From Hahella ganghwensis DSM 17046 (GTDB lineage Bacteria; Pseudomonadota; Gammaproteobacteria; Pseudomonadales; Oleiphilaceae): a stretch of DNA of 64,000 nucleotides. The position numbers and the translations under genes were made by a program. Shown piece after piece: positions 1 to 64,000 of the stretch. How positions within the stretch are numbered: position 1 is the stretch's first letter; each line of letters opens with the position of its first letter. The stretch lies in assembly GCF_000376785.1 (NCBI RefSeq), contig NZ_AQXX01000144.1:186001-250000 (forward strand), in the 5' to 3' direction. The notes under the pieces were generated by a model. It was not told the DNA's origin, searched no databases, and was given only the letters and a program-made list of their open reading frames with translations.

Positions 1-634
1 GTTGTGTCCAGCCACTGACAAAGACAAACAACAATAGTTTAAAAGGCAGGGACACCATGGTGGGAGACAGCATCATCATGCCCAGGCCAAGCAGTATGTT
101 GGATACCACCAGGTCAATCACCAGGAAGGGAAGAAAGATCAGGAACCCAATCTGGAAAGCTGCGGTTAACTCGCTGACCGTGAAAGCTGGAACCACCACC
201 AGCAAGTCCGTATCTTTGACAGACTGAGCAGCTTCTTCAGGAAGTAATCTTTTTGCGCTGCGGAAGAAGAAAGCCCGTTCAGATTCGCTGGAGTGCTTTA
301 TCAGAAAATCCTTGAGGGGATCTTTGCCCATATCCGCCAGGCTCACCATTTTCTCCAGCGACATTTTCTCATCCGGAGAGCTGTCCATTTCAGCGGTTAC
401 GATACTGTGAGTGCTCAGAATAACCGGGTACATGACATAAATGGAGAGAATCAGAGCCAGGCCATTTAAAACAACATTAGGAGGTACCTGTTGTAGACCA
501 AGGGCGTTTCTGAGCAGTGACAGTACAACAACTATCTTGGTGAATGATGTGATCATTACGGCAACAAAGGGGGCCATCGCCACGCCTATGACCATGATAA
601 TTATGGCCCCCGGGCTTAAACTGCCAACGTCCAT
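1..634 (-). CDS. sctR: Type III secretion export apparatus protein SctR (FliP/YscR/HrcR family), partial
   Basis: Inner-membrane component of the T3SS export gate, which sits at the core of the basal body. I translated it by hand on the minus strand: 211 residues lie in the window and the C-terminus runs off the left edge. It starts MDVGSLSPGAI with an N-terminal membrane segment. The family-typical block FLVIDLVVSNILLGLGMMM, followed by SPTMVSLPFKLLLF, is present. The ATG lies two bases after the sctQ stop, so the two genes are translationally close. SctS, SctT and SctU would be expected just outside the window; that is inference from family gene order. Confidence 0.93.
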   Translation of the reverse strand, partial: MDVGSLSPGAIIIMVIGVAMAPFVAVMITSFTKIVVVLSLLRNALGLQQVPPNVVLNGLALILSIYVMYPVILSTHSIVTAEMDSSPDEKMSLEKMVSLADMGKDPLKDFLIKHSSESERAFFFRSAKRLLPEEAAQSVKDTDLLVVVPAFTVSELTAAFQIGFLIFLPFLVIDLVVSNILLGLGMMMLSPTMVSLPFKLLLFVFVSGWTQ

Positions 635-636
635 GA

Positions 637-1788
637 CTACCCCAGTTCAGTAATGCGAATTCCAAGTTGGTCGCCTACGATAACCAATTCTCCCCGTCCA
701 ATAGGGTGTCCATTGGCCAGCAATATGGCTTCCCGGCTATGGTCTTCAGAAGGGATTTTCAGGGTATGGCCGGGTTCCAGTTGATTCAGTTCGTCAACGG
801 ATAGCGTTAATTTTCCTACCTGAACATTGATATCTATTGGCAGATCCTGGACCTTGTAGTGAGATTGCTCGTTAGTGGTTTCTGACGCACTATCCTGTGC
901 AGTTGATGTTTGTGATGGGGATTCCGGGTTCATCGAGATGACTTCCTTAATTGTATCTTCATGGTTCTCATGTGCTGATAGATGATGGCCTTTCATCGTG
1001 GAGGTTTTCGTCAACAGACTGCAGCTGTCCCCGGCTTTCTTTAGGTTCCATAATGGTGTGTTTGAATGGGAATGAACCAATAGCAAGGTATTGAGTACAT
1101 TGCTTTCCGGGCCAATCAGCATGACATCCCCAGGGCCATAGGTTTGGAGCTCCGATAGCCTCAAGGAAAAGGCATGAGTCTGTATATGAACGGGAACGGG
1201 TACCTTTTCAAGAAAGCGCTGTGATGGGAGGGAGGTTCTCTCCCACACAGGTCTTTTGGTCAGCATGGAGAGTGTCGGCAGGCATAAATTTATGATTCCA
1301 TTGGTCAATTGGTTTCGGTTCTCAACCATAAACCTCAGTGGAATACTGTTCTCGGGAGGAAAGCTTTCATGAGAACTAATTTCCTCCACTTGCCATACTA
1401 TGCCAGTTAACTCCTCAAGGTGATCAAGAAACTCTTTGTGTGCCAACGTAAATGCCAATGCCTGGTGACAAGGCTGAAACTGTGTCCAGTGCCGGTCGTT
1501 CACGGAGACGTTCCATTGGTCGCTATCAAGCGCAAGCCACAGGTGTTTCTCCGCGGCTCTCATTTTGATCCAGTGTCGAGGCTGTTTTCTTTCGTGTTGA
1601 AAGCGCCAGTGGGACAATTGGGAAGACACGCAAACCCTTGCGAATATACCCCTGCTGTGAAGAATATTGGTTTGCAGGATCTGAGTTTCAGGGATAGAAG
1701 GCAATTCGGGTCGTAGAGACCTGACTTCTACCGGCCCGGTATCCAGCTCTGTCTGAAATCCATTATGATCGACAGTCACGATGATCAA
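637..1788 (-). CDS. sctQ: Type III secretion cytoplasmic ring (C-ring) protein SctQ
   Basis: A 383-residue protein. The last 70 residues form a SpoA (surface presentation of antigens) domain: DINVQVGKLTLSVDEL, then LEPGHTLKI, ending GDQLGIRITELG. This is the domain SctQ uses to build the cytoplasmic sorting platform with SctK and SctL. The N-terminal 250 residues are poorly conserved, as is normal for the family. It lies directly upstream of sctR and downstream of the response-regulator gene, all on the minus strand. Some family members also make a short C-terminal product from an internal start; I cannot decide that here. Confidence 0.9.
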   Translation of the reverse strand: MIIVTVDHNGFQTELDTGPVEVRSLRPELPSIPETQILQTNILHSRGIFARVCVSSQLSHWRFQHERKQPRHWIKMRAAEKHLWLALDSDQWNVSVNDRHWTQFQPCHQALAFTLAHKEFLDHLEELTGIVWQVEEISSHESFPPENSIPLRFMVENRNQLTNGIINLCLPTLSMLTKRPVWERTSLPSQRFLEKVPVPVHIQTHAFSLRLSELQTYGPGDVMLIGPESNVLNTLLLVHSHSNTPLWNLKKAGDSCSLLTKTSTMKGHHLSAHENHEDTIKEVISMNPESPSQTSTAQDSASETTNEQSHYKVQDLPIDINVQVGKLTLSVDELNQLEPGHTLKIPSEDHSREAILLANGHPIGRGELVIVGDQLGIRITELG

Positions 1789-1806
1789 CCTTGTCTAAAG
1801 ATTTAT

Positions 1807-2412
1807 TTAGGCATACCCAAGAGTGAGCTTGATGAGATCCTGAACATTTCTAACGCCGAGTTTGTTAGACATATTCGCGCGATGAAGCTCTACTGTTTTT
1901 ATGCTGATTCCCAGGACATCCGCAATGGTTTTATTGAGCTTGCCTGCGCAAACCAATTCCAGAACCTGTCGCTCTCTTGGTGAAAGCTTTGACAGAAGAT
2001 TAAATGATTCAGCGGGGTTTCTGAGGCCACTCATGGGGCTGGTCACAGCATGCCGTATTGCTTCAAACAGTTTGTTCTGATCAAAGGGCTTTTCCAGAAA
2101 ATGTGCAGCACCTCTGCGCATGGCTTCAACGGCCAAAGGGATATCAGCGTGACCGCTAACCATAATGACCGGGTATTGAATCCGATGGCGCCACAATGAT
2201 TCCATTAATTCAATACCGCTGCCGTCCGGCATTCTTAAGTCTGTTACGATACAGGCGCTGTCAGGACGCTGTTCCGTTTTCAGCAGAGACTCCACAAAAG
2301 TTCTTCCCGAGGCGAATTCGCTGACCTGCATGCCTTCAGCTTCCAAGGCAAAAGCTGTTGACTGGCGAAAAGGGGAGTGGTCGTCGATAAGGTATACTTG
2401 TATGGCTTCCAT
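1807..2412 (-). CDS. FixJ/NarL-type response regulator
   Basis: Two-domain response regulator of 201 residues. The receiver domain has the acidic pair (LIDD), the phosphoacceptor Asp58 in TDLRMPDGSG, and the conserved Lys in FLEKPFD. The C-terminal LuxR/FixJ helix-turn-helix begins SPRERQVLELVCAGKLNK and continues IADVLGISIKTVELHR. I chose the ATG at 2412 because AAGGA lies 8 bases upstream; an upstream ATG at 2448 has no ribosome site. It follows its likely cognate kinase and precedes sctQ-sctR, so it probably regulates the T3SS. The target promoter is inferred, not seen. Confidence 0.88.
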   Translation of the reverse strand: MEAIQVYLIDDHSPFRQSTAFALEAEGMQVSEFASGRTFVESLLKTEQRPDSACIVTDLRMPDGSGIELMESLWRHRIQYPVIMVSGHADIPLAVEAMRRGAAHFLEKPFDQNKLFEAIRHAVTSPMSGLRNPAESFNLLSKLSPRERQVLELVCAGKLNKTIADVLGISIKTVELHRANMSNKLGVRNVQDLIKLTLGYA

Positions 2413-2527
2413 GAATTCGATCCTTTTGCTCGATTTGCCTACTACCACATCGTTAATTATTTAAAGCGCCTGTTGGGTCGTGTCGATTTTATAATTCGTT
2501 ATTATTACTGCAGATTCTTAACGTTCT

Positions 2528-3670
2528 TTATTCGGCTGATGGCAAGGTGCAAACGAAGGTGCTGCCAGGTCTATCTTCGAAACTTTCGAAGTAGAGCCGG
2601 CCTCCATGTAGTTCGATAATACTGCGGCAGATAGCAAGCCCTGCACCCATGCCGTTATTCTTGGTCGAGAAAAAAGGGTTGAATACCTTGTGCTGGTACT
2701 CCTCCGATATACCGCTTCCCTCATCGGAAACTCTGAACTCGATCCTGTGATCATTGTTATAAGCGCTAGAAATTCGTAAAACCCGTCGTTCAATTGGTGT
2801 TTTATCCATGGCTTCAATCGCATTGCGTATTAAATTTGCAAAAACCTGCTCCACCATAACCTGATCAGCAACAGCGAGTGGTAGGTCTTCAGGGAAATCC
2901 ATAATCACCTTGATGCGCTGGCTGTTCAGTTCGATCTGAAGCATGGACAAAGGGCGCTCAAGCAGAGATGCCGGGGAGCATTCGCTGAACTTGGGCTCTC
3001 TGGCCTGGACGAATTCGCGGATCCTGCTGATAACTTCGGCCGCCTGTAGTGCCTGTTGACTAGCCAGTTGAATAGCATCGCAAACTTGCTGTGAAGCATT
3101 TTCCCGACCAGCAATTCTGTGGGCTGTCGAAAGATAGTTATGGATGGCGCCCAGAGGCTGGTTAAGTTCGTGTGCCAGAACTGTTGCCATCTCTCCAACC
3201 GAGAGAGATCTTGCGGTTTGCAGTAGTTGTTCATGAATGGCAAGTTTTTGACGTTGTACGCTGATCTGAGCTGAGCGATCTTCGATAATCAGTAGAAATC
3301 TTTGTTCCCCGTTCATGGTATATCTGGCTCCGTTCAGTGTGTAGCTGCGGCCGGAGGATCTACTGTGGACATCCGTTGGAAAAACGATATCCCAGGGAAA
3401 CGGTTGTGCTATTTCGCCGGCGGTACTCCAGTTATCCGGAATCAGACATTGAAAATCATCGAGAAGTAACGGGAGTGAACTCAGCAGTTGATTGTCTGGA
3501 AGAAGAGCCTGATAAGTCGGATTCGACGCCAGTAAACGGCCTTCTGAGTTGAATATGGCTCCGGGTAGGGAAAGTGAGTGGATCAGGACTTGATCAAAGT
3601 TACTTGTTGCCTGGCTGGCTGATTGTGTCTCTTTTTCGTGAAATGTTTTTTGTGCTGGTGTATCGAGCAT
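2528..3670 (-). CDS. FixL-like PAS sensor histidine kinase
   Basis: A 380-residue kinase with no clear transmembrane segment, so probably cytoplasmic. Residues about 25-130 look like a PAS domain. The H-box is AHELNQPLGAI with phospho-accepting His167; the HELNQPL signature is typical of FixL-type kinases. The N-box (NLIRNAIEAM), G1 box (VSDEGSGI) and F/G2 boxes (NPFFSTKNNGMGAGLAI) are intact, so it should be catalytically active. It is co-directional with the FixJ-like regulator 115 bases downstream. No haem-binding PAS signature could be confirmed, so the signal is unknown. Confidence 0.88.
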   Translation of the reverse strand: MLDTPAQKTFHEKETQSASQATSNFDQVLIHSLSLPGAIFNSEGRLLASNPTYQALLPDNQLLSSLPLLLDDFQCLIPDNWSTAGEIAQPFPWDIVFPTDVHSRSSGRSYTLNGARYTMNGEQRFLLIIEDRSAQISVQRQKLAIHEQLLQTARSLSVGEMATVLAHELNQPLGAIHNYLSTAHRIAGRENASQQVCDAIQLASQQALQAAEVISRIREFVQAREPKFSECSPASLLERPLSMLQIELNSQRIKVIMDFPEDLPLAVADQVMVEQVFANLIRNAIEAMDKTPIERRVLRISSAYNNDHRIEFRVSDEGSGISEEYQHKVFNPFFSTKNNGMGAGLAICRSIIELHGGRLYFESFEDRPGSTFVCTLPSAE

Positions 3671-3909
3671 GATTCCCTACCGCCCCGTGACTGACAAAAA
3701 GGTTGTTTGTGCGATTGTCTGCCTTGCTGAGGCTTGTATCGCTGTTAATCAGTTTGTTGTTAAAGCTGTTGAAATACTTCCTTATCACAGCGGTGAAAAG
3801 CTATAAAACCTAACACTCTTTTAAATATTTCAAAAATAGGTTGAATCACTTATATTTCACTTTCGTCAAAATTCATCTGCAAGGATGTATTTGAATGCTT
3901 TTTTACATG

Positions 3910-3938
3910 TAAATTATCACATGTAAAGTGATAATTTA
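3910..3938. repeat. Perfect 11-bp inverted repeat, candidate operator
   Basis: TAAATTATCAC and GTGATAATTTA are exact reverse complements separated by 7 bases. The 9-mer ACATGTAAA also occurs directly repeated at 3905-3913 and 3919-3927. No U-run follows, so this looks more like a dimeric regulator site than a terminator. It lies about 240 bases upstream of the kinase gene and 545 upstream of sctV. Confidence 0.55.
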
Positions 3939-4222
3939 TTGGGAAACTATATGACTGGAATCGCGTTCAAATAATCTACTTTGGAAAGATGAATTCCCTT
4001 CCTTTCGACGTGCTGCAATACAATAAATCGCGATAGTATGTCATTCTATTGGTCATAAGGACTATGCCTTGGGCTATGCCCTACCTACTTCTCGAGTCTT
4101 GGAACACGGGGCTTACGAGTGAGCTGGAACTATTTTGCGATGTACGTGAAAAATGAGATTTGTTGGGAATCAATGGATTGGTGTCAAACAGATAGGTGGC
4201 GTCACTAGCGAATTATCATCAA

Positions 4223-4238
4223 CTAGGTAAAACCCTAG
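4223..4238. repeat. Short inverted repeat CTAGG/CCTAG
   Basis: Five-base arms spaced by six bases, immediately before the larger inverted repeat at 4240. The hexamer CTAGGT also occurs twice (4223 and 4235). It may be part of a compound operator for the sctV operon, but arms this short can arise by chance. Confidence 0.25.
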
Positions 4239-4239
4239 G

Positions 4240-4271
4240 TTTAGAAAAATCAAATATGTGATATTTCTAAA
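4240..4271. repeat. 13-bp imperfect inverted repeat, candidate operator upstream of sctV
   Basis: TTTAGAAAAATCA and TGATATTTCTAAA match with one mismatch across a 6-base spacer. The ATCA/TGAT core resembles the inner part of the repeat at 3910-3938. It lies about 210 bases upstream of the sctV start. Confidence 0.45.
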
Positions 4272-4483
4272 TAATACATACTGATGCTCGGATAGGAATC
4301 ATCCGTTTGGAAGGTTTAAATTCAAGCGAACTGTACTCAGAACCAAGCCTTCTGGATATGGATAACTTTGGTGTTCCTGAGAATGCGAGTAACAGTACGT
4401 AGTTAAATTAAAACGTTATTGAGTATAGCCGCAATTTTCAAATGCACTAGAGGTTTGTATTCAAGGATTGGAGCGAAATTTCC

Positions 4484-6619
4484 ATGGGGGTTGAAACGTC
4501 GGTACGGGCAGGAAATGGATTACGCTCGGCAGTTCTGAACGGTCAGTACAGTGACTTTGTACTGGCATTCGGGGTTGTCGCCATTGTTGGTCTGATGATC
4601 CTCCCGCTTCCATTGGTCGTTATAGATATCCTGGTGGCTGTCAATATCCTGATCGCCGTCGGATTGCTGTTGTTGTCGATATATGTGCCGTCCCCACTGG
4701 CATTTGCAAGCTTTCCCAGTGTCATACTTTTAAGCACATTATTCAGGCTGTCGCTGTCTATCGCAATTACACGATTGATACTGCTGGAGGCTGATGCGGG
4801 AGACATCATTGAGACATTTGGACGTATGGTTGTCGGAGGCAATCTCGTCGTCGGCATCGTCGTCTTTATCATTATCACTGTCGTACAGTTCATCGTTATC
4901 GCCAAAGGCGCAGAAAGAGTGGCGGAAGTCGCTGCGAGATTTACTTTGGATGCTATGCCGGGCAAGCAATTGTCAATTGATTCAGATCTTCGGGCCGGGC
5001 TGATCGACAAAGAGGATGCCAAGGCAAAGCGTCGAACACTGGAAAAAGAAAGTCAGCTACATGGCTCTCTTGATGGCGCCATGAAATTTGTCAAAGGCGA
5101 TGCGATTGCGGGTATCGTCATTTTGATTGTCAATATTCTTGGCGGACTGACTGTAGGTGTGATTCAAAATGACCTGTCTTTTGGAGAGGCTGTTCACACA
5201 TATAGCGTGTTAACGATAGGTGACGGACTTGTCTCACAGGTTCCTGCGCTCCTTACCTCCATTGCAGCTGGCTTGATCATCACCAGAACCGGGGGTGATG
5301 AATCTGAACGTCACCTTGGTTCTGCGATTGGAAAACAGTTTGGAGCATTTCCACGGGTTTTTCTGATTGGCGGTCTGCTTTCGTTGCTGCTAACGCTGGT
5401 GCCAGGGTTTCCGTGGCCAGTGTTTCTGGTATTGGGACTAACCCTGCTGATATGGACTACCTGGAAGAATCCCAACCCGCTTGTTCTCCGGTGGTTTCCC
5501 AAACTCTATGCGGGGACGACGGATGACAATGCCACCTCTGCGGAAGATCTTGAGCCACGGGTATTAGAGCCACTGGCTCCAGTGTCTTTGCAGGTCTCTA
5601 CGGACCTTATTCAGTCTTTGGGTGATAAGGTCATGTTGTCCACATTGAATGGGGTCATCGGAGATCTGCGTGATGCTTTTGGCGTCCCCATTCCTGCAGG
5701 AGTGGTGAAGGAAAGTCTCATATTGCCGGAAGGTACATACCAACTTGAATCATACGGTGTCAGGCTGGCTCGTGGTTGCCTGCAGCAGGAAAGCTTCTAT
5801 GCGCTGGAGCATGGGGCATTGAGTATACCGGGACGGTTGTTGATCGATTCCGGCAGTGAAGAAAATTCCTCATCGCATGCAAATCAACTACAGGGCAAGG
5901 GCATCCAGTTCATCCCTGAAATGCCGGGACGCTGGCAAGCAGAGGAAAAACAAAAGTCCGATCAGTATCGAATATTAACCCCAATTGAGTTGCTGTCCAT
6001 GCACACGCGAATGGCCCTGATTCGCCATTTACCAGCGTTTATGGGAATTCAGGAAGCATCCAATATGGTTAATCACTGGGCTCTCACATATCCCGATCTG
6101 ATTAAGGAAACTTTGCGGGTTGTTCCTCCCCAGAGATTGACTGAAATCCTGAAGAGACTCTTGAAAGAAGGGGTTTCAATCAGGAATTTACGAGATGTAT
6201 TCGAATCCATCGCTGATGCGGGTACGCGTGAAAAAGACCTTGTTTTGTTGACAGAACTGGTGCGGCAGGGGCTGAAGCAACAGATCAGTAATAGTTATGC
6301 AGATGATCAACATCAATTAAGAGCAGTGCTGGTACATCCTGACCTTGAAGACCAGGTCAGGCAGGTCGCCAGAAATGTACAGGCAGGGCAGCCAGTCAGT
6401 CTGTCCCCGGATACTTACAGCCAAATCTCTGAGCAGTTGAAGAATTTTTTAAATCAGGGAGATCAACACCTCAAACCTCTTGTACTGCTCTGTAATGCAG
6501 ATGTCAGACGTCATATTCGCCAACAATTGGAAGATGATTTTTATCTCCTGCCGGTGCTTGCCTATCAGGAACTGGTTGGAAACGTTCAAATTTTACCTCT
6601 GGGGCACCTGAGTCAATGA
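4484..6619 (+). CDS. sctV: Type III secretion export gate protein SctV (FlhA/YscV/HrcV family)
   Basis: A 711-residue inner-membrane protein, the normal family length. Several hydrophobic segments fill residues about 25-330. The family signature RFTLDAMPGKQLSIDSDL follows the first membrane cluster, and a large cytoplasmic domain fills the second half. SctV forms the nonameric ring that docks chaperone-substrate complexes. GGAG lies upstream of the ATG. It is the first gene of the rightward T3SS operon and overlaps sctC by four bases (ATGA), a sign of translational coupling. Confidence 0.96.
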   Translation: MGVETSVRAGNGLRSAVLNGQYSDFVLAFGVVAIVGLMILPLPLVVIDILVAVNILIAVGLLLLSIYVPSPLAFASFPSVILLSTLFRLSLSIAITRLILLEADAGDIIETFGRMVVGGNLVVGIVVFIIITVVQFIVIAKGAERVAEVAARFTLDAMPGKQLSIDSDLRAGLIDKEDAKAKRRTLEKESQLHGSLDGAMKFVKGDAIAGIVILIVNILGGLTVGVIQNDLSFGEAVHTYSVLTIGDGLVSQVPALLTSIAAGLIITRTGGDESERHLGSAIGKQFGAFPRVFLIGGLLSLLLTLVPGFPWPVFLVLGLTLLIWTTWKNPNPLVLRWFPKLYAGTTDDNATSAEDLEPRVLEPLAPVSLQVSTDLIQSLGDKVMLSTLNGVIGDLRDAFGVPIPAGVVKESLILPEGTYQLESYGVRLARGCLQQESFYALEHGALSIPGRLLIDSGSEENSSSHANQLQGKGIQFIPEMPGRWQAEEKQKSDQYRILTPIELLSMHTRMALIRHLPAFMGIQEASNMVNHWALTYPDLIKETLRVVPPQRLTEILKRLLKEGVSIRNLRDVFESIADAGTREKDLVLLTELVRQGLKQQISNSYADDQHQLRAVLVHPDLEDQVRQVARNVQAGQPVSLSPDTYSQISEQLKNFLNQGDQHLKPLVLLCNADVRRHIRQQLEDDFYLLPVLAYQELVGNVQILPLGHLSQ

Positions 6620-8490
6620 AGTCACGAGAGCTTCTCCACCGTGTCGCTTTCACCAGCGATAATGTCTTTAAAATCCTGGCAATCTTGGTGGGGTTGTTAA
6701 TGTCTGCTTTTGTCGTGGCTAAGCCTTTACCGTTCCTGAAATCAGAAGACACGACCTACCAGCTTAAAGATGACCCGTTGGTAGAATTTTTGCAGACGTT
6801 TTTAGGGGACCAGGGGTTACGAAGTGTATTGAGCGAAGAGCTGCAAAAGGATGCGCGAACGTTAAACGGGTTGCGTCGTGGACAACCGCAGAAAATTTAC
6901 AGCAGTATCATAAATTCCAATGGGTTAGTGAGTTACTACGACGGCCTGACGGTATATATCTACAAAGCAGAGGAAATGCGCAGGGAGTTTCTGGTTGTTC
7001 CAGTGGAAAACGCCCGAATGTTGCAGCGGGTAATGGGACGTATGCATCTGAGCGACAGCGAAAACTATACTCGTGTGGACTCTGAAACGGGTCTGGTCGA
7101 AATATCTGGTGTTCCCCGTTATGTATCTCAAGTTCAGCGCCTGGTAGGGGTTGTGGCTGAAAGGGATACTTCGGAAGATATGGCTTTTCACTACTTCCCT
7201 TTAAAGTATGCCTGGGCCAATGACAGAACTTTCACCGTTGGTAATCAGCAGGTACAAGTGCCGGGAGTAGCTTCCATTCTCCAGCAGGCAGTATATGGGG
7301 GAGGTGTCGGGCAGACTTTTGGAAGAGGACAGGAAAGGACCCTGCCTTCCAGGGCCACCTCCGTTAAAGGCAGAGGGCTGGCATCTAAAGGAGCTCAGGA
7401 AAAAGGAGCAAGAATACTCACCCTGCAGGACGGCAAAGACTACGCCGTTATGGAGTCAGAAAGAAGTCAGCAGGGGGACAACAGTCTGATGGGCTTTTCG
7501 TATGACATTGGCAGTGGGCCGGGCATTGTCGCAGATACTCAACATAACGCCATCATTGTGCGTGATTACCCTGATCGAATTCCGCTCTACAAAGAGCTGA
7601 TCACTGCACTGGATATACCTTCTCAGATTATCGAAATAGAGGCGACCATCATTGATGTCGATACCAATAAGTTGCGAGAACTTGGTGTGGAATGGCGTTA
7701 TGCGGATGATGAAAGTAGCGGCGAAGTGATGTTTGGCGGTCGTGGAACCAAAGCTGACTTTGTCGATACTCTGACTGGTGGGTCTGTGCAATTACTGGAT
7801 CAGATTCCAGGATTCCAGATTGGTGCAATTGTGGGTGATAAAAGCCAGTTTATTACGCGTGTTAATGCGCTGCAGAGGGAGGGGGTCGTCTCGGTAAGTT
7901 CGCGCCCTAAAGTGGCAACACTGAACGATATGGAAGCAGTGATAGAGAGCAGTCGCTCTCTCTACGTGCCGGTAGAGGGGGCGTATGAAGTTGATCTATT
8001 CCAGGTCTTTTCAGGAACCGTTCTTCGGGTTACTCCCCACGTCATCGAAACAGACGAACATACTCAGATTCGCCTCATCGTCGCAGTGGAAGATGGTAAT
8101 GTCGATATGTTGGAGGAATCTGAGATGCCAGTAACGACCCGACATGCGGTGACGACTCAGGCCGTGATCAATGCAGGTTATAGTCTGTTGTTGGGAGGGC
8201 TGGTGCGCGAGGAAGAAACATCATCAGTCAGTAAAGTTCCGCTCTTAGGCGATATTCCTGTACTGGGCAGGTTATTCAGATCTGAATCGAAGAGACGTCA
8301 GAGCGCTGAGCGTTTATTCCTGATATCACCAAGAATCAAATTGCCGGATGGCTCCGAAGATATGTTGTCGCGACTAAGTGACACCAAGTCAGGCGCGGGC
8401 AGAAAAAATACCGGTCGATGGCCTGAAAGCAATAAATGCCAGGGAGATTGTCGTGAAGAACTCGGAAGCGATAGCCTCCTCGTATTCTGA
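6616..8490 (+). CDS. sctC: Type III secretion outer-membrane secretin SctC
   Basis: A 624-residue secretin that forms the outer-membrane ring. An N-terminal hydrophobic segment (residues about 18-36) acts as a signal sequence. N0/N1-type domains follow (DDPLVEFLQTFLGDQGLRSV). The C-terminal secretin domain includes ISSRPKVATLNDMEAV-like and GYSLLLGGLVREEE blocks, ending VPLLGDIPVLGRLFRS. No separate pilotin gene is visible next to it. The end overlaps the start of sctD by 38 bases. Confidence 0.95.
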   Translation: MKSRELLHRVAFTSDNVFKILAILVGLLMSAFVVAKPLPFLKSEDTTYQLKDDPLVEFLQTFLGDQGLRSVLSEELQKDARTLNGLRRGQPQKIYSSIINSNGLVSYYDGLTVYIYKAEEMRREFLVVPVENARMLQRVMGRMHLSDSENYTRVDSETGLVEISGVPRYVSQVQRLVGVVAERDTSEDMAFHYFPLKYAWANDRTFTVGNQQVQVPGVASILQQAVYGGGVGQTFGRGQERTLPSRATSVKGRGLASKGAQEKGARILTLQDGKDYAVMESERSQQGDNSLMGFSYDIGSGPGIVADTQHNAIIVRDYPDRIPLYKELITALDIPSQIIEIEATIIDVDTNKLRELGVEWRYADDESSGEVMFGGRGTKADFVDTLTGGSVQLLDQIPGFQIGAIVGDKSQFITRVNALQREGVVSVSSRPKVATLNDMEAVIESSRSLYVPVEGAYEVDLFQVFSGTVLRVTPHVIETDEHTQIRLIVAVEDGNVDMLEESEMPVTTRHAVTTQAVINAGYSLLLGGLVREEETSSVSKVPLLGDIPVLGRLFRSESKRRQSAERLFLISPRIKLPDGSEDMLSRLSDTKSGAGRKNTGRWPESNKCQGDCREELGSDSLLVF

Positions 8491-9598
8491 CTCTGAAGCC
8501 CCAACCTCTGTTATTGATGAGGCATGGGATATCGTTTCCAGAAGAGAAGGCGATGAACACAGAAGTGTTAAAAAAACTTCTGAAGCTTTTTCCGTAAATC
8601 AGAGCATTGTTGAAGAGCCCATTTATCCTGAATCAGATTATGCCTTGTGGCCGTTGACTGCAGAAGAAGGGATCGGAGAAGGTCTGATCAGAATAAAAAA
8701 AGGCCTTCATGAACGAGCAGAGCATGTCTGTCAGTGTCAGGATATGGTGATGATTGGCTCTGGTACCGATTGTGACCTAGTGCTGGCTGATCCACAGGTT
8801 GCGCGACACCACTGTCTGGTCGTGTTTGGTCGTGACGGATACTCAGTCAGAGCACTTGATGCCCCGGTAGAATTGCCCGACCAGACGATAGCCCCAGGAG
8901 AGCAGATCACTATATCGACAGGTGTCACGTTGGCTCTGGCCGACGTATCCCTTGAGCTTGTGGCTGAAATTGGGGCTCAGACAAAAGCCTCTGTTAAAGC
9001 ACGTTGGGTAGTCTGGTTAGCGGTAGTGATTGCTGTGTTCACATTGATGGCGGGCCAACGGTTTTTAGCGCCTTATTTAAGTTCCAATCATGCTTTGTCT
9101 GCGGCGGGTGCTAAAGACGAACTGAAGATGATTGAGTCATTGCCTGCTCCTTCAATGGGCTCGCCAAATACGGAGAAGCGTGTTAACAAACTAGCTGACC
9201 AGGTGAGTGAAATTCTTCGTTTGTCAGGCATTAGTGCACAGGCAACGGAATTGGGAGCAGGGCGTGTAGAAGTAACAGGTGTGTTCGCGGATAGTCGGAA
9301 ACTTGAGAATGCTATCCACTCGCGAGCCATGCAGGACATTGACGGACTGCAACAGGTCGTCGTTCGCAATCAGTTAGAGCCTGAAATTCAGCAGCCCACA
9401 TTTACGGACGATAAGGAAATCGCCAGGGTGATTACCGGTAGTGATCCTTATGTTGTCACCCGGGATAATGCCCGATATTACCCGGGAGCAGAACTCAAAG
9501 ATGGAAGACATATCGACCAAATCAAACCTGAAGGAGTTGTAGTGACGACTGTAGAAGGGGGGAAAAAACTCTTGGAGCCGGGAACGCTTCTGTACTGA
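8453..9598 (+). CDS. sctD: Type III secretion inner-membrane ring protein SctD (FHA-TM-BON)
   Basis: I chose the GTG at 8453 because AGGGAG lies seven bases upstream; this gives 381 residues and a 38-base overlap with sctC. The cytoplasmic FHA-like domain includes MIGSGTDCDLVLADPQVARHH. A transmembrane helix (WVVWLAVVIAVFTLMAG) and a periplasmic BON-type region follow. About 70 acidic, low-complexity residues precede the FHA domain, a longer N-terminus than usual for SctD. The protein forms the outer of the two inner-membrane rings, around SctJ. Confidence 0.87.
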   Translation: MKNSEAIASSYSDSEAPTSVIDEAWDIVSRREGDEHRSVKKTSEAFSVNQSIVEEPIYPESDYALWPLTAEEGIGEGLIRIKKGLHERAEHVCQCQDMVMIGSGTDCDLVLADPQVARHHCLVVFGRDGYSVRALDAPVELPDQTIAPGEQITISTGVTLALADVSLELVAEIGAQTKASVKARWVVWLAVVIAVFTLMAGQRFLAPYLSSNHALSAAGAKDELKMIESLPAPSMGSPNTEKRVNKLADQVSEILRLSGISAQATELGAGRVEVTGVFADSRKLENAIHSRAMQDIDGLQQVVVRNQLEPEIQQPTFTDDKEIARVITGSDPYVVTRDNARYYPGAELKDGRHIDQIKPEGVVVTTVEGGKKLLEPGTLLY

Positions 9599-9683
9599 TG
9601 AATCTGTTATTTCAGGACATATAAAAAATAAGCAGAGCCTGCCTGAACGGGCCACAAAACCAACCTCGAACAAGGAAATATCT

Positions 9684-9995
9684 ATGACTAATATAGTTGC
9701 TACAAATGATCTTACCCAAGCCACGTTAACGGCTAATTCTGGTTCTACTTCCACTCAGGCATCAGACCTGGGTAGTTGGTATGAAGCGATGGCACAGGCC
9801 TGGGGAAATGCATTGGATAACCAGGCCGATAGAGTGACAACACTTTCTGAACAAGTTGGTGAAAATGGGCAGGATAACCCTTCCACTATCACGCAATTGA
9901 CCGCAGAAAGCCTGCGTATGCAATTTCTCTCGAATAACGCATCGACCGCTACGACCAGTGTCGGTCAGGCATTGGAAGCGTTGGCTCGTAAATAA
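9684..9995 (+). CDS. Candidate T3SS needle/pilus subunit (SctF-like)
   Basis: A small 103-residue polar protein rich in Ser, Thr, Asn and Gln with no signal peptide. AGGAA lies before the ATG. The second half is helical in character (DNPSTITQLTAESLRMQFL) and ends in a hydrophobic helix, as needle subunits do. Position between sctD and sctI fits a needle or HrpF/HrpA-type gene. I see no diagnostic motif, so the call rests mainly on size, composition and position. A needle chaperone or export accessory protein is the alternative. Confidence 0.55.
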   Translation: MTNIVATNDLTQATLTANSGSTSTQASDLGSWYEAMAQAWGNALDNQADRVTTLSEQVGENGQDNPSTITQLTAESLRMQFLSNNASTATTSVGQALEALARK

Positions 9996-10139
9996 CATCT
10001 AAAGGAACCGGCTTCTTGAGTCGCATACCTGCTGCTGGATGGCAGCGGAGATGTGTTCGTTTCAGGAGGAGAGTGACGTTTGGCCCAGTGCCCTGTTTAT
10101 TCAAAGCCTGGGTTTGTGTCTCATAAAGGAGAGATGTGA

Positions 10140-10538
10140 ATGGTCGATGCAGTATCTACCCAAGTATTTGATATGGCGGTAACAGCAGATGCGGGAACTT
10201 CAATGTCGCCCCAGCAAACGCAGGTGTTTGATGTTGCCAACTTTGAGGCCGGCATGAACCCTCAACAGGCGTCACCTGAGCAGGTTGCTCCGGTTGAGTC
10301 AGGTAGTGAGAGTGGCTTTAAGGCGGCGATAAGAGTGCTCGACTCACTTAATGGAGAGGTCGCGGCTATTGGTGGGGATGCGCGGAGCATCCTTTCCAAT
10401 ACGGACCAGATGACACCGGGTGCCATGATTGAACTCACTATGAAAGCACATCATTTTTTGTTTCAGAGTGAGCTGACCGCAAATATAGCTAATAAGACTT
10501 CCGAGGGAGTCCAGCAGCTATTCAGGCAGCAATCCTAG
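10140..10538 (+). CDS. sctI: Type III secretion inner rod protein SctI
   Basis: A 132-residue protein whose C-terminal part carries the family signature: MTPGAMIELTMKAHHFLFQS, then ELTANIANKTSEGVQQLFRQQ. This resembles the YscI/HrpB block in which an MTPG.M...TM....F.FQ pattern is followed by T..ANK...G.QQL. The N-terminal 55 residues are variable and Gln-rich. GGAG precedes the ATG. SctI joins the needle to the export gate. A 144-base gap separates it from the needle candidate, and sctJ follows 9 bases later. Confidence 0.85.
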   Translation: MVDAVSTQVFDMAVTADAGTSMSPQQTQVFDVANFEAGMNPQQASPEQVAPVESGSESGFKAAIRVLDSLNGEVAAIGGDARSILSNTDQMTPGAMIELTMKAHHFLFQSELTANIANKTSEGVQQLFRQQS

Positions 10539-10547
10539 GAATTGATA

Positions 10548-11204
10548 ATGGATATTTGTGGAAGCAGATACCGGGCAGTCTTTCTAACTCTATTGTTATT
10601 GCTGACCGGTTGTGAGCAGTCACCACTTTATAGCTCCCTGACTGAACAGCAGGCCAATGAGGTGGAAGCAGCCTTATTACAGGCAGAGATCGATGCTGCC
10701 AAAGTTCGTGCAGAGAACGGAGAGGATTGGGCAATTAAGGTCTCGCGAGATCAATTACCCCAGGCGATGGCTGTTTTGCGCGAACAAGGGCTGCCTCGGG
10801 TCGATAGCTTGTCTATGGGTGACATTTTCAGGAAGGAAGGATTTGTATCTTCCCCGGTGGAAGAGAGGGCGAGATATCTATATGCCTTGTCCCAGGAGTT
10901 GTCAGCCACTTTGATGGAAATTGATGGGGTAGTTTCAGCTCGGGTACATGTTGCTCTGCCACAGCACGGACTGCTCGATGAGGAAAGAGATTCTGCATCC
11001 GTATCCGTCGTGATCATTCAACAACCATCGGTGGATCTTAGTATTCACGAAACCGATATTAAAGCCATTATTACAGATGGTGTTGAGGGCGTTGACGATG
11101 TTAACCGTGTCACTGTGAAGTTCTTTACAAGACATGGCTATGGTAGTTCCCGAGCAGCGGCCGCACAGATGACAGCCCAAGGGGCCTATCGGAATGACTC
11201 CTGA
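10548..11204 (+). CDS. sctJ: Type III secretion inner-ring lipoprotein SctJ
   Basis: A 218-residue lipoprotein: the lipobox LLLTGC lies after a short N-terminal hydrophobic segment. I preferred the ATG at 10548, with AGGA seven bases upstream, over a TTG at 10542. The two ring-building domains are clear: YSSLTEQQANEVEAAL, the block VEERARYLYALSQELSATL, and a second domain with VSARVHVALP and SVSVVI. The C-terminal transmembrane helix present in many SctJ proteins is absent; the protein ends soon after VKFFTRHG, as in shorter EscJ-like members. Confidence 0.92.
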   Translation: MDICGSRYRAVFLTLLLLLTGCEQSPLYSSLTEQQANEVEAALLQAEIDAAKVRAENGEDWAIKVSRDQLPQAMAVLREQGLPRVDSLSMGDIFRKEGFVSSPVEERARYLYALSQELSATLMEIDGVVSARVHVALPQHGLLDEERDSASVSVVIIQQPSVDLSIHETDIKAIITDGVEGVDDVNRVTVKFFTRHGYGSSRAAAAQMTAQGAYRNDS

Positions 11205-11472
11205 AGATGAAGGCTGTGAGGAAATAGGATTGGGGTCTGGGTTGGTTCGGCAGGCGATAGGTGATACTGCCGTGGAGTGGATGGCTCCTCGGTCAGAGGA
11301 TTCGTCGGATCAATTTCCAGCTGAGTTATTCAGACTAGCCTGTGAGGATCGGCGCGGGAGAAACTTTCTTCGCCACCTTATTGCCAGGAATTTACCGGGC
11401 GATCTTAAAGAACCGTTTGCCTACCCGGTAGGGAAGGAGGCAGGCAGTGAGGTGAATGAGGAAGAGGCATAA
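11194..11472 (+). pseudogene. sctK: N-terminal part of SctK, cut by an in-frame TAA
   Basis: A 92-residue reading frame that overlaps the sctJ end by 11 bases, with AAGGGG upstream of the ATG. It ends at TAA (11470-11472). The next frame (sctK C-terminal part) continues in the same reading frame with CGG CTC GAG TTG TTG, so the two look like one gene: ...NEEEA, stop, RLELLKWLSLPAEVL. SctK proteins usually have an N-terminal region of about 70-90 residues before such a block. It could be a pseudogene, a sequencing error, a reinitiating gene pair or stop readthrough. Confidence 0.55.
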
Positions 11473-11481
11473 CGGCTCGAG

Positions 11482-11988
11482 TTGTTGAAATGGTTAAGCC
11501 TACCTGCAGAGGTATTAAGGCCGGCCCTTATCCGGATTGGAGGGACGGTGGTGGCGCCTCTGGTACGTGACCAGATTCAGAGGCAGGCATCTATTTTATG
11601 GCGCTGCGTGCTCGGAGAAGACGGTTATGCGGCAACGCTCATGAAGCGGCGGGATTTGGCCGTTGGAACGTTATTAAAGAGTGTCGACTCTGATGTGATA
11701 TCCCGAATAGTACGTTTGTGTGAGCCAGCCAGAGGATCATGTCCGGAAGAGGTTAAAGCACAAGTATTAATTCTCGGGACGCATGAACTATGGCGCTATA
11801 CAGAGAAAAGAGCACCTGAATTGAGAGATCGTGTCATGTTGATGGTGCTACCTAAAGAGTTTGATTTTCAATATCGTGCCCAGCTTGATCATTACGAAGT
11901 GGGGGAGATATTGGCCTTATGTATTAACGCGGCTAACGATAGTGGCGCATCACCAAGTGATGAATTGGTGGGGCTCCAGGAGAGTTGA
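11482..11988 (+). CDS. sctK: C-terminal part of sorting-platform protein SctK
   Basis: A 168-residue frame starting at a TTG, with no strong ribosome site and only nine bases from the TAA that ends the preceding same-frame segment. The block SLPAEVLRPALIRIGG, followed by Q.SILWRCVLGEDGY, resembles the central part of the SctK/YscK/HrpD family. Position between sctJ and sctL is the standard place for sctK. SctK links the ring SctD to the SctQ pods. The identification is by weak similarity and order. See the finding on the in-frame stop. Confidence 0.6.
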   Translation: MLKWLSLPAEVLRPALIRIGGTVVAPLVRDQIQRQASILWRCVLGEDGYAATLMKRRDLAVGTLLKSVDSDVISRIVRLCEPARGSCPEEVKAQVLILGTHELWRYTEKRAPELRDRVMLMVLPKEFDFQYRAQLDHYEVGEILALCINAANDSGASPSDELVGLQES

Positions 11989-12058
11989 TCATTGGCTTTG
12001 GAAAGTGAATCGACAGCCCGCACTGGATTTCTGTCTTTCATACTGGCTTCGGTTTTAG

Positions 12059-12673
12059 GTGTTAAAAGTGATCAGATTGATTGAAAGTGGAATGTGGCAG
12101 GTGAATGCCCAGGGAAGGAGGATTCCGGCTGGTGAATCGGAATCCATTCTACAGGCTTGTGAATATCTTCAGTTTGCCAAGAGTGTGCATGCAGACTCTA
12201 TGGAAGAAGCAGAAAGAATCAAACGGGAAGCATATAGAGAAGGGTTCCAGTCTGGTCTTGAGCAATCCCGTACTGATGTTTATAAGGAAGTTTTGGAAGC
12301 CAAAAACCGTATCCGAAAACAGGCCATAGACCAGGAGCAGCAGGTCATGAAACTGTCCCTGACTATTGTCCGGAAAATTCTTCCGCGATTATCTTCTGAA
12401 GAAGTGTTGAAGTCGTTGTTACAGGAGGCATTGGCTGAACTTCAGAATGAGCGTCAGTTGCAGATATTTGTGCGCCCGGATCTGGTGGAGTTTGCGGAAA
12501 GCTGGTTGCAACAATGGCGAAAGGAGCACCCTGATATATTACGGATGGATATTGTCGGGGATCCGGAGTTGGGAGCTTTTGGGTGCCGGGTCGAAACTGA
12601 GCTTGGGACCCTGGTGGCGGATCCGATGCGAGATATTCAGGAGCTGGCAGAGAAAGTAGATCATGGATACTGA
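12059..12673 (+). CDS. sctL: Type III secretion stator protein SctL
   Basis: A 204-residue protein of the FliH/YscL/HrpE family. The centre is an extended helix rich in Glu, Arg and Gln (residues about 45-110), including an AYREGFQSGLEQS-type glycine-spaced motif. The C-terminal domain contains IVGDPELGAFGCRVETELG, a pattern close to the family consensus D..L..G.C..E...G. SctL binds and restrains the SctN ATPase. Starts at GTG 12059; GTG 12068 is also possible. It overlaps sctN by 11 bases. Confidence 0.88.
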   Translation: MLKVIRLIESGMWQVNAQGRRIPAGESESILQACEYLQFAKSVHADSMEEAERIKREAYREGFQSGLEQSRTDVYKEVLEAKNRIRKQAIDQEQQVMKLSLTIVRKILPRLSSEEVLKSLLQEALAELQNERQLQIFVRPDLVEFAESWLQQWRKEHPDILRMDIVGDPELGAFGCRVETELGTLVADPMRDIQELAEKVDHGY

Positions 12674-13973
12674 GTTTCCACTACTGGATGAGCTGCGTCG
12701 AAAAAAGGTTGTACGCAAAGTCGGAAAAGTCGCAGAAGCTTTTGGCACTTTGTTAAAAGTGACAGGAATTGACGCCAGAATTGGTGATATCTGCAACTTG
12801 GTTGATCCGGAGAGCCAGCATTCGCTTAAAGCTGAAGTGGTCGGGATACAAGGGGGGCAATTATTGCTGGCGCCCATGGGCGTCATGGAAGGAGTGTCCA
12901 CGCGCATGCAGGTACATCCCTCCAACCAGGGAAACTGGGTCAGTGTCGATAATCAAATGCTGGGGAGGGTGGTCGATGCCTATGGGCGGCCGCTTGACGG
13001 GAAGGGCGATCTGGTATGTGAGCATCAGGTACCGGTGTATCGTGAGTCTCCTGACCCGGTAAATCGATTGCCAGTCACCCAGCCGCTGGCTACAGGCGTT
13101 AGAGCGCTCGATTGCCTTCTTACAACAGGGTTGGGGCAGCGCGTTGGAATTTTTGCTGTAGCTGGAGGTGGAAAGAGCACCTTGCTTGGCATGCTCGCCA
13201 GAGGAGCTGCTTCGGATGTGAATGTCATCGTGCTGGTGGGAGAGAGAGGGCGCGAAGTTCGGGAATTCATGGAAGACAGTCTTGGCGAAGAAGGTCTGAA
13301 ACGATCGGTCGTCGTGGTAGCAACCTCTGACAGGCCTGCACTGGAGAGGGCCAGGGCGGCGTGCGTAGGAACAGCTCTGGCCGAGTACTTTCGGGATCAA
13401 GGCAAGAAAGTGATGTTGATGATGGATTCAGTTACCCGCTATGCAAGGGCTTTGAGGGATGTTGGACTGTCACTTGGCGAGCCTCCGGTCAGGCGTGGAT
13501 TTACTCCCTCGGTGTTTTCCATGTTACCGCGATTGTTTGAAAGGGCTGGTAACAACGATAGGGGATATATTACTGCCTACTACACTGTGTTGCAGGAGGA
13601 AGAGCAGGAAGGTGAAGATCCAATATCTGAAGAAGTTCGCTCGTTATTGGATGGGCATATTCTGTTGTCCCGGAAGCTTGCTGCAGCTGCTCATTATCCA
13701 GCGATTGATGTCATGACCAGTGCAAGTCGGGTATTCGAAAGAGTTACCTCCCGTGAGCATCAGGAACATGCCAGGAAATTACGCAAACTCATGGCCAAGT
13801 ACCAGGAAGTTGAATGGCTGATTCAGTTAGGGGAATACAAAGCTGGAGCCGATGCTGAGGCAGACGAGGCGATTGCGCGAAGAGATGCCATTCGAGAACT
13901 TTTACAACAGCCGTCCGATGTCTGTCACCCTTTTGAAGAAACGCTGCTAAAGATGCGTCATATCCTGGAGTGA
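12663..13973 (+). CDS. sctN: Type III secretion ATPase SctN
   Basis: A 436-residue FliI/YscN-type ATPase that releases chaperones and unfolds cargo at the base of the export gate. The Walker A motif is AVAGGGKST, with Ala-Val in place of the more usual Ala-Gly. Walker B is KVMLMMDSVTRYARA. The family blocks RGREVREFMED, RRGFTPSVFSMLPRL and DGHILLSRKLAA are present. Length and order (sctL-sctN-sctO) are typical. The start overlaps the sctL end, pointing to coupled translation. Confidence 0.96.
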   Translation: MDTEFPLLDELRRKKVVRKVGKVAEAFGTLLKVTGIDARIGDICNLVDPESQHSLKAEVVGIQGGQLLLAPMGVMEGVSTRMQVHPSNQGNWVSVDNQMLGRVVDAYGRPLDGKGDLVCEHQVPVYRESPDPVNRLPVTQPLATGVRALDCLLTTGLGQRVGIFAVAGGGKSTLLGMLARGAASDVNVIVLVGERGREVREFMEDSLGEEGLKRSVVVVATSDRPALERARAACVGTALAEYFRDQGKKVMLMMDSVTRYARALRDVGLSLGEPPVRRGFTPSVFSMLPRLFERAGNNDRGYITAYYTVLQEEEQEGEDPISEEVRSLLDGHILLSRKLAAAAHYPAIDVMTSASRVFERVTSREHQEHARKLRKLMAKYQEVEWLIQLGEYKAGADAEADEAIARRDAIRELLQQPSDVCHPFEETLLKMRHILE

Positions 13974-14127
13974 GTTTTCCCGAGAGGCAATATCAGGTTA
14001 GAGGTTGTTAGAGATGGAAGCTGTCTAAGGTGGTGAATGCCGGGGCATCAATATCCGAAACAGCTGCCGAAAGGGGTGATTGGTTCTTTACAGAGAGAGT
14101 TGAAATCATTTTAACAAGGAGAAAAGG

Positions 14128-14634
14128 ATGTCAGCGTCGATGAACGCAGGTGAAGAGCGAATGATGATTTTGAATCTCAAAAAACTGCAATCACTTTGCA
14201 TTCAGCGTCTTCAGCAACTGGAGACGCTTATGATGTCTGCACAGAGAGAAGTTTCTGAGTGCCAAGCTGCCTTGGAGACTGCCAGAGAAAGGCTGGGTGA
14301 ATGGGAATATCGTCGGGCAGCTTTGTTGGCGAAGTGGGAGGTAACCACAGGAGCTTCTCCAGATTCTCACCTGGCACAAAAGCGAATGGCATATATTGAC
14401 TCCGTCAACGATCAGATAAGGTACCAGCAGGAAGAAGTGACTGAAGCCCGTAATCACTGGGAAGCGGCAACGAAGAAATTGCAGGATGTCAGAGATAAGC
14501 TGAATCATCAGTTAACTCGCAAAGAGCAGTTGGAACAACGGCATAGAGAACTGAAGGCAAGACTAAACAAACGTCAGCTGCGACGTACAGAAAACTTGGT
14601 GGAAGAGCGTTATTGCAGAAGCCGAAAGGTATAG
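14128..14634 (+). CDS. sctO: Type III secretion stalk protein SctO (FliJ/YscO-like)
   Basis: A 168-residue, charged, almost wholly helical protein predicted to form a two-stranded coiled coil (residues about 12-150). This is the standard SctO form: a stalk that rotates in the SctN hexamer and touches SctV. AAGGAG lies six bases before the ATG. SctO sequences diverge greatly, so identification relies on composition, size and its place between sctN and sctP. A 154-base gap without a gene separates it from sctN. Confidence 0.8.
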   Translation: MSASMNAGEERMMILNLKKLQSLCIQRLQQLETLMMSAQREVSECQAALETARERLGEWEYRRAALLAKWEVTTGASPDSHLAQKRMAYIDSVNDQIRYQQEEVTEARNHWEAATKKLQDVRDKLNHQLTRKEQLEQRHRELKARLNKRQLRRTENLVEERYCRSRKV

Positions 14635-14676
14635 AAGACTTTCGGTAGAATTCGTTTAATTGAAAAGTTATTGATC

Positions 14677-15414
14677 ATGGAAATGAAGCCGGTACGGGTC
14701 TCGGATCTGACATTCAGAGATAACCCGGGAAGAGATTACAGTAGCTCAGTGTCAGTTGATTCGCCAAGCGGAGTGAATGACGCCAGGCGCCACCAGCAGA
14801 AACAAGAGTTTGAGAATTTGTTTGGCAAGGAAAGCAATACAGGAAGGTCTCTACCTGAAGATGCTGCTTTCGACAAAGTTTCAAAGCCTGAAGAGGCTGG
14901 CTCTGACCCAAAAGAAGCTCATCGAGATTCGAAGTCGGAAGAGGGTGGGCTCGGAGAAGGAGAATACTGGGAAGTTGGTAATGAACCATCGACTGACATG
15001 AATGACCACTTCCAGATGACTCACTCAATGGTTGGTGAGGCAAACCAATTTTACCAGTGTGTTTCAGGGACAGGAATGACCTCCCAGATTTCTTCTTCCA
15101 CTGATGACATGGCCCAATTGATTGAAGGTCAGGTGCAGCGTTTGATGGTCAATGCGAAGCAGTCCTCCTGGAGCCCTACTGAAATGGTACATATTCAGCT
15201 CAAAGAAGAGCTGTTTCCCGGTACGACTATTAGCCTTCAGCAGTCGGCTCAAGGTAGTTGGCGAATATTGGCCAGTTGTCGTCAATCTGATATCAGGGAA
15301 ATTCTACAGAGAACCTTGCCAGGACTGCAGCAGCGATTCAGGGAAAAACAGCTGGGGGATTTGGAGATTGCTGACGTCATGCTTGAGTCAGATCTGGAGG
15401 GAGGACGGTGGTAG
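14677..15414 (+). CDS. sctP: Needle-length regulator / substrate-specificity switch SctP
   Basis: A 245-residue protein. The first 110 residues are low-complexity, acidic and Ser-rich. The C-terminal 80 residues (from MVHIQLKEELFPGTTISL to LGDLEIADVMLES) fit the T3S4-type domain that switches export from needle to late substrates. I chose ATG 14677 over a TTG at 14671; neither has a strong ribosome site. Position after sctO is typical. The stop overlaps the start of the hydrolase gene. Confidence 0.75.
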   Translation: MEMKPVRVSDLTFRDNPGRDYSSSVSVDSPSGVNDARRHQQKQEFENLFGKESNTGRSLPEDAAFDKVSKPEEAGSDPKEAHRDSKSEEGGLGEGEYWEVGNEPSTDMNDHFQMTHSMVGEANQFYQCVSGTGMTSQISSSTDDMAQLIEGQVQRLMVNAKQSSWSPTEMVHIQLKEELFPGTTISLQQSAQGSWRILASCRQSDIREILQRTLPGLQQRFREKQLGDLEIADVMLESDLEGGRW

Positions 15415-16685
15415 GCCTGTTTAAATCGGCAAAGTGCAGATTGTCATCGAGTGGCTTTTTGTCGTTGGTCATTCTCACTCTGCTTTCCGGTTGCGTGGGT
15501 AAAACCAAGGGACCGGAAGGTGAATTTATTCCTAAAGTATATTCAGAAGCAAAAGGCGATAGCTTTTGGCGAGATAGAGTTGAGTATGCTTTTGACGTTG
15601 AGTATGTCGATATTATCGATAGTAACAAGCGTATTTGGGAACTGGCTTATCATGACGTTTACTGGGGATCTGGCGATCGGGATGACGCAGAGACTGTGGT
15701 ACTGATTCACGGTCGCTGCGCAAACATGGGGTACTTCAGCCAGATGATTAAAGCGTTAGCCTCAGAAGGCTTGCGTGTTGTGGCGGTTGACCTTCCAAAC
15801 TATGGAAAATCCCTACCGGGAAATATTGAACAGACAGTACAAAGAAGTCTCGAAAGCAGCCGGGAAATCGTTCATTTGATGTTGTCGAGTCATCTGGAAA
15901 TAGAGCAGTTTCATTTATTCGGCCACAGTATGGGGGGGCAATGGGCCATTGGTTATGCATTAAAATACCCGAAAAGTGTCAGCAGTCTATTGCTGGAATC
16001 GACTTATGGTCTGGAAGAGTATCCATCGGAGTTTTGGACCTCTGATGGCGAATCTTTGAATTTATTCGACCCCGCGTTGGCAAATGATCTGGACCAGTGG
16101 GGAGCGGTTTGGAATTCCCTTGGGCATCTGGATGCTGAGATGTCCCGTACAGAAGCTGAAATACAATCCTCCCATTACTTCAAAAAATTTAATCCTCAGA
16201 CTGGTGAGTTGGAAGAATCTTCAGTAGGGCTGTTCAAATCGTTAAATCAGGACTCTGCATTTTTCACGGAGGCAAGGGTGCAAAGCGCCGTTGGCAACCT
16301 GGCTGAGTATGATCGATTTATCACAACCTGTGTTCGGGATATTTATGCCATGGGGGTAGAGACGCGCAAGGAAGATCCGCGTAGCCTGACAAAACGCCTG
16401 GCGCTATTGAGGGTTCCTGTCGTCATGATGTTTGGCGGACTGGATCCATTCCTTCCCAACAAGGCTCTGACTGGGCATTCAGATCTGATGGGACAGGTGG
16501 TCAGGCCAGCCTATATCCGGCTGAGTGCGGCGGGTTATCCACCCATTGTTGTTTTCTATGAAGAAAGTGGACACATTCCTCACGTGGATGCCGTGGGAAA
16601 ACTGTCTGAGGATGTCGTGTCTTTTATACGAGAGGGGGAGGTGGTATCTGAACCTGTGGATCCTGGCAAGGCCATTAGCCATTAG
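15408..16685 (+). CDS. Lipoprotein alpha/beta hydrolase, last gene of the T3SS operon
   Basis: A 425-residue alpha/beta hydrolase. An N-terminal signal ends in the lipobox LTLLSGC (Cys29), so it should be a membrane-anchored lipoprotein. The oxyanion region HGRCANMGYF, the nucleophile elbow GHSMGG (Ser174), a late GGLDPF for the acid and ESGHIPHVD for the His indicate an intact triad. The GTG start overlaps the sctP stop by seven bases and has GGAGG upstream, so it is co-translated with the T3SS genes. Substrate is unknown. It is not a standard T3SS component. Confidence 0.8.
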   Translation: MVGLFKSAKCRLSSSGFLSLVILTLLSGCVGKTKGPEGEFIPKVYSEAKGDSFWRDRVEYAFDVEYVDIIDSNKRIWELAYHDVYWGSGDRDDAETVVLIHGRCANMGYFSQMIKALASEGLRVVAVDLPNYGKSLPGNIEQTVQRSLESSREIVHLMLSSHLEIEQFHLFGHSMGGQWAIGYALKYPKSVSSLLLESTYGLEEYPSEFWTSDGESLNLFDPALANDLDQWGAVWNSLGHLDAEMSRTEAEIQSSHYFKKFNPQTGELEESSVGLFKSLNQDSAFFTEARVQSAVGNLAEYDRFITTCVRDIYAMGVETRKEDPRSLTKRLALLRVPVVMMFGGLDPFLPNKALTGHSDLMGQVVRPAYIRLSAAGYPPIVVFYEESGHIPHVDAVGKLSEDVVSFIREGEVVSEPVDPGKAISH

Positions 16686-16703
16686 CCTCTGTCAGGGCAG
16701 AGG
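16686..16703 (+). terminator. Possible hairpin terminator after the T3SS operon
   Basis: CCTCTG and CAGAGG form a 6-bp stem with a 6-base loop one base after the hydrolase stop, followed by only a short T-rich stretch. It lies between convergent genes. Weak. Confidence 0.35.
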
Positions 16704-16736
16704 GTTTATCTGGATATCAATTCTGGTGAGTTTGAT

Positions 16737-17093
16737 TCATATTTCGTTGTACTTTCTGGCGAGCCCCTTAAATTTTTCGATGGGATATTTTTCCCGGTTC
16801 TTACTGATCTTGTTATAGATAGCTGGTTCCAGATCAATGTCCAGTTTATCAGCCAGTCGGAGTAGGTAAACCGCAATATCTGCCAGTTCATCGGTTACTT
16901 TTTGAGCTTTGTCATGATCAGTCATCAGAGTATCGGGTTCTGCCTGTTCAGGCGTCAGCCATTGGAACTCCTCGACTAGCTCAGAGCACTCCACCGACAA
17001 TGCCATTACAAGGTTCTTGGGATTGTGGAATTGATCCCAATCTCTTTCGTGAGCGAACTCTGCGATGGTTTTCTGAATTTTCTTAACGTCCAT
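16737..17093 (-). CDS. MazG-like nucleotide pyrophosphohydrolase (dCTPase-type)
   Basis: A 118-residue all-alpha NTP pyrophosphohydrolase of the MazG/iMazG fold. The metal-binding E..E and E..D motifs are visible as ECSELVEEFQW and DELADIAVYLLRLADKL. Such enzymes hydrolyse non-canonical or excess dNTPs, often dCTP-like, to the monophosphate and pyrophosphate. I chose the ATG at 17093 (MDVKKIQKT) since family members begin there; an upstream ATG at 17162 would overlap the neighbouring gene. It follows the Nmad3-like gene on the same strand. Confidence 0.82.
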   Translation of the reverse strand: MDVKKIQKTIAEFAHERDWDQFHNPKNLVMALSVECSELVEEFQWLTPEQAEPDTLMTDHDKAQKVTDELADIAVYLLRLADKLDIDLEPAIYNKISKNREKYPIEKFKGLARKYNEI

Positions 17094-17136
17094 TGGATGC
17101 GGCCTTTCTTTATGACGGATCAAACATCTAAAAACT

Positions 17137-18033
17137 CTAGTCGGCAGGAAGATTGTTCCCAAGAGTCAGTTCGTTTTGAATCAGATTTCTCACCCATGGT
17201 AATGCTTCCGGGTAGTAGTCACAATCAAGTACGAACTCTTGTCCACGGGCCGCGGCTTTCAGTCGTGTTTGATTATCCAGTTGTTGCCAGCGTTCTATCT
17301 TGTGATGGTAGCTGAGTGGTGGTTTATTGGTTCCCGGGTGCCACCATTGCGGGAGCTCCCATTGAGTCAGCAGACTGTCCGGTGCCGTTAATATGCGTTC
17401 ATTGGATAAATGCCTGAAAGTACCAGATCCAGGAAGTGGTGAGCCTGACTCGGGAAGCTGAAGTGATGCATTGGCAAGGTAAAGCGTATTATTCGAATCC
17501 GGTCCGCGATAAAAGTGGGGGTGATATCTGGCCCATTCCAATGCGTTATTATCAAGTTCATCGATCTTCAATATCTCTCCAATCTGCATCCAGCCCCAGA
17601 TGATATGCCGTTTGGATTGCTGAGAGTCAAATTGCCACTTTGCCCGGCTCCCCTTTTTGGGCTGAGACTTTACCACAGGCTGAAATACACCAAAGAAGAT
17701 GAAAATATCGCCCTTGGAGACGCCTTGCCGGGACAGGTGCCCTTGGGCAGAGCCTGTTTGTCCGAGTAATGGGAGCCACTCGGTGTGTCGGGGATAGTGT
17801 GCTGATACCAGATCCGGATCCAGGTGAGCCCCTGCGGATCTGCGAAGTCGTCCTTTCGTAAGCTGGTTAACCAAATAACCCAGGTTGTGTTCGTCGAACT
17901 GAATATCCTGGTACTTTATAGGAGATAAGGAATCAGGGATGGGGAGAGGGACCAGACGACCACCCGGAAGAATGGGATTTGGGCAGCCTCCCGCGGCGGA
18001 ATCAAAACCTTTGCGGCTGAGAATGATGCGCAT
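17137..18033 (-). CDS. Nmad3-like (nucleotide modification-associated domain 3) protein
   Basis: A 298-residue protein with no signal peptide. It opens with MRIILSRKGFDSAAGGCPNP, a highly recognisable start shared by the Nmad3 family, which was defined from genomic association with DNA base-modification genes. Conserved patches such as KGDIFIFFGVFQPV and HIIWGWMQIGEI follow. The biochemical activity of this family is not established, to my knowledge. Its neighbour on the same strand is a MazG-like dNTP pyrophosphohydrolase, which fits a link to nucleotide metabolism; that link is inference. Confidence 0.72.
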   Translation of the reverse strand: MRIILSRKGFDSAAGGCPNPILPGGRLVPLPIPDSLSPIKYQDIQFDEHNLGYLVNQLTKGRLRRSAGAHLDPDLVSAHYPRHTEWLPLLGQTGSAQGHLSRQGVSKGDIFIFFGVFQPVVKSQPKKGSRAKWQFDSQQSKRHIIWGWMQIGEILKIDELDNNALEWARYHPHFYRGPDSNNTLYLANASLQLPESGSPLPGSGTFRHLSNERILTAPDSLLTQWELPQWWHPGTNKPPLSYHHKIERWQQLDNQTRLKAAARGQEFVLDCDYYPEALPWVRNLIQNELTLGNNLPAD

Positions 18034-18107
18034 TGTGACAAAATAAGACAGATTTTAGGTATTGAAGGTTGGACATTCTGTCTCTAATCAGAGTTCCAAC
18101 CTGTGTG

Positions 18108-19061
18108 TCAAAGTTCCACTTTATTGAGCAGAGATGCGGGAAACAGAAGATCCGACAGTGCGCCGTTTTCTGTAGTACCTTTATTGCCCAGCAGTTGGTC
18201 CGCTGTGACAATTTCCCAGGCGTCCTGATTGGCCATCAATTCACGGAGCAGAATGTTATTGAGATGATGTCCGGGTTTGTAACACTTCATCTCTGCCAGC
18301 ATGTTGAATCCGCACATTCTCAGGTCGCCAATGGCATCCAGCACCTTATGCCTGACCATTTCGTTGTCATAGCGAAGACCACCAGGGTTCAATACACGAA
18401 ATTCGTCAAACACGACTGCGTTGTCCAATCCTCCACCAAGTGCCAGGCCTCGCTCATGCAGATACTCAATGTCACGCATGAAGCCGAATGTACGGGCCCT
18501 GCTGACTTCCTGGATAAAGTTTTCTGAGCTGACATCCAGAAGCATATGCTGCTCACTCTGCTGGATGACAGGATGGTTAAAATCAATCCTGGCGTCTATG
18601 CGGAAGCCTTCATAAGGGCGCAGCAATGCAAACTTGTCTTCATGCTCAACTTTAATTTCCCGGGTTACGCGGAGAAATTTTTTGGGGGCTTCCTGGGTGA
18701 CAAGTCCGGCTTCTTTAAAAAGAAACACAAAGGGCATGGAACTGCCGTCCATGATGGCTATCTCTTCACCATCAATGTCGATAAACAGGTTATCTATGCC
18801 TAATCCACTAATAGCCGCAAGCAGGTGCTCAACAGTTGAGATCTGGTAACCGGCATCATTAATCAAGCCTGTGTTCAGTGTTGTATGAGCCACGGATTCG
18901 GCTTTCAGCTGGAAACGCTGATGGGGGTGACAGTCCACGCGAGTGAAGACAATGCCGGTATTCTCTGGGGCGGGTGTGAACTGCATATGCACCTTGCGTC
19001 CGGAGTGAACGCCGACACCGACCACTTGAAAACCTTGTTTGATAGAAATCTGATTGGGCAT
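18108..19061 (-). CDS. lpxC: UDP-3-O-acyl-N-acetylglucosamine deacetylase LpxC
   Basis: Zinc enzyme for the first committed step of lipid A synthesis. It has GVGVHSG near the start, the zinc ligand in STVEHLLAA, the FFGM-like block (RARTFGFMRDIEYL), and HKVLDAIGD with the other His and Asp ligands. The ATG at 19061 gives 317 residues, close to the usual 305; an in-frame ATG at 19160 would add a basic 33-residue extension. It is not beside ftsZ, where lpxC normally lies, so it may be a second, divergent copy. Confidence 0.88.
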   Translation of the reverse strand: MPNQISIKQGFQVVGVGVHSGRKVHMQFTPAPENTGIVFTRVDCHPHQRFQLKAESVAHTTLNTGLINDAGYQISTVEHLLAAISGLGIDNLFIDIDGEEIAIMDGSSMPFVFLFKEAGLVTQEAPKKFLRVTREIKVEHEDKFALLRPYEGFRIDARIDFNHPVIQQSEQHMLLDVSSENFIQEVSRARTFGFMRDIEYLHERGLALGGGLDNAVVFDEFRVLNPGGLRYDNEMVRHKVLDAIGDLRMCGFNMLAEMKCYKPGHHLNNILLRELMANQDAWEIVTADQLLGNKGTTENGALSDLLFPASLLNKVEL

Positions 19062-19267
19062 TGTCTTCTTACTAGCTTCCTTTTTGGTGGCGGCAGTCAT
19101 CCTGACCATATGTGTCATATGGAGCTGATTGGTTCTGTCGACCGGGAAAATGGAGCGCAATTGCAGTGGGTGGTGAATTTTTGTTCTAGTAAAAAAATGT
19201 AATCAAGATGATAGTCTACTTGACTAAAACTCCCTAAATGGTCTAGACGGGAACAATTGTTCCGTTT

Positions 19268-19450
19268 TTAAGACGACTTGTCTTCCAGTTCACTTTGCCA
19301 CTCAGGCCCGATTTTCTCCTCTATATAGTCACGAATAAATTGTCTCACTTTCTGAGATGGTGTGACGTCTTCCTGTGCGCAGAGTTTTTCGAATATAGCC
19401 TTTTTTCGGGGATCGATGAGTAAGGTCAGACGAGCAGTTCTTTGTTCCAT
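19268..19450 (-). CDS. Small ribbon-helix-helix-type protein
   Basis: A 60-residue charged protein starting MEQRTARLTLLIDPRKKAIF. The N-terminal strand followed by two helices (FEKLCAQEDVTPSQKVRQFI) fits an RHH/CopG-like DNA-binding fold. A signal for what it regulates is not seen. It lies alone between lpxC and the SulP transporter; no toxin partner is visible. Start chosen at 19450, since upstream residues of a longer frame do not fit the fold. Confidence 0.6.
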   Translation of the reverse strand: MEQRTARLTLLIDPRKKAIFEKLCAQEDVTPSQKVRQFIRDYIEEKIGPEWQSELEDKSS

Positions 19451-19546
19451 ACAGATACCTATGTTAATCAAATTAACATTGAATGAAATTAAAGTGAGAA
19501 TATAATGCTCATTTGATTAATCTGCAACCAGTCTCTGAGGAATCGA

Positions 19547-21304
19547 ATGGCCCATCGAGCCCACTTGTTCTCGCTTCGGATCGGACATGCGGTCAGAGAA
19601 GCATGTATTGCCGAGACATATAGCGTTAATCGTTTGGGGCGTGATGCACTGGCTGGATTAACCATCGGTATCATTGCAATACCGCTGGCCATGGCGTTGG
19701 CCATTGCCAGTGGGGTGGCGCCTCAATATGGGCTGTACACGGCTGCGATTGCCGGGTTTATTGTTGCTTTGACGGGCGGTTCCCGATACAGCATCACTGG
19801 ACCGACAGCGGCATTCGTCGTGATCCTGTATCCGATTGCACAGAAGTACGGGCTGGGTGGCCTGCTTATGGCTACCGTGCTTGCGGGGATATTAATGATA
19901 CTGATGGCTTTTCTTAGATTGGGGAGGTTTATTGAATATATACCCGAGTCTGTCACTCTCGGATTTACCGGGGGGATTGCGATCGTTATTGCCACGCTTC
20001 AGATCAAAGATTTCTTTGCCCTGACTCTTGCAGAGTTGCCAGAGAGTTATCTGGGAAAACTGGACATATTAATAAGAGCGCTTCCAGAAGCTTATTGGCC
20101 GGGAGTACTGGTTGCAATGGTGACGCTGGTTATCATGGTACTCTGGCCCAGGCTGCGAACTACGATTCCTGCGCATTTACCTGCTGTCATTGTTGCCAGT
20201 CTTGTGGCCTGGGGATTGAATCAATCGGGCTTTTCTGTAGAAACTATCGGTTCGCGATTCACCTATACGTTGCCTGATGGCAGCTTTGGTGCGGGCGTTC
20301 CACCTTTTTTGCCAGACTTTCAATGGCCCTGGCTTCAGGCGGGGCCTGATGGAGACAGGCTGGAACTTAACTGGGCACTGGTGCGGGATTTATTGCCAGC
20401 AGCATTCGCTATCGCCATGCTGGGGGCGATCGAGTCCCTTTTGTGTGCGATGGTCTTAGATGGGATGAGTGGGCGTCGGCATAGTGCCAACAGTGAACTG
20501 CTTGGCCAAGGGATCGGAAATGTCGTTGCGCCTTTTTTTGGTGGTATTACGGCGACAGCAGCGATTGCCCGGTCCGCTGCAAATGTCCGGGCTCATGCGG
20601 AATCTCCCGTTGCGGCTATGATTCATGGGCTGGTAGTGTTGCTGGCGCTGGTCGCGCTTTCTGGTGTACTTGCTTATCTTCCGATGCCAGCAATGGCGGC
20701 CATGCTGATGGTTGTGGCCTGGAATATGAGTGAAGCGCCTAAATCGATCAAGTTGCTCAAGACGGCACCCCGAGCCGATATTTGGGTATTCATCACCTGT
20801 ATTTCACTCACTGTATTGTTTGATATGGTGATTGCCATTACAGCGGGGATTCTGTTGGCGTCATTTCTGTTTATGAAAGAAATTGCGGAAATGACCAGAA
20901 TTACAGACGTGACAAATAACTCCAGGCTTGTACCGGTGGATCTGCCTGAAGGGTGGGGTGTTTATAAAATTACCGGACCTCTGTTTTTTGCTGCGGCTGA
21001 TCGTATTTTTGGTGAGTTGTCGGTGTTGAGTGAGAGGAAGAAAGGCATATTACTCTATCTCGACGGAGTACCGATATTGGATGCAGGAGGTGTTGCGGCT
21101 CTGAATAAGTTGATTTCGAAATGTCAGCGGGATCAAACCCGCCTCATTCTCGCTGATTTACAGTTCCAGCCGTTGAGAACCATGGCAAAGGCAAAGATGA
21201 AACCAATTGTTGGTGTAACAGCATTTTATTCAACCCTGAGAGAAGCTTTGGATAGTTTGGTCCTACCGAAAGTACCCTGGTCATCGGAAGAGCGTGGAGG
21301 TTAG
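19547..21304 (+). CDS. SulP family anion permease with C-terminal STAS domain
   Basis: A 585-residue inner-membrane transporter. The SulP signature region near the start (DALAGLTIGIIAIPLAMALA, then GLYTAAIAGFIVALTGGS) and about a dozen membrane helices are present. The last 130 residues form a STAS domain (VYKITGPLFFAAADRIFGEL, then LDGVPILDAGG). SulP proteins carry sulfate, bicarbonate or other anions; the substrate cannot be told from sequence by eye. GAGGA precedes the ATG. A small gene follows with four bases between. Confidence 0.92.
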   Translation: MAHRAHLFSLRIGHAVREACIAETYSVNRLGRDALAGLTIGIIAIPLAMALAIASGVAPQYGLYTAAIAGFIVALTGGSRYSITGPTAAFVVILYPIAQKYGLGGLLMATVLAGILMILMAFLRLGRFIEYIPESVTLGFTGGIAIVIATLQIKDFFALTLAELPESYLGKLDILIRALPEAYWPGVLVAMVTLVIMVLWPRLRTTIPAHLPAVIVASLVAWGLNQSGFSVETIGSRFTYTLPDGSFGAGVPPFLPDFQWPWLQAGPDGDRLELNWALVRDLLPAAFAIAMLGAIESLLCAMVLDGMSGRRHSANSELLGQGIGNVVAPFFGGITATAAIARSAANVRAHAESPVAAMIHGLVVLLALVALSGVLAYLPMPAMAAMLMVVAWNMSEAPKSIKLLKTAPRADIWVFITCISLTVLFDMVIAITAGILLASFLFMKEIAEMTRITDVTNNSRLVPVDLPEGWGVYKITGPLFFAAADRIFGELSVLSERKKGILLYLDGVPILDAGGVAALNKLISKCQRDQTRLILADLQFQPLRTMAKAKMKPIVGVTAFYSTLREALDSLVLPKVPWSSEERGG

Positions 21305-21308
21305 ATGT

Positions 21309-21539
21309 ATGAAAATGTCTGAGGCAAAGTCACTGGCGGATGCTGGGAAGCTCGCGGCAGCGGAATTGCTGCGTAACCCCTCTGATTTCAGTCAATGGTT
21401 TATCATGGTGGTCGAGAGCAGCGGCAAAAGCTTTATTATTGCCGATGAAAATGACGACCCCATCGTAACAGATGCGCTGGAAAGTTTATTCGCGCTCCTG
21501 AAATCACTGGGGTTTCGCAAAGCGCAAATTGCGTTTTGA
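21309..21539 (+). CDS. Small conserved-looking protein downstream of the SulP gene, function unknown
   Basis: A 76-residue soluble protein with GGAGG eight bases before the ATG at 21309, four bases after the permease stop. It has an alpha-beta-alpha pattern: a helix (SLADAGKLAAAELL), a strand pair (WFIMVVESSGKSFIIADE) and a C-terminal helix (ALESLFALLKSLGF). No family recognised. Close coupling suggests it works with or regulates the transporter. Confidence 0.6.
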   Translation: MKMSEAKSLADAGKLAAAELLRNPSDFSQWFIMVVESSGKSFIIADENDDPIVTDALESLFALLKSLGFRKAQIAF

Positions 21540-21590
21540 AGACCGATATTTCAGGAGCGTGAGTACCCGACTTTTATTAGTTCCGAAGAC

Positions 21591-22319
21591 CTACAGCATT
21601 TCCTCAAAAATCTTTTTGTACGCGCCATTGTCTTTAATAGCTATCAGTCCCTTATTGAAGGCTTCAATGATTTCCTTGCCCTGCGGGTGTTTTCGGCTCA
21701 CGATCAAATGTAAATCATTTGTGGAAAGAGCGTTCTGGGTGTAGGTGATGTCATCTTTAAGACTGGAGGCCTGTTCTCGGATAATCGACCGCGCAACGAT
21801 TTCGTCTTCAATGGCCAAGTCTATTTTACTCTGGGATAACCTCAGGAGATTAATATAGAGGCGTCTGGCCTCTTTACGGCTAAAGGTATCAGCAGTCATG
21901 AAACTCTCCAGATACCCGTATTCTTTGATGGTGCCAATCGTTTTGCCTTTGAGTGAAGTCAGACCATCATATTCGAATGGGTCATCGACTCTCTTGATGA
22001 AGACGATGCGATTGGAGAGGTAAGGATCGGAAAAGTAGAACTCTTTATTGCGTTCATCCGTGTACCAAGCTCCGGGTACAAGGTCGTATTTTAATTCCGA
22101 CACGCCCTCTATGGCTCTTTTCCAGGGCAGCCATTTCATCTGAAATTTATATCCCTGGGTTTTGAAAGCCTGACGGACGATTTCGGTTGCCAATCCTTCT
22201 TTTTGAAGATCCCGTCCAATGAAAGGCGGCCAGCTATGCTCCACGCCAACCAGCAGTTGTTCAGCGTTTGTCGTCGTGACAAACAGACAAATCATTACCA
22301 GCAGAATGCGTTTCACCAT
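21591..22319 (-). CDS. Periplasmic solute-binding protein (SBP family 3)
   Basis: A 242-residue protein with a signal peptide ending TTTNA. It shows the family-3 pattern: VGVEHSWPPFIGRD, GLATEIVRQAF, KYDLVPGAWYTDER, and LKGKTIGTIKEYGYLES. No permease or ATPase gene is adjacent, so it may be an orphan receptor, or feed a signalling protein, rather than part of an ABC transporter. It is convergent with the small gene after SulP. Confidence 0.85.
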   Translation of the reverse strand: MVKRILLVMICLFVTTTNAEQLLVGVEHSWPPFIGRDLQKEGLATEIVRQAFKTQGYKFQMKWLPWKRAIEGVSELKYDLVPGAWYTDERNKEFYFSDPYLSNRIVFIKRVDDPFEYDGLTSLKGKTIGTIKEYGYLESFMTADTFSRKEARRLYINLLRLSQSKIDLAIEDEIVARSIIREQASSLKDDITYTQNALSTNDLHLIVSRKHPQGKEIIEAFNKGLIAIKDNGAYKKIFEEML

Positions 22320-22625
22320 GTCCCGTACCTCTTTCTCAGGGCATCGAATGACTGTTCAGGCTAGAAGATTTTAATTCGTTTGTCGTTAGTTTGACGGTCA
22401 AAGGTCGGAGTTAGATAAAGAATGGTCGGTTGTAGACTAAAGTCTTATGCCGGTTGGCCGGTTGGCCGGTTATAGAGGAGGTCATTGGTGCTTGAGGTCC
22501 CGGTGGTCTACTTGGGAGGGAGATCTCTATCGATGATAGGCAGGGGCTGGCATTGATAGCCAAAAAACAGGAACACTTGACGGTCCTGTCGAGTGTCCCA
22601 CTATATTGGCAATGATATTCAGCTT
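22320..22625. other. Intergenic stretch with a short tandem repeat
   Basis: No gene seen. At 22451-22473 the 8-mer CGGTTGGC occurs twice in tandem followed by a partial third copy (CGGTTAT). The rest shows no hairpin with a U-run. It should hold the promoter of the solute-binding protein gene near 22320-22400. Confidence 0.4.
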
Positions 22626-23285
22626 TCAGAAAAACAGGGTAATTCCAGAGGATATCTCGATGTTATGGGTAAGCTGCGACTGGCGGATTAGATCGCTTTT
22701 GAACATGTGATCGCGAAAATCAACATGCCAGGCCAGCCAGTCATTGAAAATGATGCGATATCCTGTGCCGGCAATAGTGGTAAAGTTATTCTCGCCACCA
22801 AAGTCAGTATTGCCGACGCCACCTACCAGATAGATGGCGGAATTGAATGCCAATTGGTCGGTAAAAAATATCTCACCGGGAAAGATGTTGTAGCCCAACA
22901 GAAAGTCGTAGTAAATGTAATCCCGGTCATCGTCAGATACGAGTCTGACGTTGGTGCCGCTCAACTCTTCGAATGAGGTCAGCCCCGCGGATGCCTGACC
23001 ATAGTTGAACTGGATAAAAAAATCCTCAGTGGCGTGAAATGATGCATTTAGGCCATACATCGGCTCACTGCTGAAGTTATCAATACTGAGAAAACCGGCA
23101 AAGAGTCCCACCTCAAAGAATTCTGTATCGATGTCTGATTCTTCGATGGTTCGGGCCTCCACCTCCGGTGCGATGACCTGAACCGGGCCGGGCCTGGATT
23201 CTTCGGCTCCATCTTCGACAGCGTTTGCAAGTATTGGTAATGCCATGAGCATCAGCATTGTGTATTGGGCTAGCTGTTTGAACAT
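22626..23285 (-). CDS. Outer-membrane beta-barrel protein of the trans-envelope cluster
   Basis: A 219-residue protein with a signal peptide (MFKQLAQYTMLMLMALPILANA), an acidic Pro-rich linker, and about eight alternating beta strands ending in ...ITLFF, the C-terminal aromatic signature of outer-membrane barrels. The ATG at 23285 is chosen because the signal sequence begins there. It resembles barrels found beside gliding/energy-transduction gene clusters, but I cannot confirm the exact family. The SH3-barrel gene lies directly upstream; both are divergent from the TPR/ExbB operon. Confidence 0.75.
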   Translation of the reverse strand: MFKQLAQYTMLMLMALPILANAVEDGAEESRPGPVQVIAPEVEARTIEESDIDTEFFEVGLFAGFLSIDNFSSEPMYGLNASFHATEDFFIQFNYGQASAGLTSFEELSGTNVRLVSDDDRDYIYYDFLLGYNIFPGEIFFTDQLAFNSAIYLVGGVGNTDFGGENNFTTIAGTGYRIIFNDWLAWHVDFRDHMFKSDLIRQSQLTHNIEISSGITLFF

Positions 23286-23344
23286 GAATCGACAGCCTCT
23301 AGTAACGCTCTGAAAAACGCCAACTTTCTTAAAAGGATGACTGT

Positions 23345-24166
23345 TCAGAAAAATGTATTGAGTCCAATTTTCCATTCGCTTAAACCTGTTGTATCGGAAT
23401 TAGATGAAATCGAGTACTGCCGGTATTCGGCACGGATCAGAAAGTTACGGCCTATGTAGTATCCAAGACCTCCGCCTATAGAGACGGCGTCAGCTTCGTC
23501 TACCCCTTCCAGCAGCACTTTCTGCCGGGCGTCGAAAGAAAATCTGGAAGCTCCGACGGAGAGGTACGGCGTTATTTTCCATTTATGTAAGGGTTCTATG
23601 ATCAGGTTGGCACCATAGTATTCGCTAGTCACGGAGCGGCTGTAGATTTTTCCTGCTTCCACTTCGAACCCGGCCCAGGTCAATGGCCGGTAGCCGAAAG
23701 TTAGACTGAAACTGGAGGCTCCTTCGAATTGCCCGCCTGTGAATCCTGCGCGCCAGCTTGATGTGAGGTATTCACCATGTCCTGTTTCTGGCAGATCAGC
23801 AGGGATTCCGGTGGGTTTGAGAGTACGCCCCAATTGGGCGGCTTTCACCCAGCCTTCCTGACCATCAGGAGACTGAACCAGGTACCAGTTGGTCTTTCTT
23901 TTGAGAATAACGACTTCTTCACCCTGTTCAATCACATTGAATATTGGGTATCCACGACCAGGAGCGGTATGCATTTCAATGTAGGGATCTACAACCAGCA
24001 GGGTTAACGTTTTTTCATCCCCGTTATCCCAGAACTTAAGGTCAACAGCGTGAGCTGCTGCCGGCATCAGGGGGATAATGAGTATCGTGCAGAGTATCAA
24101 ACCGCATAGCCACGTCGGTCCACCGGCGCAGGGATAAAATTTGGCAATGCCTGGTAAAAGTTTCAT
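23345..24166 (-). CDS. SH3-domain outer-membrane beta-barrel protein
   Basis: A 273-residue exported protein. The signal peptide ends AAAHA. Residues about 50-115 form an SH3b domain (MHTAPGRGYPIFNVIEQGEE, then WYLVQSPDGQEGWVKAAQLG). The second half is an amphipathic beta barrel ending IGLNTFF, with a terminal Phe. An SH3b domain usually contacts peptidoglycan or peptides, so the protein may tie the outer membrane to the wall. It is divergent from, and probably co-regulated with, the operon starting at 24784. Confidence 0.78.
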   Translation of the reverse strand: MKLLPGIAKFYPCAGGPTWLCGLILCTILIIPLMPAAAHAVDLKFWDNGDEKTLTLLVVDPYIEMHTAPGRGYPIFNVIEQGEEVVILKRKTNWYLVQSPDGQEGWVKAAQLGRTLKPTGIPADLPETGHGEYLTSSWRAGFTGGQFEGASSFSLTFGYRPLTWAGFEVEAGKIYSRSVTSEYYGANLIIEPLHKWKITPYLSVGASRFSFDARQKVLLEGVDEADAVSIGGGLGYYIGRNFLIRAEYRQYSISSNSDTTGLSEWKIGLNTFF

Positions 24167-24783
24167 ACAGCGTTAACAACCTACGTCAGGCTTTTTAGCG
24201 ATGTTTAAGTTTGCTATGTCCCGATTTCAGAGGTGAAGAGCTGTTTATCTTGGAATGATTTATTAAACCGTCTTTTAAGCTCTCTTACATACCAGATTAG
24301 CGAGGCTGAACGTTAGATTCAGGAAGCTTGGTATCTCTTTATCTATCCTTTGAAAGTGTTACAAAATGTTTCTGATGTAACGATTTTTTACTGTGAAATC
24401 AGGCAATTCCGTACATGCGCTGCATCCTGCCAAGCACTGAATACCCCTAGCAATAATCAAAATTTGAAGTTCTGAATTAGTTCACAAATTCAGAACAACG
24501 ATGACAAAAAGGGGAGTCAAAAGAAATTCTCTGTGTTAGGTTAATTGGGAAAATAATCCCAAAAAAAGAAAAAGAACATAAATAAGCGTCTTGTACAAAG
24601 ACCCTGATTAGAATTCGAAACTCCTCAAAGAGCATCATCATCCCTAACGGTAAAGCTACCCGGAAGTATGCTGGTCCGTATCAAACACGGTTGTATCAGA
24701 TCGTTGGTAAAGCTTCGTCTGGTCTCCGACAAGTCAGAGTTAGTTGAAACCTTTTAGCCAGTTTTTGGCATGGGAGAGATATT
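24167..24783. promoter_or_regulatory. Divergent regulatory region of the trans-envelope cluster
   Basis: AT-rich 617-base spacer without a convincing gene, between the SH3-barrel gene and the rightward operon. It holds a perfect inverted repeat at 24469-24496. The 9-mer GGTAAAGCT occurs twice (about 24648 and 24707). No clear -35/-10 pair could be assigned. Confidence 0.55.
24469..24496. repeat. Perfect 10-bp inverted repeat, candidate operator
   Basis: GTTCTGAATT and AATTCAGAAC are exact reverse complements with an 8-base spacer. No U-run follows. It sits about mid-way between the two divergent units and fits a dimeric regulator. Confidence 0.55.
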
Positions 24784-24984
24784 GTGGATGGTGCAGCCAG
24801 TCGTTTTTTTGGAATGCAATTTGCCCGAGCAGGAAGCAACCTTGTGCCGTTGACGCTGACCTTTTTGTTGGGGCTGGCGACATCCGAATTACATGCCGCG
24901 GATGTTGAAGGAGAATCTGCTCAAGCGATAGACCGGATTATAGAGACACCTATGTCTGTTGAACGCAGCCGGCAGCAGGCCTAG
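24784..24984 (+). pseudogene. Signal-peptide half of a secreted coiled-coil protein, cut by in-frame TAG
   Basis: A GTG start with GGGAGA upstream opens a 66-residue frame: a signal peptide (NLVPLTLTFLLGLATSELHA) and the start of a mature protein (ADVEGESAQAIDRII). The frame ends at TAG (24982-24984). The following bases continue in the same frame with CAG GCT GTG AAT GAC into the helical segment of the next entry. SVERSRQQA-stop-QAVNDLSREI reads as one unbroken helix. A single nonsense mutation, a sequencing error or amber readthrough could explain it. Confidence 0.6.
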
Positions 24985-24990
24985 CAGGCT

Positions 24991-25434
24991 GTGAATGACC
25001 TTTCCCGGGAAATTCAGGAATTAAAGCAGTCCGTTGTGGTGTTGAACAAGGATCTGAAGGTAATGGAGGAAGATATGCTTTTTCCTTCAAATACCCGTCT
25101 GAATGTTTTTTTGTCGCTGGATGTCGGAGAGTTTTTCAAATTGGAAGGTGTGAGACTGAAGGTCGATTCCAATGTGGTTACGAGTTATCTCTACAGTGAA
25201 GAAGAACGGATGGCACTTGCAAAGGGCGGGATGCATCGTCTCCATCTGGGCAACATTGATACTGGGGAGCATACCATTTCTGCGTTTTTTATCGGTTCCG
25301 GTCCCAATGGTCGCGAATTCAAGCGTGGCACCTCATTAAAATTCAATAAGGAAAGCGGACCCAAGTATGTAGAAGTACGGGTCGCAGATTCTGAAGCTAA
25401 ACAGCAACCGGAATTCAGCATCAGGGAATGGTGA
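24991..25434 (+). CDS. Mature part of a secreted coiled-coil/beta protein in the TPR-ExbB operon
   Basis: A 147-residue frame starting at a GTG that has no good ribosome site. A short coiled coil (LSREIQELKQSVVVLNKDLKVMEED) is followed by a beta-rich domain (LDVGEFFKLEGVRLKVDSN, later GMHRLHLGNIDTGEHTISAFF). On its own it lacks a signal peptide. Joined across the upstream amber codon it would be a 216-residue periplasmic protein. It ends four bases before the next gene. No family recognised. Confidence 0.6.
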   Translation: MNDLSREIQELKQSVVVLNKDLKVMEEDMLFPSNTRLNVFLSLDVGEFFKLEGVRLKVDSNVVTSYLYSEEERMALAKGGMHRLHLGNIDTGEHTISAFFIGSGPNGREFKRGTSLKFNKESGPKYVEVRVADSEAKQQPEFSIREW

Positions 25435-25438
25435 GTAT

Positions 25439-27217
25439 ATGTTGATCCTGAAAGACTATTCCAGAGTGTTTTGCCGACGTCTCATAATCACTGGTATTGC
25501 TATTTTGGCCGCAATGTCATTGCAAGTTAAGGCCGAAGGCGTCAAAGACCTGAAGTATGGTGCAATCCTGTTTCAGTTTTATCAGCAGAACTACTTTGAC
25601 ACCTTGGTGGAGTATGCCTACGCCGAAGAAAAAGGCGGAATTGAGGGACATGGCAACTATCCTGAGCTACTAAAGGGAGGGGTGAGTCTTTCTTACGGGT
25701 TGGATGTACAGGCGGAAGAGATTTTTACCCGAGTGGTTGAGGGGAATGTAACAGAAGAGGCGCGCAACAGGGCGTGGTTCTACCTGGGAAAAATGCAGTA
25801 TTTACGTGGTGATGTTCATCGCGCTGCCAGCAACTTGTCGAATATTGCCGGACGCCTTCCGGAAGAGGTCGATGCCGAGTATCGGTATCTGGCTGCATTG
25901 GCAAACATTAAGCTGGGTTACTCATCGATTAGTGATCAGATTATTGCCGGGATTGATGAAGACAGTCCTTATGCGCCCTATTTTTATTTCAACCTCGGCA
26001 TTGCTTATGGCAAGCAGCAGGAAATATCGCGGGCAGCGGAAGCGCTAAACAAGGTCATTGAATACAGTCCCAGCAACCAGGAGTTTTCCCTGTTGGTTGA
26101 CCGGGCATATATGGCGTTATCTTTTCTTTACGCTGCCAGCGGTGAACTGGGCAACTCTCAATTGCAGCTGGAACAGGTGAAAAGCCATGGAGCCTATTCC
26201 AATCGAGGGCTTCTGGGAGCCAGCTGGCTGGCTGTAAACAAAGGTGAATTCAATGAAGCTTTGGCACCCCTGGACGTATTGGCTGCCAGATCCATCGCAT
26301 TGCCCGAAGTACAGGAAGCAATCCTTTTGCGCCCCTATGTCTATGAAAAACTGGACTTGGACGGCCGTGCTGCTATGGGATTTATCGAGGCAGATACAAA
26401 ATACACTGAAGCTCTTGAATGGATTCACTCTGCCCGGGAGAGTCTGTCGCAGTCAGATATGATGGAGTTATTTGTCCGCAATCTGGATGAGGTTCTGGGT
26501 GAGAGTGACTGGTTTGGTCAGGCTCCTTCTGTATCTATTAACAGGCTATCCCCATTTCTGGTGGAACTGATGTCCGACCATAGTTTTCAGTCGGTACTGA
26601 AAGATCTTCGCGATCTCTATTCTGTCAGAAACAACCTGCGTACCTGGAAGTCCAGAGAAGATGACTTTGCCATCATTCTCCAGGCCCGTTCCCATGGAAT
26701 TAAAGGAAATGTAACAACAGGACGACTCACGGCGGCCTCCCAAAAAGCCAAGCAAGCCAAAAACAAGGCGGAAGTTCTGGCGCGACGAGCCTCGTCATTA
26801 CCATCCGAGAGTCAGGAAAAAATCCAGTGGTTACTGGATGGACTGAATTATGAGATTGGCCGATCTCAGGCAATGTTGACTGGCATCAAGTCTTCTGATG
26901 GCTCTACCGGACGGCATTACCGGGATGAAGTGCGCAGCCTGATGGCTCTGGTCAAGGAGAAAGAAGAATATACAACCAGTCTGATTAAAAAGCTTGAGAA
27001 GGTTATGCAGAAGCTGGTCACAACAGAGCTGGATATTCATGAGCAGCGTCTTAAACATTATCAGGTTGAGGCGCAGTTGGCCAAGGTCAGGATTCTTGAC
27101 CGTTCTTTGATGGATCTGGATATACCGGAAACCTCCATGAACACTGAGGAAGCACCGGTAAATACCTCGGCGGTGAAGATTGAAGGCGAGACCAGGGGGG
27201 GGAGCAATGCGATATAG
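25439..27217 (+). CDS. Periplasmic TPR protein with C-terminal coiled coil
   Basis: A 592-residue exported protein; signal peptide MLILKD...MSLQVKA. TPR-like helical pairs fill residues about 40-330 (for example AWFYLGKMQYLRGDVHRAASNL and FYFNLGIAYGKQQEISRAAEAL). Residues about 430-570 are charged and helical, likely coiled coil. The role is probably a scaffold of the trans-envelope machine. It starts four bases after the preceding gene and overlaps the next by 11 bases. Confidence 0.78.
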   Translation: MLILKDYSRVFCRRLIITGIAILAAMSLQVKAEGVKDLKYGAILFQFYQQNYFDTLVEYAYAEEKGGIEGHGNYPELLKGGVSLSYGLDVQAEEIFTRVVEGNVTEEARNRAWFYLGKMQYLRGDVHRAASNLSNIAGRLPEEVDAEYRYLAALANIKLGYSSISDQIIAGIDEDSPYAPYFYFNLGIAYGKQQEISRAAEALNKVIEYSPSNQEFSLLVDRAYMALSFLYAASGELGNSQLQLEQVKSHGAYSNRGLLGASWLAVNKGEFNEALAPLDVLAARSIALPEVQEAILLRPYVYEKLDLDGRAAMGFIEADTKYTEALEWIHSARESLSQSDMMELFVRNLDEVLGESDWFGQAPSVSINRLSPFLVELMSDHSFQSVLKDLRDLYSVRNNLRTWKSREDDFAIILQARSHGIKGNVTTGRLTAASQKAKQAKNKAEVLARRASSLPSESQEKIQWLLDGLNYEIGRSQAMLTGIKSSDGSTGRHYRDEVRSLMALVKEKEEYTTSLIKKLEKVMQKLVTTELDIHEQRLKHYQVEAQLAKVRILDRSLMDLDIPETSMNTEEAPVNTSAVKIEGETRGGSNAI

Positions 27218-30038
27218 CTTCATAGCTATGGTCATTCTGCTCAGCGGATGTAATCTGATGAGCCAGAGCCCAACGATTGGAAAACTACAGTCGAAAAAAA
27301 CAGAACTTACGGATATTCCGTTACCCAGAGTTGGTCATGAAGAGGTACGGGAAGAATATCGGCAGTTATTGGAAATCGTTGAAGACCCTGGCCTCAAAGA
27401 GCAGATTGATCGCCGTATTGCCAGTGTCTACATGATGGAAGGGGACTACCGCCAATTGTTGGGGGTAACGCCTGCAAGTGATGGTTACTTTGGTAACGCG
27501 ATTCAGTCTTACCAAGAGGTCATCGATAAATATCCGGGCTCTCCGGATAACGCCGAGTCTCTTTATCAATTGGCCAAAGCCTATGATTTGAATGGCCAGG
27601 ATCAGAAGTCGCAAACAGTTCTTTATCGTTTTATGCAGGAGTTCCCCAACTCTCAGAGGTTAGCGGAAGTATATTTTCGGAGTGGGGATATTCATTTCCG
27701 TCATAAAGAGTATGAAGAGGCGGAGAAATCCTATCAGGCGGTCATATCTCTTGGTCAGGAATCTGCCTTTCTTAACAGTTCTTATTATCTCCTGGGTTGG
27801 GTGAGATTTAAGCTCAGTGACTATGAAGGAGGGCTTAATGCCTTTGCCGAAGTGCTCGACAGGCTTGTGCCCGAGGATGGAAAGGTTGAGAAACTGGACA
27901 AGGTAAACCGCTCGCTTGTCGATGACACCTTAAGGGTCGTCAGTATCAGTCTTGCCTACTCCGGTGGTGCGGAAAAAATCGCCTCAGTATTCGCTGACAG
28001 GCCCGGAAGCGCCAAGTACACCTGGATTCTCTATTCAAGCCTGGGACAACACTATCTTGAGAAAGAGCGGTATGAAGACTCCGCCTCCTCGTTCCGTGCT
28101 TTTGTCAGTCAGAATCCTGATTCCGATCGAGCGCCGGAAATGCATGCCGAGATGATTCGGGCCTATGTGGATGGTGAATTTTCGCAGCAGGCGTTACCTG
28201 AGAAAGAAAGCTATGTCCGGAACTATGGTATCCGCTCGGATTTCTGGCAGAAAAAATCATCAGATATCAAAGCCAAAGTAGTACCCAACCTGAAGACCTA
28301 TATTGACGAACTGGCTCGGCATTATCACGCCACTGGTCAACGTCTGAAGCGTGAGCTGGCTGACAAGGGCAGCAATGCAACAGCAAAATCCCGTGAACAA
28401 AAGATCAGCTTCCTAAAAGCGGCAGAATACTATGGCGAATACATGCAGACCTTTCCTCAGGACCCGAAAGTTCCTGAAATGGTTTATATGAGAGCTGAAG
28501 CAGCTTTTGACGGTGAAGATTTCCCCGCTGCTATCGCTGATTACGAACGCACAGCCTATGAACTGAAGAATCCAGAATACGGCGCTGAAGCGGGATATGC
28601 CGCCATCATCGCTTATCAGAAACAGGCTGACATGATCAAGGCGGCTGCCGGAGAAGACAGTGACCGGATGATGGCTTGGCGTGCCAAGAGTGTGGATAGT
28701 CAGCTGAGGTTTGTGCAGACCTATCGTAATGACGAACGTTCTGCTGCTGTGCTGGCCAATACTTCGGAAGAACTTTTTGCCCTCAAGCGATATGAAAAAG
28801 CCCTGGAAGTAGCTACCTCAGTTGTATCCGGCGCAGGAAAAGTCGACCCGGAGCTGAATCGCATAGCCTACGGGGTTATTGCTCACTGTCAGTATGAATT
28901 GAAGAACTATGCTGCGGCAGAGCAAGGCTATCGCAGCCAACTGAAGTATGTCGCGGACAGCCAGGAACAGAAGAAAGTGACTGAACGCATGGCAGTCACT
29001 ATTTATAAACAGGGCGAACAGGCGTTGGCCAAGGACAATCTGCAGGGGGCTGTAGAGCAGTTTCTGCGGATTAAAGTTCACGCACCCAACACTGATGTTC
29101 GGGTGGTGGCGCAGTTTGACGCAGCAACTCACCTGATGACCCTGGAAAGCTGGGATGCTGCGCTTCATGAAATGAAGGAGCTTCGCAAACTGTTTCCACA
29201 GCACCCGTTGGCGGCCAAGTTACCGCAGAAGATTGCCTATGCCTATGAGCAGGATGAACAGTGGGAATTGGCGGCGATGGAATATGAAAACATCTATCAC
29301 AGCGGTGCCGCCCCTGATATTCGTCGTGATGCGCTCTTTCTGGCCGCCGAGTTGAATGAGAAGGCCGGAAAAGAAATGGAGGCATTGAGCCAGTTCAAGA
29401 AATGGGCCTTCGATTATGAGGAACCCTTTGAAACGCGTATGGAAGCGCGTTACCACGTGGCATACCTGTACAAGAAACATGATGACTATAACCGCCATCT
29501 TTACTGGTTACGCCGTGTCATAGATGGTCATAACAAAGCTGGTGATAAGCAGACAGAAAGATCCAAGTGGTTGGCAGCATGGGCGAATGCCGAGTATGGC
29601 GACTACTGGCGAATTGAATTCAGACGGGTGTCTTTAAGAGCCCCATTGAATAAAAGCATCCCACGTAAGAACGAGAAGCTGAAAAACGCTTTGGATCGCT
29701 ATGAGAAGGCGGCGGAGTACGGCGTGATGGATCAGACCACCAGGGCAACTCTCAATATTGCCGATCTCTACGGTCAGTTTGCCCGTGAGTTAATGGATGC
29801 GCCGAGGCCGAAGGGATTAAGCGCGCTGGAAATGCAGCAGTACGAAATCATTCTGGAAGAGCAGGCTATTCCGTTTGAGGAACTGGCCATTGAGGTTCAT
29901 CAAGGCAATATCCAACGGTCCTGGGATGGTTATCTCAACTCATGGGTAGAGAAGAGCTTTGCCGCGATGGCCAAGCTTTCTCCAGCAAGATACAACAAAC
30001 AGGAAATTCAGGTGGCATATGGCGATGGAATACTTTAA
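27207..30038 (+). CDS. Large TPR lipoprotein
   Basis: A 943-residue lipoprotein starting at ATG 27207, with a G-rich ribosome site (GGGGGGAG). The lipobox is VILLSGC. Many tetratricopeptide repeats follow, such as AESLYQLAKAYDLNGQDQKS and AEVYFRSGDIHFRHKEYEEAE, through most of the length. Such long TPR solenoids act as protein-binding scaffolds. Anchoring in the outer or inner membrane cannot be fixed by sorting rules alone: the residue after Cys is Asn, not Asp, which favours the outer membrane. It is close to GltE/AglT-like TPR proteins only in a general sense. Confidence 0.82.
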   Translation: MRYSFIAMVILLSGCNLMSQSPTIGKLQSKKTELTDIPLPRVGHEEVREEYRQLLEIVEDPGLKEQIDRRIASVYMMEGDYRQLLGVTPASDGYFGNAIQSYQEVIDKYPGSPDNAESLYQLAKAYDLNGQDQKSQTVLYRFMQEFPNSQRLAEVYFRSGDIHFRHKEYEEAEKSYQAVISLGQESAFLNSSYYLLGWVRFKLSDYEGGLNAFAEVLDRLVPEDGKVEKLDKVNRSLVDDTLRVVSISLAYSGGAEKIASVFADRPGSAKYTWILYSSLGQHYLEKERYEDSASSFRAFVSQNPDSDRAPEMHAEMIRAYVDGEFSQQALPEKESYVRNYGIRSDFWQKKSSDIKAKVVPNLKTYIDELARHYHATGQRLKRELADKGSNATAKSREQKISFLKAAEYYGEYMQTFPQDPKVPEMVYMRAEAAFDGEDFPAAIADYERTAYELKNPEYGAEAGYAAIIAYQKQADMIKAAAGEDSDRMMAWRAKSVDSQLRFVQTYRNDERSAAVLANTSEELFALKRYEKALEVATSVVSGAGKVDPELNRIAYGVIAHCQYELKNYAAAEQGYRSQLKYVADSQEQKKVTERMAVTIYKQGEQALAKDNLQGAVEQFLRIKVHAPNTDVRVVAQFDAATHLMTLESWDAALHEMKELRKLFPQHPLAAKLPQKIAYAYEQDEQWELAAMEYENIYHSGAAPDIRRDALFLAAELNEKAGKEMEALSQFKKWAFDYEEPFETRMEARYHVAYLYKKHDDYNRHLYWLRRVIDGHNKAGDKQTERSKWLAAWANAEYGDYWRIEFRRVSLRAPLNKSIPRKNEKLKNALDRYEKAAEYGVMDQTTRATLNIADLYGQFARELMDAPRPKGLSALEMQQYEIILEEQAIPFEELAIEVHQGNIQRSWDGYLNSWVEKSFAAMAKLSPARYNKQEIQVAYGDGIL

Positions 30039-30873
30039 TTACCTGCGTTTTGCTGGCGTCGTCTGTCTGGTCGTGATAAGTGGGTGTGCGGGAATGGGTA
30101 CTATGCCGGCTTTTAATCAGACGCCGGTCTCAGCCAGCACGTCAACCGGCACAATAGAGTCGAAAACAAGCACGGATAAGCGTCGGTTTGAGTCCTCTCA
30201 GGACAGTCAGGATTTCCTGCCTCAACAGGCGTATTCAAGCGATGGTCGTAAGATCACTTATAAGGCGGCACCCAATCCGTATCTTCAACAATCGGTGCAG
30301 ATTCCGGATGCCGCCCGTAAAGCCTTCATGAAGGCAAACAGCGCCCTCAAAAATGAACGCTACAGAGAGGCCCGGAGGGGATTCAGGGAAATTACCCGCA
30401 CCTACCCTGAACTCTCAGGACCCTGGGTCAAACTGGGTGAAGTCGCCGACATTCGAGGTGACAAGGAAAAAGCAGAAAGCCACTTCCGCAAAGCTCTGTC
30501 TGTAAACCCATCCAATGTTAACGGATACATTGCTCTGGCGTTGCACCTGCGACGCAAAGGTGACTTTGCGGGAGCACTTCAGGTTTATGTTTCTGCGCTG
30601 TCGGTCTGGAAAGATTTTCCCGATGCTCATCTGAACCTGGCGATTTTGTACGACCTTTACCTTAATCAGCCTGAATTGGCGCAACCACATTACGAAGCAT
30701 ATGACTTTTTGGTCGGCGGGAAGCACCCCGAAGTGAAAGACTGGTTGGCAGAAATCCGGCGCCGCACGGGCATTGAGAAGAGTTTTATCGATAATCCGCC
30801 GGCACCGGCTGCGGAGTCAGAGGTGGTTTCCGGTGAAGCGGATACCCAGCCCACTATTGAAGAGAAGGGGTAA
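30019..30873 (+). CDS. TPR lipoprotein
   Basis: A 284-residue lipoprotein with lipobox CLVVISGC. Residues about 100-230 hold three to four TPRs (WVKLGEVADIRGDKEKAESHF, GYIALALHLRRKGDFAGALQ). The tail is acidic and Pro/Ala-rich. Start is ATG 30019 or 30025; GGTGG fits either. It overlaps the previous gene by 20 bases. It probably forms a complex with the two larger TPR proteins. Confidence 0.8.
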   Translation: MAMEYFNYLRFAGVVCLVVISGCAGMGTMPAFNQTPVSASTSTGTIESKTSTDKRRFESSQDSQDFLPQQAYSSDGRKITYKAAPNPYLQQSVQIPDAARKAFMKANSALKNERYREARRGFREITRTYPELSGPWVKLGEVADIRGDKEKAESHFRKALSVNPSNVNGYIALALHLRRKGDFAGALQVYVSALSVWKDFPDAHLNLAILYDLYLNQPELAQPHYEAYDFLVGGKHPEVKDWLAEIRRRTGIEKSFIDNPPAPAAESEVVSGEADTQPTIEEKG

Positions 30874-30876
30874 TGC

Positions 30877-31182
30877 GTGAGTGCAGATGTTGTCCTGAAA
30901 ACTATTGGGGGAGTCGTAGTGGCCTGCTTGTTTGTAACGCCATTTCAGTCTTCAGCCAATGATGATGTGAACCTGGAAAGTACCTTTGTAGGTGACCGTG
31001 AACAGCCATCGGTAAGTTATTTTATCCCCTGGAAGCCACCTGAAGGACCGGAAAAACTGTATCGCTCAATTACGTCAGTTTCTGGGAAGGTTTTTGAGGT
31101 CGTGGATCGGGATATCCATTCAAGGACGATGCAATTTTATGATGAGTTGAATCTGGAACAAGAAGATAACTCGTCCCACTGA
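30877..31182 (+). CDS. Small exported protein of unknown function in the TPR-ExbB operon
   Basis: A 101-residue protein with a GTG start and GAAGGGG upstream. A signal peptide (VVLKTIGGVVVACLFVTPFQSSA) precedes an acidic mature part with no Cys. It contains YFIPWKPPEGPEKLY. No family recognised. Lying three bases after the TPR lipoprotein and just before the ExbB-like gene, it is likely a periplasmic component of the same machine. Confidence 0.6.
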   Translation: MSADVVLKTIGGVVVACLFVTPFQSSANDDVNLESTFVGDREQPSVSYFIPWKPPEGPEKLYRSITSVSGKVFEVVDRDIHSRTMQFYDELNLEQEDNSSH

Positions 31183-31236
31183 AACCAATCGTAAAAAGCA
31201 AACATATTCAACAGTTTGAAGTTCGGAGTTACGCCA

Positions 31237-31902
31237 ATGAATTTTTACACAATGATCGTCTCTTTCTTTCAGGAAGGTGGTGCATTCATGTACCCCATCG
31301 CTATCGTATTGATTATAGGACTGGCGATTTCAGTTGAGCGCTGGGTGTTTCTGAAACATGCGCTTTCTGCCAATAAAGCAGCCTATAAGCACCTTCAACC
31401 ACTCGTTAGTCAGAATCAATATGATGAAGCTGAAAAATTTGCCCAGGAGAATCAGTCTGCCATTGGCCGATTGATGTCTGTTGCTCTGGATACCATGCGT
31501 GCATCTCCTCGTCGGGATGATATCCAGGCCGCAATGCAGGAAGGTGTGATGGAGAGTATTCCCCGTCTTTCCAAGCGTACCAACTACCTGTCTATTCTTG
31601 CGAACGTATCAACTCTGTTGGGACTGCTGGGGACGATCATCGGTCTGATTGCTGCATTTACTGCCGTTGCCAATGCTGATCCTGCTGATAAGGCCACGCT
31701 TTTGTCCCAGTCTATTTCTGTGGCAATGAACACCACAGCATTTGGTCTGATATCTGCGATACCTCTGCTTTTGATCCATTCTCTGCTGCAAAGCAAGACG
31801 CTGGAAATTATTGAAAGCGTAGAGATGGCAGGGGTGAAATTCCTCAACTCGATTGTCCGTGGTAACCGTTCCGTGGTCGCAACTCGTGAGACGGATGACT
31901 GA
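31237..31902 (+). CDS. MotA/TolQ/ExbB-type proton channel subunit
   Basis: A 221-residue inner-membrane protein. ATG 31237 is preferred, with GGAG eight bases upstream. Three membrane helices: IAIVLIIGLAISVERWVF, a long second one in LLGLLGTIIGLIAAFTAV, and AMNTTAFGLISAIPLLLIH. The LLGLLGTIIGLI block and the conserved Thr in the third helix are the family signature for a proton-conducting pentamer. It starts the energy-transducing part of the operon, together with two ExbD-like genes and a TonB-like gene. Confidence 0.92.
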   Translation: MNFYTMIVSFFQEGGAFMYPIAIVLIIGLAISVERWVFLKHALSANKAAYKHLQPLVSQNQYDEAEKFAQENQSAIGRLMSVALDTMRASPRRDDIQAAMQEGVMESIPRLSKRTNYLSILANVSTLLGLLGTIIGLIAAFTAVANADPADKATLLSQSISVAMNTTAFGLISAIPLLLIHSLLQSKTLEIIESVEMAGVKFLNSIVRGNRSVVATRETDD

Positions 31903-31921
31903 TTAAGAGCGGGGCGCAACC

Positions 31922-32455
31922 ATGTTTTCAAAACGCAGAGAACAGGAAGAAGCAGATATCGATATCACGGCTTTCATGAATCTCATGATCGTGCTGGTGC
32001 CGGTACTGCTGATGAGTATGGTGTTTAACCATATCACCATTCATGAACTTAACTTGCCTGAATTGACGGGATCGGCGGCCGCCAGTGCTGAAAAAAATCG
32101 TCAGTTGGAGGTGGTTGTCCGGGAAGATGAGATCGAAGTTTTTTATCCCAGTGGAAATCTGGTGAAGAGCATTCCCAATGTCGAAAAGGAATCTGACGGA
32201 GGCGTTGATAAACGTCATGACTACAAAACACTGTCTTCTGTATTGCAGGAAATCAAGAAGCAGTTGGCGGCGAAGTCCATTGAGAAACGCGATGCGCTTT
32301 TATTGTCTGAAGCAGGCGTCAGCTATCAATCAATCGTTTCCACCATGGATACGCTGCGGACGGCCAAAACAGTGGTTGTCACCGACGCAGTGGATGTAGA
32401 ACTGTTTCCGGAAATTTCCCTTGGAGATGCACCCAAGAAGAAGGGTAAATCATGA
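31922..32455 (+). CDS. ExbD/TolR-type protein 1, intramembrane Asp replaced by Asn
   Basis: A 177-residue protein with one N-terminal membrane helix and a periplasmic domain. In ExbD/TolR the helix begins like TPFIDVMLVLL with an essential protonatable Asp. Here the matching stretch is ITAFMNLMIVLVPVLL, with Asn20 at that place. The Asp residues just before (ADIDI) lie in the cytoplasmic lead. It overlaps the second ExbD gene by four bases (ATGA). Probably forms a heterodimer with that protein. Confidence 0.85.
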   Translation: MFSKRREQEEADIDITAFMNLMIVLVPVLLMSMVFNHITIHELNLPELTGSAAASAEKNRQLEVVVREDEIEVFYPSGNLVKSIPNVEKESDGGVDKRHDYKTLSSVLQEIKKQLAAKSIEKRDALLLSEAGVSYQSIVSTMDTLRTAKTVVVTDAVDVELFPEISLGDAPKKKGKS

Positions 32456-32955
32456 ACATTAGACCCGTATCGTTCCAGTCTCAGGGCGGACGTCATCGTT
32501 TAATGAAACCAGCCAAGCTTAACCTGGTTTCACTGATGGACATCTTTACCATTCTGGTTTTTTTCTTGCTTCTGAATTCTGGGAATAATGAGATTCTCAA
32601 GGTGAATCGGGATATCGAATTGCCGGAATCTTCTGCTGAGCAGCAGCCGGCAGAGACCATCACTGTCATGATTACAGCCGAAGATGTACTGGTGGATGGC
32701 CGTCCGGTGGCCTCCATGCAGGAGATCATCGACAGCAATGGCCTGATTAAAGGCTTGATGGATGAACTGCAATACCTGGCGTCCAAACGTACTGAATTAT
32801 CCGATGAAGAAAAGTCGCTCGGCAGGGCTGTGACCATATTGGGTGATCAGGAAATTCCTTATGAAATTCTCAAGCGTGTCATGTTGACCTGTGCCAAAGC
32901 CAACTATAGGGACCTGTCGATGGCGGTATCCAGAGTTGCATCAGGCAGCGCGTAG
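32452..32955 (+). CDS. ExbD/TolR-type protein 2, intramembrane Asp kept
   Basis: A 167-residue ExbD/TolR homologue. The membrane helix LVSLMDIFTILVFFLLL keeps the protonatable Asp (Asp30). A periplasmic domain follows (TVMITAEDVLVDGRPVAS). The start overlaps the end of ExbD protein 1. The pair differs at the key Asp, so only this subunit should carry the proton relay. Confidence 0.87.
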   Translation: MNIRPVSFQSQGGRHRLMKPAKLNLVSLMDIFTILVFFLLLNSGNNEILKVNRDIELPESSAEQQPAETITVMITAEDVLVDGRPVASMQEIIDSNGLIKGLMDELQYLASKRTELSDEEKSLGRAVTILGDQEIPYEILKRVMLTCAKANYRDLSMAVSRVASGSA

Positions 32956-32969
32956 TTTGAGGGGCCTAG

Positions 32970-33890
32970 ATGACAACACTAGCAGTAAATCAATATGAGT
33001 TTGTTCTGCCCTGGGAAGCAAGTGGGGATGAGGACAGCAGGTTCAACAGGATTCTCAAGCGGCTTTTGCTGCTGCTTCTGTTGATAGCCGTGCTGTTTCC
33101 CTGGTTGCCGTTACCTGAAATTGATCGTGCAGAGAAAGAACGGGTACCGCCGACTTTGGCCAAAGTTCTGATTGAGCAGCGCAAAGTTGTGCCACCGCCA
33201 CCACCTGTGCAGGAAGTTCAGGAGCAACCAAAAGATGTTCCTCAGGAGAAAACAGTCAAAAAGACTCAACCAAAAGAGGTGAAGGCTGCCAAAGAAAAGG
33301 TTTCCAAAATGGGAGTGGCTGCGTTTGCTAATGAACTGTCTTCTTTAAGAAGTTCAGTCAACGTCGCCAAACTCCAGGCTCACAACACGAACGTGACGAC
33401 AGGGGCGGCTCAGAAAAGTGCCCGTTCAATACTGGGCAAGAACTCGGCGACGCAAACCAGTGGGGGGGTTAGCAGTTCAGTGATGAACGGTACCGGCTCC
33501 GGAACACAGCTGGCCGGCCATTCCACGTCCACAGTCGAAAGTCCGATTGGCGGCGGTGGAAGCGGAAAAGGTGGTGGATCACATAGCTCCACTGTTAGCG
33601 GTGGCCGCGATATGGAATCCATCAGACGGGTTTTCGAACAACACAAAGGTGCGATCTATGCGCTCTATAACCGAGCATTACGCAGTGATCCGAACCTGAA
33701 AGGCAAGTTTGTTTTCCATATTGTGATTGAACCGGACGGCAGTATATCTGCGATTAATCTGGTCAGCAGTCAGCTTGGGGACAACAAGCTGGAAACCAAA
33801 TTGCTGGCGAGAATCCAGATGATTTCATTCGGTGCCGAGGATGTGGCTGCAACACCGGTTAACTACAAGTTTGATTTCCTGCCTGGCTAG
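32970..33890 (+). CDS. TonB-like energy transducer with AgmX/PglI-type C-terminal domain
   Basis: A 306-residue protein: a cytoplasmic lead, one membrane helix (LLLLLLLIAVLFPWLPL), a Pro-rich spacer (VVPPPPPVQEV), a Ser/Gly-rich linker, and a C-terminal domain. The domain begins IRRVFEQHKGAIYALYNRAL and has GKFVFHIVIEPDGSI, which matches the AgmX/PglI C-terminal pattern known from Myxococcus gliding proteins. It should couple the ExbB/ExbD motor to an outer-membrane partner across the periplasm. Lies 14 bases after ExbD protein 2. Confidence 0.85.
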   Translation: MTTLAVNQYEFVLPWEASGDEDSRFNRILKRLLLLLLLIAVLFPWLPLPEIDRAEKERVPPTLAKVLIEQRKVVPPPPPVQEVQEQPKDVPQEKTVKKTQPKEVKAAKEKVSKMGVAAFANELSSLRSSVNVAKLQAHNTNVTTGAAQKSARSILGKNSATQTSGGVSSSVMNGTGSGTQLAGHSTSTVESPIGGGGSGKGGGSHSSTVSGGRDMESIRRVFEQHKGAIYALYNRALRSDPNLKGKFVFHIVIEPDGSISAINLVSSQLGDNKLETKLLARIQMISFGAEDVAATPVNYKFDFLPG

Positions 33891-33995
33891 CGGCTGTAGC
33901 GAAATTGTTCGACAAATGGTAACGGAACGACTTGCAGGTACCGGGTAAGTGTAACGTTATATTAAATGATCTCTGTATAGGGGTGGAGGAGTGTC

Positions 33996-36896
33996 ATGGA
34001 CACTTTGCTGAAAAGGTGTATTGGTTTCAGTTGTGCGGGCTTAATGTTATATGCCCTGAGCGGCTGTGAAGGCGAACTGACGGAGGCGACCGGAGTTGCG
34101 TCGGATCGTCCGTTCGCTTACGTGGTGAGAGATTTTCCCGCGATGGGGGACACTTCATCCGTTGATGCGCGCCCCCCTTTAGATCCGAGGTCGCCCTACC
34201 AGTTTAACCCTGGTGCCAAAATGATGGTCAGGGACAGGATTGCATTGGATTCGACCGAGCAGGACATTCTTGCGTCGTATTTTGGTGGTGGATCTTATGA
34301 TGTCAAAGATCTGGATGTCGCGCCGGATGGCGATAAGCTGGTCTTTGCGGCGCATGGCCCGGAAGGACACTCCGTGCATAGTACCTGGAGCATATACGAA
34401 TACAGCTTTTCATCCGGCAAGGTGCGTCGAATTTTTTCAGACGATGAAACGGCGAACCTTGGGAACGATACTAATCCAACCTACGCAAACGACGGACGTA
34501 TAATCTTTTCCTCAGATCGACAGGTGTCGAAGGGTGATTACAGGGTACTCGATATTCGTGAGTACATTGAGGATTTTGATGAGCCGGCTTCCCTGCTGCA
34601 TGTGGTCAACTCAGACGGGAGTGAATTACAGCAAATCACTTTTGGTGAGTTTCACGATATTGAGCCCAGCACTATGGACGATGGGCAGATCGTTTTTATC
34701 CGCTTTGGAAGAACCTATGAGGTGCTTGAGGACTGCACTCTGGAAAATATCGATGACCCGAATTTCAATACTCACCCTCATGGCGGTGGCTATGGTCAGG
34801 GAAATGGCAACGGTTTCCCGCCTGGGCTGGATAAACCAAAGGAGTGGACCGTTGATGATAAATGTGGGGCGTCGGTTGAGGGTGATGTTACCAGCGAAAG
34901 GGTATTTGTAGAGGATATTTTCAGTCTCTATCGAATTACGCCAAACGGCGGCAATCTACATCGGTATTTCGGTACGCTTCATGAAGAGTTTTCGGACGCG
35001 TCATATATCCAATATATGGACCCTATCCCTATGCCGGACGGCAATCTCGTGACGATTATGCGCCATATTTATAATCCGGTATACGGTGGTGATGTCGTCA
35101 AGATCAACAGCAAGAATTTTTATGCAGTCGACAGGCCGGTTGATGACAGTGTTACGGGGGAGGCGGAGGAGTCTATGACTCCTGGTCTGGTGAACTTTTA
35201 TCCCAGCCAGGTATCGCCAAATGGTTGGTACAGCGGTGTCGCCCCCTATGATGATGGTAGCAACCGTTTGCTGGTTGGCTGGGCGCAGTGCCTGGTGGTA
35301 CAAGATGGGTTGTCCTCCCCTTGTGAGGGATATTCAACTGTGGACTCTTTGGGAGAGCCTCAGTACGGCGTATGGGCTGTAGACCCGGTTAACAATACCC
35401 GCTTGCCTGTCGTTAAGGGGCATGGTCAGGCACTATTTACCGATATTGCGATTGGTAAGCTTAATGACCGCGCGAAACCATACACCGGGATCAAGCTGGA
35501 ACAGATTCTTGATGACAATACTGCGGCTTTCAGTATTCGTAGTGTCTATGACCGGGATGGTATCGATATGGCGGAGCCCGATGGTGGTATCGTCACATTA
35601 CGTGATCCGAGTCAGACTCATCCTGATGATCGTTCTGAGCGGTTTATCAGAGTGCTTGGCAAACGTAGTATCCCTGGGGACCTGGAGCAGGCCGTGCTGA
35701 ATAATTCCGTGCTGAATCCAACAGACGGAAGTAATCCCAAGCTTGGTTTGACCCCAATTCTGGGCTCCGGTGGGCGTGGACTCTATGATGTCCTGTCCTA
35801 CGCGATGGTCGAACCAGATGGCTCTGCCATGGTGAAGGTTCCAGCAGAAACCGGGTATACGTTTGAGGTGGTCAATCAGTATGGCAAGCGGGTCGATCTG
35901 ATTGCGTCACCAGACTATCACTATAACTATCTGGTACAACATCCCACATCGTTGTTGCTGGAGAAGAATGAAGTTTTGGGATGTGTCGGGTGTCATGATC
36001 CTGAAAACGACATCCCCCATGCGAGAACCGATGTACCCCTGGCTTCAGCGAATCCGGGAGCTCCGGGTGACGGGATGGCCTTTCCCAATGCTAATACGCA
36101 GATTCGCGCGATTTATTGGCAGGATACAATGGCGGATGCTCTGATTGACTATTTGGGTGACATCCCTGCTACGTGGGCCAACATTATGTCATTCGAGGAT
36201 TTCTGGGGGAATCCTCCTGATGCTGGACTGGCATTCAGTAATCGCTATGAGGATCTGACCACACCGGTTCCGGTAAATGATCCGGCATGTCTGACGGAAT
36301 GGAATAGTAACTGCAAGGCTACAATCAATTATCTAGAACACATTCAGCCCATCTGGGATGTCTGCCGTACTATGCCGGGAGGTGAGCTGAAATCCTGTAC
36401 CAGTTGTCACGATAAGGCTGATAGTACTCCGCATGACAAATGCACAGGAGGAGGCGGTTCTGGTGGTGATCTGATATTGAGCGGTGATCCGGCGCCCTGG
36501 GATCCTCGTCAGGTGCAATCATATGTTGAGCTGTTCAAACCAGATTACTACCAGAAAAACGTTGACGGGGATTGGATCGAAGTTGATCCGACAACGGATT
36601 GTCCTGACGGCGTTCAGGGCGAGCTGACGGTTTTGCCTGACTCGGATGTTTGCTTTAGCCGACGCTTGATGAGCGCCCGTGGCGCTATTGCCAGTGCGCG
36701 TTTCTTCAGTCTTTTTGACGATGATCCGGATGACGATGAGTACGAAGTGGATGCGGTAGATACAACGGGCGGGGGTAGTATGCCTGATCATATGGGGCTC
36801 CTTACCGAAGTCGAACTCCGCCTGATTGCTGAGTGGCTGGATAGCGGCGCCCACCTCTATAACGATACTGATAAATATGTTTTGCCGGAAGAGTGA
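33996..36896 (+). CDS. Large di-haem lipoprotein, HzsA-related with beta-propeller repeats
   Basis: A 966-residue lipoprotein: lipobox YALSGC after a short signal. Residues about 85-300 have PD40/TolB-type beta-propeller motifs (NPTYANDGRIIFSSDRQV, LDVAPDGDKLVFAAHG). The C-terminal third has two c-type haem motifs, C663VGCH and C801TSCH. This layout resembles proteins named HzsA-related, after the hydrazine synthase alpha subunit. There is no sign of hydrazine metabolism, so a redox or binding role at the envelope is more likely. Separated from the TonB-like gene by 105 bases but same strand. Confidence 0.72.
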   Translation: MDTLLKRCIGFSCAGLMLYALSGCEGELTEATGVASDRPFAYVVRDFPAMGDTSSVDARPPLDPRSPYQFNPGAKMMVRDRIALDSTEQDILASYFGGGSYDVKDLDVAPDGDKLVFAAHGPEGHSVHSTWSIYEYSFSSGKVRRIFSDDETANLGNDTNPTYANDGRIIFSSDRQVSKGDYRVLDIREYIEDFDEPASLLHVVNSDGSELQQITFGEFHDIEPSTMDDGQIVFIRFGRTYEVLEDCTLENIDDPNFNTHPHGGGYGQGNGNGFPPGLDKPKEWTVDDKCGASVEGDVTSERVFVEDIFSLYRITPNGGNLHRYFGTLHEEFSDASYIQYMDPIPMPDGNLVTIMRHIYNPVYGGDVVKINSKNFYAVDRPVDDSVTGEAEESMTPGLVNFYPSQVSPNGWYSGVAPYDDGSNRLLVGWAQCLVVQDGLSSPCEGYSTVDSLGEPQYGVWAVDPVNNTRLPVVKGHGQALFTDIAIGKLNDRAKPYTGIKLEQILDDNTAAFSIRSVYDRDGIDMAEPDGGIVTLRDPSQTHPDDRSERFIRVLGKRSIPGDLEQAVLNNSVLNPTDGSNPKLGLTPILGSGGRGLYDVLSYAMVEPDGSAMVKVPAETGYTFEVVNQYGKRVDLIASPDYHYNYLVQHPTSLLLEKNEVLGCVGCHDPENDIPHARTDVPLASANPGAPGDGMAFPNANTQIRAIYWQDTMADALIDYLGDIPATWANIMSFEDFWGNPPDAGLAFSNRYEDLTTPVPVNDPACLTEWNSNCKATINYLEHIQPIWDVCRTMPGGELKSCTSCHDKADSTPHDKCTGGGGSGGDLILSGDPAPWDPRQVQSYVELFKPDYYQKNVDGDWIEVDPTTDCPDGVQGELTVLPDSDVCFSRRLMSARGAIASARFFSLFDDDPDDDEYEVDAVDTTGGGSMPDHMGLLTEVELRLIAEWLDSGAHLYNDTDKYVLPEE

Positions 36897-36940
36897 TAAG
36901 ACCTGTTAACAGAGAACACCGATAATAAAGAGAAACCGAC

Positions 36941-37609
36941 ATGGCCGCCAATATGAACAACACGATTAATCTAGATCATTTTTCGTTGCCTGGAGCGCAG
37001 TCCCAAATAAAAGCCTCAGCTATACCTGAAAGGAAACACTGGAAAGTTCAGGGGCATCTGGAGCAGAAGAATCGGAAGGGGCAAGTTTGCACCTTTAGTC
37101 GATTTAATCTGCAATACCTGGAGATCTTGACGAAAGACCAGGGTAAGCAAGTAGGGGACGCGGTTGTGGACATGTCATTTCTTCAGCCAAAAGCCCGGGA
37201 AGTTAAAGACTTAAAGTTGAGTATGAGGTTATTGGCAGTGCTTCTGATGACGGGGGCTGTCGCAACCTTTTTCCTGACCGATATCAGACCTGAATGGCTG
37301 GCATTCCCCATATTGATTGGTGGCCTAACTCTTTCGCTGGCTGTGCGTTTCAGCACTCATCGATATGATTTCCTGGCTGTTGGAAGCGAAGTTGTCCTCT
37401 TCAGTTTTCAGGCAAACAAGCCTGACAAGGAAGCGGTGAAAGCGTTTGTCGTTCAACTCGAAGAGTGCATCGAACAAGCCAGACTATCTCTGCCGGCAGG
37501 GAAACAGCTGATCCCAATCGCTGTGACTGAAATGCGTCGACTGTACAAAGAGGGATTAATCTCTGAGCAGGACTACGAAACGATTAAATGGTACCTGTTT
37601 CGAAATTGA
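36941..37609 (+). CDS. Small membrane protein with C-terminal SHOCT-like helix
   Basis: A 222-residue protein with two membrane helices (LLAVLLMTGAVATFFLTD and WLAFPILIGGLTLSLAVRF) after a soluble 90-residue domain. The end (LYKEGLISEQDYETIKWYL) is like a short oligomerisation (SHOCT) motif. Lies 45 bases after the di-haem lipoprotein and may end that operon. No function recognised. Confidence 0.6.
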   Translation: MAANMNNTINLDHFSLPGAQSQIKASAIPERKHWKVQGHLEQKNRKGQVCTFSRFNLQYLEILTKDQGKQVGDAVVDMSFLQPKAREVKDLKLSMRLLAVLLMTGAVATFFLTDIRPEWLAFPILIGGLTLSLAVRFSTHRYDFLAVGSEVVLFSFQANKPDKEAVKAFVVQLEECIEQARLSLPAGKQLIPIAVTEMRRLYKEGLISEQDYETIKWYLFRN

Positions 37610-37868
37610 AGCGATCGACAGGGATGTCTTTTTTATCTCCTTTCCTTTCTCGTCAAGCTATCTATGACTACGTCTATATAGACCCTCTCAGTAATCGCTC
37701 TATTTGACAAGTGCGATAACGGAATTATGAACATATCGGTGGATCTATTACCGGATCTACAGTCAACACTGGTATTTGGGGGGACGGTTAAGAAGTTGTA
37801 TAGTGATTTTAGGCAGAACGCCTGGAAGCTAAGCTCGTAAGACCGAAAACTCGATCAACAGAACGAAA
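37610..37868. other. Intergenic stretch between the membrane protein gene and tRNA-Arg
   Basis: No gene seen. A weak hairpin (GACA-GGGA-TGTC, then six T) lies at about 37618-37635, possibly a poor terminator. GTCTATATAGAC at 37672-37683 is a perfect 12-base palindrome. Confidence 0.35.
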
Positions 37869-37945
<77 letters not shown>

Positions 37946-38100
37946 AAATTACAGGCCGCATAGTCTAATCGTTCATCGCCGTTTTGGCTAGTCTAAAGAC
38001 GCCTCCCGATTAAACTTTTCTTGATCCGTCTCGAATCTGACCTTTTGTATCGAAATTGCGCCAATGAGGCGATTTGCTAGCCTATTTTTTGAAATATTTC

Positions 38101-38172
38101 TGTAACTATTGGGACTAGTCCGTATTAAGTTTTGTAACATAAAGGACTGGTCCGGTTTAGTAATGTTACATA
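38101..38172 (+). repeat. Tandem 32-bp imperfect direct repeats upstream of algD
   Basis: TGTAAC occurs at 38101 and 38133 and TGTTAC at 38164, spaced 32 and 31 bases. Between them lie GGACTAGTCC (38112-38121, a perfect palindrome) and GGACTGGTCC (38144-38153), also 32 bases apart. About 2.3 copies in all. Regular spacing of three helical turns suggests co-operative binding of an activator. Confidence 0.6.
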
Positions 38173-38441
38173 GACTTTCAAAAAGTAATATGTAGTTTTG
38201 TTCTTGTGAGGCGCCTGAGAATGGTGCATTGCGGCGACCTAATGGGGCATAGTCCTTTTTTTGTGATACTTTGTAAGTTGTTAAATAATAATAAATTTTT
38301 AACATTTTCTTGCTAGATTAAGCTCGAGTTGGATAGAATTCCGGGCCATGCAACAGCGTTAATTGGCAATCGTTCTGCTGTGTTGTTATAACGATAATAA
38401 TGTTACCAAATGTAGTTTTATGTAAGTGTTGATGTGTTTGG

Positions 38442-38457
38442 TGGCATAAAGCTTGCT
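38442..38457 (+). promoter_or_regulatory. Sigma-54 (RpoN)-like promoter for algD
   Basis: TGGCATAAAGCTTGCT matches the -24/-12 consensus TGGCAC-N5-TTGCW with one mismatch. GG and GC are exactly ten bases apart. It lies about 103 bases before the algD ATG. In Pseudomonas, algD can be driven by RpoN as well as AlgU. No clear AlgU box (GAACTT then TCTGA) was seen. Confidence 0.6.
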
Positions 38458-38501
38458 GAAACGGATCAAACGGGAGTTTTGAACCCACGGGGTTCTCAAT
38501 T

Positions 38502-38525
38502 CGGGGCTGAGATTACTCGGCCTCG
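38502..38525 (+). other. Stable hairpin in the algD leader
   Basis: CGGGGCTGAG and CTCGGCCTCG form a 10-bp stem with two G-T pairs and an ATTA loop. A smaller hairpin (GAACCC-ACG-GGGTTC, 38481-38495) precedes it. There is no U-run, so it is more likely to control translation or stability than to end transcription. It lies 34 bases before the algD ATG. Confidence 0.45.
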
Positions 38526-38559
38526 GTGTGTTTGTTGAAAAATTCATGGAGAGATTGTT

Positions 38560-39870
38560 ATGCGTATCAGCATTTTCGGGTTAGGTTATGTAGGCGCAGT
38601 ATGTGCAGCCTCTATGGCAGCCCGCGGTCATCAAGTTATCGGAGTAGACGTTTCTGAAGATAAAGTCGCTCTGATTAATAGTGGTAAATCACCTATCGTT
38701 GAACCAGGTCTGGAAGAGCTTCTGTCTAAGGCAGTCTCTGAAAAGCTGCTTCACGGCACTACTGACGTTCAGAGTGCCATTGAAAACAGCGACATTTCCA
38801 TGATCTGTGTGGGAACTCCCAGTAAGCGTAATGGCGACCTGGATTTGCGCTACGTAGAGTCTGTCTGCAGAGATATCGGACGTGCCCTACGCGGTAAAGA
38901 TGAGCGTCACACCATTGTAGTGCGTAGTACCGTATTGCCTGGAACGGTTAAGAATACCGTTATTCCGATACTGGAAGACTGTGCTCAGAAGCAAGCTGGT
39001 AAAGACTTTGGTTTGGCGACTAACCCTGAGTTTCTGCGTGAAAGTACTGCGATTCAGGATTATGACTACCCTCCCATGACCGTGATTGGCGAGCTGGATA
39101 AAGACGCTGGTGACGTGCTTCAGGAGCTGTATAAGGATCTGCCTGCGCCGATTATCCGTAAGCCTGTGGAAGTGGCTGAGATGATTAAGTACACCTGTAA
39201 CGTCTGGCATGCGACCAAGGTGACCTTCGCGAATGAGATTGGCAACATCGCCAAAGCTCTGGGGGTTGATGGTCGTGATGTGATGGATGTGGTGTGTAAA
39301 GATAGTAAGTTGAATATCTCGAAGTATTATATGCGTCCTGGTTTTGCTTTCGGTGGTTCCTGTCTGCCTAAAGATGTTCGAGCGCTAACCTACCGGGCTT
39401 CACAAGTGGATGTGCGTCATCCTTTGCTGGCTTCGATTATGGATAGCAACGCCTATCAGGTAGCGAAAGCTTTTGACATCGTTCATTCCTATGGCAAGCG
39501 CAACATTCTGATGCTTGGGCTTAGCTTCAAGGCCGGTACTGATGACCTGCGGGAAAGCCCTCTTGTAGATCTGGCGGAAACGCTGATCGGTAAGGGGTAC
39601 TCTCTGCAGATTTTCGACCGCAATGTTGAGTATGCTCGTGTTCACGGTGCGAACAAAGAGTACATCAACAGCCATATACCTCACGTTTCCTCATTGCTGA
39701 CCTCTGATTTGAATGCTGCTATGGAACAGGCAGATGTGGTCATCATTGGTAACTCTGATGAGATCTTCGAAAAAGCTCTCATGAATATGCCGTCTGACAA
39801 GAAAGTGCTCGATCTGGTTGGTTTCATGAAAACCAAAACGGTCGACAATCTTGAAGGTATTTGCTGGTAA
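38560..39870 (+). CDS. algD: GDP-mannose 6-dehydrogenase AlgD
   Basis: Oxidises GDP-mannose to GDP-mannuronate with NAD+, the committed step of alginate synthesis. The 436-residue length equals that of the Pseudomonas enzyme. The Rossmann motif is FGLGYVGAVCAASMAARGH, and the catalytic Cys268 lies in FGGSCLPKD at the same residue number as in Pseudomonas aeruginosa. GGAGAG lies before the ATG. First gene of the alginate cluster; the upstream repeats and sigma-54-like site likely control it. Confidence 0.98.
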   Translation: MRISIFGLGYVGAVCAASMAARGHQVIGVDVSEDKVALINSGKSPIVEPGLEELLSKAVSEKLLHGTTDVQSAIENSDISMICVGTPSKRNGDLDLRYVESVCRDIGRALRGKDERHTIVVRSTVLPGTVKNTVIPILEDCAQKQAGKDFGLATNPEFLRESTAIQDYDYPPMTVIGELDKDAGDVLQELYKDLPAPIIRKPVEVAEMIKYTCNVWHATKVTFANEIGNIAKALGVDGRDVMDVVCKDSKLNISKYYMRPGFAFGGSCLPKDVRALTYRASQVDVRHPLLASIMDSNAYQVAKAFDIVHSYGKRNILMLGLSFKAGTDDLRESPLVDLAETLIGKGYSLQIFDRNVEYARVHGANKEYINSHIPHVSSLLTSDLNAAMEQADVVIIGNSDEIFEKALMNMPSDKKVLDLVGFMKTKTVDNLEGICW

Positions 39871-39908
39871 GGCAATTTATCAAATCAGATAGCTGATGAG
39901 GTTGTTCA

Positions 39909-41405
39909 ATGCAGCACGCTGCACTCTCGACTATGCTCCAGAGGCTGAGAAATGCCTCTGGCTGGCTGCTGTACCTCAGTGTGCTGGGAGGGTTAGCCCT
40001 CCTGGTGCCCGCAGAGGTATTTGTACCTGAGTCAAAGCATTTTCTGCTCTTGATCGGTGCCGTGGGGATATGGCGTTATGGAGTGGGTCTCGTGCACTTT
40101 GTGCGTGGGATGATATTTCTGTATCTGGTCTATCCCTACTATCGCCGTAAGGCCAGACTTCTTGGTGATGAGATAAAGCCTTCTCACGTCTACCTCATGG
40201 TGACCAGTTTCCGGATTGATAGCCGGACGACCGCCATGGTGTATGACTCAGTGATCAAAGAGGCTATACATACCGGTTGGCCGACGACTGTGGTGTGTTC
40301 CATTGTAGAGGTTTCGGACGAAATGCTTATCCGTGCTCTCTGGAAAAAGAATGCACCGCCAGAACATGTGTGCCTGAAGTTTGTCCGAATTCCCGGTACA
40401 GGAAAACGTGATGGGCTGGCATATGGCTTCAGGGCTATTTCCCGGGATTTGCCGGATGAGAACGCTATTGTGGCGGTCGTGGACGGCGACACGGTGCTGG
40501 CGCCTGGTGTTGTTTCTACATCGGCTCCGTACTTTAAGCTGTTTCCCAAAATGGGTGCTTTGACGACCAATGAATTCTGTGAAGTGCAGGGAAGCTACAT
40601 CATGTCGGAGTGGCATAAGCTTCGATTTGCCCAGCGTCATATCAATATGTGTTCGATGGCACTTGCCAATCGTGTACTGACACTGACGGGCAGGATGTCC
40701 ATGTTTCGTGCCTCGGTGGTCACCTCGCCCCTGTTTATCGAAGATGTTGAGCATGACCAGCTTAATCACTGGCGTTTGGGGACATTCAAGTTCCTTACCG
40801 GCGATGATAAATCCAGTTGGTTCAGTCTTATGCGGATGGGGTATGACACCTGGTATGTGCCGGACGCGGTAATCAATACGGTTGAGCATCCACCGGATAA
40901 AAACTTTGTCCGCGCCAGTCGTAAACTCATGTTCCGTTGGTACGGAAACAATCTTCGGCAGAATAGTCGCGCTTCAAAGCTGGGACCCTCCAGACTTGGT
41001 TGGTTTACATACTACGTTGTATGGGATCAACGGATCTCAATGTGGACAAGTATTCTGGGATTGACGGCTGCAATTGTCGCGGCACTTAAGTTTTCGATTG
41101 GTTACCTAATAATCTATTTCCTATGGATAGGCTTAACACGATTGGTGTTGACGTTTCTGTTACTGGCCTCAGGGCATAGCATTGGTCCTCTTTATCCTCT
41201 GATTCTTTACTACAACCAGATTTTTGGATCGATCATGAAAATCTATGTGGTATTCAGGCTGGACAGGCAAAGCTGGACGAGGCAGGACACCAAACTCAGT
41301 AAAGACTCGAAGACATTTCATGGCTGGTTTAACCAATGGTCTTCCAGAATGATGACCTTTTCATCGGTCAGCGTATTTCTGGCGATTGTTTTTGCAATAG
41401 TCTGA
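39909..41405 (+). CDS. alg8: Alginate polymerase glycosyltransferase Alg8
   Basis: A 498-residue inner-membrane family-2 glycosyltransferase that polymerises mannuronate from GDP-mannuronate. Membrane helices flank the cytoplasmic catalytic domain, which has the nucleotide/metal site AVVDGDTVL, an acceptor-site EDVEHDQ, and [11 protein letters not shown] in place of a QxxRW motif. It needs Alg44 with bound cyclic-di-GMP for activity in Pseudomonas. Lies 38 bases after algD. Confidence 0.96.
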
Positions 41406-41525
41406 CCCGGCCTGTCAGATACCACTGGACGGTCAATTATCAAAAGTTATTTGCAGGTCGGACAAAGTAAGAACAACAAGCAATTAATAAAAATTATCAC
41501 GAAGTCGTTGGAGAAACGGGTTAGT

Positions 41526-41562
41526 CGGGGATATCTGACTCCTGAATATGCAGGTGTCCCCG
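41526..41562 (+). other. Stable hairpin in the alg8-alg44 spacer
   Basis: CGGGGATATCTG pairs with CAGGTGTCCCCG across a 13-base loop, giving a 12-bp stem with two G-T pairs. It ends 31 bases before the alg44 ATG. The 188-base spacer is unusually long for this operon. No U-run follows, so a role in mRNA processing or alg44 translation is more likely than termination. Confidence 0.45.
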
Positions 41563-41593
41563 GAGATGAGAATTCAACTTGAAGGAAGTGTTC

Positions 41594-42769
41594 ATGAATA
41601 CTGCAGAGAATATAAACGTTGTACATGAATCTGAGGCGCAGCGGCAGTACGCCAGGGTAAGGATGCCCATCGTTCTTGAAATGGTAGTAGAAGAAGGCGG
41701 CGTCAAGAAGCAAAAGCGTTATACGGTCCACGATATTTCAGCCGGAGGCTTTGGTCTGCAATGTACCAAGCAGGATTTCCAGGCCGGGAAAATCTATCAG
41801 GGGACTCTTAAGATCAATATTGACGGGTTTACCCTCGGCTTGGAGGCTAGCTTTCAAGCGCGCAATATCCAATCCGGAAGTACAAGGGTCGGTTTTGAGT
41901 TTCAGGATATCGGGCCAAGAGAGATTTCAGCACTCCGGTATTTAATAACGTCCTATCTAAGTGGTGAGCTGGTTACAGTTGGTGACATGCTGAATACCCT
42001 GTCCAGAGAAAACTTCACCAAGGCCCGCAAGAGCTCTGGTTCTGGTTCCTCCTGGAATAGTCGTGTCAAGGCTCTGGCCGGCAGCGTGGCGTTCTTTTTC
42101 GTAGGTGTCATGGCTGCTGGATTTGTTGCCGGGCAGCTATACGACACTTACTTCGTTACAGCTTCGAAAAGTGCGGTGCTGATGGCTGACACTTATCAAA
42201 TCGACATGCCAAGAGATGGTGTTGTAAAGCCCTTGGTGGCAATGAATACGGAAGTGAAAAAAGGTCAGGCGATCGCCACATTTGACTCTCCAATTCTGGA
42301 TTTCCTGAAGACAGAAATGGTGGACTCAATGAACTCGGAATCTCTCGAGATGATGACGGAGACATATATCAAGGGGACTTTAACCAGCCCATGTGACTGT
42401 ATCGTTTTAGATGGTGTGGCGACGGAAGGTCAGTTTGTTCCAAAAGGAACGCCGGTGATGAGACTGGGAGTCAAAGATGTTCAGCCATATGTATTGGCTA
42501 CTTTTGATTTCAATCAGGTCGAAGAATTGGCACGTGGTGCCAGGGTTGAAGTGGAAATCATCGGTGACGCAGAGACCTATTACGGTTCGATTGAGCATTT
42601 GACGATCGCAGGTCAAGGCAAAAGTGCCACCCCAGGTAATTCAGTTGAGGCGAGGATCATTCTTGACAGTATGCCTGCTCAAGCACCCGTCGGACATCCG
42701 GCGATCGTGAAAAAGACTGATCTGCCGTTGTCTTTTGTTTCGTCTGCTGTAGCCAAAATAGGTCAGTAA
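41594..42769 (+). CDS. alg44: Alginate polymerase co-factor Alg44 (PilZ, cyclic-di-GMP receptor)
   Basis: A 391-residue protein. The N-terminal PilZ domain has both ligand motifs: RQYAR (RxxxR) and DISAGG (DxSxxG). A single membrane helix (AGSVAFFFVGVMAAGFVAG) and a periplasmic HlyD-type adaptor domain follow. I start at ATG 41594, with AAGGA seven bases upstream, rather than a TTG at 41579. It activates Alg8 when cyclic-di-GMP binds and bridges to AlgK/AlgX in the periplasm. Confidence 0.95.
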   Translation: MNTAENINVVHESEAQRQYARVRMPIVLEMVVEEGGVKKQKRYTVHDISAGGFGLQCTKQDFQAGKIYQGTLKINIDGFTLGLEASFQARNIQSGSTRVGFEFQDIGPREISALRYLITSYLSGELVTVGDMLNTLSRENFTKARKSSGSGSSWNSRVKALAGSVAFFFVGVMAAGFVAGQLYDTYFVTASKSAVLMADTYQIDMPRDGVVKPLVAMNTEVKKGQAIATFDSPILDFLKTEMVDSMNSESLEMMTETYIKGTLTSPCDCIVLDGVATEGQFVPKGTPVMRLGVKDVQPYVLATFDFNQVEELARGARVEVEIIGDAETYYGSIEHLTIAGQGKSATPGNSVEARIILDSMPAQAPVGHPAIVKKTDLPLSFVSSAVAKIGQ

Positions 42770-42822
42770 TCGGACCCCGCCTTGCCAGGATGGCATATGG
42801 GGTAAGCGTGACATCGTTTGCA

Positions 42823-42839
42823 GGCAGCTTTTGGCTGCC
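42823..42839 (+). other. Short hairpin before algK
   Basis: GGCAGC-TTTTG-GCTGCC gives a 6-bp stem. T6 (42850-42855) follows ten bases later, directly before the algK ATG, which is too far for a classical terminator. It could weakly attenuate transcription between alg44 and algK. Confidence 0.3.
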
Positions 42840-42855
42840 ATGGTAGGTCTTTTTT

Positions 42856-44235
42856 ATGCGAACAAGAGTATCTCTACTTGCTGTATCTCTGGCGTTAGTT
42901 GTGTCTGGCTGTGCAAGTCTGCCGGATTATGATCTTGCGAGGGATGCCGTTGAGGGCGGAGACCCGGACACTGCAGTTGAACATCTTAAGCCTCTGGCTG
43001 ATTTCGGTATGCCCGAAGCCCAGGTGTTGTTGGGAGATATATATCAGAGCCAGGATGACCCTGACTCCTTTGTGCTGGCTGAAGGTCTTTATCTGAAGGC
43101 GGCGGAAACTGGATATGTCCGAGCCTATGGACGGTTAGGGCGTCTGTACCAGCGTCGGGTTCAGAATGAAGGAGATGAGTCCAGGCTGAAGGAAGCTCAG
43201 CACTATCTTGAGAAAGCTCTGGATAATGAAGATACATCTGTCATCGCTGAATTGGTTGAGTTGTATATCGCATATCCGGAAATCGTTGGTAACAGAGATG
43301 TAGAGGCACTTATCCGCCAGAGTATGGCAGAGGGCGACCTGGATGCGAATTACGCGCTTGTCCGTCTGTATCAGATGCGTGGTGAAGCTGAGCAGCGTAA
43401 GCAGGAAATTGCAGAGCTGTGTCGCGAAGCCCTTCCCGAAGTACCTGAGTGTTATCTGGAAATTGCCGAAATATACCAGGAGCAACCGGATCTTGGTGAT
43501 GTGGAAACGCTACTGGAGAAAGTGAAGGAGCATTGGACCAGTGGGCGGATTCGATCAGGTACCGTCTGGAAAATCGCCAATTGGCTCGCGGATAAAGAGC
43601 GCCTCAAGCCTAAACCAGCAGAAGCGCTTGAGTTATTGGTCATGATCGAGGACGGATATCCAAGGTCCATATATGGGCAAGTGAGATTACTTAATGAATT
43701 CCCTACGCTGGGAAGCACTGAGCACCTGCTGGATCTGCTGAAGCGGGGGCGGGATCTCGGCTTGGCTGAAGTCGAGCTGTATACAGGAAGAATCTATTAC
43801 AAAGGCAAGCATGTTCCTCTGGATGCGAAGAAGGCTGAGCATCATTTTTTAATTGCCAGTAAAGAGATCCCCAAGGCTCACTATTACCTTGGCAACATCT
43901 ATCGAGAAGGCTATTTGGGGCGGGATGAGCCCCGCAAAGCAGTAGACCATTATCTGATAGCGGCACGGGCCGGATCGATGCAGGCCGATTTCGCATTAGC
44001 AGAATGTTTTTGGGAAGGCATCGGCATAAAACGGAATGTCGGGTATGCCTATTCCTTTGCCAAGCTGGCGCTTGCCGGGGGGCATCCTCGTGCGGCGGCA
44101 TTATTGGAACAAATCAAAGCAATTGTCACACCGGAAACTATTGCTCTGGGGGATATCATTGCCCTCCGGGAGCAGGCTGAGCGTGAGAAAGCAATGCTAG
44201 CTCAGGTGGACAGCGATACAGAGGAAAGTGAGTAA
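42856..44235 (+). CDS. algK: Alginate secretion TPR/Sel1 lipoprotein AlgK
   Basis: A 459-residue outer-membrane lipoprotein (lipobox LVVSGC). Sel1/TPR-like repeats fill the length, e.g. AQVLLGDIYQSQDD, AYGRLGRLYQRR and ADFALAECFWEGIGIKRN. AlgK guides the AlgE porin and links it to the periplasmic AlgX complex. Same order (alg44-algK-algE) as in Pseudomonas. AGG lies before the ATG. Confidence 0.94.
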   Translation: MRTRVSLLAVSLALVVSGCASLPDYDLARDAVEGGDPDTAVEHLKPLADFGMPEAQVLLGDIYQSQDDPDSFVLAEGLYLKAAETGYVRAYGRLGRLYQRRVQNEGDESRLKEAQHYLEKALDNEDTSVIAELVELYIAYPEIVGNRDVEALIRQSMAEGDLDANYALVRLYQMRGEAEQRKQEIAELCREALPEVPECYLEIAEIYQEQPDLGDVETLLEKVKEHWTSGRIRSGTVWKIANWLADKERLKPKPAEALELLVMIEDGYPRSIYGQVRLLNEFPTLGSTEHLLDLLKRGRDLGLAEVELYTGRIYYKGKHVPLDAKKAEHHFLIASKEIPKAHYYLGNIYREGYLGRDEPRKAVDHYLIAARAGSMQADFALAECFWEGIGIKRNVGYAYSFAKLALAGGHPRAAALLEQIKAIVTPETIALGDIIALREQAEREKAMLAQVDSDTEESE

Positions 44236-44237
44236 GT

Positions 44238-45584
44238 ATGAAAGGGTTGCAGTTTTATATGCGTACTGTTTTTTCCAGTATTTCTCTGGGCGCCGGTTTG
44301 CTTGTCGTGGCGAGCATGCCTGCGCTGGCTGACGATGCTGACGAGAAGTCGTATGAATCAAAAATATATGTTAATCCGTTTTTTATATCAGATGCGGATC
44401 GTGATCTCGGGACACGGGAAGGCGGGAAATCTGATGAGTTCGGAATTATTGTCAAACCTTGGCTTAAGATGCAATTCAGTGAGCATTGGAGTGGTTTGAT
44501 ATACGGACAGGCATTCTATTCCACTGATACTGTTGATATCGACTCCGAAGAGGGGGGGGATGCATCGGACGGATTTGTCGGGCTCCGGGAGTTATGGCTT
44601 GACTGGAACGGGCTGACAGATTACCCGGGTGAATCCATCAGATTGGGACGTGAAAGACTGCAGTATGATGATGGGATTTGGATAGATACAGACATTACGC
44701 TGCTGCGTTGGCGTTGGGATACAACCTTGTTTGATGCAACGGCTGGTGTTGCTGAGAAATTGAGTCGGTTCCGTAGTGATGATTCAGAGTTGAGCGATGA
44801 TGAGAAGGACCTTCTACGTCTCTTCGCCAGCGGTCGCTGGCAATATCAAAGACAGCATTTTGCTGATTTACGCGTACTGCACACCGAAGGGAGGGATGAT
44901 TCACCAACAGAGCCCTCATTGACCTGGGTAAATTTAGGCTTCGATAGCCAGTATATGGATTATCGGGCCAGAAATCCTTTTGCGTATACGGTTGATCTTT
45001 TCAATGTCTCCGGAGATGAAGAGCTCGCGGGTAGCAGACAAAGTGTTAATGGGTGGGCAGCTGATCTTGGTATCCGTTGGCGTCCCAGCGGGTTCCAGAA
45101 TTTCGCGCTAGGTGCTCACTATGCAATCGCCCCCGGAGACGAGGACGGTGGGTTCCGACAATCGGGGCTGGAGAGTAACCGCTCCGCATTTACGGGAACA
45201 AGAGCGAAGTTTCATCGATTCAATGAGGCGCTAAAGGCAACGCTTTATAACATTGAAGTCATGACTGCCTATGTCAGTTACAGCGACATGGATTGGGATG
45301 TCAGTCTGGTTTATCAGCAGTTCAGGTTGGATGACCCCACCTTGGGCGTCTTTATCGACGGCATTTCTCTGGCTCCGACGGCTCTGGATGACGACCTGGG
45401 TAGCGGTCTGGATCTTGTCACCTCAGTGTACTGGCCTGAAGAAGCCCCTATGTTTGATGGATTGGCCGTCGATAGCTACCTGAGGTTGCGTCTGTCTGGA
45501 TTCCAGCCAGGAGATGCATACGCTAATGGTGATCTTGATGACCTACGTTATCGTGCCACTTTTGATTGGGTCATGAGGTTTTAG
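44238..45584 (+). CDS. algE: Alginate outer-membrane export porin AlgE
   Basis: A 448-residue beta-barrel protein with a signal peptide ending MPALA. The mature protein has many amphipathic strands, including the family block GFVGLRELWLDWNGLTDYPG, then SIRLGRERLQYDDG, and ends FDWVMRF with the terminal Phe of an outer-membrane protein. It forms the electropositive channel through which alginate leaves the cell. Two bases separate it from algK. Confidence 0.95.
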   Translation: MKGLQFYMRTVFSSISLGAGLLVVASMPALADDADEKSYESKIYVNPFFISDADRDLGTREGGKSDEFGIIVKPWLKMQFSEHWSGLIYGQAFYSTDTVDIDSEEGGDASDGFVGLRELWLDWNGLTDYPGESIRLGRERLQYDDGIWIDTDITLLRWRWDTTLFDATAGVAEKLSRFRSDDSELSDDEKDLLRLFASGRWQYQRQHFADLRVLHTEGRDDSPTEPSLTWVNLGFDSQYMDYRARNPFAYTVDLFNVSGDEELAGSRQSVNGWAADLGIRWRPSGFQNFALGAHYAIAPGDEDGGFRQSGLESNRSAFTGTRAKFHRFNEALKATLYNIEVMTAYVSYSDMDWDVSLVYQQFRLDDPTLGVFIDGISLAPTALDDDLGSGLDLVTSVYWPEEAPMFDGLAVDSYLRLRLSGFQPGDAYANGDLDDLRYRATFDWVMRF

Positions 45585-45593
45585 GGGGCAGGG

Positions 45594-47261
45594 ATGATGA
45601 CAGCGGGAAATGCCGACAGCATGGACATGACAGCAATGCAGCATCATTGGCGGCTGGCTGTGGCATCTGTATTGATGCTCTTCCTTCTGACGGGTGTACC
45701 GACTCTGGCTGATGCTGCGAAAAAAGGAGTTGCTACGGCTGAGGCCAGCGATTCAGAAACAGAGGTGGATGAAGATGCAGGAGCTGATGATTCGCCGAAA
45801 CTGAAGGATGGCCCTTACCAAATGGATTACGTGCCGGCGGAAGCTCTCCAGCTTCCAGCGCCGGCATTGCCTCCAATTGATATTTATAACGAGGATTGGG
45901 TACGGCAACGGTTGGATGAGACCGGCCATGGTGGTGAACCGGTTGTCAGAGTCGAACGGATGTTCAAGAAGGCTACCCTACGAGAGTTTACGGCTTCGGA
46001 TCGCGCTGTTGAATGGGCTAGGCGACAATTGTCGCACCCCAAGGCGGTCTTTGTGCGTTCGGGGAGAGTCACGGCAAAAGACATATTGCAACAGGTTAAT
46101 AACCGGGCGTTCTTTGAGGAGCTGTCACCGGGGGTATTTATATTACGGCTGCCTTTGGTTGTTGAACATGGTGCTTCTCTGGTGTTGGACGGAGAGGAAA
46201 TCAAAACCTTACGCCTGTCCCAGGACAGGGGGGCTTTCATTGAAGTGCATGGCCAGTTATACACCTTGAATATGGAGATGGTCGCCTGGGATGAAAGTGC
46301 CGATACCAATGCTCAGTACGAGTCGTCAAAAGAATTCAGGCCTTTCCTGACTACTTGGGGCGGGAGCAAGCTGTATATGTCCGGCACTCGCGTTGTGAGC
46401 TTTGGATACAACAAGAGTAAGTCATACGGAATTACAGTGTCCCATTACAGTGAGGACGAAAATGAGGAGTTAAGGCAAGAAGGCCCTAAGTCCTGGATCA
46501 TGGATTCCGAGTTTGTGGATGTCTATTACGGCTTCTACTGTTTTGAAGCTGAAGGTCTGGTCGTTGTCCGCAACAAGTACATCAACAACATTGTTTATGG
46601 CATAGATCCACATGACTACTCATCGCATTTGGTGATTGCAGAAAACGAAGTATATGGAACCGTGAAAAAACACGGGATTATCGTATCGCGCTCAGTCAAT
46701 GACAGTTGGATATTCAACAATAAGAGCTATGACAACGCCATATCGGGATTCGTGCTTGACCGCTCCAGTGAGCGTAATGTCATCGCCAACAATCTGGCCT
46801 ACCGCAATGGTGGTGACGGGTACACATTGTATGAGAGTCATGACAATCTTTTCTGGTCAAACCTGGCTTTTGATAATAACCGTCATGGAATTCGGGCGCG
46901 GAACAGTGCCAATCTGCGTCTGTATGGTAATAAAGCCTTCCGTAATGGCGGTTTTGGTATCTATGGACATATCGCGGATCTATCCAACACAGACAGGGAT
47001 TTTGAACATGATCCCTATGAAATGAGAGTCTCGATGACCATCCATGGTGGTAACTATGCCCTGAATGCCCGTGGGCCATTCCATGTGGAGCATCCTGAGT
47101 CCGTTGTTCTTTACGATCTGGATATGCGTTTCCCCGTGAACTCATATGGCCTGCAGTTGTTCGGTATATTCAAACCGCACCAGTCTTCGTTGTTGGAGGC
47201 GTTGATTAAGGATCAGCGTGCGGTGAAGTTACATCCGGTGGAGTTAGCCAGGGAGAGCTAA
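45594..47261 (+). CDS. algG: Mannuronan C5-epimerase AlgG
   Basis: A 555-residue periplasmic right-handed beta-helix enzyme that turns D-mannuronate into L-guluronate in the polymer. The catalytic motif D338PHD lies in YGIDPHDY. Repeated NN-x-AY/NG-type turns (IANNLAYRNGGDGY, LYGNKAFRNGGFG) form the helix. A signal peptide (LMLFLLTGVPTLADA) is followed by an acidic linker longer than usual. The start may be either of two adjacent ATGs. Confidence 0.95.
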   Translation: MMTAGNADSMDMTAMQHHWRLAVASVLMLFLLTGVPTLADAAKKGVATAEASDSETEVDEDAGADDSPKLKDGPYQMDYVPAEALQLPAPALPPIDIYNEDWVRQRLDETGHGGEPVVRVERMFKKATLREFTASDRAVEWARRQLSHPKAVFVRSGRVTAKDILQQVNNRAFFEELSPGVFILRLPLVVEHGASLVLDGEEIKTLRLSQDRGAFIEVHGQLYTLNMEMVAWDESADTNAQYESSKEFRPFLTTWGGSKLYMSGTRVVSFGYNKSKSYGITVSHYSEDENEELRQEGPKSWIMDSEFVDVYYGFYCFEAEGLVVVRNKYINNIVYGIDPHDYSSHLVIAENEVYGTVKKHGIIVSRSVNDSWIFNNKSYDNAISGFVLDRSSERNVIANNLAYRNGGDGYTLYESHDNLFWSNLAFDNNRHGIRARNSANLRLYGNKAFRNGGFGIYGHIADLSNTDRDFEHDPYEMRVSMTIHGGNYALNARGPFHVEHPESVVLYDLDMRFPVNSYGLQLFGIFKPHQSSLLEALIKDQRAVKLHPVELARES

Positions 47262-47265
47262 AGCG

Positions 47266-48678
47266 ATGGTATTTTCCTCCAATATATTTCTGTTTTTGTT
47301 TCTGCCAGCCTTTCTGGCAGTGTATTACCTGACCCCTTATCGGGGAAAATCGTTAGTTATTCTGATCGGCAGCTACCTGTTTTATGCATGGTGGCGGGTC
47401 GACTTCCTGCTGCTGTTTGTCGCAGTAACGTTTTGGAATTACTGGATAGGCATCAACATATCCAATGCCCTGTCAGGATCAGTTAAAGCCAAGAGGTGGG
47501 TGGCTCTGGGAGTGGCCGGTAACCTAGGAACTCTGGGTTACTTTAAATATGCAAATTTTGGTGTCGATAGCCTTAATGCGCTACTGACCGGTCTGGGCTT
47601 CCAGCCGTTTGAAATCATGCATGTGATTCTGCCTATTGGTATTTCGTTTTATATCTTCCAGGCAATCAGCTATATCGTGGATGTCTACCGTGGAGATACA
47701 GAGCCCACTCGACGTTTTATCGACTTTGCGGCATTTATCGCGTTGTTCCCTCAACTTATCGCCGGTCCGGTGCTGCGTTATAAAGATTTGGCAGATCAGT
47801 TCTATGACCGAACCCACACCGTCGATAAGTTTTCGGAAGGGGCATCCCGGTTTATGCAGGGATTTGTCAAGAAGGTGATCATTGCGGATACCATCGCTCC
47901 TCTGGTCGATAATCTCTATGCCCTGGAAAATCCCACGGCTGCAGATGCCTGGCTGGGGGCTCTGGCCTATGCCGCACAACTGTATTTCGATTTCTCTGGA
48001 TACAGTGATATGGCCATTGGGTTAGGTTTGATGATGGGCTTCCGGTTTATTGAGAACTTCAATCAGCCATATATCAGCCAGAGCATCACTGAATTCTGGC
48101 GGCGTTGGCATATCAGTCTTTCGAGCTGGTTGAGAGACTATCTCTATATACCGTTGGGTGGCAATCGGTTTGGTACGTTTAACACCTACCGTAATCTGTT
48201 TCTGACGATGTTACTTGGTGGCTTGTGGCATGGTGCGAACTGGACCTTTGTCATCTGGGGCGCCTGGCATGGCATCTGGCTGGCGATCGAACGCTACCTT
48301 GGATGGGGAGATGATCGAGGCCGTTTTCTGCCATTCCGCTGGATATTCACGTTCTTCCTGGTTTTGATGGGATGGGTGATATTCAGGGCTGCCAATGTGG
48401 ATGAAGCTCTTAAAGTCTATAACGCGATGTTCTTCTCCTTTGAGTGGAGCTTCAGTGCTCTTTATGTCGAGTCTATCAACAGTCTACAGATATTCACTTT
48501 AATTCTGGCGTATGTGTTGATTGTTTTGTTGGGTGTGCGTGCCAAATATGCTTCGGCCAGAGATATGTCTGCAACGGGGTTAAGGTTTGCCTCTGTGGTG
48601 TTGTTGCCGCTGTTTGCATTATCGATTCTCAAGCTTTCGGCGCAGAACTATTCGCCTTTTCTCTATTTTCAATTTTGA
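47266..48678 (+). CDS. algI: Alginate O-acetyltransferase, MBOAT membrane protein AlgI
   Basis: A 470-residue membrane-bound O-acyltransferase with about ten helices. The MBOAT signatures are present: EFWRRWHISLSSWLRDYLYI and GLWHGANWTFVIWGAWHG, which carries the catalytic His. It brings acetyl groups across the inner membrane to AlgJ/AlgX. In Pseudomonas it follows algL; here it follows algG directly. Confidence 0.95.
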   Translation: MVFSSNIFLFLFLPAFLAVYYLTPYRGKSLVILIGSYLFYAWWRVDFLLLFVAVTFWNYWIGINISNALSGSVKAKRWVALGVAGNLGTLGYFKYANFGVDSLNALLTGLGFQPFEIMHVILPIGISFYIFQAISYIVDVYRGDTEPTRRFIDFAAFIALFPQLIAGPVLRYKDLADQFYDRTHTVDKFSEGASRFMQGFVKKVIIADTIAPLVDNLYALENPTAADAWLGALAYAAQLYFDFSGYSDMAIGLGLMMGFRFIENFNQPYISQSITEFWRRWHISLSSWLRDYLYIPLGGNRFGTFNTYRNLFLTMLLGGLWHGANWTFVIWGAWHGIWLAIERYLGWGDDRGRFLPFRWIFTFFLVLMGWVIFRAANVDEALKVYNAMFFSFEWSFSALYVESINSLQIFTLILAYVLIVLLGVRAKYASARDMSATGLRFASVVLLPLFALSILKLSAQNYSPFLYFQF

Positions 48679-48700
48679 GGTCGATCAGGGATAACGTGTC

Positions 48701-49840
48701 ATGGAAAAGTTGACCCACACAATTTACGTTACTGTTTTTATTCTCCTGGTTACGGCATTGGGGATCTGGAGCCTTGGGTCCTGGCAAGCCTTTGAACAGC
48801 CACAGGAAGTAAGTGCCATCGATGGAGGCTGGGCCTCTCAATACGAGAGTCACTATAACAGTGAGTTTCCAGTAAAGAATTTGGGGACGAGCTTATGGGC
48901 AGCCATTCAATACCTGCTCTTTGATGAGGGGCGGGAAGGTGTTGTCGTTGGTGGTCAGGACTGGTTATATACCCAAGAGGAATTCAAAGCCTATTCAGAC
49001 TTTTCTGACAGGGTGGATCAACAGCTCAATCTGATTGCCAGTGTGCAGCATTATCTGGCGCGGCAAGGAGTCGAGTTGAATCTGTCACTAGTACCGTCAA
49101 AAGTCCGTGTATATCCGGAATATCTTGATGGCCACAAACCTTTTACTCCGCACGAGACACTTTATTCTGAAGCGGTTGAAGGCTTGAGAGATCGTGGCGT
49201 CGCTACTTCGGAGCTACTTTCTGAAATGTTGGCGGCTAAAAACTCTGATCAGGTTTTCCTGCGAACAGACACACATTGGACTCCCGCCGGGGCTGCAGTG
49301 GCTGCCAATAAAGTCGCTCTGACGCTTGAGAAGCAACTGCGCGATCTGCCCTGGCATAGCAAAACCTATAGTACCGACATCAAACCTCCTGTTCCCCATA
49401 AAGGAGATCTGCTGAATTACATTCCCCTGGAACCCTATTTTGAGAATCTCGGCCCGGGTGAGGAGGAAATTTCCCCCAGGGAGACAGCTCTGGCGGAGAC
49501 AGATACAGAGGATTCATTGCTGTCTGACGACCTTTTTGGTTCATCGAATGAAGAAGTGGTTCTTGTCGGAACCAGCTACAGCGCCAACTCATTGTGGAAC
49601 TTTGTAGGCGCCTTACAGCAGCAAACAGGAATCGACATCATCAGCTATGCCCAGGAAGGCAAAGGGCCGGTCATTCCAATGATGGAATATCTGACTTCCG
49701 AAGATTTCCGGCAAAGCCCACCCAAGGTAGTGATCTGGGAATTTCCAGAACGCTACCTGCCCATGACCTATGAGCTGAATGAATATGCATTGCCATTTAT
49801 AAGAAAAGAACAAGCTCAACAGGTTTCAACCGCCAATTAA
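48701..49840 (+). CDS. algJ: Alginate O-acetyltransferase AlgJ (SGNH-like)
   Basis: A 379-residue protein with an N-terminal membrane anchor (IYVTVFILLVTALGIWSL) and a periplasmic SGNH-hydrolase-like domain. Catalytic residues: Asp190 and His192 in RTDTHWTPAG, and Ser292 in LVGTSYS. It passes acetyl groups from AlgI toward alginate. The gene sits between algI and algF as in Pseudomonas. Confidence 0.93.
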   Translation: MEKLTHTIYVTVFILLVTALGIWSLGSWQAFEQPQEVSAIDGGWASQYESHYNSEFPVKNLGTSLWAAIQYLLFDEGREGVVVGGQDWLYTQEEFKAYSDFSDRVDQQLNLIASVQHYLARQGVELNLSLVPSKVRVYPEYLDGHKPFTPHETLYSEAVEGLRDRGVATSELLSEMLAAKNSDQVFLRTDTHWTPAGAAVAANKVALTLEKQLRDLPWHSKTYSTDIKPPVPHKGDLLNYIPLEPYFENLGPGEEEISPRETALAETDTEDSLLSDDLFGSSNEEVVLVGTSYSANSLWNFVGALQQQTGIDIISYAQEGKGPVIPMMEYLTSEDFRQSPPKVVIWEFPERYLPMTYELNEYALPFIRKEQAQQVSTAN

Positions 49841-49868
49841 TTGAAGTGAGTGATTCAGGGAGAATCAA

Positions 49869-50519
49869 ATGAAAACTTACGTAAAGAACATTTTGTTGAT
49901 ATTTCTGGTTTGGAGTTTTGCTACCTCTCTGGCAAGAGCGGATGAGGCTGCACTCTACGGTCCTGAAGCACCTCCGGGGTCTGCGTTTATACGTGTTTTT
50001 AACGCTCAGGTGAACCTGCCTGTTGAGAATGCCGGTGTCGGTGGAAAAGTTTTTGGTGAGATTGATCCACTGTCATCAAGCAAGTATGTGTTCCTGCCTG
50101 CAGGTGCATATGAAGTTGAACTAAGCGGTGCCAAACAGCCGGTTCAACTTGAGAAAGACGCTTTTTATACCCTGGTCGTCTTAAAAGGTGAGGAGCCTAA
50201 GCTGGTACAGGACGAGGCATTCGATAACCGTCGTAAGGCTTTGTTAGGGCTGTACAACCTCACGGATGCTGACGCATTGGATCTGAAAACCAGTAACGGT
50301 AAAACGGCTGTACTGGAGTCTGTTGAGAAGCTGGGCAGCAAACATCGTCAGGTGAATGCAGTCAAGATTTCACTGGCGGCGTTCAATGGCAGCGAAAAGC
50401 TGGCCGACGCGGCTCCGGTGAATTTGGAGAGAGGCAAGGTGTTCAGTTTGTTTGCCTGTGGTAGTAAGGCTCAACCCAGACTGGTATGGGTTGAAAGCCA
50501 GGTTGATTCGCAAATTTAA
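49869..50519 (+). CDS. algF: Alginate O-acetylation protein AlgF
   Basis: A 216-residue periplasmic protein with a signal peptide (LIFLVWSFATSLARA) and two beta-rich domains. The start ADEAALYGPEAPPGSAFIRVFN matches the family's opening. It is needed for alginate acetylation together with AlgI and AlgJ. GGGAGAATCAA lies before the ATG. Confidence 0.92.
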   Translation: MKTYVKNILLIFLVWSFATSLARADEAALYGPEAPPGSAFIRVFNAQVNLPVENAGVGGKVFGEIDPLSSSKYVFLPAGAYEVELSGAKQPVQLEKDAFYTLVVLKGEEPKLVQDEAFDNRRKALLGLYNLTDADALDLKTSNGKTAVLESVEKLGSKHRQVNAVKISLAAFNGSEKLADAAPVNLERGKVFSLFACGSKAQPRLVWVESQVDSQI

Positions 50520-50534
50520 GGAGTGGAAATAGCC

Positions 50535-51965
50535 ATGTGCAGAGGTTATCAGATGTATCCCATGTTTCTGGCGGTTGTGCTGCTGATGCTTGTGGGAAAG
50601 CCAGCACAGGCTATTGAGTACGAGGTCGAGCCTTGTTGTGATATCTGTCCGGCAGCTGCGGAAATAGAAAACTATGATACATCTTTCCTGCGATCGTTTA
50701 GGACTCTGATCGAAGGGGAAGATGGATGGCTGTTTCGAACAGAATCAGAGTTGATGATGGAGTTCGGACCGGATGAGTTCGGATTGAAAGAACTTCAGCG
50801 GTTTGCTCAGGCACTCAAAAGCAGAGGGACCGAGCTTGTACTGGTGTATCAGCCCACAAGGGGGCTGGTGCACCCCTTTAAGGCCAATACTGCGGGTAAC
50901 AACCAGTATGACTTTGCGTTGGCTGCAACCAACTATGCCAATGCATTGAGGAGGATGAGAAATGCGGGAATTTATACCCCTGATCTTACTCCTTTATTGA
51001 ACCAGCCTAATGATAAGGCAGATTTCTATTTCCGCCGGGATCACCACTGGACCCCCGTAGGAGCACGGCGAACGGCTGCATTGGTCGCTGAGAGTGTACG
51101 CGAGCACCCCATTTATCCGGAATTGGAAAACACTGAGTTTGCTACCAGACGTATTGGCATGATGCGCAAACGTGGGACATTACAGTCAGCGTTTGCACGT
51201 CTGTGTGGAGTCCAGTACGCAGAACAATACGTTGATGAGTACATAACGGAGCCAGTAGAGGAAGGGGACCTTCTGGGGGAGTCTGAAGAAGACAGTCTGT
51301 TTGGAGATGCAGAGTTACCGGAAGTCACGCTTGTTGGAACCAGTTTCAGTAAGGGTGCCTATAACTATAACTTTGAGGGCTATCTGAAGGAATATCTGGA
51401 AGTGGATATTCTAAATGAAGCCATCGTAGGTGGTGGTTATGACGGCACGCTTATCCAGTATCTGCCAAGTGAAGAGTTTCAACAGTCACCACCGCGACTG
51501 ATGATCTGGGAAGTGCCCAGTTATTACGATTTATCTACGACGCAGTTCTATCGTCAGGTTATTCCAATGGTATATGACGGTTGTAAGAACCAGCCTGTCG
51601 TGTTGCAGAAGACGATGACAGTCAAAGCTGGTCTGCAGGAAATTCTGTTTAATGGAGGTGGTGAATATCAGGATCTTCGAGGTGGAGATCTTCTGGTGGA
51701 TCTTCAGTTTTCTGATCCACAGGTAAAAGAAATCGAACTGGCCTTTTGGTATATCAACCGTCGCCGGGACCGGATGAAAATGGAGTTCGGTGAGAGGGTC
51801 GACAACAATGGTCGTTTCATTACCGAGCTTAAGACTGAAGAAGATTGGGGGAATTACCGCTTCTTATCTCTTGACCTGCAATTACCTGAAGAGGCTCAGC
51901 CTGTAGAAGTTACCGCGACAATGTGTCGCCGTCCCGATGCTAATACCCAAATGGCAGGAGGATAA
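50535..51965 (+). CDS. algX: Alginate acetyltransferase/carbohydrate-binding protein AlgX
   Basis: A 476-residue periplasmic protein, with a signal sequence ending KPAQA. The SGNH domain has Asp169 and His171 (RRDHHWTPVGA) and the Ser in LVGTSFSKGAY; a C-terminal CBM-like beta domain follows. AlgX places the final acetyl group and binds the polymer. ATG 50535 is chosen; ATG 50553 with AGAGG is also possible. It lies after algF, not after algG as in Pseudomonas. Confidence 0.93.
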   Translation: MCRGYQMYPMFLAVVLLMLVGKPAQAIEYEVEPCCDICPAAAEIENYDTSFLRSFRTLIEGEDGWLFRTESELMMEFGPDEFGLKELQRFAQALKSRGTELVLVYQPTRGLVHPFKANTAGNNQYDFALAATNYANALRRMRNAGIYTPDLTPLLNQPNDKADFYFRRDHHWTPVGARRTAALVAESVREHPIYPELENTEFATRRIGMMRKRGTLQSAFARLCGVQYAEQYVDEYITEPVEEGDLLGESEEDSLFGDAELPEVTLVGTSFSKGAYNYNFEGYLKEYLEVDILNEAIVGGGYDGTLIQYLPSEEFQQSPPRLMIWEVPSYYDLSTTQFYRQVIPMVYDGCKNQPVVLQKTMTVKAGLQEILFNGGGEYQDLRGGDLLVDLQFSDPQVKEIELAFWYINRRRDRMKMEFGERVDNNGRFITELKTEEDWGNYRFLSLDLQLPEEAQPVEVTATMCRRPDANTQMAGG

Positions 51966-51969
51966 TCTC

Positions 51970-53133
51970 ATGCATAAACAGATCAGCAAATCCTGCGTTC
52001 TGAGTACGTTTATTTTGGTCGGCAGCCTGTTGTCTTTTTCAGGGTGTGCAATGCAGGTGAAATCACCAGAAACTCAAATAAAGCAGCTTGTTGCTCCTGC
52101 AGGGTTTGGATTGGTGACCCGGGGGGGCAGCGATGATGAAGCTGTGGACTGTGTGGACCTTCCGGAGCCGTATACTGAATCTCTGTCAATGCGTAGTAAA
52201 TATGAGGGCAGTGGAAAATCACGGGCAGATATCAACAAGAAAGCCATGCTCTCCTACAAGCAACACACGGCGGATGTTCGGGATTTTGAAAAATATAGTA
52301 TTGGTCTGTCTGATAAAGTGCTGAAAGGCAAGCCGGGTGCAGGAAAGTGTCTGGTGAAATTGCTGGAGAACTGGGCGGGCGCCGATGCCTTGATGAATGA
52401 TGAAGTCAATCATATCGGTGAAGCTGTCAGAAAATGGGCGCTTGCCTGCGCCAGTCTTTCCTATTTGAAACTAAATCTGGCTGAACCGCAGACAATCACC
52501 GCTGATCAGAAAGAGGTTATCGAAGACTGGTTGTATGATCTCTCTGTAGAAGTGCAGAAGTACTACACCGATCGCCCTCTGAAGAAAGTAAATAACCATG
52601 ATTACTGGGCTGCCTGGGCTGTTATGTCCGCGTCTGTGGCACTTCAAAAGCAAGAGTTATTCGATTGGGCTGTGATGAAGTATCGCGAGGGGGTCGGTCA
52701 GATTGATGCTTCCGGATATCTTCCCAATGAGTTGCGAAGAAAACAGCGGGCACTTGAGTACCATAACTTTGCCCTTCAACCTCTGGTCATGATTGCTGTG
52801 TTCGCCGATGCGAACGGACTGGATCTTGCCAGTGAGCATCAAGGTGCTTTAGGTCGGCTTACAAAAAGGGTAGTTGATGGTTTGAATGACTCCACACCAT
52901 TTACATTGCTGACCGGCCGCGAACAGAAAGTCGAGGGACTTTTGAATCCCTGGTCTGTCGCCTGGGTCGCTCCTTATGCTGCGACCTTCGACAGCATTGC
53001 TCTTGCTGATCTTCCAGAGTTACCTCCTGAACAACTTAAGGCTTCGAGATTGGGTGGAAATCTGAGCCGAATGTTTAAAGCATCAACTCATAAGAAAGAT
53101 ACAAAAGACCAAGTGTCTGATGAGAGTTCATAA
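51970..53133 (+). CDS. algL: Alginate lyase AlgL, predicted lipoprotein
   Basis: A 387-residue family-5-type polysaccharide lyase that clears polymer from the periplasm. Signature: NNHDYWAAWAV and YLPNELRRKQRALEYHNFAL, with the catalytic residues (Asn/His, Arg, Tyr). ATG 51970 has GGAGG upstream. The N-terminus ends in LLSFSGC, a lipobox, whereas Pseudomonas AlgL is a soluble periplasmic enzyme. It follows algX with five bases between. Confidence 0.93.
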   Translation: MHKQISKSCVLSTFILVGSLLSFSGCAMQVKSPETQIKQLVAPAGFGLVTRGGSDDEAVDCVDLPEPYTESLSMRSKYEGSGKSRADINKKAMLSYKQHTADVRDFEKYSIGLSDKVLKGKPGAGKCLVKLLENWAGADALMNDEVNHIGEAVRKWALACASLSYLKLNLAEPQTITADQKEVIEDWLYDLSVEVQKYYTDRPLKKVNNHDYWAAWAVMSASVALQKQELFDWAVMKYREGVGQIDASGYLPNELRRKQRALEYHNFALQPLVMIAVFADANGLDLASEHQGALGRLTKRVVDGLNDSTPFTLLTGREQKVEGLLNPWSVAWVAPYAATFDSIALADLPELPPEQLKASRLGGNLSRMFKASTHKKDTKDQVSDESS

Positions 53134-53234
53134 AAATTACCGAAAACAAGAACAACAGGGCGAGGTGGCCGTGAGCTGGCTAGGTACTGACTGTTGGCAA
53201 ACGACCAAAACATCCAAAGGATAAGGAGACGAAA

Positions 53235-54713
53235 ATGATTCCCGTAATATTGTCAGGTGGTAACGGCTCACGGTTGTGGCCACTATCTCGTAAAATGTAT
53301 CCCAAACAATTCCTTCCCTTGATTGGTGAGGAAACCATGTTCCAGCAAACACTGAATCGCCTGCCGGATAATCTGGGTGAGCCGATCGTGGTGTGTAATG
53401 AAGAGCATCGCTTTATTGTGGCTGAGCAGATGCAGCTGATCGGCCGGAAAGCTCAGGCGATACTGCTCGAGCCATTTGGTCGGAACACGGCTCCGGCGGC
53501 AGCCATGGCGGCATTTCAGATTCTTGAATCGGGACATGACCAGATTATGATTTTGCTGCCGGCAGATCATCACATCAAAGACGTTCCGGCATTTCACGAG
53601 GCTTTGAAGAAAGCTGAACAGGCTGCTTTGGAAGGCAAACTGGTTCTGTTTGGTATTGAGCCGGATCAGCCTGAAACCGGATATGGCTATATCCGCAAAG
53701 GCGATTCGTTCAAAGAGCTTGCTTTTGACGTAGAAGCGTTTGTAGAAAAGCCTGATGAAGCAACCGCTAAAGATTACCTTTCCAGTGGCGAATACCTTTG
53801 GAACAGCGGCATGTTTGTGATGAGTGCGGAGCGTTATCTGCAGGAACTCAAGCAATACGAGCCAGATATCTACGAAACCTGTCAGTTGGCGTTCAACAAT
53901 TGTCATGTCGACATGGACTTTAAGCGCCTGCCCGCTGAAAGTTTCACGCACTGTCCAGATAACTCCATCGATTATGCCGTAATGGAGCATACCCGTGACG
54001 CTGTCACTGTACCGCTGAATGCTGGATGGAGTGATGTTGGTGCGTGGTCAGCCATGTGGAGTGTTAACAGCAAAGATGACAAAGGCAATGCGCTACATGG
54101 TGATGTCCTGGCAGAAGACGCCCAAGGGTGTTTCGTCCGTGGCCACGATAAATTAGTGGCTCTGTTAGGGGTGGAAGATCTGGTGGTGGTTGATACCCAG
54201 GACGCTGTCATGGTGGCACACCGGGATAAAGTCCAGGATGTGAAGAAACTGGTTTCCAGAATGGATAAGGCTGAGAGATCGGAAACGATTGTCCATCGGG
54301 AAGTATTCCGCCCCTGGGGAAGCTACGATTCTGTTGATATGGGAGCCCGTTTCCAGGTCAAACGGATCAAGGTCAAGCCTGGTGCCAGCCTTTCATTGCA
54401 GAAGCATCACCACCGCGCTGAACATTGGATTGTGGTTCAGGGGACGGCCCGTGTGACCTGTGGTGAGCAGGAATTCCTGCTGTCGGAAAATCAGTCCACC
54501 TATATTCCGATTGGCGAAGTGCATCGACTGGTCAACCCAGGTAAGATAATGCTTGAAATCATTGAGGTTCAATCAGATACCTATCTGGGAGAGGACGACA
54601 TTGTTCGCTTGCAGGACAACTATGGTCGTTCTGAGAGCGGTCGTTCTGAAGCCGGTGGAGAAGATACGTCAGCTTCAGACAAACAATCTGCAAAGGATTC
54701 TGTGTCTGCCTGA
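53235..54713 (+). CDS. algA: Bifunctional mannose-6-phosphate isomerase/GDP-mannose pyrophosphorylase AlgA
   Basis: A 492-residue cytoplasmic enzyme making GDP-mannose for AlgD. The pyrophosphorylase motif is LSGGNGSRLWPLSRKMYPKQ. The C-terminal isomerase cupin holds the zinc ligands in LSLQKHHHRAEHW and EVHRLVNPG. The tail has an extra Ser/Glu-rich stretch of about 25 residues not usual for AlgA. AAGGAG lies before the ATG. Confidence 0.96.
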   Translation: MIPVILSGGNGSRLWPLSRKMYPKQFLPLIGEETMFQQTLNRLPDNLGEPIVVCNEEHRFIVAEQMQLIGRKAQAILLEPFGRNTAPAAAMAAFQILESGHDQIMILLPADHHIKDVPAFHEALKKAEQAALEGKLVLFGIEPDQPETGYGYIRKGDSFKELAFDVEAFVEKPDEATAKDYLSSGEYLWNSGMFVMSAERYLQELKQYEPDIYETCQLAFNNCHVDMDFKRLPAESFTHCPDNSIDYAVMEHTRDAVTVPLNAGWSDVGAWSAMWSVNSKDDKGNALHGDVLAEDAQGCFVRGHDKLVALLGVEDLVVVDTQDAVMVAHRDKVQDVKKLVSRMDKAERSETIVHREVFRPWGSYDSVDMGARFQVKRIKVKPGASLSLQKHHHRAEHWIVVQGTARVTCGEQEFLLSENQSTYIPIGEVHRLVNPGKIMLEIIEVQSDTYLGEDDIVRLQDNYGRSESGRSEAGGEDTSASDKQSAKDSVSA

Positions 54714-54729
54714 GTATTCACTGACCTGA

Positions 54730-54760
54730 AGCAGCTTCAGATCTTTGATCTGGAGCTGCT
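54730..54760 (+). other. Strong 14-bp hairpin between algA and manB
   Basis: AGCAGCTTCAGATC and GATCTGGAGCTGCT pair with one G-T across a 3-base TTT loop. No U-run follows (GCATTCATC). It could block 3' decay of the algA message or weakly terminate, and so set a lower level of manB. Confidence 0.5.
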
Positions 54761-54793
54761 GCATTCATCATTATTGTTAGGAGTCCACAACTG

Positions 54794-56140
54794 ATGGATT
54801 TAAGCGGTTTTAAAGCTTATGACATTCGGGGCAAAGTGCCCGACCAACTCAACCCTGAGATTGCTGAGCGCATTGGACGGGCCTATGTGCAGGTCACTGG
54901 CGCCCGGAAAGTCGTGGTTGGTTATGATATCAGACTGTCCAGCCCTGAATTGGCGGAAGCATTGAGTAAAGGGTTGATGGCCGCTGGTGCTGATGTTTAT
55001 GACATCGGTTTGTGTGGCACCGAGATGGTTTACTTCGCAACTTTCCACTACGAAATGGATGGTGGAATCATGGTCACAGCCAGCCATAATCCTCAGGATT
55101 ATAATGGGATGAAGCTGGTGTCCAAGGGCTCACGCCCGGTAAGCTCCGATACCGGTCTGAACGAGATCAAAGATCTGGTTCCCGGTGAATTTGAGGATGC
55201 CGCTGAGTCTGGCAAACAGCATACGCTGGATGCCCACAGTGACTATATCCAGCACTTGATGGGGTATATCAACACAGCTGAGCTCAAGCCACTGAAAGTG
55301 GTAGTTAATGCTGGAAACGGTGGTGCTGGTTTGATCATTGATCAGCTAGAGAGTTTGCTGCCTTTTGAGTTCATCAAGGTTCACCACGAACCAGACGGAA
55401 CTTTCCCTTATGGTGTGCCTAACCCATTGCTGGTGGAAAACCGTGAGAGCACCCGTCAGGCGTTATTGGAAAATGGCGCAGATATCGGAATTGCCTGGGA
55501 TGGCGATTATGATCGTTGTTTCCTGTTCGATGAAACGGGTCGTTTCGTTGAAGGTTACTACATTGTGGGCTTACTGGCTGAATTGTTCCTCAAGAGAGAG
55601 CCCGGCGCGAACATCATTCATGACCCCCGGTTAACCTGGAACACCATTGATATGGTCAATGCCGGTGGTGGTAACCCTGTCCAGAGTAAAACAGGACATG
55701 CGTTTATCAAGCAGATTATGCGTGAAAAAGATGCGGTTTATGGTGGGGAAATGAGTGCTCATCATTACTTCCGCGATTTTGCCTACTGTGACTCGGGAAT
55801 GATTCCCTGGTTAATGGTTGCCAACTTGATGTGCGTAACAGGCAAGTCACTTTCAAGCCTTATTGATGAGCGTATGGCCAAGTATCCAGCCAGCGGCGAA
55901 ATCAATCGGAAGCTTGAAGACGCCGGTAAGGTCTTGAAAGCTATCGAGGCCGAATATGCCCCGTCTGCGGTGTCCGTCAATTTCGTTGATGGCTTAAGCG
56001 TGGAGTATGACGATTGGCGTTTTAATCTGAGGATGTCCAATACCGAACCATTAGTTCGTCTGAATGTGGAATCCAAAGGCGATCAGGCGCTGATGGAGTC
56101 CAAGACAAAAGAGCTGCTCGATAGAATCGATAGCATCTGA
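54794..56140 (+). CDS. manB: Phosphomannomutase (ManB/CpsG type), AlgC role
   Basis: A 448-residue alpha-D-phosphohexomutase that turns mannose-6-phosphate into mannose-1-phosphate. The active Ser97 lies in MVTASHNPQDYNGMK; the metal loop is IAWDGDYDRCFLFD; the sugar-binding loop has YGGEMSAHHYF. The sequence (FKAYDIRGK...GTEMVYFATFH) is nearer enteric CpsG/ManB than Pseudomonas AlgC. In Pseudomonas, algC is unlinked; here it ends the alginate cluster and is followed by a terminator. Confidence 0.93.
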   Translation: MDLSGFKAYDIRGKVPDQLNPEIAERIGRAYVQVTGARKVVVGYDIRLSSPELAEALSKGLMAAGADVYDIGLCGTEMVYFATFHYEMDGGIMVTASHNPQDYNGMKLVSKGSRPVSSDTGLNEIKDLVPGEFEDAAESGKQHTLDAHSDYIQHLMGYINTAELKPLKVVVNAGNGGAGLIIDQLESLLPFEFIKVHHEPDGTFPYGVPNPLLVENRESTRQALLENGADIGIAWDGDYDRCFLFDETGRFVEGYYIVGLLAELFLKREPGANIIHDPRLTWNTIDMVNAGGGNPVQSKTGHAFIKQIMREKDAVYGGEMSAHHYFRDFAYCDSGMIPWLMVANLMCVTGKSLSSLIDERMAKYPASGEINRKLEDAGKVLKAIEAEYAPSAVSVNFVDGLSVEYDDWRFNLRMSNTEPLVRLNVESKGDQALMESKTKELLDRIDSI

Positions 56141-56144
56141 AAAG

Positions 56145-56178
56145 AAAAAGGCGGACTATTTGTCCGCCTTTTTCTTTA
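56145..56178 (+). terminator. Rho-independent terminator of the alginate cluster
   Basis: GGCGGAC-TATTT-GTCCGCC with five flanking A and T pairs, followed by a T-rich run, five bases after the manB stop. The A-run on the other side makes it workable in both directions. Confidence 0.92.
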
Positions 56179-56252
56179 TTCACAATCTAAGCCCACATTC
56201 TATGGCGATTGTGATTTAACTGTTCAGTTCCATCTTGTGTGAAGGTTGTTGA

Positions 56253-56558
56253 TCAGGAAGGGGATCGGCGCCAGTCAATTTTGGTCACTTTTCCACCGGT
56301 CAGCTCCAGTATATAGATGGCATCACCGGGTTTCTCATAAACCCAGCGTTCAATTTTATGCTCACGTACTCGATCTCCGGTCAGAGTATATCCAACTAGA
56401 CTGGTATGATCCGGTCGCCCGCATTTTTTGTATATTTCATATTCAAGGTCCTGAACTTTGATGATGTCCGTCCCGCATCTCATCCCCCAGGAAAGGGAGG
56501 ATGAAAGCCCGAGAACCAATATCAGGAAGCTGTGTTTACTAATTGATGCGATAGCCAT
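56253..56558 (-). CDS. DUF2845-like periplasmic protein
   Basis: A 101-residue exported protein; signal peptide MAIASISKHSFLILVLGLSS. The mature part has MRCGTDIIKVQDLEYEIYKKCG and ends LELTGGKVTKIDWRR, a pattern of the DUF2845 family (C-G-x-P near the middle, then W-x-Y). Function unknown. ATG 56558 is chosen; the frame runs further upstream but without coding character. It overlaps the upstream membrane-protein gene by 37 bases. Confidence 0.7.
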   Translation of the reverse strand: MAIASISKHSFLILVLGLSSSLSWGMRCGTDIIKVQDLEYEIYKKCGRPDHTSLVGYTLTGDRVREHKIERWVYEKPGDAIYILELTGGKVTKIDWRRSPS

Positions 56559-56857
56559 GCTTGTCCCACTGCAAATAACCAAATCAAGTAAAGAGAGGCT
56601 ATCAGGAGATAGATGAACATTCGCTGAATAGGATTCGCCCGTTGGGTATCCGGGTTTTCGACCCAACGTATATACAGGTTCGCTGAAAATCCGGAAATGA
56701 CCAGAAGGCTGGCAGAAATGGGAATCAGCCAAAGGACAGGCGAGGGTGGTTCCCCTTGTTCGGTGAACTGACCGAACATCACCATGGAGCCTACCAGAAT
56801 GATCAAAGCGACAAACTCTACAATCAGGATGGTCTTTCGATAAGGGGTTAACTGCAT
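56522..56857 (-). CDS. Small membrane protein, function unknown
   Basis: A 111-residue protein with three membrane helices (IVEFVALIILVGSMVMF, VLWLIPISASLLVISGF, MFIYLLIASLYLIWLFAVG). The ATG at 56857 has GGA nine bases upstream; ATG 56899 is also possible. The frame extends further upstream to 57100 but that part looks non-coding. Overlaps the DUF2845 gene start. Confidence 0.55.
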   Translation of the reverse strand: MQLTPYRKTILIVEFVALIILVGSMVMFGQFTEQGEPPSPVLWLIPISASLLVISGFSANLYIRWVENPDTQRANPIQRMFIYLLIASLYLIWLFAVGQAWLSHQLVNTAS

Positions 56858-57254
56858 AGCTGCATGTCCGTCAATGTTTCTCAGGTTGAATTGGGGCATT
56901 AGTTTAGCTGACAAGCCAGGTGGATGGTATGCTCGTCGGCGTGGCCCGAACGGATGTGCTTGATGGTCTGAAAAGGATGCTCGGCTCGAAGGAAAATTAG
57001 GAAAGGAGATCTGCCCCTCTGCTTTTGGCGTCGGGGAATGTTCGAGCCTTTTGGGCCGGAACTCAGATGCTGCGATAACAGCGGCGCGCATTATAACCAT
57101 TGACTGCTGATTGCGCTACCGTCCGGCTGGGATATCCTGAAAACCATATTCTCTATACCGTTTCTGCAGTATTTCTATCGAGCGATAAGGTTGGAAAATG
57201 GCCTTAGACCACTTAAAGTGCATCGACATTCAGAAGCAAGGAACCTGATTTACC

Positions 57255-57683
57255 ATGATTACTTATTTTTATTGGGCTGTTGTAATTCTAGTGGCAATGT
57301 CTCTGTTATTTCTTTTCGGTAAAGCAGATAAGTGGAAATTCGGCCTCGTTGGAGCTCTGGTGGTATTACTGATTGGGTGGGGAGCCTATTACTTTCACTT
57401 TGAACAGATTTTCGTTAAGCGGTATGGGGGAGTGATGTCGATCTCTGTACCTAAAGGCCAACACCATATCGCTGCAACCTGGAAAGACGATAATTTGTGG
57501 GTGGAGAACTACGATCCAGAGACCAATACCTGCCATTTCAATGAGTATTCCAAAGGGGCTTTGTTGCAGGGGAAAGTATCGATTAAAAACTGTAATCCTC
57601 TGATGCCCGCTGCCCCATCAGGGCAGATGCCAAACCGCGTGATACAGGATTCCAGTAGCCAGACTGGAGAAATCCAGCAATAG
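57255..57683 (+). CDS. Small membrane protein, function unknown
   Basis: A 142-residue protein with two N-terminal membrane helices (WAVVILVAMSLLFLFG and FGLVGALVVLLIGWGAYYF) and a soluble beta-rich C-terminal part with two Cys (NTCHFNEYSKG, SIKNCNPL). No family recognised. A hairpin with 7-bp arms lies at 57690-57712 after the stop, without a U-run. Confidence 0.65.
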   Translation: MITYFYWAVVILVAMSLLFLFGKADKWKFGLVGALVVLLIGWGAYYFHFEQIFVKRYGGVMSISVPKGQHHIAATWKDDNLWVENYDPETNTCHFNEYSKGALLQGKVSIKNCNPLMPAAPSGQMPNRVIQDSSSQTGEIQQ

Positions 57684-57689
57684 ATCTAT

Positions 57690-57712
57690 GCCAGGTAGCT
57701 TTTCCACCTGGC
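57690..57712. terminator. Weak hairpin after the 142-residue membrane protein gene
   Basis: GCCAGGT-AGCTTTTCC-ACCTGGC, a 7-bp stem with a 9-base loop seven bases past the stop. No U-run on either side, so termination would be inefficient. Confidence 0.3.
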
Positions 57713-57886
57713 CAAGAAAGTCCTGTCAGTGAGTCACGTATGAACGCTGTCAAATAGTCAGGTATGCGCGTAATAATCTGACCGGGCATGATCTCAATCA
57801 ACTGCAGGCTGCGGCCTGCTTTTTATTTCCCCTGCAATGTCGTTATAATGCGCCACTATAAAATTTTAAGCTGGTGATGAGGTAGT

Positions 57887-58315
57887 GTGGTGAAGACGAC
57901 TCTGAGAGTGTTGTTAAGCGTTGCGGCGCTATTTATAGCAGGGACCGTGTGGTCTTTGACCCCGGCCGAGCAAAAGATTGCTGATCGTATTAAGCCGGTG
58001 GGTCAGGTATGTGTGGAAGGAGAGGAATGTGAAGGCGCCCAGGCAGTAGCCACCGCAGCAGTTTCCAGTGGTCCCCGTTCAGCCGAGGATGTCTATGGCA
58101 GCAAATGCTTTGCCTGTCATGACACAGGTGCTGCCGGTGCTCCTAAAGTTGGAGATGCCGCCGCTTGGGCACCGCGTGTTGACCAGGGACTGGAAACACT
58201 GGTTTCTCACGCGATTAACGGTATTGGCGGTATGCCTCCTCGTGGAACATGTTCAGACTGCTCTGATGAGGAAATTCAGGCAACTGTTGAGTTAATGGTT
58301 GAGCGTAGCCAATAA
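57887..58315 (+). CDS. Cytochrome c5 family protein
   Basis: A 142-residue periplasmic monohaem cytochrome c. The signal peptide ends TVWS. The haem motif is CFACH and the Met ligand lies in GGMPPRGTCSDCSDEE, which also has the extra Cys pair typical of c5. Transfers electrons in the periplasm. Start GTG 57887 with GAGG upstream. A terminator follows. Confidence 0.92.
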   Translation: MVKTTLRVLLSVAALFIAGTVWSLTPAEQKIADRIKPVGQVCVEGEECEGAQAVATAAVSSGPRSAEDVYGSKCFACHDTGAAGAPKVGDAAAWAPRVDQGLETLVSHAINGIGGMPPRGTCSDCSDEEIQATVELMVERSQ

Positions 58316-58337
58316 CGGTTACACCGAGTACTTAATG

Positions 58338-58368
58338 AAAAGCCGCGATGATTCGCGGCTTTTTTTGG
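58338..58368. terminator. Rho-independent terminator between cytochrome c5 and rep
   Basis: AGCCGCGA-TGAT-TCGCGGCT followed by seven T, with A residues on the other side. It lies between convergent genes and could serve both. Confidence 0.92.
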
Positions 58369-58377
58369 TGCTTCGGA

Positions 58378-60405
58378 TTACATTGACCCGTCTTCGGCCA
58401 AATCTCTGAACAGCGCATCCAGTGTTGCACGACCTTTGGCCTTGTTGCGTTCAGGGCTTTGGTGGCCGACTCCCTCCCAGATGACATCTTCCTGAGGCAG
58501 CTCATCAAGAAAACGACTGGGCGTGGTCTCGATCTTTTCTCCAAACTGTTTGCGTTCTGCACAAAAGGTCATACACAGAGTCGTTCTGGCTCGTGTGATG
58601 CCAACGTACATCAGGCGTCTTTCTTCTTCGATCTGGTTGGTTTCTATGCTGTTCCGGTGAGGCAGAATATCTTCTTCCAGCCCAAGGATGAACACATGAG
58701 GAAACTCCAGACCTTTGGATGCATGTAGTGTCAGCAGATGAACCTTGTCTTCGTCTTCTTCTTCTGCCTGTTGTTCCATCATGTCCCTTAGCAGGAGTTT
58801 GGCAATGACTTCTTTTAATGTCAGTTGCTCTTCGTCTAACGGATCGTATTCCAGCATTCTCGCAACTTGATCGATCAGAAGCCAGACGTTGGCCATTCGG
58901 CGTTCTGCCTGCTGTGGGGAGGTGCTGTTCTGAAGCAACCATTCTTCGTAATCAATCTGGGTAAAGAGTTGTTTCAGAGCTGGGATTGGGTCTTCATCTT
59001 CGCAGCGGCTACTGGTGCGCAGAATGATATCGGCAAACTCGCGCAGGTGTTGCAGGGCCTTCTCCCGCATAACATGCTCAAGACCGATTTCACTGATAGC
59101 ACTGAACAGGCTGATTTTTCTCTGGTGGGCATAGTTTGAGAGTGCTTCCAAAGTTGCCGGACCTATTTCTCGCCGGGGGACATTGACGACCCGCAGAAAT
59201 GCACTGTCATCATCCGGATTGGCAATAAGCCGGAGATAGGAAAGGGCATCCTTTACTTCATTGCGGGAGAAAAATGAGGTGCCACCACTGATACGATAAG
59301 GGATCTGGTTGGCCTGGAGCTTTATTTCCAACAGCCGGGACTGGTGGTTACCCCGGTAAAGCACGGCACAGTCTTTAAAGTTAACCCGCTTCTGCAACCG
59401 CAATGCCAGAATTTCTGAGGCAATGCGTTCACACTCTGCTTCTTCATTACGTACCTGGACCAGGCGGATCTCATCGCCCATGCCAAAGTCGCTCCAGAGA
59501 GACTTCTCAAAAACATGTGGGTTGTTGGCGATCAAGGTGTTTGCAGCTTTCAGGATGCGGGCGGTCGAGCGATAGTTCTGCTCCAGTTTCACCAGTTTGA
59601 GAGTGGGGAAATCCTGCTGTAAGCGAGCCAGGTTCTCCGGGCGAGCTCCCCGCCAGGCATAAATGGACTGATCATCATCACCCACCACGGTTAATGCCTG
59701 TCTTTCAATAACCAGTTGTCGCACGAGTTCATATTGGCTCAGGTTAGTGTCCTGGTACTCATCCACCAGCAGGTAGCGGATTCTCTGGCGCCATTTCTGT
59801 AGAATCTGTGGCTGGTCTCTGAATAGCAATACCGGCAACAGAATCAGATCATCGAAGTCGACGGCATTGTAGGCCTTCAGGTATTGGTTATAGTGCTGAT
59901 AAACTTTTGCAGCGGTCAGTTCTTCCTGGGTTATGGCCTGTCTTATCGCAGCTTCGGGAGTCAGCATGTCGTTTTTCCAGGCAGAAAATTGTGACTGGAG
60001 TTGATCGACATCCTCTATCGCATCCGCAAATTCTTTGAAAATCAGATCCCGGATAATGGTTTTGGCATCCTGTTCGTCGAAAATGGAAAATCCGGGCTTG
60101 TAGCCGAGGGCCTCGTGCTCAATGCGGATAATGTTCATTCCGAGATTGTGGAACGTCGAGACAGTCAGACCTCTGGCGGCGGGGCCTGAAACCAGCTGTG
60201 TTACCCGCTCTTTCATTTCTCTGGCGGCTTTGTTGGTAAAAGTGACTGCTGCAATATGCTTGGCCTTGAAGCCGCATTCTTGGATAAGGTAAGCGATTTT
60301 ACGGGTGATAACACTGGTCTTCCCGCTTCCCGCACCGGCCAATACCAGAAGAGGACCATCGATATAATGCACGGCTTCACGTTGCCTGGGGTTCAGCTGG
60401 GCCAA
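58378..60405 (-). CDS. rep: ATP-dependent DNA helicase Rep (UvrD/Rep superfamily 1)
   Basis: 3'-5' helicase that helps replication forks. The TTG at 60405 (AQLNPRQREAV) gives 675 residues, close to E. coli Rep (673), and has AGG seven bases upstream; the longer frame to 60495 adds residues foreign to the family. Walker A is LAGAGSGKTSVITRKIA; motif II is LLVDEYQDTN; motif III is VGDDDQSIYAWRGA; LEQNYRSTARIL and LTLHASKGLEFPHVF are also present. All intact. Confidence 0.95.
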   Translation of the reverse strand: MAQLNPRQREAVHYIDGPLLVLAGAGSGKTSVITRKIAYLIQECGFKAKHIAAVTFTNKAAREMKERVTQLVSGPAARGLTVSTFHNLGMNIIRIEHEALGYKPGFSIFDEQDAKTIIRDLIFKEFADAIEDVDQLQSQFSAWKNDMLTPEAAIRQAITQEELTAAKVYQHYNQYLKAYNAVDFDDLILLPVLLFRDQPQILQKWRQRIRYLLVDEYQDTNLSQYELVRQLVIERQALTVVGDDDQSIYAWRGARPENLARLQQDFPTLKLVKLEQNYRSTARILKAANTLIANNPHVFEKSLWSDFGMGDEIRLVQVRNEEAECERIASEILALRLQKRVNFKDCAVLYRGNHQSRLLEIKLQANQIPYRISGGTSFFSRNEVKDALSYLRLIANPDDDSAFLRVVNVPRREIGPATLEALSNYAHQRKISLFSAISEIGLEHVMREKALQHLREFADIILRTSSRCEDEDPIPALKQLFTQIDYEEWLLQNSTSPQQAERRMANVWLLIDQVARMLEYDPLDEEQLTLKEVIAKLLLRDMMEQQAEEEDEDKVHLLTLHASKGLEFPHVFILGLEEDILPHRNSIETNQIEEERRLMYVGITRARTTLCMTFCAERKQFGEKIETTPSRFLDELPQEDVIWEGVGHQSPERNKAKGRATLDALFRDLAEDGSM

Positions 60406-60748
60406 AGTACAACCTGTCAGATTTTGGAATGGAGTGATAAAGAAAAACACGTTTGGCCAGGAGTGTTGTATGATGACTCCTGCGGAAAGCGGCATTTTAC
60501 CAGAGAAATTGACAAGAGTTTCATTGGGAATTTTTATCGCGTGGCCATCTTAGGGAGACACCACTAAAAGATACATGATGAATCGCTATTCCCAACTATA
60601 ATGTTAAGGCTTGTTGACGTTTCTTCCTTGTCGCCAGCAGAGTGATATTGATGAGTCACTCCAGCGGGAGTGAAAACTCAGCAGGCCCTTTCCGTTATTA
60701 ATTTGGATTACAGTTACCACCTCCCCGGATTTCGGGATGGAGTCTGTT

Positions 60749-62503
60749 ATGTTACGGAAATCCAAGGCGTCAGTACTTTCCGGATCCCGGGCAGGTCGCC
60801 TTTCCGTATTGTTATTGATCAGGCAACACACAGACTTGCTCTGGATACGCAAACTGCTCACCGGTCAGGACGACTTGCGCCTGTACTGGTGTAACAGTGT
60901 GCCCATGATGATGGATGTCATGCGTCGGAGGCATTACGACATCGTATTGTGGGAAGAACACCTGTTTGAGTCCGACCAGGCCAGCTTTCTTCGCATGATG
61001 GCGGAGTACGCGCAAGCGCCGGTCATTGCGGTGGGGTCTTCCCGCAATGAATCTCACATTCGTCAGTTGATAATGAAAGGGGCGGATGATTATCTGGCCA
61101 AAGGAGAGTTGAGGCCGGCTCTGTTGATTCGTGCTATTCGTCGGGCAAGGTACAGGGAGTTGGCCAGATCAGGCAGTCAACTGCGTGAACAAATGGACTC
61201 ACTCACTGGCATCTTGGATCGCCACCTCTTTTATGACCGTCTGCATCAGGCCATGTTGCGGGCTCAGCGTGGAAACAGGCAGGTCGGTCTGCTGTTCTTG
61301 AATATTGATCACTTTCGAACCGTTAACCAGACCCTTGGGTACAAAAATGGCGACCTGTTGATCAAGATGGTCGCAGCCAGAATTCGTCAGGTGCTCCGGC
61401 AATGTGATGGACTGGCCCGAGTGGGTGGCGATGAATTTGCCGTTATTCTGGAAGATGTGGAGGAAGAGTTCAGTCTTTCAGCGGTAGCGGATAAAGTGAT
61501 TGAGGTATTCCACAAGCCGTTCCAGGTCTCGCACCGGGATGTGGAACTGAATGTATCGATCGGGTTGGCCAACTATCCAGAGGAAGGGCACAGCGTCGAT
61601 CTGTTATTGCAGCACGCCAACCAGGCTATGTTTGATGCAAAGAAAGAACCGGGAAGTGCTTATCGCTTTTTCGATGAAGCTCGTAACCGGGATTTAAAAC
61701 GGCGTCTGGAGCTTGAAGCGGACCTGCGACAGGCCATCCGGGGCAATCAGCTTGAAGTCTATCATCAGCCGAAGATTGAAGTCAGTACCGGGCGGATTAT
61801 CGGAATGGAAGCGTTGGTACGCTGGCCTCATCCCAAGTTCGGTATGCTGGCGCCCCAAACATTTATACCCATGGCTGAACAAAGTAGTCTAATTATTCCC
61901 ATGGGCTATTGGGTGTTGCAGCAAACCTGCCAGGATCTGTCTGAACTGCAGCGTCGCGGCTTCGAGCATCTGCAGTGTTCTGTGAATTTATCATTCAGAC
62001 AATTTCATGACCGTAAGCTGTCTGAAACTGTTTTCCGGATCATATATAACGCGGATATTGATACCACAGGGTTTGAGTTTGAGCTGACAGAGTCTGCGGT
62101 CATGTACGACCGGGAATATACGATGAAGTGCCTGAAGGAGCTGGCTCATATGGGAATAAGCTTTTCCCTGGATGACTTCGGAACTGGATATTCCTCCTTT
62201 AGTAATCTGCGTTCCCTGCCTATTTCCAGTGTGAAGATCGATAAGTCTTTTATCGAACGTTTACCTTCCAGTTCTCAGGATCAAACACTGGTAGCGGGCA
62301 TGATTTCATTGGCGCATAACCTGTCAATGCAAGTGGTGGCTGAAGGTGTTGAGACACCAGAGCAGCTGGAATTTCTGCGTCGTCATCATTGCGATTACGC
62401 ACAAGGCTACCTGATTGCCAAGCCAATGACCTTTACCGAGTTCAGTGATTTTCTGGTGCAGTCGCGTCCGGTGGTCTCGGAGGCTCACCCCGGTGCCAGC
62501 TGA
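60749..62503 (+). CDS. GGDEF-EAL protein with degenerate receiver domain
   Basis: A 584-residue cyclic-di-GMP enzyme. The N-terminal 120 residues fold like a receiver but lack the acidic pair and have Glu in place of the phospho-Asp (DIVLWEEHL); the Lys (YLAKGEL) remains. The GGDEF domain keeps RVGGDEF and an I-site RQCD five residues before it. The EAL domain has EALVRW, NLSF, ELTES, DDFGTGYSS, KIDKSFI, EGVET and QGYL, so both activities look possible. ATG 60749 (GGAG upstream) is preferred to 60737. Confidence 0.9.
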   Translation: MLRKSKASVLSGSRAGRLSVLLLIRQHTDLLWIRKLLTGQDDLRLYWCNSVPMMMDVMRRRHYDIVLWEEHLFESDQASFLRMMAEYAQAPVIAVGSSRNESHIRQLIMKGADDYLAKGELRPALLIRAIRRARYRELARSGSQLREQMDSLTGILDRHLFYDRLHQAMLRAQRGNRQVGLLFLNIDHFRTVNQTLGYKNGDLLIKMVAARIRQVLRQCDGLARVGGDEFAVILEDVEEEFSLSAVADKVIEVFHKPFQVSHRDVELNVSIGLANYPEEGHSVDLLLQHANQAMFDAKKEPGSAYRFFDEARNRDLKRRLELEADLRQAIRGNQLEVYHQPKIEVSTGRIIGMEALVRWPHPKFGMLAPQTFIPMAEQSSLIIPMGYWVLQQTCQDLSELQRRGFEHLQCSVNLSFRQFHDRKLSETVFRIIYNADIDTTGFEFELTESAVMYDREYTMKCLKELAHMGISFSLDDFGTGYSSFSNLRSLPISSVKIDKSFIERLPSSSQDQTLVAGMISLAHNLSMQVVAEGVETPEQLEFLRRHHCDYAQGYLIAKPMTFTEFSDFLVQSRPVVSEAHPGAS

Positions 62504-62682
62504 ATTTTTATCCAAGGCTGGTCAGTGATTTCCCTCAATTCTTGTATTCAACTCTTCTGCTTTATATCTGCATCGATATAATGGCTGCTTTTACCGCAGT
62601 TGTTGGGCCTATGTCCTGCTGAAAAGTTGTTGAGAATCCCCGCAGCACGCCATTCCGCAGGGGAAGATGATAAAGGTATTGA
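62504..62682. other. Short spacer before tex
   Basis: 179 bases with no gene. The tex ribosome site (AAGG) lies at its end. No clear hairpin with U-run seen. Confidence 0.3.
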
Positions 62683-64000
62683 ATGGACAAGATATATAAC
62701 ATAATTGCCAATGAACTAAACGCTTCTTCCTCCCAGGTGCAAGCCGCTGTAGGGCTGTTGGATGAAGGGTCGACAGTCCCTTTCATTTCCCGCTATAGAA
62801 AAGAGGCGACGGGAGGTCTGGATGACGGACAGCTTCGTCACCTGGAAGATCGTCTTCGCTATTTGCGGGAATTGGAGGATCGTCGACAGTCCATTCTTGG
62901 AAGTATTGAAGAGCAGGGCAAGCTGACTCCCGAACTGAAAAAACAGATTATCGATGCCGATACGAAAAATCGGCTTGAGGATTTGTATCTCCCCTATAAA
63001 CCCAAGCGTCGCACCAAAGCTCAGATTGCCAGGGAAGCTGGAATTGAACCGCTCGCGGATGCTTTGTTTGAAAACCCTTCTCTGGATCCTGAAAGTTCGG
63101 CGGCTGACTATATCAATTCAGAGGCCGGGTTTGCCGATACCAAAGCCGTTCTTGAAGGTGCCCGTCATATATTGATGGAACGCTTTTCTGAAGACGCCGA
63201 GCTGGTTGGGCGCCTGCGTGACCACCTTTGGAATCAGGGATTACTGAAGGTTTCAGTAGTCGAAGGGAAAGAACAGGAAGGCGCCAAATTCAAAGATTAC
63301 TTTGATTATCAGGAACCGTTAAAGGATGTGCCATCCCATCGGGCACTTGCTGTTTTTCGTGGCCGAACTGCCGGCATTCTGAATGTGGCACTGGGTGTGC
63401 CTGATGAGCCGGAGTCGCGCCTGGAACCCCATCCTTGTGAGAACATCGTGGCAGCCCATTTCAGCATTCGCGATCAGGGTAGGCCGGCTGATCAGTGGCT
63501 GAAGGAAGTGGTTCGCTGGACCTGGCGTGTGAAGCTGCTGACACAAAACGAAACGGACTTGTTTGGGAAGTTGCGAGAGGCTGCGGAAGAGGAAGCAATA
63601 CAAGTTTTTGCCCGTAACCTGAAAGATCTGTTGCTGGCCGCGCCGGCTGGCCCTCGTGCCACCATGGGGCTTGACCCCGGGTTGCGGACTGGAGTCAAGG
63701 TTGCTGTGGTAGATAGCACAGGTAAGATGCTGGACCATGCGACGATCTATCCTCATGCTCCTCAGAATCAATGGCAGCAGGCGATTGCTGTGCTTGGAGC
63801 ACTTTGTCAGAAGCACCAGGTGCAATTGATCAGTATCGGTAACGGTACGGCTTCCCGAGAGACGGACAAACTGGTAGGCGATCTGATGAAGGCCGCACCG
63901 GCTTTAAAACTGACCAAGATCATGGTGAACGAAGCGGGAGCGTCTGTATATTCTGCGTCAGAATTTGCTGCCCGGGAGTTCCCGGATCTGGATGTTACCA
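62683..64000 (+). CDS. tex: Transcription accessory protein Tex, partial
   Basis: I translated this hand-read frame: 439 residues before it leaves the window. It begins MDKIYNIIANELNASSSQV. The Tex N-terminal features are clear: STVPFISRYRKEATGGLDD, EDLYLPYKPKRRTKAQIAREAG and the YqgF-like start GLDPGLRTGVKVAVVD. The C-terminal helix-hairpin-helix and S1 RNA-binding domains are outside. Tex is a nucleic-acid-binding protein of bacterial transcription. AAGG lies before the ATG. Confidence 0.95.
   Translation, partial: MDKIYNIIANELNASSSQVQAAVGLLDEGSTVPFISRYRKEATGGLDDGQLRHLEDRLRYLRELEDRRQSILGSIEEQGKLTPELKKQIIDADTKNRLEDLYLPYKPKRRTKAQIAREAGIEPLADALFENPSLDPESSAADYINSEAGFADTKAVLEGARHILMERFSEDAELVGRLRDHLWNQGLLKVSVVEGKEQEGAKFKDYFDYQEPLKDVPSHRALAVFRGRTAGILNVALGVPDEPESRLEPHPCENIVAAHFSIRDQGRPADQWLKEVVRWTWRVKLLTQNETDLFGKLREAAEEEAIQVFARNLKDLLLAAPAGPRATMGLDPGLRTGVKVAVVDSTGKMLDHATIYPHAPQNQWQQAIAVLGALCQKHQVQLISIGNGTASRETDKLVGDLMKAAPALKLTKIMVNEAGASVYSASEFAAREFPDLDVT

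Follow-up and report, generated by a model that had tools for sequence, protein, structure and literature searches.

GltA/GltB-family barrels and a haem lipoprotein gene beside an Agl-Glt/Nfs-type core in the gammaproteobacterium Hahella ganghwensis

Introduction

Among the closest described relatives of the locus analyzed here are the Agl-Glt gliding machine and the Agl-Nfs machine of Myxococcus. A capsule origin for this type of machine was reportedly proposed by Agrebi and colleagues in 2015.

The available sections of Luciano et al. (2011, PMC3169522) describe a Group B set, made up of aglR, Q and S together with gltC, D, E and G, that is clustered in Gammaproteobacteria with unknown function. 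In the same sections an extra gene beside this set is described as having no homologues in Myxococcales or Bdellovibrionales, gltA and gltB are given as restricted to these two groups, and the core is reported in Geobacter. The excerpts available from Wartel et al. (2013, PMC3858216) state that the Glt and Nfs machines share AglRQS. As far as these two texts go, neither in 2011 nor in 2013 had a role been assigned to the core in Gammaproteobacteria (PMC3169522, PMC3858216), and our literature search found none. The available part of a 2026 gliding review (PMC13104615) does not mention Nfs.

A second published system that bears on this locus is extracytosolic flavinylation, in which ApbE flavinylates a DUF3570 protein, as given in the portions available of Meheust et al. 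(2021, PMC8238504). The words gliding and AgmX have no occurrence in the main text of that paper, and a literature search whose coverage left out most subscription papers found DUF3570 in one paper and none in which AgmX or PglI is accompanied by DUF3570 or ApbE.

Results

The window, by which we mean the whole stretch of 64,000 nucleotides analyzed, comes from the genome of Hahella ganghwensis DSM 17046 (6.56 Mb in 144 contigs) and contains a divergent cluster. Two genes lie on the minus strand, one for OMb, an outer-membrane barrel of the GltA/GltB family (22626..23375; TIGR04565 E 1.2e-47, 161.9 bits against a cut-off of 60), and one for SH3b, with an SH3 domain and a small outer-membrane barrel (23345..24166; SH3_3 2.9e-10, OMP_b-brl 2.4e-5 and below its cut-off). 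The plus strand begins with X147, a TAG-interrupted exported protein of the core operon (24784..25434), and continues with a GltC-type TPR protein assigned by its TPR domains, position and profile (25439..27217), a GltD-type TPR lipoprotein assigned by its TPR domains and profile (27180..30038, probable start near 27207), a GltE-type TPR lipoprotein (29959..30873, probable start near 30025; NF033758 GltE 2.8e-7, sub-cut-off) and p101, a small exported protein at the GltF position (30877..31182). The motor genes follow, encoding an AglR-type ExbB/TolQ/MotA channel subunit (31216..31902; MotA_ExbB 1.5e-26), an AglQ-type ExbD with Asn at the pore Asp position (31922..32455; ExbD 1.9e-10) and an AglS-type ExbD that has the pore Asp (32452..32955; ExbD 1.1e-15). 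Next comes a GltG-type coupler of 306 aa with an AgmX/PglI C-terminal domain (32970..33890; NF033768 6.7e-18 and over its cut-off, NF033760 GltG 8.5e-11 and below it). About 105 bp further on is the gene for HZS, a haem lipoprotein with a PD40 propeller (1.7e-10), an HZS_alpha domain (1e-6, over the cut-off) and CxxCH motifs at residues 663 and 801 (33996..36896). A membrane protein with a weak SHOCT match, all of its Pfam matches being sub-cut-off, is encoded behind it (36941..37609); its membership in the cluster is doubtful, and its product was matched in one of the 20 relatives' slices, that of the nearest relative. Alginate genes adjoin the cluster from 38560.

An earlier note, made from the sequence alone, had described these open reading frames, domains, lipoboxes and CxxCH motifs correctly, as our ORF, domain and motif checks show. 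Its three large TPR proteins are all present, but two are large (592 and about 940 aa) and the third has about 280–304 aa. The tight spacing that it gave for 24784–33890 holds for 25439–33890, where genes range from overlapping to separated by a few tens of bases; the first gene (24784–25434) is broken by a TAG codon that the note did not mention. This in-frame stop of X147 lies at 24982–24984 and may reflect recent decay or an assembly error. In the nearest relative (L023) no stop interrupts the orthologue, and the region behind the TAG is conserved (dN 0.086). Across 14 genes compared with this relative dN is 0.03–0.34, while dS is 1.5–1.9 in four and saturated in ten, so that the genes are under purifying selection, with an exact dN/dS not obtainable for those ten. 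The cluster is not a chance assembly, its gene order being found again both in relatives and more widely in the class. Promoter and terminator scans gave 0 and 0 predictions in the divergent region 24100–25000 (shuffles 1.2 and 0.9), and 7 and 5 in 33500–38600 (shuffles 7.2 and 4.3).

Judged by homology, the cluster carries the genes of the core complex found in the Myxococcus Agl-Glt/Nfs machines, namely the ExbB/ExbD/ExbD motor, GltG and GltC, D and E. Core genes and order in the window match the Group B set, with the motor in the order R-Q-S. Myxococcus (G038, L046) and Hyalangium (G039, L113) served as comparison genomes; both were found through an MglA query sequence. Profiles of the gammaproteobacterial families matched the myxobacterial clusters L160, L163 and L166 in the same order, the E-values from our scripts being computed against small sets (1342 ORFs). 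The best Myxococcus match of the GltD-type profile (3e-66) is a copy that adjoins mglA and is not the gliding GltD, and three more GltD-type copies in G038 scored from 3.3e-34 to 2.2e-23 in their best segments. The GltE-type profile matched myxobacterial GltE types (e.g. 1.8e-41), and the GltC-type profile gave weaker matches (2.4e-13 to 1.7e-5 in G038 loci). With the AglR profile we obtained a match of 3.2e-50 to a G038 protein that is followed by two ExbDs; this protein has 245 aa and the next one 162 aa, which are the published sizes of AglR and AglQ.

A myxobacterial cluster of 298, 256 and 674 aa proteins (L167) was matched weakly by the script profiles (5e-3 and 8.5e-6, and 2.3e-5 with the GltC profile, the GltD profile being slightly better on the same protein at 1.7e-6). 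We take L167 as GltB-GltA-GltC from its order and from the GltA and GltC sizes of 256 and 673 given in the available sections of PMC3169522, and we take the barrel-barrel-C-D-E-G block of L160 as Nfs from its gene order. The Hyalangium gliding cluster (L166) was confirmed by NCBIfam, with GltE at 757 bits (cut-off 225) and GltG at 1072 (cut-off 650). The window matches to NF033758 and NF033760 fall below these equivalog cut-offs, which is consistent with distant homologues. Window GltG showed no FHA match and no TonB C-terminal Pfam match up to E 0.1, and an AlphaFold model of its tail made without an alignment (mean pLDDT 55.8) was too poor for a fold search. Sequence searches of the PDB led from GltD mainly to designed TPR proteins and from ExbB to ExbB and TolQ; the best GltG hit had E 0.61, and HZS had none up to E 1. 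At E 1e-15 the motor was found in neither of two genomes from Geomonas and Geomobilimonas.

The two small exported proteins have faint counterparts in myxobacteria. A weak relative of X147 adjoins an mglA-linked myxobacterial cluster (7.2e-5 and 1.1e-3; profile-profile match 82%), and p101 has a single weak myxobacterial match of 79 aa (6.1e-4). X147 is possibly the 'additional gene' of Luciano et al. (2011). Its part behind the stop, modeled by AlphaFold without an alignment, reached a mean pLDDT of 57.0, too poor for a fold search.

Of 38 relatives, 30 gave a match to a GltD query at E 1e-3; for 26 of these E was below 1e-60, and the other four are weak TPR matches only. Across the class, the GltD profile matched 88 of 369 genomes and 67 of 272 genera (E 1e-30). 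Gene order was read at 76 loci, in slices no longer than 20 kb drawn from 62 of the 88 gltD genomes; the slices come mainly from full-length matches, many short, weak or contig-end matches being left out and L253–L272 not being included. In 60 of the 76, gltD, aglR and gltG stand in this order, all three motor genes are present in 59, X147 in 64 and p101 in 71. The earlier note had asked for conserved synteny across several genera, and the slices display it over many.

The core is flanked in more than one way. Among the first 20 relatives' slices, seven have MoxR and VWA genes ahead of X147 with no barrels seen, and eight have HZS, SH3b and OMb. In these eight the usual order is HZS-SH3b-OMb-TlpA-DUF3570-X147-gltC-D-E-p101, the motor and gltG being present in some and absent from others. 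Between TlpA and DUF3570 stands a DUF4266-like gene, found in 29 of 30 rows. Of the 76 class slices, 21 hold four or more of the five larger genes of this barrel/redox block, 20 hold DUF4266 and 15 ApbE. There are further loci in which the block starts about 12–25 kb from gltD, behind genes for a PSD2-like protein, a laminin-G/cytochrome lipoprotein and a Tat-type protein; five of nine such distant-block slices (L253–L259, L261, L263) include ApbE. Pfam searches on examples confirmed DUF3570, thioredoxin, DUF4266 and ApbE.

OMb was detected in 56 of the 369 genomes (E 1e-6), all 56 of which have gltD, and in none of the 281 genomes without gltD (Fisher 1e-43, not corrected for ancestry). In 41 of the 56 genomes OMb and gltD share a contig and are no more than 30 kb apart; in the other 15 they are on different contigs. 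The idea that the barrels belong to the core everywhere was rejected, as 32 of the 88 gltD genomes have no OMb at E 1e-6; barrels and redox block are thus optional. In a GltD FastTree the window copy pairs with L023 (support 1.0) and its wider placement among L028 and other barrel loci is poorly supported (0.15 to 0.56, within a clade of 1.0). Barrel loci are scattered in this tree, which suggests that the block was gained or lost repeatedly.

By profile comparison OMb is a member of the GltA/GltB family, an assignment at the family level only that appears new for the class. TIGR04565 lies over its cut-off on the 256 aa and 298 aa proteins of L167 (1.4e-49 and 1.6e-34) and on both L160 barrels, and below it on SH3b (5.4e-5). 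In profile-profile comparison with myxobacterial GltA/B and Nfs-like barrels, OMb matched at 97.8% over 160 columns and SH3b at 92.1% over 77 columns, with 3.1% for one unrelated family used as control. At the family level, the placement of OMb counters the restriction of gltA and gltB to Myxococcales and Bdellovibrionales given in 2011. Against this stands that OMb profile A1 matched none of five delta-group genomes.

In relatives the barrels stand in a block with the haem lipoprotein, thioredoxin, DUF4266, DUF3570 and at times ApbE, an arrangement that appears new. Of 59 OMb matches, 54 have DUF3570 no more than 6 kb away, and the window copy is among the five that do not (distances were taken for the lower-scoring DUF3570 rows and two others; by eye, the remaining rows lie on contigs other than those of the five). 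DUF3570 was found in 95 of the 369 genomes, also away from OMb, and is therefore not exclusive to the system. The flavinylation motif [S/T]GA[S/T] is present in 10 of 30 DUF3570 rows, with one of these genomes counted twice among the 30; its absence from most rows weakens a flavin reading. Among 14 HZS rows, some of them incomplete and two of them (L031 and L252) one gene, nine have two CxxCH motifs and five have three. TlpA, DUF4266, DUF3570 and ApbE are all absent beside the window copy. This copy keeps only the haem lipoprotein and the barrels, so that a redox reading has less behind it here than in the relatives or in the C98 copy of the same genome, which carries the thioredoxin/DUF4266/DUF3570 block.

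The two ExbD subunits differ at the pore. The AglQ-type ExbD of the window has Asn in place of the pore Asp, as do 75 of 76 gammaproteobacterial rows; the AglS-type ExbD has the Asp in 77 of 77, and the myxobacterial rows have Asp in all four of each type (rows were filtered to 140–230 aa and include near-duplicates). This one-sided Asn/Asp pattern across the class appears new, and suggests a different division of work between the two subunits in Gammaproteobacteria. An M. xanthus aglQ D28N strain is described as a channel mutant in the available part of PMC3858216. The pore Asp of AglQ (D28) is a property of the M. xanthus protein and falls outside the 2011 definition of the core.

No motor gene is present in 12 of the 76 class slices; at some of these loci (e.g. 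L242) a motor could lie beyond the end of the slice. In ten of the 12 genomes another copy that was read carries motor genes (that of G282 just aglR, ahead of the contig end), G353 has them in a second copy (L271), and G099 combines a motorless slice with a single gltD match. H. ganghwensis itself has three gltD copies, those of the window and of C47 with a motor and that of C98 without one in its slice.

Discussion

The core was already known, and what appears new is the presence of GltA/GltB-family barrels and a haem block, in relatives also a flavin-type block, on a gammaproteobacterial Glt machine. We favor, with moderate confidence, an Agl-Glt/Nfs-type machine whose motor works on a redox assembly of the outer membrane, or on its cargo, rather than serving gliding. 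The architecture that we propose rests on homology. By analogy, AglR and the two ExbD subunits would form an inner-membrane proton channel, and proton flow would pass through AglR with one protonatable ExbD. GltG would couple this channel to the periplasm via its AgmX/PglI tail, and GltC, D and E with X147 and p101 would pass the force on to the GltA/GltB-family barrel pair in the outer membrane. The outer end would be joined to HZS and, in many relatives and the C98 copy, also to thioredoxin, DUF4266 and the DUF3570 protein. The motor could thereby move, assemble or open an outer-membrane haem assembly, in relatives also a flavin-type one, or its cargo. We infer the force transfer, the topology of each part, the cargo and the standing of the redox proteins as partners rather than mere neighbors; gene content, order, Glt/Nfs homology, motifs and conservation are observed. 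A more specific version, in which a Glt-type machine works a haem/flavin electron-transfer assembly so that ExbB/ExbD force is coupled to redox outside the cytosol with one protonatable ExbD of two, is put forward tentatively.

The rival that deserves most attention is an Nfs-like surface-polymer machine that transports or wraps a polysaccharide, perhaps the alginate of the adjacent operon, which we regard as possible but rather unlikely. The closest worked-out parallel, Agl-Nfs, acts on the Exo spore-coat polymer (PMC3858216, available part), the Nfs-like Myxococcus block has the same barrel-barrel-C-D-E-G order as the window, and the alginate genes do adjoin the cluster. However, 11 proteins of the alginate region were matched in none of the 20 relatives' slices, the 2.5 kb next to the copy of the nearest relative (L023) hold a sigma-factor-like gene and others, and no polysaccharide-synthesis family was recognized among the families present in at least 4 of the 76 class slices (with Pfam run on some). 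As these neighbors are not conserved, the alginate link was dropped.

In favor of Myxococcus-type gliding, motor, GltC-E, GltG and barrels are homologous to their counterparts in the gliding set, and the available sections of Luciano et al. (PMC3169522) speculate that genomes with AglRQS and GltA-G are potential gliders; the same sections argue, however, against gliding being driven by the core alone. MglA was found in 4 of the 88 gltD genomes versus 4 of the 281 others (E 1e-20), a rarity that disfavors MglA-controlled gliding as a general role. The window genome is one of those four, with an MglA-like protein of 43% identity encoded elsewhere. Overall, a gliding machine seems very unlikely to us. 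TonB-type uptake, in which the ExbB-ExbD-ExbD motor and TonB-like coupler would energize an outer-membrane receptor, we judge highly improbable, because the cluster proteins include no TonB-dependent receptor or plug domain, GltG lacks the TonB C-terminal match noted above, and at only about 160 residues the barrel domain is small. A Tol-Pal system was also considered and rejected (TolQ 54.9 bits versus 221; HZS to TolB 25.9 versus 343.15; no Pal domain among the proteins scanned).

If the motor does act on an outer-membrane redox assembly, the conserved barrels and the haem/flavin-type block are concrete candidate partners for the role of the Glt core. The distribution of GltA/GltB-family barrels suggests that they are older or more widely spread than stated. 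Gammaproteobacterial loci offer simpler relatives in which to study how Tol/Exb-type motors transfer force to the cell surface, and the loss of the pore Asp from just one of two ExbD subunits amounts to a natural experiment on their division of work.

The cluster had been taken at first as undescribed-looking. This view did not hold, given that seven of its genes are the Agl/Glt core in the available sections of Luciano et al. (2011, PMC3169522); the proposed proton-channel module and trans-envelope chain related to Myxococcus gliding proteins were borne out by homology. The match is therefore to a named core, but one whose role in the class is uncharacterized in the literature found.

Among known systems, the DUF3570/DUF4266/thioredoxin/ApbE flavinylation clusters, reported with or without DsbD in the available portions of PMC8238504, match the flavin-type part of the relatives' loci and not the window copy, and most DUF3570 rows here are without the motif. 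The Agl-Glt gliding machine has the motor, GltC-E, GltG and GltA/GltB-family barrels in common with the locus, whereas MglA is rare with the gammaproteobacterial core. Agl-Nfs, as far as described in the available part of PMC3858216, shares the barrel-barrel-C-D-E-G order, and the motorless loci beside a second, motor-bearing locus recall the sharing of AglRQS by Glt and Nfs. It differs in that no Nfs-type polymer genes were recognized near the window cluster, and that the window has a GltG of 306 aa with no FHA match and an AglQ-type ExbD without the pore Asp. The Agl/Glt core of PMC3169522 (available sections) likewise has gltC, D, E, aglR, Q, S and gltG in one region with an extra gene (X147 or p101 here). 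To this set the window adds the barrels and the haem lipoprotein, which lie outside the published core and extend it, and the relatives add the flavin-type block.

Genomic contexts of the Glt-type core

Cores that lack the outer-membrane barrels have a second conserved context, in which genes for MoxR and CoxE-like VWA proteins lie upstream and genes for an acyl-CoA ligase and, at six of the seven loci, MaoC-type proteins lie downstream (L025, L027, L034, L035, L037, L038 and L039, all from the first relatives). Near other core loci we found a GGDEF-EAL protein family, assigned by a Pfam search with one family member, in eight of the 76 gammaproteobacterial slices around gltD (L180, L182, L187, L192, L195, L233, L234 and L236), making a link to c-di-GMP possible.

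In the Hahella cluster itself, X147, the first gene of the core operon, carries an in-frame TAG at 24982-24984. The sequence beyond this codon is conserved despite the stop, and relatives have intact copies of X147. The Glt-type cluster is followed at 38560-53133 by a long alginate gene cluster, recognized by domain matches that include a GDP-mannose dehydrogenase type, glycosyltransferase, PilZ, Sel1, Alginate_exp, beta-helix, MBOAT, AlgX and alginate lyase. No alginate cluster was present among the neighboring genes inspected beside the nearest relative's copy (L023).

The class search separated gammaproteobacterial DUF3570 proteins into two score groups; the lower-scoring group, whose members are often divergent at their N-termini, is the one that adjoins the barrels. 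In relatives, the haem lipoprotein is often flanked by a divergent set in which one protein is PSD2-like, another is a laminin-G/cytochrome lipoprotein, and the third, of Tat type, gave no match in a Pfam search (L249, L253-L259, L261 and L263).

One MglA, from L047 (BNCN01000011.1, titled Comamonas sp. KCTC 72670), is 99% identical to Myxococcus MglA, which suggests that this assembly is mislabelled or mixed. In Myxococcus (L159) and Hyalangium (L163), a third Glt-like cluster adjoins mglA and contains X147-like, GltC-type and GltD-type genes, with additional GltE-, p101- and GltG-type genes in Hyalangium. By profile score, this mglA-adjacent cluster is the closest to the gammaproteobacterial GltD.
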